A program made the position numbers and the translations under genes. Of a stretch of DNA of 35,720 bases, positions 1-35,720 are shown piece by piece. The stretch is from Candidatus Aerophobota bacterium (GTDB lineage Bacteria; Aerophobota; Aerophobia; Aerophobales; JAGGVN01), in NCBI GenBank assembly GCA_021158005.1, contig JAGGVN010000025.1, positions 1 to 35,720 on the forward strand, given 5' to 3'. The notes beneath the pieces were generated by a model. The model saw nothing but the letters and a program-made list of their open reading frames with translations, searched no databases and had not been told where the DNA came from. The number at the start of each line of letters is the position of its first letter. Positions within the stretch are counted from its first letter, which is position 1.

Positions 1-112
1 AGAAAGATTAGCTAAAACAATAAAGTGAAAATAGCAACTCTGCGCTCTTAAAAGAAAAGTATTTGAAAGAATGATTTTTTATAAATTAGAAAAACTAAAG
101 GGAGGAAATATT

Positions 113-322
113 ATGCCAATTAAATTTACAAAAAATGCAACTTTAGATCAAATTTTGAGGCATCCTGAAGGAAAAAGGATTCTTACTAAATATCACTTAC
201 CCTGCTTGCATTGCCCGATGGCTGCTTATGAAATGGGAAGGTTGAAAATCGGAGAAGTTGCAAAAATTTATGGAATTAATATAGAAAATTTACTTGCAGA
301 ATTAAATTGTACAAAAAGTTAA
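113..322 (+). CDS. DUF1858 domain-containing small protein (redox-disulfide type, C-x2-C motif)
   Basis: Translation MPIKFTKNATLDQILRHPEGKRILTKYHLPCLHCPMAAYEMGRLKIGEVAKIYGIN is typical of DUF1858. GGGAGG Shine-Dalgarno just upstream of ATG at 113, so the ORF-track start at 71 is probably too early. Confidence 0.75.
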   Translation: MPIKFTKNATLDQILRHPEGKRILTKYHLPCLHCPMAAYEMGRLKIGEVAKIYGINIENLLAELNCTKS

Positions 323-642
323 GGTAAAATTTGATGTCAATGGAAAGTAAATTAGAGTCTTCCCAAAATTTTTGAAAGGAAGGGATTCCCAGTATTTATT
401 GGAGGTTTATGTTCTATTATTTATTCCAAAGGTTAATATCCTTTATCTTCAGAGTAGATAAAATTCTTCTTGTATTCCTTCCTCCTCGGGATACAATCCT
501 GTGAACTTCTTCTTTAAATAATAAGGTAAGCTGTCTCTATGGTTTCTATTAATTCAATGGCATCTAAGGAGGAATGAGCGATTCAACCTGGATATCTTTT
601 TCCGAATCAGCAGATTTAAGATTTACCTCAGTTCTTTCTTTA

Positions 643-1641
643 TCATAAAGCGACCTTTTGTCCCTTTCTTCCTGACTTATAAATAGCTTTTGTTAACCTG
701 ATTACTTTAAGTCCACACTCACCTGGTGAGTGGACTTTCTCTTTTCCTAAAATAGCCCGGATAAAATTAGTATCCGGGTCAGAAGAAGAAGGCAAATGAG
801 ATGGTTGATAAATATCCCCATTAGATAATTGATGATAGACTTTACCCTCCTGGAAAAAAAGAGCTCCTTCACTCCCCCAGATAGAAAGATTCTCATACCA
901 ACCAGGAGCATCACCAGAAATAGCTATACTGGCTAAGGCTCCGTTTTTAAACTTAATAGAAAAACTGGAAAAAATATCTACTTTTAACTCCTGCTTATCT
1001 ACAAAAGCAAAAACTTCTTTAGGTTCAAGCTCCGTTAGCCAGAGGGTAATATCAATAAGATGACTCCCAGAATCCATTAGTTGCCCACCCCCAGAAAGTT
1101 GGGGATTTTGTCTCCAGGTATTATCACTAAGCGAACGCCACTCCTGGGCTAATGAAGCAGAGATGAATTTTATTTCTCCTAATTTACCCTCTTCTATAAC
1201 TTTCTTAGCATAGAGAAATATAGGCTGATAGTGACGTTGATAAGCAACAAGTAAAACTTTATTTTTCTCTTTAGCTTTATTTATTAATTTTTCAGCATGA
1301 GAGACTTCTGTAGTCATTGGTTTTTCTACCAAAACATGGAGGCCCTTTTCAAGACTATACAAGCACTGAGAAAAATGAAGAGTATGAGGGGTGAAAATCC
1401 CTACAGCGTCAAGGTGACATCTTTCAATCATTTCTTTATAATCAGTAAATACTAAAGAATCATCTTTGTTTTTCCCTATAAACTCTTCTTTTAGACTAAG
1501 AGCTGCTTTTCTATTAGTGTCGGCAAAACCACTTAGCTCTATCTGAGGTAGACTCCTCAATCGTTTTATATGAGCGGTGCTTATTCCTCCACATCCAATT
1601 ATTCCTACCTTAATTTTTCTTTTTTCTCGATTAGGATCCAT
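643..1641 (-). CDS. Gfo/Idh/MocA family oxidoreductase
   Basis: N-terminal Rossmann motif VGIIGCGGISTAHIKRL, EKPMTTEVSHAEKL motif and C-terminal SGGGQLMDSGSHLIDITLWL. Start set to MDPNREK because AAGGAGG sits about 5 nt upstream. Confidence 0.85.
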   Translation of the reverse strand: MDPNREKRKIKVGIIGCGGISTAHIKRLRSLPQIELSGFADTNRKAALSLKEEFIGKNKDDSLVFTDYKEMIERCHLDAVGIFTPHTLHFSQCLYSLEKGLHVLVEKPMTTEVSHAEKLINKAKEKNKVLLVAYQRHYQPIFLYAKKVIEEGKLGEIKFISASLAQEWRSLSDNTWRQNPQLSGGGQLMDSGSHLIDITLWLTELEPKEVFAFVDKQELKVDIFSSFSIKFKNGALASIAISGDAPGWYENLSIWGSEGALFFQEGKVYHQLSNGDIYQPSHLPSSSDPDTNFIRAILGKEKVHSPGECGLKVIRLTKAIYKSGRKGQKVAL

Positions 1642-1753
1642 CATATCCTCCTTCTTTAATAAACTTATCAATTCCTATTTTCTGTTTATTTTAAATTTAA
1701 TCTTTGCTTAGTAAAGACGCAATATCTTTTGCCTTTCCTCCTACCTCTTATAG

Positions 1754-1936
1754 CTATAATTCTCCTCCCCATCTGGAGGCTTCGCTTCCAACTTTTATGT
1801 TAGGGAAATGACGGCTGATTAATACCAATGTTTCCAGAAACCGCTGGGCAATAGATTCAGCTCCAGCTTGAAGGATTTCTTTCGGTAAAGTGTTAGAGAT
1901 TGAATTCAAAATTGATCTCTCCTTTGCTGATGTCCT
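1754..1936 (-). pseudogene. Possible C-terminal remnant of a decayed gene (open about 60 codons, no start)
   Basis: Minus-strand frame reads RTSAKERSILNSISNTLPKEILQAGAESIAQRFLETLVLISRHFPNIKVGSEASRWGGEL*. It is preceded by an in-frame stop and has a protein-like composition. Family not recognised. Confidence 0.25.
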
Positions 1937-2130
1937 TCAGTTAGGAGAGTGTTAAATAAACTCCTCTTTCTGTGTCAGGACATCCCTATCAGATAGAATC
2001 CTTCGAAAAGAATAAAGAAATTTATTAAAATATTTTACCAGGAAATACAAAAATGAAAAGGAGCGAGAAAAAGAAAAAGGTTAATTAAGATTTATATGCA
2101 TGTCCTATTTTTTTAATTCGATATCTTCCT

Positions 2131-2160
2131 TTTACAAAATGATAAATGTCCTCGTATAAT
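2131..2160 (+). promoter_or_regulatory. Candidate sigma70-type promoter P1 upstream of inositol-1-phosphate synthase
   Basis: TTTACA (2131-2136), 18-nt spacer, TATAAT (2155-2160). Confidence 0.45.
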
Positions 2161-2243
2161 TGCCGGATCTCAGTCTTATAAGACCTATGGAGAAAGAAGA
2201 TGTTTAAAGAGTCCTTCTCGCCTTGGCAAGGTTATTGCGATGC

Positions 2244-2272
2244 TTGACTTCTTTCTCCAAAATGTATATAAT
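2244..2272 (+). promoter_or_regulatory. Candidate sigma70-type promoter P2 upstream of inositol-1-phosphate synthase
   Basis: TTGACT (2244-2249), 17-nt spacer, TATAAT (2267-2272), located 56 nt before the ATG. Confidence 0.65.
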
Positions 2273-2327
2273 TAAATAATTTACCAGAAAAGTTTTTACT
2301 CCCCGGTAAAGAAGAAAGGAGGAAAAG

Positions 2328-3416
2328 ATGAGTAAAATTAGAATTGGAATTGTAGGAATTGGAAACTGTGCTAGTTCATTAATCCAAGGATTAGAATATT
2401 ATAAAGATAAGGGAGAGGAGACCGGGCTAATGCATCCTGAGCTCGGTGGGTATAAATTAAGTGATATTAAGGTAGTGGCTGCTTTTGATATAGATGAAAG
2501 AAAAGTAGGACGAGATTTAAGTGAAGCCCTCTTTGTCGAACCGAACTGTACTAAAATTTTCTACCCTCATGTTCCTTATTACGGAGTGAAGGTAAAGATG
2601 GGTAAGGTTCTGGATGGAGTAGCGGAACATATGAAAGATTATCCTCCAAATAGAGCTTTTCGCGTGAGTAAAGAGAATCCTTGTGACATAGTGAAGGAAT
2701 TAAAAGAGAGTGGAGCGGAAATTTTAATAAATTATCTTCCGGTAGGGTCAGAAGAAGGAACAAGATTTTATGCGCAAGTAGCCCTGGAAGCAGGAGTGGG
2801 TTTTGTTAACTGTATTCCCGTATTTGTTGCTTCTGATAAAGAATGGGGAGAAAAATTTACCAAGAAAGGGCTTCCTATTGTGGGGGATGATATAAAAGCT
2901 CAGATAGGTGCTACCATTGTCCACAGAGTTCTTACTAAATTATTTGTTGACCGGGGGGTAAAAGTGGACAGAACCTATCAGCTTAATGTAGGAGGAAATA
3001 CTGACTTTTTGAATATGATTGCCCGGAATAGGCTTCGCTCAAAGAAGATTTCCAAAACAGAGGCAGTTGAATCTCAAATGATAGAAGCAATCTCTCCGGA
3101 AAATATCTATATTGGACCGAGTGACTATGTTCCCTGGTTAAATGATAATAAGGTATGTTTCATTAGAATGGAAGGGAAAGAGTTTGGTAATGTTCCTCTT
3201 ACTCTGGACCTTAGACTTTCTGTGGAAGATTCACCCAATAGCGCCGGAGTAGTGGTAGATGCTATAAGATGCTGCAAGATTGCTCTGGATAGAAAAGTAG
3301 GTGGACCTCTGATTTCTATCTCCTCTTATGCTATGAAGCATCCTCCAGTTCAATATTCTGATTCCGAAGCTAAAAGACGGGTGGAAGATTTTATTCTGGG
3401 AAAGATTGAGAGATAG
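2328..3416 (+). CDS. ino1: Inositol-3-phosphate (myo-inositol-1-phosphate) synthase
   Basis: MSKIRIGIVGIGNCASSLIQGLEYYKD, LNVGGNTDFLNM and SPNSAGVVVDAIRCCKIALDRKVGGP are characteristic of prokaryotic MIPS. Strong SD AAAGGAGG. Confidence 0.92.
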   Translation: MSKIRIGIVGIGNCASSLIQGLEYYKDKGEETGLMHPELGGYKLSDIKVVAAFDIDERKVGRDLSEALFVEPNCTKIFYPHVPYYGVKVKMGKVLDGVAEHMKDYPPNRAFRVSKENPCDIVKELKESGAEILINYLPVGSEEGTRFYAQVALEAGVGFVNCIPVFVASDKEWGEKFTKKGLPIVGDDIKAQIGATIVHRVLTKLFVDRGVKVDRTYQLNVGGNTDFLNMIARNRLRSKKISKTEAVESQMIEAISPENIYIGPSDYVPWLNDNKVCFIRMEGKEFGNVPLTLDLRLSVEDSPNSAGVVVDAIRCCKIALDRKVGGPLISISSYAMKHPPVQYSDSEAKRRVEDFILGKIER

Positions 3417-3419
3417 GGA

Positions 3420-4115
3420 ATGAAGGCAGTGATTTTGGCGGCTGGTCAAGGGAATAGAATTTCCTCTCTGGGTTTGCCTAAACCTTTAATAGAGATAGAA
3501 GGTTTATCGCTACTGGAGAGGACAATTCTTTTCTTTATCTATCTCCAGGTGAGAAAATTTATAATTGTGGTGGGGTATAGAGCTACAGAAATTAAGAATT
3601 TCTTGAAAGAGCGGAAGATAAGTAAAGAAGTCGAAATTACCTGGGTGGAAAATCCCCAGTTTCACCGGGGTAACGGAGTATCCGTCCTCTGTGCACAAAA
3701 TTATGTAGATGATTGGTTTCTCTTGAGTATGGTAGATCATCTGTATGAACCAGCTATCTTTCTGGATTTTCCTTCCAGAAAAGGTGACCTGGTTTGTGCT
3801 GTTGATTCTGAGCCAAGATTTGCCGATCCTCAAGGAGCCACTAAGGTTTTCTTTGAGGACGGCGTAATCAGAAAAATAGGAAAAAGTCTTAAAAATTATA
3901 ATGCCTTAGATTGCGGTCTTTTCTTATGTTCAAAGAAAATTTTTCCTGTTTTAAAAGAAACAATAAGAGAGGGAAGAGAAGAATGGGACGAAGCAAAGAA
4001 TAGATTTGCTCGAGAATACGGAGCAGAGTTCTTTGACATCAAAGGTGGATTTTGGATAGATGTAGATACTCCTGAAGATTTAATTAAAGCAAAAAAACTG
4101 TTGTCTTCTCGTTAA
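3420..4115 (+). CDS. CTP:inositol-1-phosphate cytidylyltransferase-like nucleotidyltransferase
   Basis: Intact signature LAAGQGNRISSLGLPKPL, followed by HRGNGVSVLCAQ, SMVDHLYEP and EPRFADPQGATKVFFEDGVIRKIGKSLKNYNALDCGLFL, as in IPCT-type enzymes. Begins 3 nt after the ino1 stop. Confidence 0.8.
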   Translation: MKAVILAAGQGNRISSLGLPKPLIEIEGLSLLERTILFFIYLQVRKFIIVVGYRATEIKNFLKERKISKEVEITWVENPQFHRGNGVSVLCAQNYVDDWFLLSMVDHLYEPAIFLDFPSRKGDLVCAVDSEPRFADPQGATKVFFEDGVIRKIGKSLKNYNALDCGLFLCSKKIFPVLKETIREGREEWDEAKNRFAREYGAEFFDIKGGFWIDVDTPEDLIKAKKLLSSR

Positions 4116-4127
4116 AGGGAAAAGTAA

Positions 4128-5450
4128 ATGAAAGCAATAATTCTGGGCAAAGGAGAGAAGCAAAAGGAATTTAAAATATGTGGGTTATCTTTGATAGAAA
4201 GAGCTCTTTATCTTTTAAGGGCAGCAGAAATAAGAGAAGTAATTATTTTTAAAGAATTTTCTCTTGAAAAGAAGAAAAAAATAGAGAAAAGATTAGGAGT
4301 AAAACTGGAAGTTGTTAGAGATAATAAGGCTTTATCTTCTTTGATTGAACGAATGAAGAAGGAGGAGGTTTTTCTTATTTTAAATGAAAATTTTATCTTT
4401 GATATTAATCTCTTGAGAATTTTATTAAAGCATAAAGGAACAATTCTATGTAGTAGTGATTTCAAAAAGGTATCTTCTGTTTCTCTCCCACGAATTTCTT
4501 TTAAAGATGGACGGGTAGAAGGGATTGGTGAAAATCTTATTAATTATCAGGGAGTTTATACGGGGATAGCTCTTTGCGAGAAAAGAATACTTCTTTCTTT
4601 GTTAAAGGAGGAGCAGGCTCTCAATCTTTCCTGGCCAATAAGTCTGAATGAGATTTTAAAAAAAGAGAGAGTAGCTTATTTGAATCTATCCACACTTAAA
4701 TATTATGATAGTGAGGTAAGAAGAGAGGTTAGACCTTTCTGGCAATATCTAAGATCAGAAGAAGATTTAAAAACAGCAAAAAAACATCTTATTGGAGGAA
4801 TTCAAAAAAAGACTCTGGATGTTTTTGCCTGGTACATCCATAGGCCCGTAGAGAATAAGATTACCTGGTGGCTTTGTGAACTACCCTTAACTCCCAATCA
4901 GCTTACTTTGATTACTTTTATTTTAGCTCTTTTTGTAACTTTTCTCTTCTTCAAAGGGTATCTCTTAGCAGCTTCCCTGCTTACCTTAGTAGTGAATATT
5001 CTTGATGGATTAGATGGCAAACAAGCGAGAGCAAAGGGGATGTTTACTAAGTTTGGGAATCTTGAACATTCCTTAGATACTATCTATGAACAGTCCTGGT
5101 ATATAGCTTTTTCCTGGGCTCTTTTTACATCCTCAGGGAAACTTTTGCCTCTTCAGCTCTGCCTGGTAATGATTCTCTTTGATACCTTCAGTCGGCATTG
5201 TTCTATGCAATTCCGAATGACTATGGGAATTCCTCTGGCCGACTACTCCCGATTTGACCGTTCGTTTAGAAAGTTTGACGGAAGAAGAAATATTTATACT
5301 TTTTATATCTTTATCGGTATCCTTGCCGGGGTTCCTTTATTTTCTCTTATAGCTATGTGTCTTCATGCTGTTTTAACCGGATTAGTCTATTTTGTAAGAG
5401 CTACCACCCATATGCATAAATTTGACAAAGGAAAAGTTCTTAAGGAGTAA
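4128..5450 (+). CDS. Fusion protein: degenerate nucleotidyltransferase-like N-terminal domain plus CDP-alcohol phosphotransferase domain
   Basis: C-terminal multi-TM domain with DGLDGKQARAKGMFTKFGNLEHSLD (CDP-alcohol phosphotransferase motif variant). The N-terminus MKAIILGKGEKQKEFKICGLSLIERALYLL resembles IPCT but lacks the GxGxR...PK signature. Confidence 0.8.
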   Translation: MKAIILGKGEKQKEFKICGLSLIERALYLLRAAEIREVIIFKEFSLEKKKKIEKRLGVKLEVVRDNKALSSLIERMKKEEVFLILNENFIFDINLLRILLKHKGTILCSSDFKKVSSVSLPRISFKDGRVEGIGENLINYQGVYTGIALCEKRILLSLLKEEQALNLSWPISLNEILKKERVAYLNLSTLKYYDSEVRREVRPFWQYLRSEEDLKTAKKHLIGGIQKKTLDVFAWYIHRPVENKITWWLCELPLTPNQLTLITFILALFVTFLFFKGYLLAASLLTLVVNILDGLDGKQARAKGMFTKFGNLEHSLDTIYEQSWYIAFSWALFTSSGKLLPLQLCLVMILFDTFSRHCSMQFRMTMGIPLADYSRFDRSFRKFDGRRNIYTFYIFIGILAGVPLFSLIAMCLHAVLTGLVYFVRATTHMHKFDKGKVLKE

Positions 5451-5541
5451 ATTGCAGAATGAATTTAATCTTCAGATTAGCCAAATATCCGGGGTTTACC
5501 CTGATTGGTATAAAGAAACAAAACTATTTATTAAATAGAAA

Positions 5542-7404
5542 ATGTTTAAAAAAAGGAGGATACTATTAAGTGGCGGAATTATCTTAATTTTACTTTTCTC
5601 AGGAGGGGTAAAAGTTTTTTCCTCTATTGGGGTTCAGGTAGACTTAGGTTTTGAAGGTTATTACCCCGTAGATAAATGGGTTCCTTTACATATTCTTTTC
5701 ACTAATGAAGGACCTTTAGTAAAAGGAAATCTTCTTGTAAAATGGAAGAAAAATAAATCTCTTTCCCTAAAACCAACTGAGGTTAGTTATCTCATTCCTC
5801 TTTCTCTTCCACCTTCCTCAAAAAAGTTATATACCACCACTCTTCTTTTAGAATCAGGAGTATCTTCTTTACAGCTTTTGCTCCTTGCAGAAGATAGAAT
5901 TATTTTTAAGAAAGAAATCCCCTTAAAGCCTCTTTATATGAAAGAAGGATTAATTCTGGTGGTTAATAAAAAAGGTTCAGGGTTCGATTTTCTAAATCAG
6001 TTCTCAGACGAAAAGAAGAGAAGAGTTTTTTATATAAAGATGGAAAATTTACCCCGGCAGTGGATAGGATATGACGGAGTAGATGTATTAATAATTGATG
6101 AGGTTTCTTCTCTTAACTTAGAAGATACTCAGAAAGAAGCTTTAAAGAGATGGCTTTCCGTGGGAGGAACTCTTATAATTACGGCGCGGGGGGATTATGG
6201 AAAGTTTACTTCTTCTTTTCTTTTCGAATTGCTCCCTATAGAGATCACCGGAAAAGTAGTTTTAAATCCTCCATTTTCTTTTTCGAAAGAAAATTTTAAA
6301 GGATCCTTAGAGAAACTTGAAGTATGGAAAATTTACTCTTCTCAGGGAGAAGTAAAAATTAGAGAGAAAGGTATTCCCCTTCTGATAAAGTTTAAAAAAG
6401 GAGGGGGGCAGATTTTTTTTCTGGCTACAGATTTCTTCTCATCACCTTTTAGAGATTGGCCAGGAAGGTGGAAATTATGGGAAGAGATGATAGAAAAAAA
6501 GAGCCTGCCCTCTATCCCCCGGGGTATGTTGAATGGGATTATGGAACCTCTTTTTTTATTGGAAAAACCTTCTTATCCTTCCCGGATGAAATTTCTTTTA
6601 TTTTTGAGTGTCTATCTTTTGGTTCTGGGTATTTTTTATATCTTTAAGAAGAAATCTTTACCAGGAGGAAAAAGGGGGAAACTCATTTTCTTTTTAATAA
6701 TTTTCCTCTTTTCTTTTACTTCCTACTATCTATTTGGACGCAAAATAAAACAAGAGAATACTTTCTTAAAGGAAATAAGCATTTATTATAAGAGTGGAGA
6801 AAGTCCCCAGGCACGAGTAGAGAGTTATTTTCTTCTCTTTTCTTCTCAAGAAGATTCTTTTAAACTTAAAACTCGGGCAGAAACCTCTTTTGTGAGTACT
6901 CTTCCAGGGAAAAATGAAAAGATTCACAGGGATTTAGAACTTCTTTTTGATAAGGGAAAAGTATTCTTTACTTTTTTTAGTAAACCCTGGTCTTTTTATA
7001 GTTTTCGCACAGAAACCATTCTTGAATTTCCTCTTTACGGAAAGGTAGAGAAGGAAGGCAGCTTTAAAATATCCTTGAGGAATTTAAATCTTTTTCCTCT
7101 TGAAGATATATTGATTATCTATAAAGAAAAGTATCTTTTTTTTAAGAAACTTCCCTCTCTAAGTGAAAGAGAGTTTACCTTTAATTCAGAAAGGGGAAAA
7201 GATGCGCGTATTTCCTCCCTCGAGGAATCAAAAAGAAAGATTCTTAATCAAATATTTAACCATAAGAAAATAAAGGAAATTTCTTTTAAGAATCCTTTAC
7301 TGGTGGGATGGTTTCGAAAATTTCCCTCCCCGATAGTGGAGGTTAAAGGAGGAATAAATCAAAAATTTACGGGATTGATTTTAATGGTTTTGAAGATTAT
7401 TTGA
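5542..7404 (+). CDS. Uncharacterised envelope/membrane protein (signal peptide, extracytoplasmic region, two central TM segments)
   Basis: N-terminal hydrophobic segment ILLSGGIILILLFSGGVKVFSS, beta-rich region VDLGFEGYYPVDKWVPLHILFTNEG, then TM segments FLLFLSVYLLVLGIFYIF and LIFFLIIFLFSFTSYYLFG. Confidence 0.6.
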   Translation: MFKKRRILLSGGIILILLFSGGVKVFSSIGVQVDLGFEGYYPVDKWVPLHILFTNEGPLVKGNLLVKWKKNKSLSLKPTEVSYLIPLSLPPSSKKLYTTTLLLESGVSSLQLLLLAEDRIIFKKEIPLKPLYMKEGLILVVNKKGSGFDFLNQFSDEKKRRVFYIKMENLPRQWIGYDGVDVLIIDEVSSLNLEDTQKEALKRWLSVGGTLIITARGDYGKFTSSFLFELLPIEITGKVVLNPPFSFSKENFKGSLEKLEVWKIYSSQGEVKIREKGIPLLIKFKKGGGQIFFLATDFFSSPFRDWPGRWKLWEEMIEKKSLPSIPRGMLNGIMEPLFLLEKPSYPSRMKFLLFLSVYLLVLGIFYIFKKKSLPGGKRGKLIFFLIIFLFSFTSYYLFGRKIKQENTFLKEISIYYKSGESPQARVESYFLLFSSQEDSFKLKTRAETSFVSTLPGKNEKIHRDLELLFDKGKVFFTFFSKPWSFYSFRTETILEFPLYGKVEKEGSFKISLRNLNLFPLEDILIIYKEKYLFFKKLPSLSEREFTFNSERGKDARISSLEESKRKILNQIFNHKKIKEISFKNPLLVGWFRKFPSPIVEVKGGINQKFTGLILMVLKII

Positions 7405-8042
7405 AGGAGAAACTAAATAATTATATGATAGATTTAAAGAAAAGCTTGTGGATAAAAGCTCATCTTTTTTATCTGGGAATTCTTTCTCTTCTTTCTATAA
7501 TTATCTGGCCTGAAAATGAATTTTTTAGCTTTGATAAACCTGAATCCTTCTCTATTTTAATGACCGGGCAGATAATTATTCTCTCCTATTTTGTGATGAG
7601 AATAGGAGAAAAGGGAGGAATTTACCAAATTAGGCAAAAGATAAATCCTTTAAGAAGATTAAAGAGCGAGGTGACGGGAACTTTTTTATTCTTTCTGGTT
7701 ATGTTTTTCTCTTCTTTTCCTTTGATGATTCCTTTTTATTTTACAGGAGGAATTTACGGAAAGGACTTACTAATCGGGTCCCTTTTTATCTTTATCTCTG
7801 TAATTACTTTTATTAACTTAAGTTTTTGTTGTTCTTTGCTTATTAAAAGTATAGATTTTCGTTCGGCAACCACCCATATCTTATTCTTTCTCTTCCTGGG
7901 AGGGCTTTTCCTGACCCGGTCAGGGAAAGAGAAATTTTTTCATCTGAATCCTCTTTTCTTTTTCTTTATTCTCAGTGTCTCTTTTATTTCTCTCTTCCTT
8001 GGGTTAAAATATGGGAATCTCCATGGATCCGAGGTGCGCTAA
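7401..8042 (+). CDS. Multi-TM membrane protein (about six TM segments, possibly ABC-2 permease-like)
   Basis: Long hydrophobic helices throughout. TTG start overlaps the previous stop (TTGA), consistent with translational coupling. Confidence 0.55.
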   Translation: MKEKLNNYMIDLKKSLWIKAHLFYLGILSLLSIIIWPENEFFSFDKPESFSILMTGQIIILSYFVMRIGEKGGIYQIRQKINPLRRLKSEVTGTFLFFLVMFFSSFPLMIPFYFTGGIYGKDLLIGSLFIFISVITFINLSFCCSLLIKSIDFRSATTHILFFLFLGGLFLTRSGKEKFFHLNPLFFFFILSVSFISLFLGLKYGNLHGSEVR

Positions 8043-8092
8043 TCGTTTGTATGTACCAATGTTAAAGACAGGGGCAAACTTTAATAAAAAAA

Positions 8093-9439
8093 ATGAATCT
8101 AAGAAAAAATTTAGAAAATGGATTAAAGAGATTTAGCCACAGAGATACTCTTATCCAGATGGTAAATAGAGTCATTCTCTACTTTGGAGGAGCTATATGT
8201 TTTTATTTAATTTTATGGGGAATAAATAGATTCTTTCCTCTCTTTTTTCTGGGAAAAGAATTTTTCACTTTAATTTCTCTGGTGAGCACGGGTTTAGCTA
8301 TAGGGATAACTTTTCTTCGAAGAAAGACACTTTTTGAAGTTGCTCGCTTCATTGATAAAAAATCGAAGTTAAAGGAGAGGATAAGCACTGCCTGGGAATT
8401 TTCCTCTAAGAAGAAAGATATTTTTGTTCCTTTTCTCTTAAGAGATGCTCTTTCTAAGCTTCAAGAAATTAAGACTTCCTCTGTTTTTCCTTACTATTTT
8501 CCTTCTCAAAGTAAGTACCTTTTTTATGCACTGATAGTTATTTTCCTTTTTCTCTCTTTAAGCCATTTTCCTTTTCTTTATATGAGAAAAAGGAGGGTAT
8601 ATCTTTACCAGCAAGTAAACACTTTAAAGAGCATAAGTAGGGAATTGTTAGAACAGGGGAAGAGAGAGAATCTTAAAAGTGTCACTCTTTTTGTTCCTCG
8701 ACTGGAAGAATTAAGTGAAAAAACAGAAAGAGGAGAGATTGGACCTGAGGAACTTTTAAAAGCTTATGAGTATCTTCGAGAAGAAATGAAAGCTAAAATA
8801 GAGGAGAAAAAGAGAGAACTCCTGCAGAAGTTGAACTCTCTTCTTCAAAGAGAAAAGCAGGAGTCTTCCTTTAAAGATAAACTTCAAGAAGCTATTGAAG
8901 CTATTAAGAAGGAAGAATATAAAAGAGCCGGAGAGCTTCTAAGGGAGTCTTCTCTTTCTCGAGAGAAGAAAGAATTAAAGGAATTAGAAAGTTTAAGTAA
9001 AGCGCAAGAAGAGCTCGAAAGAGATTCGCGATATTTGAGTAATCGAGTAAAAAAAGAAGTTAAAGACCAAAAAGAGAATTTTAGGGGAATAGCCGAGAAG
9101 GATAACCAGAAAGAGGAGTTTCTCTCTACCGAGATAAAGAGTTTCGGAGGAGTTTCTCCTTATTCTCCTTTATCCTCAAAAGAAAAAGGGAAGGAAGGGG
9201 TTCCTCCGGAAGCAAAACAAGAAGGAAGTTTAAGTAAAGTAGAGGGAGAAAAAGAAGATACTCTTTTAATGAGTTTAGTAGAGGAGCTTTTTCTTCCTGA
9301 TTCCCCCTTAGGATTAAAAGAGAGAGAAGCATTTTCATCATACCGAAGATTTATGATAAATAAAATATTTGAAGAAAAAATCCCGGCAGATTATAAAGAG
9401 AGAGTAAAAGAATACTTTACTTCCTTAGAGCCAAAATGA
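8093..9439 (+). CDS. Uncharacterised membrane-anchored coiled-coil protein
   Basis: N-terminal TM segments, then a long K/E-rich helical region (EELLKAYEYLREEMKAKIEEKKRELLQKLNSLLQREKQ). Located directly upstream of moxR. Confidence 0.6.
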   Translation: MNLRKNLENGLKRFSHRDTLIQMVNRVILYFGGAICFYLILWGINRFFPLFFLGKEFFTLISLVSTGLAIGITFLRRKTLFEVARFIDKKSKLKERISTAWEFSSKKKDIFVPFLLRDALSKLQEIKTSSVFPYYFPSQSKYLFYALIVIFLFLSLSHFPFLYMRKRRVYLYQQVNTLKSISRELLEQGKRENLKSVTLFVPRLEELSEKTERGEIGPEELLKAYEYLREEMKAKIEEKKRELLQKLNSLLQREKQESSFKDKLQEAIEAIKKEEYKRAGELLRESSLSREKKELKELESLSKAQEELERDSRYLSNRVKKEVKDQKENFRGIAEKDNQKEEFLSTEIKSFGGVSPYSPLSSKEKGKEGVPPEAKQEGSLSKVEGEKEDTLLMSLVEELFLPDSPLGLKEREAFSSYRRFMINKIFEEKIPADYKERVKEYFTSLEPK

Positions 9440-9446
9440 GGAAAAT

Positions 9447-10442
9447 ATGGAAATTAATAATGAAAAGATAAAAAGGTTTCAAAGGGATATAGAAAGAATA
9501 AGAAAAGAATTGGCAAAGGTAATTGTGGGACAAAAACAGATTATTGAGGGAATAATTATAGCCATTCTCTCTAATGGACACGTCCTCTTAGAAGGAGTTC
9601 CCGGCTTAGGAAAGACTCTTTTAATAAAATCTCTTAGTCAGACGATGGATTTAAAATTTTCTCGAATTCAATTTACTCCTGATCTTATGCCTGCTGATAT
9701 TTTAGGAACTAATATTCTTATGCAAGGAGAAGATGGAAGGAGATTTTTCAAATTTCAGGAAGGTCCTATCTTTGCTCAAATTATTTTAGCCGATGAGATA
9801 AATCGGGCTACCCCAAAAACACAGTCAGCACTCCTGGAAGCTATGCAGGAACAGAAAGTAACCGTAGCGGGAGTGACCCGTCCCTTAGGAAGACCATTTT
9901 TCGTCTTAGCTACTCAGAATCCTTTGGAGATGGAGGGAGTTTATCCCTTGCCAGAAGCTCAAATTGACCGTTTCTTCTTCAAGTTAAAGATAGATTATCC
10001 TGATTATGAAGAACTTCAGCAAATTGTTGGTCAGACTACAGTTGGAGAATTGCCGCTCTTGGAGAAGATTATAGATGGAGAGGAGCTTTGTCAGATACAA
10101 TCTCTGGTCAGGAAGGTACTTATAGCTTCTCATGTATTAAAATATGCTACCCGTTTAACCATGGGAACTCATCCTGATTCTAAATTTGCTACCCCTCAGA
10201 TTCGTCGTTTTGTTCGTTACGGAGCCAGTCCCCGGGGAGCTCAGACTCTGGTTCTCGCTGGAAAAGCCCTCGCATTTATGGAAAATAGATTTAATGTAAG
10301 TTTTTCTGATATTAGAGAGGTAGCTTTGCCATCTTTGCGCCACCGAATTTTATTAAACTTTGAAGGAGAAGCAGAGGGAGTAGATATAGATAAGATGATT
10401 GAAGATTTAATTAAAGTAACACCAGAGAGAGAAGATGGGTAA
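9447..10442 (+). CDS. MoxR family AAA+ ATPase
   Basis: Walker A GVPGLGKTLL, Walker B IILADEINRATPKTQSALLEAMQEQKVTV, and ATQNPLEMEGVYPLPEAQIDRF. Confidence 0.95.
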   Translation: MEINNEKIKRFQRDIERIRKELAKVIVGQKQIIEGIIIAILSNGHVLLEGVPGLGKTLLIKSLSQTMDLKFSRIQFTPDLMPADILGTNILMQGEDGRRFFKFQEGPIFAQIILADEINRATPKTQSALLEAMQEQKVTVAGVTRPLGRPFFVLATQNPLEMEGVYPLPEAQIDRFFFKLKIDYPDYEELQQIVGQTTVGELPLLEKIIDGEELCQIQSLVRKVLIASHVLKYATRLTMGTHPDSKFATPQIRRFVRYGASPRGAQTLVLAGKALAFMENRFNVSFSDIREVALPSLRHRILLNFEGEAEGVDIDKMIEDLIKVTPEREDG

Positions 10443-11316
10443 GTTAATTTTAGAGGAAAAGTTTTTGCGAGAATTAGATTCTCTTCGTCTTCTCAGTAAG
10501 AAGGTAGAAAGTGGACACTTTCAGGGGGAGAGGAGAGGAAGTAGAGCGGGGAGTGGACTGGAATTTATTGACTATCAGCCCTATCAAGTAGGTGATGATT
10601 ATCGTTATATTGATTGGCATCTCTTTTCCCGTTTTGAACAACTCTTCATTAAACTCTTCGTTGAAGAGAAGGACCTTCGGGTGCACCTTCTTATAGATAA
10701 AAGTTTTTCTATGAGTACGGGAGTTCCTTCTAAAATAGAATACGCTAAGAAACTTGCCGCTGCCTTAGGATATATTGCTCTGGTAAACTTTGACCGGGTA
10801 GGAATAACCAGTTTTACTTCTTGCCTTGAAGAATCTCTTCCTCCTCGAAGAGGTAAGCTCCAGATTTTAGAACTTTTTCGCTTTCTGGAGAAGATATCTT
10901 CGCGAGGAGAGACGAATTTTAACTTCTGCCTGAATAAATTTGCTTCCAGAGAAAGAAAGTCTGGAGTAGCTATTGTAATTAGTGACCTTCTTGATGAAAA
11001 AGGCTACCAGGAGGGACTTCTCTCTTTAAGGACACGGGGATGGGAAATCTCTTTAATTCATATCTTAGAAGAAAGAGAAGTAAATCCTCCGGAAGAGAAG
11101 GGAGTAGTGCTGGTAGATAAGGAAACACATAAAAGAATAGAGACCGAAGTTACTCCTTCTACTATTAAGCTTTATCAAAAAGCCTTAGAAGATTTCTTTA
11201 AAGAGATTGAAAATTTTTGTGAATATTATCAAATTAAGTATTTACGAACTTTAACTTCTCTCTCTTTATCTTCACTTATCTTCAGGAATCTTCGGAGGAA
11301 AAAAGTGTTAAAATGA
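10435..11316 (+). CDS. DUF58 domain-containing protein (vWA-like)
   Basis: GSGLEFIDYQPYQVGDDYRYIDWHLFSRFEQLFIKLFVEEKDLRVHLLIDKSFSMS. Overlaps moxR by 8 nt. Confidence 0.93.
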   Translation: MGKLILEEKFLRELDSLRLLSKKVESGHFQGERRGSRAGSGLEFIDYQPYQVGDDYRYIDWHLFSRFEQLFIKLFVEEKDLRVHLLIDKSFSMSTGVPSKIEYAKKLAAALGYIALVNFDRVGITSFTSCLEESLPPRRGKLQILELFRFLEKISSRGETNFNFCLNKFASRERKSGVAIVISDLLDEKGYQEGLLSLRTRGWEISLIHILEEREVNPPEEKGVVLVDKETHKRIETEVTPSTIKLYQKALEDFFKEIENFCEYYQIKYLRTLTSLSLSSLIFRNLRRKKVLK

Positions 11317-13115
11317 GTTTTCTTAATCCTCTCGCTCTCTGGCTTCTTTCCCTTACAGGAATTATTATTCTCTTTTATTTATTAAAGAGAAGAAAGAGGG
11401 AAGTTTTTGTTTCCAGTATCTTTCTCTGGAAAAAAATAGTGAAGAATCTCCCTTCACCTGAGTTTCACTGGAAATTACCCTTTTCCTGGATTCTTCTTCT
11501 CCAAATAATTATTTTAATTCTCATGATTCTTGCCTTATCCAATCCTTTTTTGTTTCGAAAGAGTAAAGAGAATTTTTTGGTAATAGTTCTGGATACTTCC
11601 GCCAGTATGAAATCTACCGATGTCTTCCCTAATCGTTTTTTTGTAGCTAAAAAAAGAATAAAAGAATTTTTGGAGACTCTTCCTCAAAATACAAAAATAG
11701 CCCTTATCTCTTCCATTCCTCCACAAGTTCTCTCAAGTTTTTCTGATTCTAAGTCCCACTTTTTGGAAAAATTAAGAGATTTAGAACCTCTGGACGTTCC
11801 CGGAAAAGAAAAAGAAGCTTTAAATTTAGCTTTGTCCCTTATTTCTAAAAAAAGAGGAGAGATTTTTTTCTTCACGGATACTTCATTTCCTTCTAAGATA
11901 CTCTCCTTAAAAGAAAATATAGAACTTGTTCCTGTTGTTAGTGAAAATCCCCGTAATATAGGAATTACTCATTTTGATATAAGGTCTACTGCGGGGAAAA
12001 TAGGAGAGTATGAAATCTTAGTAAAAATAGAAAATTTTTCTCTCGGTAAAGAGAAAATTATTTTAAGAATATTAGCTAATGAGAAACTTCTTCACCAAGA
12101 AGGCTTTGAACTTCCGGCCTCCGGCAAAAAAAATTTCACCTATGATTTTATCTGTAATCAGAAGATATATCTTAAAGTAGAAATTAAAACTACCCCTCCA
12201 GATGATTTCTCAATCGATAATTTTGTGGGAGCGGTGATTTATCCTGAACAAACTCTTTTTGTTCTTTTGGTTAGCCAAGGAAACCTTTTTTTGGAAACAG
12301 CTTTAAAGACTTATCCTCAAATAAAACTCTTTGTAAAAAATAAAATATCTCAGGAACAGCTTCCCGAATACGACCTTATATTTTTCGATAAAGTTACTCC
12401 TCCTTTTCCTCTTAAAGGAAATATAATTTGTATTGGTATTTTACCTCCCAACCTTCCCATAGAAAGTAAAGGTTGGGAAAGAGATCTTCCCGTAACTTAT
12501 GTAAAAAGTTCTCATCCACTCTTTCGTTTTGTCCATCTGGGAGAGATGAATGTAAGGCGTGCTCTTTCTGTCTCTTCTCTTCCGGGAGCGGAGATTCTCC
12601 TGAGGAGTTTTCAGATTCCTCTTATGCAAATCTGGCAAAGGGAAAATTTAACTCTTCTTCTTATCTCTTTTGACTTTTATGAGTCAGATTTTCCTCTTCA
12701 AGTAGGTTTTCCTGTCTTTATTTTTAACTTATTACAGTGGTTTCATCCTGAAGTTTTTGACCCTCAGTATTATAAGGTTCGCACAGGAGAAGATTTTTTC
12801 GTCTCCCGAGAAGGAAATAATCTTCTTGTAGGTCCCCACAATCACTCTACAAAATTAGAGGGGAAAAGTATTTTTTCCCGGGTCAATTTTGTTGGTCCTT
12901 ATAAGCTTAATGGAGATGTTTACTTTGTAGCTAATCTTCTTAATTCCCAGGAATCAAACATTTTTCCTCAAGCAAAAAATCACTCTCTTAAAATAGAAGA
13001 AGAATTTTCTCCCGCAGGAGAAGAAGATAAATGGTTTCTTTTTCCTCTTCTCATTTTGTTGTCCTTAGTGCTTCTTTTAGGAGAATGGTATCTTTACTAT
13101 CGAGGTATGCAATGA
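11313..13115 (+). CDS. BatA-like membrane protein with vWA domain
   Basis: N-terminus MSFLNPLALWLLSLTGIIILFYLLKRRKREVFVSSIFLW; MIDAS-like DTSASM. ATGA overlap with the previous gene. Confidence 0.85.
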   Translation: MSFLNPLALWLLSLTGIIILFYLLKRRKREVFVSSIFLWKKIVKNLPSPEFHWKLPFSWILLLQIIILILMILALSNPFLFRKSKENFLVIVLDTSASMKSTDVFPNRFFVAKKRIKEFLETLPQNTKIALISSIPPQVLSSFSDSKSHFLEKLRDLEPLDVPGKEKEALNLALSLISKKRGEIFFFTDTSFPSKILSLKENIELVPVVSENPRNIGITHFDIRSTAGKIGEYEILVKIENFSLGKEKIILRILANEKLLHQEGFELPASGKKNFTYDFICNQKIYLKVEIKTTPPDDFSIDNFVGAVIYPEQTLFVLLVSQGNLFLETALKTYPQIKLFVKNKISQEQLPEYDLIFFDKVTPPFPLKGNIICIGILPPNLPIESKGWERDLPVTYVKSSHPLFRFVHLGEMNVRRALSVSSLPGAEILLRSFQIPLMQIWQRENLTLLLISFDFYESDFPLQVGFPVFIFNLLQWFHPEVFDPQYYKVRTGEDFFVSREGNNLLVGPHNHSTKLEGKSIFSRVNFVGPYKLNGDVYFVANLLNSQESNIFPQAKNHSLKIEEEFSPAGEEDKWFLFPLLILLSLVLLLGEWYLYYRGMQ

Positions 13116-15697
13116 TTTATTTTTCTTATCCTCTATTTTTATCTCTATTTTTTCTTATTCCCTTCGTTTTCTATATTTACAAAAAGGGAAATTCTTCACT
13201 TAGTCTTTTAAGAAGGAGAATTTCGCTTATCCTGCGTCTTCTTGTTCTCATCTTTTTGATACTGAGTTTAGCAGGAATGAGAATTTCTCTACCTACGCGG
13301 CAGAAGAGTATCTTCTTTCTTCTTGATGTCTCCGAAAGTATTACCGAGGAGAGAAAAGCATTAGCTTTTGATTATCTTAAAAAGATTCCCCAGATGGCAA
13401 AGAAAAAAGACCGAGCGGGACTTATTCTTTTTGGAAAAGAGGCTTTTATAGAATCTCTCCCCCAGGAAAATATTTCTTTCTTTCCTCTTCATACCTCCGT
13501 TGACCCTCACTATACCAATATAGCTAAAGCTCTAAGATTAGCTTCTGAAAATCTTCCTCAAGGGGGAGAAAAAGAGATAGTTCTTTTGAGCGATGGTAAT
13601 GAAAATAGGGGAGAAGCGAGAAATTTAGTAGATTATCTTAAGAAAAATAAAGTAAGAGTAAATGTCCTTCCTCTAAGTGGAGGAGAAAAGAAAGAAGCTC
13701 TACTTAAAGAAATGATTCTTCCTCCTCAGGTAAAAAGGGGAGAAAAATTTAAGATTAGTATTGTAGCTCAAAGCTCTTTTGAAACGGAGGGAATTCTTAA
13801 GCTTTACCTTAATGGAGAGTTTTTGGAAGAAAAGAAGGTGAAGTTAGAGCCAAAAGAGAAACTTTTTTCTTTCGTGGGGAAATTAGAAAAGAGCGGATTT
13901 TATACTTATAAAGCTCTTCTCCAGGTTTGGCCGGATAATATTTCCTCCAATAATCAGATTTACGGATACACTGTGGTTAAAGGAGAACCAAAGGTGTTAT
14001 TACTTACTAAAAATAAAGAAGCTATAAAGAACCTTGTTGAACTTTTCAGAAGAGATGGTTTTTCTCTGGAAATTCGCTCGCCCTTTAATGCTCCCTCTTC
14101 TCTTGAGGAATTAAGTAATTATAGTGCTCTCATTTTAAATGATATCTCTGCTCTCTGGCTCTCTCCTTTACAACTGAAGAATATCTCGGAATACGTGAAA
14201 GAGTTAGGAGGGGGGCTGATTGTTATTGGAGGGGAAAATAGTTTTGCTCTTGGAGAATATCGAAATACACCCTTAGAAGAAGTGCTCCCTGTTTATGCGG
14301 GGATTCATGAAAAGACAAATCTACCTTATCTTTCGCTTGTCTTAATTATTGACAAGTCAGGAAGTATGTCTGAGGGAGGGAATGGAGATTCTTTAACAAA
14401 AATCTCCTTAGCTAAAAAAGCTGCCTGGACTGTTATTGACCTTCTCCCTTCTTATGAAAGAGTAGGGATTTTGAGTTTTGATACTAATTGCTACTGGACT
14501 GTTCCTCTCCAGCTAATAGCTAATAGATTAGGGATAGGGAGACAAATAAATAGTCTTGAGGCTAATGGGGGGACCAGTCTTTATCCTGCTTTAAAAGAAG
14601 CTTTTAAGGAATTAAGGAAGGAAGAGAGTGCTATAAAACATATTATTGTTCTCTCCGATGGTCTTTCTACAGAAGGTAATTTTGAGGAGATTGTTAAGGA
14701 AATGAATAAGGAAAAGATAACGGTAAGCACCGTGGCTATTGGTGAAGATGCGGATATTAAGCTTATGAGGAATATTGCTCTTTGGGGAAAGGGAAAAGCT
14801 TATTATACTACTGATATTCAATCTCTTCCCCGAATCTTCACTGCCGAAACTTTAAGAGTTAGCCGTTCGCTGGTAGTAAACGAATCTTTTCTTCCTCTCC
14901 TTAATCTCGAAGGTCCACTTACCTCAGGAATAAACTGGGAGAATGTTCCCCCTCTTGAGGGGTATACAGTCACTACACCAAAACAAGTCTCCACTATTTA
15001 TTTACTTTCTCCCCGAAAAGACCCTCTTTTAGCGAGCTGGCGCTATGGACTGGGAAGGGTAGTAGTCTTTACTTCTGATTACGGAAAATGGTCAAAGAAC
15101 TGGAGAAAATGGCCCGATCATGATAAATTCTGGGTCCGGCTCTTAAACTGGGTTATTCCTGCTACTGAAAGTTTTCTCTTCCCTATAGTGAGTATAGAAG
15201 GGAAGAAGGGTCATATTACTGTTGATGCCCTCGATGATAAAGGAAAGTATCTTAATTTTCTTTCTTTAAGAGCCACAATACTTAAACCTGAAAGTAGAAT
15301 GGAATCTATTTCCCTGGAGCAGACTGCTCCCGGCAGATATGAAGGATGGTTTTCTGCTGATGAAATAGGTTCTTATATGGTTTCTCTCTTTGATCAAGAG
15401 AAAATGAAGCAAACAGAACTTACCGGTACGGTAGTCTCCTATTCTCCTGAATATAAGGATTTAACCCCGGATAAAAATCTTTTAACTTATTTAGCAGAAA
15501 AAACAGGGGGAAAGGTCTTAAGTTTTTCTAATAATCCCTTTACTCAGAGAAGATTTACCCTCTCTCCCCCTTACTCTCTAAGGTTTTTTTTCCTTGATTT
15601 AGCTATCTTTCTTTTTCTCTTGGATGTAGGTATAAGAGTACTTCCCTCCGGTATAGGAATCTTCTTACTTAAGAAGCTTACTTCAGTATTCAGGTAA
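13112..15697 (+). CDS. Membrane protein with two vWA domains flanking a class I glutamine-amidotransferase-like domain
   Basis: vWA-1 (FFLLDVSESI...HYTNIAKAL...LLSDGNENRG), GATase-like (YVKELGGGLIVIGGENSFALGEYRNTPLEEVLPV), vWA-2 (LIIDKSGSMSEGG...GGTSLYPAL...VLSDGLSTEG). ATG at 13112 overlaps the upstream stop (ATGA) and is preferred over the track start at 13031. Confidence 0.85.
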   Translation: MIYFSYPLFLSLFFLIPFVFYIYKKGNSSLSLLRRRISLILRLLVLIFLILSLAGMRISLPTRQKSIFFLLDVSESITEERKALAFDYLKKIPQMAKKKDRAGLILFGKEAFIESLPQENISFFPLHTSVDPHYTNIAKALRLASENLPQGGEKEIVLLSDGNENRGEARNLVDYLKKNKVRVNVLPLSGGEKKEALLKEMILPPQVKRGEKFKISIVAQSSFETEGILKLYLNGEFLEEKKVKLEPKEKLFSFVGKLEKSGFYTYKALLQVWPDNISSNNQIYGYTVVKGEPKVLLLTKNKEAIKNLVELFRRDGFSLEIRSPFNAPSSLEELSNYSALILNDISALWLSPLQLKNISEYVKELGGGLIVIGGENSFALGEYRNTPLEEVLPVYAGIHEKTNLPYLSLVLIIDKSGSMSEGGNGDSLTKISLAKKAAWTVIDLLPSYERVGILSFDTNCYWTVPLQLIANRLGIGRQINSLEANGGTSLYPALKEAFKELRKEESAIKHIIVLSDGLSTEGNFEEIVKEMNKEKITVSTVAIGEDADIKLMRNIALWGKGKAYYTTDIQSLPRIFTAETLRVSRSLVVNESFLPLLNLEGPLTSGINWENVPPLEGYTVTTPKQVSTIYLLSPRKDPLLASWRYGLGRVVVFTSDYGKWSKNWRKWPDHDKFWVRLLNWVIPATESFLFPIVSIEGKKGHITVDALDDKGKYLNFLSLRATILKPESRMESISLEQTAPGRYEGWFSADEIGSYMVSLFDQEKMKQTELTGTVVSYSPEYKDLTPDKNLLTYLAEKTGGKVLSFSNNPFTQRRFTLSPPYSLRFFFLDLAIFLFLLDVGIRVLPSGIGIFLLKKLTSVFR

Positions 15698-15703
15698 ATA
15701 GAC

Positions 15704-16210
15704 CTACTTATTCCCTTCACTGAAATCTTCTGGTTTTATATCCTCCAGTTTCTTTTTAAATTCTTCTATCTCTTTGTCTTCAATAGGTTTAGTCTCTACA
15801 ATTTCAGTCTCCGTTCCTATCCTGTTAAGAATAGATTCATCTATATAGATAGGGACCTTAAGTCGTAAGGCTAAAGCTATGGCATCACTGGGACGAGAGT
15901 CAACTTCTATTCCCTCGCTTTCTTTATTCATTAATATCCGGGCGTAGTAAGTATTATTTCGGAGATCGTTTATTACCACCCGCCTCACTTTTCCGTGAAG
16001 CTTCTCAATTATATTTTTGGTTAAGTCATGAGTTAAGGGGCGAGGAAGTTTCACATTCTCCAAAGCTATAGCAATAGACTGTGCTTCAAATAAACCTACC
16101 CATATAGGGAGAGTCTTATTCCCCTTTTTTTCTTTCAAGATAATTACCGGCATATTTGATTTTACATCAATGGCTACATTGGCTACCTTTACTTCTATCA
16201 CAGTTTTCAC
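15704..16210 (-). CDS. Bifunctional nuclease family protein (DUF151)
   Basis: VIILKEKKGNKTLPIWVGLFEAQSIAIALENVKLPRPLTHDL and IEVDSRPSDAIALALRLKVPIYIDESIL are family hallmarks. Confidence 0.93.
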   Translation of the reverse strand: MKTVIEVKVANVAIDVKSNMPVIILKEKKGNKTLPIWVGLFEAQSIAIALENVKLPRPLTHDLTKNIIEKLHGKVRRVVINDLRNNTYYARILMNKESEGIEVDSRPSDAIALALRLKVPIYIDESILNRIGTETEIVETKPIEDKEIEEFKKKLEDIKPEDFSEGNK

Positions 16211-16237
16211 CTCCCTTTAATATTTTCACTAATCTCA

Positions 16238-17464
16238 TTAAGATCCTACCATATGGCTACAACCCATAAGATCCACTATCACCTTCATTAACTCAACTCC
16301 TTTTAGATGTCCGAGGCATCCGGAAGAAGTAGAAATCTCGTCAAAGAGTTCTACTTTGTCCTGACGGATACCGGGTCCATAAATCATTAGGGGCACAGGA
16401 TCGCTGCTATGTCTTTTAAGAGAAAGAGGAGTGCTGTGGTCAGCGGTGACGATGAGATAGGCATTTTCTTCTTCTTCCCTTAGAAGCTCTACTAATCTAT
16501 CTACTTTTTGAATCATTAGCATCTTATCTCTTAGATTCCCGTCGTGACTGGCATTATCTGCGCCCTTAATGTGGATAAAGACAAAGTCAAATGTCTTCAG
16601 AGCTTTTTTAGATTCTCTGGCTTTAGCTTCAATATCTGTATCTATTCTTCCAGTAGCTCCGGGAACTTCGAGAACCTCCATTCCTACATATTTTGCTACT
16701 CCTTTATAGAGGGCTGCACCGGCTATACAACAGGAGCTGAATCCATATTTTTCTTTCAAGGAAGGAATCTTCTGATAAATTCCTGCACCCCGGGTGAGGA
16801 TTATATTTGCGGGAAGTTTTCCTTCCTCTTCCCTTTCTTTATTTAAAGGATGAGAGGAAAGAATTTCTTGGCTTCTTTTCACTATTTCATTTACTATTTT
16901 TGCGGTTCTTTTTGCCCTCTCATCATTTTTTAGAGGCCTTGCCTCTTTAAAAGGGAGAGATTCTGCTGTGTGGGGGTCAGTGTCGGAAATCTCCGGAGAA
17001 AGCCCTTCTCCTCTCAAGACTAAGACTCCTCGATGCTCTGTGGAAGAAGAGAATATTACTTTTACTCCTTCTACTTCTATTCCTTGCAGAGACTTAGCCA
17101 GTTCTTTCCCTTCATCCTTCAGTCGTCCTGCTCTTCTATCAATAACTCGTCCGTCTTTATCTACAGTAGCAAAATTGCACCTAAAGGCTACATCTCCTTC
17201 TTTTAAATCTATTCCTACTCCCAGAGCTTCAAATGGACCTCTTCCTTTATAATAGCGGTTAATATCGTATCCGAAGAGAGCCAAATGAGCGGTATCACTC
17301 CCGGGAATAATTCCCCGACCCAAGGTACTCATTATCCCCGTAGAACCCCTTTTAGCTAAATCATCCAGATGTTTTTTAGGGGTAAGTTGAAGAGGTGTTT
17401 TTCCTTCTTTTACGGACCGGTCTCCTAATCCATCAACTACTACTAAAATAGCTTTTTTTTCCAT
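16238..17464 (-). CDS. apgM: 2,3-bisphosphoglycerate-independent phosphoglycerate mutase, archaeal type
   Basis: MEKKAILVVVDGLGDRSVKEGKTPLQLTPKKHLDDLAKRGSTGIMSTLGRGIIPGSDTAHLALFGYD. Start trimmed to MEKKAI. Confidence 0.92.
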   Translation of the reverse strand: MEKKAILVVVDGLGDRSVKEGKTPLQLTPKKHLDDLAKRGSTGIMSTLGRGIIPGSDTAHLALFGYDINRYYKGRGPFEALGVGIDLKEGDVAFRCNFATVDKDGRVIDRRAGRLKDEGKELAKSLQGIEVEGVKVIFSSSTEHRGVLVLRGEGLSPEISDTDPHTAESLPFKEARPLKNDERAKRTAKIVNEIVKRSQEILSSHPLNKEREEEGKLPANIILTRGAGIYQKIPSLKEKYGFSSCCIAGAALYKGVAKYVGMEVLEVPGATGRIDTDIEAKARESKKALKTFDFVFIHIKGADNASHDGNLRDKMLMIQKVDRLVELLREEEENAYLIVTADHSTPLSLKRHSSDPVPLMIYGPGIRQDKVELFDEISTSSGCLGHLKGVELMKVIVDLMGCSHMVGS

Positions 17465-17502
17465 TTTTCTTAACTCTTTTTGCTTTAAAGAATAATACAC
17501 TT

Positions 17503-17530
17503 TTTAAATTTGTCAACTTGCAAATTTAAA
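17503..17530. repeat. Perfect 10-bp inverted repeat TTTAAATTTG-N8-CAAATTTAAA, candidate operator
   Basis: Arms at 17503-17512 and 17521-17530. The repeat encloses a minus-strand TTGACA (17511-17516) upstream of apgM. Confidence 0.5.
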
Positions 17531-17616
17531 TTTATATGATTGCAAGAAATCGCTTTCTTGTTTTCTTCAGGGATTTTTGTATATTGAAATAAGATTTGGC
17601 ACGAGGAAGGATTAAT

Positions 17617-18176
17617 ATGAAAATTTTCATTGATACCGCAAAGTTAGAGGAGATTGAAGAGGCTTGTAGCTGGGGAATAGTGGATGAGTAACTATTAATC
17701 CTTCTCTGATTAAAAGAGCAGTGGATACTTTGAGGAAAAATAATAAACTTATAGAGATGGAGGAATATATTGGTAAAATATGCAAGACAGCAGGAGAAGG
17801 AAAACCTGTTAGCCTGGAGGTGATCAGCTTAACTTCTGAAGAAATGGTTAAGGAAGCGAGGGCTTTCTATTCTAAATTTAATCCCATTGCTCAGAATGTA
17901 GTAATAAAAATCCCTATTAATATATATATGGAAGGGAAGACGATTACAAATTACGAAGGCTTAAAGGCTATAAGTCAATTGAGCAAGGAGGGAATTTCGG
18001 TAAATGTAACTTTGGTGATGAATCCAGGACAGGCACTTTTGGCGGCGAAAACAGGAGCTCGTTATGTAAGTCCTTTTTCAGGGAGAGTAGACGATTATAT
18101 AAGGAAGAACTTAGGAATTAATTTTGAAAATGAAAATCCCTGTTTTCTTTCGACTTTACTGAAAAAAGTAGTATAA
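17617..18176 (+). pseudogene. Transaldolase-like (FSA/TalC family) pseudogene: N-terminal frameshift plus C-terminal truncation
   Basis: Frame 1: MKIFIDTAKLEEIEEACSWGIVDE*. The next frame resumes with VTINPSLIKRAVDTLRKNNK...NVTLVMNPGQALLAAKTGARYVSPFSGRVDDY. One missing base restores VDGVTINPSLI. The usual C-terminal 60-70 residues are absent. Confidence 0.8.
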
Positions 18177-18390
18177 TTATCCCTTAAAGCCTTTACTTTC
18201 CAAAAAAGATAATTGAAGTAAATATGCAGCACAAGCCTTGAAGGGAAAATGCTCTTCATTCTCTTCCTCAATGATCTTGACAGTCTAAAAACTAAAAAAG
18301 CCAATTTGTGATATTTTTTCAAAGAACAAAGAATTTGTCGAAATCAGTGTTAAAAGATATTTTAAGTTGTTTAGAGATTTCTATTAATAT

Positions 18391-19347
18391 TTATCCAAAT
18401 GCTTTCATTATCCAGTAAATTAAGGAAATCCAAGGAGCAGTAATAAAAGTAGTAAAAACCCAACAAGAATTGGTCAAATCTTTATTCAGCTTAAATAAAC
18501 TTGAGAGAATCAATGAAGATATAGCTACAGGCATCGCTGATTCAATAAAAATTACCTTTAAAGATAAAGTATCAAGAATGTTCATCCGCACAAACAAATA
18601 AGCCAGACTCAACCCAATGATTGGATTAATTATAAATTTTAAAAAGGAAATACTCAGACATTCATTGAAATATTTTTTAATTTTTGCAAATTTTATAGTT
18701 AAACCTATGGAAAACATATAAAGAAAAGTAGTCAGGGGAATCAATATATTGTTGAGTAAAGTAAAAAATTGGGGACGAGCTATATTTGAGAAATTAAGTA
18801 TTAATCCTACGATTAAGGCAACATTAGGAACTATACTCAAGGGATCGTTAAAGAAACTCTTGAGATTTTTTATCCAACTTCGCTCTCCACTTTTAGCATA
18901 AAATCTGGCTATATAAAATCCTACAGTATAAAAAAGGGGGCTAGAATATATACTATAAAATATGGCCAGACCAAGACCTTGTTCTCCAAATAAGAGAAAA
19001 CATATAAATCCTCCTAAACTTAGGCCGATATTTGAAAACATACAACAGGAAAGATATGCTCCCTTATCTTTGAAATTATGGTTATGAAAATCTGAAAAAA
19101 TTTTACCCACTAAATATAATAATATAGAAAGAACGAGCCCCACCAAAGGTAAGGTTAATATATGAATATTCGGAATTCTTACTACCCAGAAAGCCAGGCA
19201 AATGATTATTGGTTGACCAAAAAGAATAACTGTTTTTATAATAGGGTTGCTTAATTTCTCAGCGAGATAGCCTTTTCTTTTGACAATATAACCTCCTATT
19301 AGAGCAACCCAAATGAGTAAAAAAGGAAAGATAAATTTTGAATACAT
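18391..19347 (-). CDS. AEC (auxin efflux carrier) family transporter
   Basis: Ten-TM-like pattern; MYSKFIFPFLLIWVALIGGYIVKRKGYL and C-terminal SAMPVAISSLILSSLFKLNKDLTNSCWVFTTFITAPWISLIYW. Confidence 0.85.
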   Translation of the reverse strand: MYSKFIFPFLLIWVALIGGYIVKRKGYLAEKLSNPIIKTVILFGQPIIICLAFWVVRIPNIHILTLPLVGLVLSILLYLVGKIFSDFHNHNFKDKGAYLSCCMFSNIGLSLGGFICFLLFGEQGLGLAIFYSIYSSPLFYTVGFYIARFYAKSGERSWIKNLKSFFNDPLSIVPNVALIVGLILNFSNIARPQFFTLLNNILIPLTTFLYMFSIGLTIKFAKIKKYFNECLSISFLKFIINPIIGLSLAYLFVRMNILDTLSLKVIFIESAMPVAISSLILSSLFKLNKDLTNSCWVFTTFITAPWISLIYWIMKAFG

Positions 19348-19368
19348 AAGTATTTGATGAACAGAGAA

Positions 19369-19476
19369 TTAAGCTATAGAGCTAATAGCTGTAAGGAGGT
19401 TCATATCCTCAGCATTTAATGAAGTATCGAAGTGGCTATTACATCCTATAATAAAATTGGGTATCTTTGTCATCAT
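19369..19476 (-). pseudogene. 35-aa translationally coupled ORF, probably the 5' stub of a truncated gene
   Basis: MMTKIPNFIIGCNSHFDTSLNAEDMNLLTAISSIA*. Its ATG overlaps the stop of the upstream gene (ATGA). Confidence 0.35.
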
Positions 19477-20648
19477 TTTTTCCTTTGAACTCTAATAGTA
19501 TTCTCGTAAGATAAGTCAAAACAAAGATAAATCCTTTTATTTTTCAAAAACCAACTATCTTTCTTTAAAGTTTCTCCTTTATTTAGCTCGTTTAATAATT
19601 CTCCATCCTTAGTTATAGAGATATTTTTATTATTCTCTTCTGCAGTAAGGCTAATAGTAAACTCTGGACAAATAAAAGGAGATTTAAACTCAAGGGATTG
19701 AGTTTCCCCGTTTTCTCTTATATTTACTTCAAAACTATTTTGGGTAGCAAAATATCGGGATATTTCGCTGACCTTCATCCACCTTATTTTATCACCATAT
19801 ACATTCCTTAATCTTCTGGTGACTTCGTAAAGTATTTTAAATTCTAACTTTTCTTCTCGTATCATCCGCCACCAGTGGTGATGAAAAACAAGACAACTTC
19901 CACACTGATAAAGAGTAGCTAAACGCCCCTTTTCCCCATCCTCCGAAATATACTGGTCAGTATATTTAGCAAACTCCTCTTCTTCCTCATCTTTTATATA
20001 ATCACCGTATCCGCTAATAATACTAACTACCGCCTCTTTTTTAGTTTTATTTAGATAACTAACTTTTGGATTAATAACAGGAGAATCTTTATCTACATGG
20101 AGAAAATACCAGGTTAAAGAAATGTTGTTGATTTTTTTCTCTGCTTCCAGCACAGCTCTTGCATAAGAATCCTCTACTTCAGAACCAAAATGGCTGGGAG
20201 AGGTAACTCCGTTAGCTTCTAATCCCACATTTTTTAGAATATTTAACCCATAGGCGATATAAGCAGTCAAAGCTTCTTTATTTTGAGTTTGAGACCATTC
20301 CTCTTCCGAAATGCAAGGATAGTGATATAATCCTGTTTTAAGATCCACAATTTGATTATGAGTAAGGATTTCAGGAGAGATGTCAAAATAAGGAGCAATA
20401 TTTTCTCGAATAAGAGAAACAGTTTTTTGTAACACAGGAAGCTGTTTCCCCGCTAAGGCTTCATCTAAAGCTACGGGAGATGGATAGGGCATTAAGGTAA
20501 ATTTCCCCTTAATTTTAGTTTCAGATACTAATTTAGAAAATTCTTCTACAAATTCTAAGTAGTTTTTTTCTCCAGGAGAAGAATCATCCAGAATAAGGCA
20601 AACCGGAGTTTTTAGCCCGGGCATCTCTGTTTTTATACTTAAACTCAT
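19473..20648 (-). CDS. Polysaccharide deacetylase (CE4)-like protein of unknown specificity
   Basis: TPVCLILDDSSPGEKNYLEFV (DD near N-terminus), EILTHNQIVD, GLEANGVTSPSHFG and CLVFHHHWW suggest a NodB-type barrel. No signal peptide. Confidence 0.45.
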   Translation of the reverse strand: MSLSIKTEMPGLKTPVCLILDDSSPGEKNYLEFVEEFSKLVSETKIKGKFTLMPYPSPVALDEALAGKQLPVLQKTVSLIRENIAPYFDISPEILTHNQIVDLKTGLYHYPCISEEEWSQTQNKEALTAYIAYGLNILKNVGLEANGVTSPSHFGSEVEDSYARAVLEAEKKINNISLTWYFLHVDKDSPVINPKVSYLNKTKKEAVVSIISGYGDYIKDEEEEEFAKYTDQYISEDGEKGRLATLYQCGSCLVFHHHWWRMIREEKLEFKILYEVTRRLRNVYGDKIRWMKVSEISRYFATQNSFEVNIRENGETQSLEFKSPFICPEFTISLTAEENNKNISITKDGELLNELNKGETLKKDSWFLKNKRIYLCFDLSYENTIRVQRKK

Positions 20649-20668
20649 TTTATTTCCCTTCTCTAATG

Positions 20669-22795
20669 TTAGATTATAGTTTTAAATATCTTTGTTCCCA
20701 TTCCTTTGAAGGAAATTTCAAAGATAGTTTTTTCATCTTTTCTTAATAAAGGGATTTCTTCTTTCTTTTCCAGATCATAAAGACCAGATAATGACTCTTC
20801 TAAACTTATTTGGCATTTTTTCTCTTCTTTTAAGTGATTGGATACAAAAAGAATACCTTCTTTTTCTGCTGTTAGAAGAGTTGCTGTGACTTTATCATCA
20901 TTAATTAAAATTTTTCTACTTATACCAATTTTTTCCACTAAAGAAATTACAAAATTTTTAACAGTTATTGTTTCAGGTTCAGGTAAATTCCCACTTTGAA
21001 CTCTTGGTGGAGTACAACTTAACCCCAGATTTACTCCTGAAAGAATAGCTTTACCCTTCCCATAGGAATTTATAATAATAGCCGGATCACCATTAAAGTA
21101 ACTTGCTAAAACTTGTCCTCTTATCTTAGTAAATCTTTCTACAAAATGCGTTTTTAAAAGTTTCACTGTACCCAAGTTCCCAAATTGTACTACAGGCTTC
21201 TCAGTTGAATTGATCTCTCTTTCTTGACATCCAAATAATTCTGTAAGTCCTTCTCCAGGAATAATTCGTGACATTCTCTGGCGATGGTCAAAGAGATCTA
21301 TTGCAGGATCAGTTAATACCGTGCCCCCATTCTTTACATACTCAAACAAAAGTTTATTAAAAGAAGAAGCAAGGCATATAGGAAAGGGTAAAATTAATAG
21401 TTTATATTCTTTAAGTTTAGCTAAACTTACAAATTCCTCATGAAGAATATCTACTGGAATATTGGCTTCCCAGAAAATACGATAATAACCAGTAAAACTA
21501 TCCATAGAGAGGTTTACATTATGTTGAGCACACCAATTTACCATATAAGATAGAGGACTCATTAAGATAGCTACTTCAGGTTCTGGATATTTTACTTTTC
21601 TAAACAGATCAGCATTTTCATTAAGGATATTACAGATTTTAGAAGCAGTTTTAGCCATTATTAAAGGTTTACCATCATTATCGCAGAGTCCCATATTCCC
21701 GGATTCATCTCCATGCCTTTCATTGCGAAATTGCCAGTAAAGAACTCCTTTAGCTCCGTGTTCAATTGAGGCCCATGTCCATAAAGAAAATTCTTCTGGC
21801 GAAGGAAGTTTTTCTAAATTAAGTCCTCCACCACCTCGCCCTCCTCTGAGCTCTGATTGCCAGAACTCTTTTCCGCAGGCTTGATTTCTTACGGCATCGG
21901 CTTCTAAAGCCATAATTGTTGCGCCCTCACCAATAGACGGAAATCGACTCACCCCCCATTTATCCACTACCCTGGCTAATTTCCAATCATCATAAGCTTT
22001 AGTAACAAAATCGCAGCAGCACATAGCTTCATAAGTATGAGCCATAACAGGTTGAGGAGCTACTGATTTTATAACTTCTGTTCTCCATTTAACTATATTA
22101 ACTGTTCTTTCTATAAGAAACCTTCGCCAATCAATCCATTGAGTATAACCTCTTTGATAAGTAGGAGGTCTAACATCTTCCCATGCAGAATGAGATCTTC
22201 CCCAGGCTTCATTGAGAGCATTTAAAGTCCCATACTTTTTCTTTAGCCATTCTGTAAATTTAGCCCGGGTAGCAGAGCAATAACAATACATTTTATTGCT
22301 ATATCGCTGAGGGTCAAGAATAGGTTCATTCATTGGCTCCCAATAACTAATCTCTGGACGATCTTTAAGGTGTTCCAATACTTTTCGCATAAAGTTTTCT
22401 GCGATTTCTCTAACTATATTATGGTCAAAACATAAACCTGGCCATCCACCCGTAGGAATACTGGAGGCGGCATTAGGTTCAGCGGGAATACCCTCATTAT
22501 CTACATAACGACAATTTGGATACTTACGAGTAGCCCATTCGGGACATCCATAAAGATTAAAGAGAAGGATAGCCTTTAAGTTATATTTACCCATAGTATC
22601 AAGGAAAGTATCTATATAATTAAAGTTTATTTCTCCTTGTTTTGGTTCTAAATATCCCCAGCAAATCCATGCCCGCATAGTATTAAAACCAAGTGATTTT
22701 GCTAATTTTAAATCTTTATCCCAATCTTCCGGTTCAGGAGTTGCTCCCCGTAGATATTGAGCTCCGAACGGGAATATAGACCTCTCATTTAACAT
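20669..22795 (-). CDS. Beta-galactosidase-like glycoside hydrolase (GH42 type)
   Basis: FPFGAQYLRGATPEPEDWDKDLKLAKSLGFNTMRAWICWGYLEPKQGEINF, putative acid/base ISYWEPMNEP, putative nucleophile region FWQSELRGGRGG, and a beta-galactosidase trimerisation-like domain. No signal peptide. Confidence 0.8.
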   Translation of the reverse strand: MLNERSIFPFGAQYLRGATPEPEDWDKDLKLAKSLGFNTMRAWICWGYLEPKQGEINFNYIDTFLDTMGKYNLKAILLFNLYGCPEWATRKYPNCRYVDNEGIPAEPNAASSIPTGGWPGLCFDHNIVREIAENFMRKVLEHLKDRPEISYWEPMNEPILDPQRYSNKMYCYCSATRAKFTEWLKKKYGTLNALNEAWGRSHSAWEDVRPPTYQRGYTQWIDWRRFLIERTVNIVKWRTEVIKSVAPQPVMAHTYEAMCCCDFVTKAYDDWKLARVVDKWGVSRFPSIGEGATIMALEADAVRNQACGKEFWQSELRGGRGGGGLNLEKLPSPEEFSLWTWASIEHGAKGVLYWQFRNERHGDESGNMGLCDNDGKPLIMAKTASKICNILNENADLFRKVKYPEPEVAILMSPLSYMVNWCAQHNVNLSMDSFTGYYRIFWEANIPVDILHEEFVSLAKLKEYKLLILPFPICLASSFNKLLFEYVKNGGTVLTDPAIDLFDHRQRMSRIIPGEGLTELFGCQEREINSTEKPVVQFGNLGTVKLLKTHFVERFTKIRGQVLASYFNGDPAIIINSYGKGKAILSGVNLGLSCTPPRVQSGNLPEPETITVKNFVISLVEKIGISRKILINDDKVTATLLTAEKEGILFVSNHLKEEKKCQISLEESLSGLYDLEKKEEIPLLRKDEKTIFEISFKGMGTKIFKTII

Positions 22796-22883
22796 TATTT
22801 TTTCTCCTTCTGCAAAATAATAGATGAATCCCTTATTGCTTTATCCTCATTATCATAATTTTAATAAATGTTCAGCATTTTCC

Positions 22884-23858
22884 TTAAAATCTTACTCCCA
22901 GTTTAATACTTTTTTCTGGATGATATTCAATATACTCTTTGTAAGCTTCGGCAGATTCTGAAAAGGGAACTACAGGCTGAATAATTTCTTCGCACTGAAG
23001 TTTTCCTTCAGATAACAGCTTCCAACAAGTATCCTTTATACGCGCAAAATCCCATCGGGGATAATCCCGATTAGGCTCACTACAAGCTCGAGCAAAAATA
23101 ATATTGGGAACTTTAAAATGAGCAACTTCACCAAGATCAAGTCCTCCCTTACATTCCTTTGCCCAACCCACATAGGCAACATTCCCTCCGTAAGCAAGTC
23201 CTTTAAGAGCTTGATTTAATGCTTTATAATTTCCACTCGTTTCAATAACTACATCTACTCCTGTTCCTCCAGTTGTCTTTTTTAGCTCACTACCTACATC
23301 TTGAGATGTAGGGTCAAGCACCATATCAACTCCTGATTTCAAAGCTACCTCTCGGCGAATTTTAATAGGATCAATTGCAGCAACAAAGATAGCTCCAGCC
23401 ATTCGGGCCATTTGAACCGCCATTTGTCCAATTGCCCCCAATCCAAAGATTGCTACTTTATCTCCTAAACGGATATGTCCATCCCGAATGCCAGCAAGGG
23501 CAAATTGTGCGGGATCAAAGCATACTGCTTCTTTCCAACTCATTCTTTTGTTCATTTTAAGTATGTTTTTAGCAGGCCAGGTATGAGTTTCTCGTAAATG
23601 TCCATAACCAGCTACTCGCTCACCAAGAGAAAAACCTTCAACCCCTTTACCAATTTCAGTTACTCTTCCGGTACACATATTACCCAGTCCCATGGGGAAT
23701 TTTGCTCCTCTATTCCCATGATACAAAGTTAATTCTGTACCGTGTTTTGGTGAACCAAATTCTACTTTGACTCGGATATATCCTTCAGGAAGAGGCTCTT
23801 CTTTATATTCCCGAATTACTGGTTTACCTCGCTCTAAAGCAACTAATTCTTTTGGCAC
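22884..23858 (-). CDS. Medium-chain dehydrogenase/reductase (zinc-binding dehydrogenase superfamily)
   Basis: GDKVAIFGLGAIGQMAVQMARMAGA Rossmann motif, SPKHGTELTLYHG N-terminal domain and GGTGVDVVIETSG. Confidence 0.87.
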   Translation of the reverse strand: MPKELVALERGKPVIREYKEEPLPEGYIRVKVEFGSPKHGTELTLYHGNRGAKFPMGLGNMCTGRVTEIGKGVEGFSLGERVAGYGHLRETHTWPAKNILKMNKRMSWKEAVCFDPAQFALAGIRDGHIRLGDKVAIFGLGAIGQMAVQMARMAGAIFVAAIDPIKIRREVALKSGVDMVLDPTSQDVGSELKKTTGGTGVDVVIETSGNYKALNQALKGLAYGGNVAYVGWAKECKGGLDLGEVAHFKVPNIIFARACSEPNRDYPRWDFARIKDTCWKLLSEGKLQCEEIIQPVVPFSESAEAYKEYIEYHPEKSIKLGVRF

Positions 23859-23870
23859 TTTATCCTCCTT

Positions 23871-24635
23871 TTATTGCCCAAAATTTTTTAATGTTTCTCG
23901 AATAGATTCCATCGAGGGCATAGTGGCCCTATATTCTAAACCTACATATCCCTGGTAACCAATTTCATCAAGTTTTTTAATAATATTAGCATAATTAATT
24001 TCTCCGCTGCCTGGTTCATATCGTCCTGGCACACTCGCTGCATGAATATGACCGATAAGCTCAATATTCTCACTAATAGTCTCTATTAAGTTACCTTCCA
24101 TAATCTGCATATGATAGATATCATAAAGAAGTTTGACATTAGGACTATTAATCTCTTTAAGAATAGAGAATCCCTCTTTAGCCGAGTCAAGTAAATAACC
24201 AGGATGATCTTTTAGAGTATTCAAAGCTTCTATTACTAAAGTTACCTTTTCTCTTTCCGCTATTTTAGAAGCTTCTTTCATCCCCTCGATTAAATCCTGA
24301 ATTTGTTTCTCGTAAGGAATATTCTTATCCCTTCCACCAGCCATAATCATAAGAGTAGAACAATTAAGCTGGTGAGCAACTTTTATTGCCTCCTCTAATG
24401 ATTTCAGGGCAGATTCCCTTTGCTCTTTTTTTACCAAAGCTCCATGGTCTGAGCCAATAAAAGTTACTACTTCAAGTCTATTTTTTTCAGCTTTTTCTCT
24501 TATTGCAGAAATATCTCTTCTTTCCCAACTGAGAAATTCGAAACCAGGTAGGCCTAACTCACCAACTTTCTCAATTCTCTCAAGAAAGGGATACTCTTTT
24601 AATAATGCCTCTATACTTACAGAAATCTTCGCCAT
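23871..24635 (-). CDS. TIM-barrel sugar phosphate isomerase/epimerase, hydroxypyruvate isomerase-like
   Basis: VTLVIEALN, KLLYDIYHMQIMEGNLIETI, IGHIHAASVPGRYEPGSGEINY and YVGLEYRA match the Hyi-like AP-endonuclease-2 fold family. Confidence 0.85.
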   Translation of the reverse strand: MAKISVSIEALLKEYPFLERIEKVGELGLPGFEFLSWERRDISAIREKAEKNRLEVVTFIGSDHGALVKKEQRESALKSLEEAIKVAHQLNCSTLMIMAGGRDKNIPYEKQIQDLIEGMKEASKIAEREKVTLVIEALNTLKDHPGYLLDSAKEGFSILKEINSPNVKLLYDIYHMQIMEGNLIETISENIELIGHIHAASVPGRYEPGSGEINYANIIKKLDEIGYQGYVGLEYRATMPSMESIRETLKNFGQ

Positions 24636-24714
24636 TCTTAGCCTCCATATTTACTTTTAAATATTTTTGCAAATTTTAATTTTTAAGTCAATACTAAATT
24701 TTCCCGCTGGTTAA

Positions 24715-25989
24715 TTAATGGTAATTTAATACTTCATCAAGATGTGAAAATACTTTATGGAATGCCTCAACATACTGCTCTATTAAATCTAATCCATTGG
24801 GGGGTTGTAGTGACCAAATCACCGCGAAATCGTCCATAAAATCCATAAGTACAGGAAAATCCTCTTCTCTATATTCTATCTTTCTCGCATAAGGACAACT
24901 CCAGGGGCATCCCTTCCCATACCCTTGCCGCAGTTTAAATAAATTAGTAGAAAAGATTGGTCGTCCTGCCCATTGACCAATATCGACTCCTTCAGCAATT
25001 AAAGCCCTTTGAACTCTTTCCCGAAAAATACGAGGAGATATATCAATTCCCAAAACTTTAGGATCGAAACGAATGATATAAAGATAGTAAACATGGGTCT
25101 GATTTTCGGGAACATATGGGGGAATAACTCCTCTGATTTTGGAAAGTTCTTTAGTGAGGTATTCGCAATTTCTCTGACGAAGAGCATTTTCCTCATCCAA
25201 TCGTTTAAGGCGATTACGAGCAATAGCCGCTAAGAGTTCATCGGAGCGATACATCCATCCAAGTTCATAGGCATTATAAGTTCGTTTCTTTCCTGGTTTG
25301 ATAATTTCACCGAACCTCGCTAACATTTCTGCCTTTAAACAAAAATCTTCATTGTTGGTAACCAACAATCCACCATCGGCACCGGTAGTTAGATTCTTGG
25401 ACCATTGAAGACTAAAAGCTGCCATATCACTTAATGAGCCCACTTTTTTTCCTTTATAGGTTGCTCCATGTGCCTGACAAGCATCTTCAATGACTAAAAG
25501 ATGATGTCTTTTAGCAATAGCATTAATTTTATCTATATCGCAGGAAAGTCCAGCAATATCTACAGGGAGAATAGCTTTAGTTTTTTCTGAGATTTTCTCT
25601 TCTATACGATCAGGATCAAGATTATAAGTTTTAGAATCTATATCCGCAAAAACAGGAATACCATTTTGATATAATATAGAGGTGGTAGAAGTAAGAAAAG
25701 AAAAAGGCGTAGTGATTACTTCATCTCCGGGGCCAATTTCTGCGGCAGCTATAGCTGCATGAAGAGCAGCTGTGCCACTATTGAGCACAATGCAATATTT
25801 TGTTCCTATATAGTCTTTCCATTCTTTTGCTAGTGCGGTAATTTGAGGCGAGCCGGGGCTCCCCATAAGTTTACCATCTTTTAATACATCTATTGCTATT
25901 TGAATATCTTCTTTTGTAAGAATAGGGTAACTGTATTTTTTTACATTGACTGCAGGGCTTCCTCCCTTGATTGCTAATTTTTCTCTCAT
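24715..25989 (-). CDS. DegT/DnrJ/EryC1/StrS family aminotransferase (copy 1)
   Basis: LNSGTAALHAAIAAAEIGPGDEVITTPFSFLTSTTSIL, VIEDACQAHGATYKGKKVG, and PLP-lysine motif FSLQWSKNLTTGADGGLLVTNN. Confidence 0.93.
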   Translation of the reverse strand: MREKLAIKGGSPAVNVKKYSYPILTKEDIQIAIDVLKDGKLMGSPGSPQITALAKEWKDYIGTKYCIVLNSGTAALHAAIAAAEIGPGDEVITTPFSFLTSTTSILYQNGIPVFADIDSKTYNLDPDRIEEKISEKTKAILPVDIAGLSCDIDKINAIAKRHHLLVIEDACQAHGATYKGKKVGSLSDMAAFSLQWSKNLTTGADGGLLVTNNEDFCLKAEMLARFGEIIKPGKKRTYNAYELGWMYRSDELLAAIARNRLKRLDEENALRQRNCEYLTKELSKIRGVIPPYVPENQTHVYYLYIIRFDPKVLGIDISPRIFRERVQRALIAEGVDIGQWAGRPIFSTNLFKLRQGYGKGCPWSCPYARKIEYREEDFPVLMDFMDDFAVIWSLQPPNGLDLIEQYVEAFHKVFSHLDEVLNYH

Positions 25990-26045
25990 TTATCAAATCC
26001 TCCTATAAGCTGTTCTACTATTTGTTATTCCCACTTTTCAGGGGA

Positions 26046-26281
26046 TGGACCCCCTAGTTGGACAGTATTTTGTCATATTTAAGATCCACTTTACCACTTT
26101 GTTCTTTCTCGGCAGAGTATACCTCAGCAGGTGTTCTATAACCCAGTGACTGATACGGCCCTTCCCAGTTGTAAAAGCTCATATATCCACTAATTTCCTC
26201 TTTAGCATCTCTCTCATTCTTCTGGACCCCCTTCTTTCATTTTACACGATCTTAACCCACTGTCCAAAATTTTGGGGTCCA
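26046..26281 (-). mobile_element. Internally deleted IS3-type element (MITE-like remnant)
   Basis: Ends are related inverted repeats: TGGACCCCCTAGTTGGACAGT and, inverted, TGGACCCCAAAATTTTGGACAGTGGG. Minus-strand 26054-26215 encodes an OrfB-type C-terminus: ERDAKEEISGYMSFYNWEGPYQSLGYRTPAEVYSAEKEQSGKVDLKYDKILSN*. Confidence 0.8.
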
Positions 26282-26334
26282 CTGCAATATTTTATCTTTA
26301 TTGATTATTATCTTTTCTTTATAAATTGATATTC

Positions 26335-27633
26335 CTAACTATTCAGAAGCTCATCAATATTTTCCGCTACTTTCTTAAAAGCACTAGCATGTTCCTCGAT
26401 GATTTTCGGTCGGTAATGTTTAAACCAGGGGATACTATAAACATAAGCAGACATAGACTCTGTTACAGGTAAACTTCCTTTACCTTGACGGACATCACGA
26501 TCTGTATTGGCAATAACTGTAGGCTTACCGTGATGATAAATATCAGCTTTATGAAAAAGGGGATGTAGATGAAGAGGAAAAGTTGTCCCTGGGGTAGTTA
26601 TCACTCCTTCTGCTCTCACTGCTTCGCAAAATTTTTCTACCGGGAGATTCCCCAATTCCTCAGGGACATAAAGCCCCTTAGGATTAAACCAACCACCCAT
26701 AGTACTTTTAGAGCCTTTAGGAGGTCGATGAGCTCTTAAACCTTTAGTGCCTTCTAATAAATCCCAGAAATAATTCATTGCCTTTTGAATCTCTTCAAGA
26801 CGTTCTTTATAACACTTTAATTGAACTCGGCCAACAGCAGAAGAAAGTTGGTGCATGCGATATTTAAATCCACCAAGAGGGAGACCAGCAAATTCTTTTA
26901 ACTGCGGATCAGTTATAATTTCTCCTTCTATTTCAGCATATCGAGTTTCGCCAGTGCGCTCATAGTGGCCAAAAGCTACGCAGCGCTCATAAATTTCTCT
27001 ATCATTGGTAACTAAGATACCTGCTTCGCCAGTAGCTAATGGTTTTCCACTCATTACACTGAAACAACCTACATCACCGATAGTTCCTACTAATTTTCCC
27101 TTATATAAACCACCATGAGCATGACTGGCATCTTCAATTACTTTGATATTATGTTTTTTAGCAATTTGCATAATAGAATCCATATCACAAGGATATCCAT
27201 GATGATGGACAGCTACAATAGCTTTAGTATGTTCTGTAATACGGTGTTCAATATCTTTTGGGTCAATGCATAAGGTATTTGGTTCAACATCAGCAAAAAT
27301 AACAGTAGCACCCAGGTTAAGAGCCGGTAGAACAGAAGCCCAGTAAGTCAAACTGGGACCAATAATTTCATCTCCAATACCAACTCCGCAAGCCCACATA
27401 GCGCTATGAAGACTGGCTGTCCCCGTATTAAATCCCAGGGCATATTTCATATTATGCCATTCAGCGTATTCTTTTTCAAACTTCATAGTTACATCTGTTC
27501 CCGACATCTTGCCTGCTCGTAATACTTCTAAAGCAGCATCTTCAGCTTCTTTAGTAATGATTGGCCACTTAAATATATCGCCCGGATCAGACTGAACAGC
27601 TTTAGGACCACCGTTAATGGCTAATTTAGACAT
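26335..27633 (-). CDS. DegT/DnrJ/EryC1/StrS family aminotransferase (copy 2)
   Basis: MSKLAINGGPKAVQSDPG, FNTGTASLHSAMWACGVGIGDEIIGPSLTYWAS, VIEDASHAHGG, and PLP-lysine motif FSVMSGKPLATGEAGILVTND. Confidence 0.93.
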   Translation of the reverse strand: MSKLAINGGPKAVQSDPGDIFKWPIITKEAEDAALEVLRAGKMSGTDVTMKFEKEYAEWHNMKYALGFNTGTASLHSAMWACGVGIGDEIIGPSLTYWASVLPALNLGATVIFADVEPNTLCIDPKDIEHRITEHTKAIVAVHHHGYPCDMDSIMQIAKKHNIKVIEDASHAHGGLYKGKLVGTIGDVGCFSVMSGKPLATGEAGILVTNDREIYERCVAFGHYERTGETRYAEIEGEIITDPQLKEFAGLPLGGFKYRMHQLSSAVGRVQLKCYKERLEEIQKAMNYFWDLLEGTKGLRAHRPPKGSKSTMGGWFNPKGLYVPEELGNLPVEKFCEAVRAEGVITTPGTTFPLHLHPLFHKADIYHHGKPTVIANTDRDVRQGKGSLPVTESMSAYVYSIPWFKHYRPKIIEEHASAFKKVAENIDELLNS

Positions 27634-27700
27634 TCTTTATTCCTCCTTAATAAATATTATCTTCTTCTTTAGATTTTTTCTTACAAATTCTACAATTTTA

Positions 27701-29680
27701 TTAGCTTTCTGGATACTCTGGGTATTTGTTCTTTAAAATATCAATTTTCTCCCTGAACTCTTCTATACTCTTCGCATTTAATAAGACTACCCGGGTCGTT
27801 CTTTCTTCCCCAACTGACCAATTATTAGGATAATCAAAGATTAAATATCCCAACTGATACCCACTCATATTTCCTAAGTCATTAGAATCGTGAATTCTTA
27901 ATCTCAAAGCCTCCATATGTTGAATAACCATTCCAAATCCATGCTCAGTAATATAAACCCAATGTGGATTCTCCATAACTGCTACATCTGCAGGTTTATG
28001 TATTGAATAATGTCTTCTTTGTTGGTGGGGGATTATTACTTTGTGTTCTGCGCCATCATTAAAATAGATACTAATATCAAAGGGAATACGAAAACAATGT
28101 TTATCCATTATATATTCAGTCTTAATGTTGGAGGTAGCTATCAACTTTCTTTTTAAAATAACATAGTCTTCGTAAAAACTATAAAGATTTTCAACTTTTA
28201 TGGGAGCTTTATTTTCTCCATCAGGAGTAGTTGGATAGGCTATATACTTAACTTTTTTACCATTTAATTTAGAATCCTTCTCACTAATAATTTCCTGGGT
28301 AGCTTTAGTATCAGACATCGTTCCATAAAGAATATTATTAATAGAAACTAAAGTAGTTTGTCCTGTCTCAATAGGAGAATCAGTCATCATTCTCTCTGTT
28401 TTAGGAGAATACCAGGCATAATTTCCTCCTTTAATAAGAGTGCCCTGAGCTTCATAAATATGATATCTAAAGTGCCCGGTTATCTCATCAATAATTGCCC
28501 CCGGACCTGTGACTTGAATATAATAGTTTTTTCCTCGAGCTACAGATGTTCCATTAAGGGCATAAAATTGTGACTTTGGTTTTATTTGAGGTTCATACCA
28601 ACTCTCTAAAACTTCTGCTAGAGAACCCATGGTTGTAGCTGTAGCTGTAGTTCTATTGCACTGGTAAGTTTCTCTACAGGGAGAATTAAACATCTTATCC
28701 GGCATAGAACCGTCATCTTGCTGAATAACTCTCAAACAACGGATAATATCTTTAGACATCCAGGCTCTGTAAGGATTATTATGATTATATGCACTCTTCA
28801 TTAATAGCCTGGATAGCTCAAAAGGAACACTGGAATGGATCCATCTATGGCGTTTGGTGCAGCGAAAGTTATTTTTCCATCCGGGAACATAATAAGACTC
28901 TACGGCCGTATCGCCAAAATCTATTTTCTTCTTTTCTTCCCTTCTAATATCTTTACCACATAATTTAAGAATATACCAGGCACGATGAAGGTAATTTTTG
29001 GTCCCGATATCATAATGTAGATCCAAATCACACCGAGCCCAATCATCATATGATTTCGCCTTATTCGGGCTACTATAACGAACTGTCCCATCTCCTATAG
29101 CCCATCCATAAGCAGGATCAAAAAATTTACTAATCTTATCGTTGATCTTTTCTACCGCAGGTAAACTTCGGTCAAAATAATAAAGAATAGCCCAGGAAAG
29201 TGCAGTTATCGCTAAATGCTGAAAGTTAGCGCTGGAATCTAAATGAGTTCCGTAGTAATCTTTCTCCTGGATAGTCTCAGTAGCTAATTTCACAGCCATA
29301 TCTTGATATGTTTTTATTTTTTTCACTGGCAATACTTCCTTCAAATAGTGAGATACTACCCATAAGGCATAATCCATATCTAAACCACCTAATTCTATAG
29401 AATGGATTAAAAAATCTGCATCTTTAATTATTCTTTCAAGATAAATTTTCTCTTTAGTAATATTCCATAATCCCACATTACCCACAATGACTTTTGTAGT
29501 TACTCCTAATCCACCTGCGCCTTCTTCAGGTATCCGATAACCTCCCTGTATTAGATTGTTAGATGTTAACCAGTTACTCATCTTCCTCATTGCCTCAATA
29601 ATAAAGTCTTTAGTAATAGGTTTTTTATCTTTTTCTGAAATAATTATCTGATCGCATTTCGCAACAAATGGTTCCTTCAT
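27701..29680 (-). CDS. Uncharacterised 659-aa protein, probably an alpha/alpha-toroid carbohydrate-active enzyme
   Basis: Helical, Trp/Tyr/His-rich N-terminal half and beta-rich C-terminal half, embedded in a sugar-utilisation operon. No signal peptide. Fold assignment is inferred. Confidence 0.5.
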   Translation of the reverse strand: MKEPFVAKCDQIIISEKDKKPITKDFIIEAMRKMSNWLTSNNLIQGGYRIPEEGAGGLGVTTKVIVGNVGLWNITKEKIYLERIIKDADFLIHSIELGGLDMDYALWVVSHYLKEVLPVKKIKTYQDMAVKLATETIQEKDYYGTHLDSSANFQHLAITALSWAILYYFDRSLPAVEKINDKISKFFDPAYGWAIGDGTVRYSSPNKAKSYDDWARCDLDLHYDIGTKNYLHRAWYILKLCGKDIRREEKKKIDFGDTAVESYYVPGWKNNFRCTKRHRWIHSSVPFELSRLLMKSAYNHNNPYRAWMSKDIIRCLRVIQQDDGSMPDKMFNSPCRETYQCNRTTATATTMGSLAEVLESWYEPQIKPKSQFYALNGTSVARGKNYYIQVTGPGAIIDEITGHFRYHIYEAQGTLIKGGNYAWYSPKTERMMTDSPIETGQTTLVSINNILYGTMSDTKATQEIISEKDSKLNGKKVKYIAYPTTPDGENKAPIKVENLYSFYEDYVILKRKLIATSNIKTEYIMDKHCFRIPFDISIYFNDGAEHKVIIPHQQRRHYSIHKPADVAVMENPHWVYITEHGFGMVIQHMEALRLRIHDSNDLGNMSGYQLGYLIFDYPNNWSVGEERTTRVVLLNAKSIEEFREKIDILKNKYPEYPES

Positions 29681-29740
29681 TTTTTCCCCTCCCTCTTGGT
29701 AAATTTTTTTATAACTTTTTAAACACCATTTTCTAAATCT

Positions 29741-30532
29741 CTAAGATTTTGGAAAAAATTGTCTAAGATACTTTAATTCATGTTTAGCCGCCTCCCAGGG
29801 ATTTCCTCCAAACCATTCTACAGATATGTAGCGATTATATCCACTTTTTTTAAGGGCCTCAAGAAATATAGGATACTCCATATCACCATCTTCAAAATAA
29901 GCAATTTGATTTTCTTGAGGTTTACGAATCATATTTTTAGCATGAACATGCATAATATAAGGGAATAATCTATTAAGTGCCTCCACAGGATCAGCTTTTC
30001 CTTCATTAAATAGGTGCCAGATATCTAAAAGAACTTTTAAATTAGGAGAATTTACCCTCTGAACAAGTTTTAATGTACTTTCAACAGTATCCATTAATTG
30101 ATGGGGATGAGTCTCAAGGACAAAAGTAATTTTTTTTCTGTGAGCGACTCCACAAATTTCCTTAAGTGAAGAGACACACTGTTCCCACTGCTTTTTGGTA
30201 GCCTCTTTTGCTCCTACTTTTCCTGTAAAAACCCGGATTAAAGGACAGTCTAATGCCTCTGCATACTCAATGAATCTTAAAGCATTCTCAACGCTTCTTT
30301 CCCTTTCCTCCTCACTACCAGTAAAGTTAAAGTGAGGAGCAATAATAGGAACTTTTAGTTCATAAGAATAAATAAGTCTTTTAAGAGAATTTAATTCTTT
30401 CCCTCTTTTTAAATAATCTTCTATATGGTCAATAACTATTTCAATACCGTCATAACCAAGATGGCTCACTTTACGGACTACATCTTCTATTTTCTCATCA
30501 GTGTATTTAATAGAACATAAACTAATTTTCAT
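29741..30532 (-). CDS. TIM-barrel sugar phosphate isomerase/epimerase (IolE/AP-endonuclease-2-like)
   Basis: LGYDGIEIVIDHIEDYL, FVLETHPHQLMDTVESTLKL, KVLLDIWHLFNEG, YIMHVHAKN and YISVEWFGG. Confidence 0.85.
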   Translation of the reverse strand: MKISLCSIKYTDEKIEDVVRKVSHLGYDGIEIVIDHIEDYLKRGKELNSLKRLIYSYELKVPIIAPHFNFTGSEEERERSVENALRFIEYAEALDCPLIRVFTGKVGAKEATKKQWEQCVSSLKEICGVAHRKKITFVLETHPHQLMDTVESTLKLVQRVNSPNLKVLLDIWHLFNEGKADPVEALNRLFPYIMHVHAKNMIRKPQENQIAYFEDGDMEYPIFLEALKKSGYNRYISVEWFGGNPWEAAKHELKYLRQFFPKS

Positions 30533-30660
30533 CTTTTAACAGCCTGCCTTTCAAAAAATTAATGTAAATCTTTTCCATTCTTGATAAACATTCTCCAAAA
30601 TACTCAAAATTAGAAACTTGCTTTCTTTCTCACTATTTAAGAATTTAATCCAGAATCCCA

Positions 30661-30695
30661 TTAAAAATTTGGGAGGATTTTTAGATAATCCTCCC
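30661..30695 (-). terminator. Rho-independent terminator of the ABC transporter operon
   Basis: Perfect 9-bp stem GGGAGGATT / AATCCTCCC (30671-30679, 30687-30695) followed on the minus strand by AAATTTTTAA. Located just past the second permease gene. Confidence 0.75.
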
Positions 30696-30778
30696 TGTAA
30701 ATTTTACTTACACAAACTTCTTATAAAAAGTATTCTCTGCTATACAAAAGGGAATTCAAAAATTATTAAACAAATTAC

Positions 30779-31786
30779 CTACTTAAACCCTCTTAACTTT
30801 ATGCCCTTCATTAGTTCTTCGCGAAGGATAATGAACATAATGAAGACAGGAATTGATTCAATAATTGCCAGCATCATTACCCCATTCATCCCAAAACCTG
30901 CCTGTAAAATCTCGCGCCAATTCTCATCAGTAAGAGCTGTCTCCCTAGATAAAGTACTTACTACTCGTTCAACTTTATACATTAATACATTTATAGGGAA
31001 TTTAGTCTCATCTCTGAGAACAGTAATGGGCCAGAGGAAGGAATTCCACGCCCCAGTAAATGCAAAGTAAATTACCACTGCAAAAGTAGGTCTGGATAGA
31101 GGAAGAATTACCCGTCTAAAAATAGTTAATTCAGAAGCCCCGTCTAATCGAGCGGCATTTATAATTTCATCAGGAATAGTATCAAAGAATCCTTTAAACA
31201 AAAGAACACTAAAAGCACTATAAGCAGAAGGAATAATTACTGCCCAGAAAGTATCTAAAAAATTTATGGAGGGAAAAGGAGTAGAAGTAAAAGGAATCTT
31301 AGGAACTCGATTGGTAGGAAAAGGAAAATGTCTTATAATTAAATAATTAGGAATAAGAGATATTGAGATAGGAATCATCATCGTTCCGATGAAATAAAGG
31401 AATAGTATCCTACTGGACCTTGGGCTGGTCAATTTAGAGAGAGCATAGGCAACTAAAGCAGTAATTGGTACTTGTATAATAACTGTTCCTCCGCTTATTA
31501 TAAAGCTATTCTTTATATATACCCATATTGGGCAAAGAAATCCTAATCTCCCTCTTCCTCCTTTAAATAACCAGAAAATTAGTTTATAAGAAGCAAAAGT
31601 AGGATTACGAGGCCATAATGTAGGAGGAAACTGATATACTTCAGTATAGGGCTTTATTGAGGTGGTAAACATCCACCACACAGGAAAAAGATGGATAATG
31701 ACCCCTATCCACAAAAAAATAGTAATCAGAATAAGTGTTAGTCTAACCTTAAGTTTTCTTTTGCCCACCTCAGAAATTAAAGGCAT
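30779..31786 (-). CDS. Carbohydrate ABC transporter permease (MalG-like)
   Basis: Multi-TM; EAA-loop DEIINAARLDGASELTIFRRVILPLSRPTFAVV. Confidence 0.92.
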   Translation of the reverse strand: MPLISEVGKRKLKVRLTLILITIFLWIGVIIHLFPVWWMFTTSIKPYTEVYQFPPTLWPRNPTFASYKLIFWLFKGGRGRLGFLCPIWVYIKNSFIISGGTVIIQVPITALVAYALSKLTSPRSSRILFLYFIGTMMIPISISLIPNYLIIRHFPFPTNRVPKIPFTSTPFPSINFLDTFWAVIIPSAYSAFSVLLFKGFFDTIPDEIINAARLDGASELTIFRRVILPLSRPTFAVVIYFAFTGAWNSFLWPITVLRDETKFPINVLMYKVERVVSTLSRETALTDENWREILQAGFGMNGVMMLAIIESIPVFIMFIILREELMKGIKLRGFK

Positions 31787-31831
31787 TTCTTAAAGCCTCC
31801 TTTTTCAAATTTTAGTTTTGATAATCAAATT

Positions 31832-32725
31832 CTATTTATCCAGGTCCTCTTTAAAATACTTCCTTTGTAAAAGGACGAGGATCATTATAAGGAAAAATAG
31901 TAATATTGCTAAGCTTGCCCCTCTTCCCAGATACATACTATTAAAAGCTAATTCCCATATATACATCACTACTGAACGGGTAGCATTTGCCGGGCCTCCA
32001 GCGGTCATTACCATCGGTTGATTAAATACTTGCATATTGTTAATTACTGCCAAAATTAACATCATAGCCATTATCGGCCTTATCCTAGGTAAAGTAATAG
32101 ACCATATTTTTTGCCAGAAACCAGCCCCTTCTAACTCTGCCGCTTCATAATACTCCCGAGGGATGCTCTGCAAAGTAGCAATATAAATTAAACCAGGAGC
32201 GAACATAAGTAAACCCGGCAGAATTAAGCAAAGCATAGCAAGGTGAGGATCATTAAGCCACCTTAAAGTAGGAAGACCTAAACTTACTAATATCCCATTA
32301 AATAAACCATAAAATGGATTATAAAACCATTTCCAGAGTATCAAACCAGCCATACTGGAATAGGGTATAAACCACAGAATCATCATTACCCTTATAGTGG
32401 CTTTACTCATTTCCAGGAGCATTATTGCTACAATAATGGGAATTATGAAAGTAAGAGCCAAAGATAAAACCGTATAGAATAAAGTGTTCTTAAATACTAT
32501 AGGTGTCATTGGATCGTCTAATATTATACGAAAGTTACTTAGGCCAACAAACTGGGAAGGTCCTATAACCTGAAATTTTTGAAAGGCGATTACAAATACC
32601 ACTACCAGAGGAAACCAACCGAAAATAGCCTGGATTATAAAACCTGGTGCCATAAAAAACCAACCCATTTTATACTTGGAAGCAAGGCGTTGTTTTTGTA
32701 ATTTTTCGTTTTTGTTCTTGACCAA
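31832..32725 (-). CDS. Carbohydrate ABC transporter permease (MalF-like)
   Basis: Multi-TM; EAA-loop EYYEAAELEGAGFWQKIWSITLPRIRPIMAMM. Confidence 0.92.
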   Translation of the reverse strand: MVKNKNEKLQKQRLASKYKMGWFFMAPGFIIQAIFGWFPLVVVFVIAFQKFQVIGPSQFVGLSNFRIILDDPMTPIVFKNTLFYTVLSLALTFIIPIIVAIMLLEMSKATIRVMMILWFIPYSSMAGLILWKWFYNPFYGLFNGILVSLGLPTLRWLNDPHLAMLCLILPGLLMFAPGLIYIATLQSIPREYYEAAELEGAGFWQKIWSITLPRIRPIMAMMLILAVINNMQVFNQPMVMTAGGPANATRSVVMYIWELAFNSMYLGRGASLAILLFFLIMILVLLQRKYFKEDLDK

Positions 32726-32745
32726 ATTTTTCTCCTTCTTAAACT

Positions 32746-32786
32746 GATAAAGAAGAGACGCCCGGAGCGAACGCCTCTTCTTTATC
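32746..32786 (-). other. Intercistronic stem-loop between binding protein and MalF-like permease
   Basis: GATAAAGAAGAG / CTCTTCTTTATC 12-bp perfect arms plus GCG/CGT extension. No downstream U-tract on the coding strand. Confidence 0.7.
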
Positions 32787-32807
32787 TTTATTCGTTCTTT
32801 TTCATTT

Positions 32808-34397
32808 CTACTTTAAAGCACCACTATAGTACTTTTCATCCAGTACAGAAAATACATTCTTATAGGCTTTTGGGAAATACTTTTTGTAGAAATCTCCCAG
32901 TGCTTTATAATACTTAAGGAAATTCTCTTTACCTGTTCCCTCAACCTTATAATTTAAGGCGCTCTTATTAGCTATAGCAGCTTGTTCATCTGCCACTTTT
33001 TGGATATCACACTCAGGATCCGTTACTACGCTCTGAATAGCAGCAAGAACACATTTGTCAAAGGCCAACTTATTTTCCTCTTCAAGACCGTATTCAAAAG
33101 GTGCAGGCATATAAGGAAGTTCCTTTTGAATTTTTCGCACTCGCAAGTAATCAGGTGCCAACGACGCCAGAGCTTCTTCTATAGGTTTTACGTAAGGCAC
33201 ATTCGGTACTTTATAAGGTTCGAATCCAAAGCCCCAATCAGGTTTCTCCAAAAAACCACCGTAAACTAATCGTTTTAGTAACCTTCCTATTCCTGCTTCC
33301 GAGAGAATAATCCAGTCAAAAGCTGCTTTTTGTTGTTCCTTACTTAGTGCGGGGTTGATGGCTTTAAAATCAACCTTACAAGTGTTAACTAGAACTCCAT
33401 CGGGACCAGTTGGCAGAGGAGCTATTCCTTCAATATGCAGAGTAAGCTTATCTTCACCGTATCTGTGGGGGTGTCCCCAGTTTCTCAAAGTCATATGCAT
33501 ATCACTAGCTAACCTCATGGCTACTCGACCAGCATGCATATCTTCACGAGCTGTAAATGTAGTCGCTTCTACACCGGTAAGAACACATTTATATTTAAAA
33601 GCTAAATCTTTATATAACTGTAGAGGTTTGAGTGCCTCTGGAGCATTAAAAGCTGCTTTCCAGGTGTATTTACCGCTAGGATCCGGTTTCATTAGAGGAG
33701 TGGGAATACCATAGGTCATAGCTACTAAATAATAAAGATCCCAGGCTCCTTCTCCTGCTTCTAATTCAAATCCCCACCGTTTCTTTTTAGGATCGGTGAG
33801 TTTTCGAGCAATTTGAATAAAGTCATCCCAGGTCCAATTATCCGGGGGTCCGGGTATTCCTCTCCCATCAAAAAATCCTGCCTCCTTAAAAAAGTCTTTT
33901 CTATATCCAATTACATCTGAGTGATAATTATTCGTAGGAATCGCATAACATCGCCCATCTTTCCACGCGGCTTTCGTAAGCCTTTTATCCAGAGTCTTTA
34001 CCATGGGGTCTGCTTCTACCCACTCGGTGATATCAGCACATAGTCCTTTAGCTATGGCTGTACGAATACCACCAATTTTAACTGTAGGATAGTATGCTAA
34101 AGGTTCTCCTCCGGCTATGGCTGCCAATATCTTTTGCGTTGCTCCCTCTGCCCAAATGCTATAGGAGAGACCTTCTATTTTAACTGTGGGATGCAAATAC
34201 TCAATCATTGTTCGCATTACCTCGTCAATTGGTTCATAAAAAGCTCCACTATGGATAGCTTCCTCTCGCGGCATAAGCTTATACCGTGTATCATGGAATA
34301 TCACTCTTAAGGTTCTCTTCTCTGCCGCAAGACTAACACCACCCATTGTAAGAACTATTATACTCATCAAGAAACAGCTTACAATCTTTTTCTTCAT
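32808..34397 (-). CDS. Extracellular solute-binding protein of a carbohydrate ABC importer
   Basis: Signal peptide MKKKIVSCFLMSIIVLTMGGVSLAAEK; DNWTWDDFIQIARKLTDPKKKRWGFELEAG; AFDWIILSEAG. SD AAGGAGGTAAGTA-ATG. Confidence 0.9.
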   Translation of the reverse strand: MKKKIVSCFLMSIIVLTMGGVSLAAEKRTLRVIFHDTRYKLMPREEAIHSGAFYEPIDEVMRTMIEYLHPTVKIEGLSYSIWAEGATQKILAAIAGGEPLAYYPTVKIGGIRTAIAKGLCADITEWVEADPMVKTLDKRLTKAAWKDGRCYAIPTNNYHSDVIGYRKDFFKEAGFFDGRGIPGPPDNWTWDDFIQIARKLTDPKKKRWGFELEAGEGAWDLYYLVAMTYGIPTPLMKPDPSGKYTWKAAFNAPEALKPLQLYKDLAFKYKCVLTGVEATTFTAREDMHAGRVAMRLASDMHMTLRNWGHPHRYGEDKLTLHIEGIAPLPTGPDGVLVNTCKVDFKAINPALSKEQQKAAFDWIILSEAGIGRLLKRLVYGGFLEKPDWGFGFEPYKVPNVPYVKPIEEALASLAPDYLRVRKIQKELPYMPAPFEYGLEEENKLAFDKCVLAAIQSVVTDPECDIQKVADEQAAIANKSALNYKVEGTGKENFLKYYKALGDFYKKYFPKAYKNVFSVLDEKYYSGALK

Positions 34398-34438
34398 TAC
34401 TTACCTCCTTAAAATTAATTACATCGTTCATTTCTCGG

Positions 34439-34497
34439 GGAAAGCTCCTAAAAGAGAAGTTAATTTTCCAAAACTTCTCTTTCTTGGAAAGCTTTCC
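34439..34497 (-). other. Extended hairpin in the 5' leader of the solute-binding protein gene
   Basis: Outer arms GGAAAGC (34439-34445) / GCTTTCC (34491-34497) and inner arms AAAGAGAAGTT (34451-34461) / AACTTCTCTTT (34472-34482). Confidence 0.6.
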
Positions 34498-34696
34498 TTT
34501 TTCCCCAGGATAGATTGGCCTGCCTACCTTTATCACCTCCTTTTCGGCCATTTATTCTATCTTCCCTTTTTTTCAAAAGAAAGATCTGACTTTATTTTCT
34601 AATTTATCTTCTTTGTTTGAAAAATTTACCCAGATTTCATATCTTGAAGATTAATCCTTAAATCATCCTTAATTTAGACAAGAACCAAAGACTTTT

Positions 34697-35401
34697 TCAA
34701 AAATCAGAATTTTTATCTTTCTCTTTTTCTTCCAATCTCTTGAGAACCCTATATATAGCACTCATTGTATGTTCTCGAGTTAACTTTTCAGCTAAGTCAA
34801 TATCTTTAGATTTAATAGCTTGAGCAATATCTCTATGTTCTTTTAAAGAGATCTCCCAGGATGAGGGAGCAGAAAGTCCTATTCTTTGATATCTTCTTAT
34901 AGGTAAGACGATACTTTCATATAAATTAATGAGTTTTTGATTCTTACTCATCTTTATCATTTTTCGGTGAAATTTAATATTTAATTTTTGTATTTCTTTA
35001 AAGTTATCTTCTTTTATCTTTTCTTCCATTAGGTTAAGAATAGAATCCAACTCTAAGACTTCTTTTTCTTCTGCAATAGGGATAGCGAGTCTAGTAGCGA
35101 AACTTTCCATCATACTCTTCATCTGATAAATTTCCTTAACTTCTCTGATGGATAATTTGGTGACATAGACCCCCTTTCGGGGAACTAGGAGAACCAGACC
35201 TTCACTGGCTAAAGTGCGGAAAGCTTCTCTTATGGGAGGGCGAGAAATATTTAGTGCCTGGGAAAGCCTGAATTCATTTATTTTTTCACCTGGTTTTAAA
35301 TTTTCTGAGATAATATTTTCCCGCAAAATCTCGGCAACTTTTGTGCTCATCAGCTTTGATTCTAATAAATCAGGCTTTATTTTTAATTGAGTAATATCCA
35401 T
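34697..35401 (-). CDS. GntR family transcriptional regulator, FadR/FCD subfamily
   Basis: wHTH: LKPGEKINEFRLSQALNISRPPIREAFRTLASEGLVLLVPRKGVYV; FCD-type helical C-terminus with FHRKMIKMSKNQKL and EHRDIAQAIKSKD. Confidence 0.93.
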   Translation of the reverse strand: MDITQLKIKPDLLESKLMSTKVAEILRENIISENLKPGEKINEFRLSQALNISRPPIREAFRTLASEGLVLLVPRKGVYVTKLSIREVKEIYQMKSMMESFATRLAIPIAEEKEVLELDSILNLMEEKIKEDNFKEIQKLNIKFHRKMIKMSKNQKLINLYESIVLPIRRYQRIGLSAPSSWEISLKEHRDIAQAIKSKDIDLAEKLTREHTMSAIYRVLKRLEEKEKDKNSDF

Positions 35402-35453
35402 TTAGCTAACTATTCCTTATAATATAAATGTTTATTGTCTATTATATATTATG

Positions 35454-35481
35454 ATTATAATTGGTTTAAGAAAAATGTCAA
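35454..35481 (-). promoter_or_regulatory. Consensus sigma70-type promoter of the GntR regulator
   Basis: Minus strand TTGACA-N16-TATAAT; both hexamers match consensus at 6/6. Confidence 0.7.
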
Positions 35482-35720
35482 GAGCTCACGGTAAATTACA
35501 GAAAAATTGAAAGTTAATGTTGATTTGGGGAATCCTGGGGGAAATACATTAAAAAAAGAGATTTTTTTTAATAAGAAAACGGACGGGAGGGGAAAATTTA
35601 AAAGGATTCACCTTTTATTGGCAATCTAAGAGGTAAAAATAATAAAAAAGCAAATATCCTCTCATGTCCAAAATTTTGATGCCTCACCCCTTGTGGGTAG
35701 GGAGGGTGTTACTCCGGTGG

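Follow-up and report, generated by a model that had tools for sequence, protein, structure and literature searches.

The twelve minus-strand genes at 19473-35401 of the window, running from a GntR-FCD regulator through a CE4-like protein, most likely carry out 3-keto-glycoside chemistry. This is the best-supported function of the island as judged from its sequence, because the MDR dehydrogenase is a YcjQ homologue and the importer, MDR and TIM barrel parallel those of E. coli ycjN-R, whose gene order is found again at a locus in another genome of the same order (L088). Around this chemistry we tentatively place a sugar-uptake and catabolic cluster to which two DegT enzymes have been added, deaminating a free amino sugar, and we put this fuller reading a little short of an even chance. 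The window is the whole 35,720-nucleotide stretch analysed and makes up an entire contig (C60) of a Candidatus Aerophobota genome (G000; 1.77 Mb in 165 contigs). The comparison sample included 16 other genomes of the same order, beyond which the next nearest are related at domain level only. The features of the island and its immediate surroundings are as follows.

34697..35401, minus strand: GntR-FCD transcriptional regulator, first island gene (Pfam GntR and FCD above cut-off)
32808..34397, minus strand: family-1 sugar SBP, 529 aa, with signal peptide (SBP_bac_1, 59 bits)
31832..32725, minus strand: MalF-type permease (BPD_transp_1; 29% to E. coli YcjO)
30779..31786, minus strand: MalG-type permease (BPD_transp_1; 27% to E. 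coli YcjP)
29741..30532, minus strand: xylose-isomerase-like TIM barrel, IolO/epimerase-like (AP_endonuc_2, 157 bits; metal motifs E-D-H-E present)
27701..29680, minus strand: 659-aa orphan, ORF659 (no relative in Pfam, NCBIfam, plasmids, viral contigs or about 780 other genomes)
26335..27633, minus strand: DegT1, PLP aminotransferase-like, K197 (DegT_DnrJ_EryC1, 265 bits; best PDB match 2c7t)
25990..26334, minus strand: intergenic gap with a transposase C-terminal remnant (sequence and translation; rve_3 E=0.0034)
24715..25989, minus strand: DegT2, PLP aminotransferase-like, K198 (DegT_DnrJ_EryC1, 289 bits; best PDB match 8gyh)
23871..24635, minus strand: Hyi/YcjR-like TIM-barrel isomerase (AP_endonuc_2, 157 bits; 30% to E. 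coli Hyi, 26% to YcjR)
22884..23858, minus strand: YcjQ-type MDR, predicted glycoside 3-dehydrogenase (45.6% identity over the full length to E. coli YcjQ, 311 bits)
20669..22795, minus strand: GH42-like glycoside hydrolase, catalytic E157 and E315 (Glyco_hydro_42, 185 bits; alignment to GH42 structures)
19473..20648, minus strand: CE4-like protein with a putative polysaccharide deacetylase fold (conserved residues; AF2 model and Foldseek)
18391..19347, minus strand: AEC-family (Mem_trans) carrier (Mem_trans, 45 bits; 125 bp downstream of the island)

The genes listed in the original prediction are all present in this interval on one strand, and most of them are backed by Pfam. Matches above cut-off comprise GntR with FCD, SBP_bac_1, two BPD_transp_1, two AP_endonuc_2, two DegT_DnrJ_EryC1, ADH_zinc_N and Glyco_hydro_42. 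Against NCBIfam equivalogs, the island enzymes score far under the curated cut-offs, and therefore no precise function could be assigned by that route. The genes are mostly tightly spaced with good ribosome-binding sites; longer gaps are found before the SBP (299 bp), before the first TIM barrel (246 bp) and between DegT1 and DegT2 (345 bp). This last gap contains a decayed transposase C-terminus, YNWEGPYQSLGYRTPAEVY, whose rve_3 match is below cut-off. A copy of the motif CCAAAATTTTGGACA from this gap, differing by one mismatch, lies upstream of the GntR gene, at 35665-35679. The two sites suggest insertion-sequence remains in the gap and upstream of GntR. The transposase remnant makes a single operon doubtful, so that the island may consist of two transcription units, and it would also weaken the assumption of a single pathway. 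The AEC carrier gene is possibly the end of the cluster. As noted originally, no sugar kinase is seen within the window, and neither is a functional aldolase: a transaldolase/FSA (fructose-6-phosphate-aldolase)-like sequence on the plus strand, at about 17616-18179, is a pseudogene with a frameshift near its start and a truncated end. The window contains no tRNA, and no RNA family reaches the gathering threshold.

The MDR provides the closest functional comparison. YcjQ is annotated as a D-guloside 3-dehydrogenase and belongs to the E. coli ycjMNOPQRSTU cluster, in which YcjR is a 3-dehydro-D-guloside 4-epimerase and YcjS a D-glucoside 3-dehydrogenase. The enzyme roles of this system are also given in PMC11543891. 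The genes ycjN-ycjO-ycjP-ycjQ-ycjR encode an SBP, two permeases, the MDR and a TIM-barrel epimerase, and the island likewise has an SBP-MalF-MalG importer, a YcjQ-family MDR (46%) and a TIM-barrel isomerase. By analogy, the uptake and 3-oxidation steps of the island would resemble those of the ycj system. However, no match was found inside the island for YcjS, for the YcjT/YcjM phosphorylases or for the YcjU mutase, and since these counterparts are missing we do not class the island as a member of the ycj system. It also differs in containing two DegTs, the GH42-like and CE4-like proteins and the orphan, and in having a TIM barrel beside the MDR that resembles E. coli Hyi (130 bits) more than YcjR (78 bits). 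The identity of this barrel as Hyi proper was set aside, its TIGR03234 score of 184 bits being far below the 353 bits required. A Gfo/Idh gene at 643-1671, with 24% identity to YcjS, is about 18 kb from the island. Among related loci, L088 has the order SBP-MalF-MalG-MDR-TIM, as in ycjN-R; L085 has a YcjR-like TIM barrel (31%, 145 bits) after its MDR, and the MDR of L083 (genome G331) adjoins a double GH127-type protein. The original prediction had named an amino or keto substrate, and its keto part gains support from the YcjQ family membership of the MDR and from the parallel of importer, MDR and TIM barrel with ycjN-R.

The SBP matches sugar SBPs in the PDB only distantly, and its match to the E. 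coli ycj SBP is short and weak. Judged by eye, it is the only island protein with a signal peptide, in line with the earlier remark that the catabolic proteins have none. The importer lacks an ATPase gene in the island; three MalK-type ATPases are encoded in trans elsewhere in the genome.

In the GH42-like protein, both catalytic glutamates (E157 and E315) align with those of GH42 structures. However, the NW following the nucleophile and the H of EKxH, which are conserved in the aligned structures, are replaced. Galactoside specificity is therefore unsupported, as expected from the earlier view that the substrate is not a plain galactoside. The CE4-like protein conserves D21-D22, H97 and H258 across four homologues. 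Its DUF2334 match is sub-threshold, no Pfam family is matched above cut-off, and the sequence lacks a clear HxxxH motif. In Foldseek its AF2 model (pTM 0.79) matches the polysaccharide deacetylases 1z7a and 4dwe and the NDST1 deacetylase, with TM of about 0.4-0.54. Glycosidase matches of the same model (fucosidases, GH66 and CGTases) were rejected at an rmsd of 12-15 Å versus about 6-7 Å for most deacetylases. On balance the CE4 label, already part of the original prediction, has moderate support from the conserved residues, the sub-threshold DUF2334 match and the modelled fold. Homologues of this protein occur in three distant genomes, one of them (L096) adjoining a gene that matches PF04734 weakly and below the cut-off. 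A paralogue fragment in its own genome (L099) is located beside GH98-like and melibiase-like genes. ORF659 is confined to its own genome in everything searched. Pfam at E=5 and NCBIfam give no match for it, the PDB at E=10 gives none that convinces, and it is absent from 385 other diverse genomes, from a few genomes of the G317 and G053 groups, from 392 genomes of the phylum of G151, and from plasmids and viral contigs. Its single-sequence AF2 model has a mean pLDDT of 32 and is unusable.

DegT1 and DegT2 share 31% identity. The PLP Schiff-base lysine (K197 and K198, respectively) and an IED motif are kept in both, and the lysine is present in every row of the two clades to which they belong. 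In a tree of 44 rows, DegT1 is placed in a 16-row clade (support 100/100) and DegT2 in a separate 5-row clade (100/99). Neither clade includes the two DegTs of this genome located beside rml/epimerase genes (L062 and L063). Relatives of DegT1 at 57-75% identity are found in distant lineages. The best NCBIfam DegT scores, against PseC, ArnB, WecE and like equivalogs, are about half of the cut-off or less. The nearest structures to DegT1 are the 2-deoxy-scyllo-inosose (DOI) aminotransferases 2c7t and 5w71 (170 bits), and these matches are the only support found for the cyclitol option of the original prediction. These enzymes share with DegT1 the DegT fold with its PLP lysine, a paired dehydrogenase and a non-nucleotide-sugar substrate, and they differ in that the similarity is moderate, the context of the island looks catabolic and a DOI synthase is missing. 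DegT2 matches the DegT/DnrJ/EryC1/StrS aminotransferase 8gyh over its full length (304 bits); the gene context of DegT2 is unlike that of 8gyh. It is noted that the genome has nine DegT matches. Those on contigs C90 and C161 are beside nucleotide-sugar genes, and on C94, C66, C147, C71 and C34 the neighbours are GH38, PF04734, Gfo/Idh or URO-D-like genes.

The established role of DegT enzymes is the synthesis of amino sugars and aminocyclitols. The conserved clades described here, in contrast, appear from their neighbours to occupy breakdown-type gene clusters across distant lineages. A catabolic-type neighbour is found within 7 kb in 17 of the 20 contexts of the DegT1 and DegT2 clades (15/18 without the window) versus 1/12 controls, and a Rml/epimerase/NeuA-like neighbour in 0/20 versus 4/12, although these counts are suggestive only, since the catabolic markers were taken from DegT1 neighbourhoods and are circular, the window rows match themselves and the biosynthetic marker set is small. 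The relatives adjoin amidohydrolase-2, Gfo/Idh, AP_endonuc_2, PF04734 (ceramidase-like) and URO-D-like proteins. Deacetylases nearby are NagA-like (L039 and L047) or of the CE4 type (L020), and the glycosidases near DegT relatives include GH32 (L040), GH38 (L059) and GHL6/GH42M-like (L045) proteins as well as GH3-like proteins recognized by eye (L020 and L050). Glutamate dehydrogenase forms a tight operon with a DegT in L038 and L042, and two strong-scoring genes for this enzyme are present in trans in the island's own genome. A third DegT clade, DegT3, directly adjoins DegT1 in L038, L041, L042 and L043. This DegT1-DegT3 module occurs in four different bacterial families, with an amidohydrolase-2 in three of the four loci, glutamate dehydrogenase in two and an M55 D-aminopeptidase in two. 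In L048, from the same order, a GntR gene, an SBP and both permeases accompany DegT3-type and DegT1-type genes separated by one gene. The pairing of a DegT with a YcjQ-type MDR was found in no other locus examined. In L049 (genome G070), two DegTs at 6360-7718 and 7795-9153 have an apparent twin-arginine signal (NLTRRQFLGTA) and are beside a DegT1-clade gene; export of these PLP aminotransferases would argue against nucleotide-sugar substrates. Neither the tree nor the gene context assigns the island DegTs to a surface-glycan pathway, the finding that had been named in advance as contrary to the original prediction. The amino part of the predicted substrate is plausible rather than established: the retained PLP lysines, the separation of the pair from the genome's biosynthetic DegTs, and relatives beside deacylases and glutamate dehydrogenase speak in its favor.

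We propose that the SBP binds a glycoside or oligosaccharide, which MalF and MalG would import with power from a MalK-type ATPase whose gene lies outside the island. Cytoplasmic trimming of the imported glycoside would fall to the GH42-like enzyme, perhaps together with ORF659, and the CE4-like protein may take off an acyl group. The YcjQ-type MDR would act on the sugar by oxidation or reduction at its 3-hydroxyl, and the keto-sugar would be epimerized or isomerized by the TIM-barrel proteins. DegT1 and DegT2 could then use PLP to interconvert amine and ketone on the sugar in its free, non-nucleotide form, with amino sugar to keto sugar as the likeliest direction. The nitrogen would pass to glutamate and be released by a glutamate dehydrogenase encoded elsewhere. 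The steps may follow in about this order and belong to one shared pathway. YcjQ-type enzymes have a C3 ketone as product or substrate, and from this we infer that a 3-amino-3-deoxy sugar would be the most economical substrate of the pathway.

The assumption of a shared pathway has to be weighed against a composite origin, in which GntR-SBP-MalF-MalG-TIM-ORF659-DegT1 and DegT2-Hyi-MDR-GH42-CE4 serve different substrates and the two DegTs came to lie side by side by chance, when the DNA was rearranged around an insertion sequence. The DegT1-DegT2 gap with its transposase remnant, the similar motif upstream of GntR, and the different clades and usual partners of the two DegTs speak for such an origin. 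We nevertheless regard it as unlikely, for the genes are co-oriented and closely spaced, five other loci also pair a DegT1-type gene with another DegT, and L048 has its own GntR-importer-DegT-DegT cluster. The direction of the DegT reactions raises another alternative. Since the glutamate dehydrogenase and DegT reactions are both reversible, gene context leaves the direction unfixed, and keto sugars made by the MDR could be aminated, the resulting amino sugar or aminocyclitol going into a glycan or secondary product. The characterized DegT relatives in the PDB are all biosynthetic by name, glutamate dehydrogenase could provide the glutamate, and the combination of MDR and DegT follows the dehydrogenase-plus-aminotransferase logic of 2-deoxystreptamine synthesis (PMC8304502). 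However, the cluster has an importer, a GntR regulator, and glycoside hydrolase and CE4-like genes, the genome's surface-glycan DegTs are located elsewhere, and no glycosyltransferase, nucleotidyltransferase or rml-type gene is present within the island; we give amination a rather low probability.

A related possibility is that an aminocyclitol (inosamine, streptamine-like) or a glycoside of such a compound is broken down, with the DegTs taking off the amino group to yield an inosose and IolM/IolO-like enzymes processing the keto-cyclitol. The best PDB matches of DegT1 point in this direction, and the MDR and TIM barrels belong to the same superfamilies as the Thermotoga-type IolM and IolO of the NCBIfam models, with sub-cutoff similarity to both. 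That a bacterial aminotransferase can accept free scyllo-inosose with glutamate is shown by MosB (PMC6668481), in a paper that deals with rhizopine biosynthesis and signalling. All NCBIfam scores of the island are far below cut-off, however, the MDR is much nearer to YcjQ, a glycoside enzyme, and no iol-type dehydratase or hydrolase set is present, making this reading quite improbable. An ordinary galactoside operon with the DegTs as mere bystanders would be consistent with the two catalytic glutamates of the GH42 domain, but it is very improbable given the distant GH42 similarity with its lost NW and EKxH positions, the lack of Leloir genes in the island and the presence of a YcjQ-type MDR.

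Deamination of a free amino sugar, our preferred role for the DegT pair, can be extended beyond this island. It is possible, if rather doubtful, that a catabolic branch of the DegT family, widespread but so far unrecognized, removes the amino group from non-nucleotide, free amino sugars in a large number of poorly sampled bacterial lineages, coupled here to 3-keto-glycoside dehydrogenases and isomerases and elsewhere to amidohydrolases, NagA-like deacetylases and glutamate dehydrogenase, and acting on amino sugars that carry their nitrogen at a position other than C2. In the limited literature searched, no paper was found that describes a DegT enzyme in sugar breakdown or in the breakdown of kanosamine or inosamine. 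If the DegTs run in reverse, this would account for the recycling of rare surface-glycan amino sugars by such microbes, and many genes annotated as biosynthetic 'DegT' would need renaming. Owing to the YcjQ link, the function of the island can be tested with 3-keto glycosides and a small number of purified enzymes.

Two further clusters on the plus strand of the window should be mentioned. Consecutive genes at 2328-5450 encode an inositol-phosphate synthase, an inositol-phosphate cytidylyltransferase-like protein and a CDP-alcohol transferase, and resemble those for di-myo-inositol-phosphate or inositol-lipid synthesis, with all scores under the NCBIfam cut-offs. At 9447-15697, a MoxR-type AAA ATPase, a DUF58 protein, a BatA-like protein and a VWA/GATase1-like protein are encoded consecutively and form a typical MoxR-VWA cluster.
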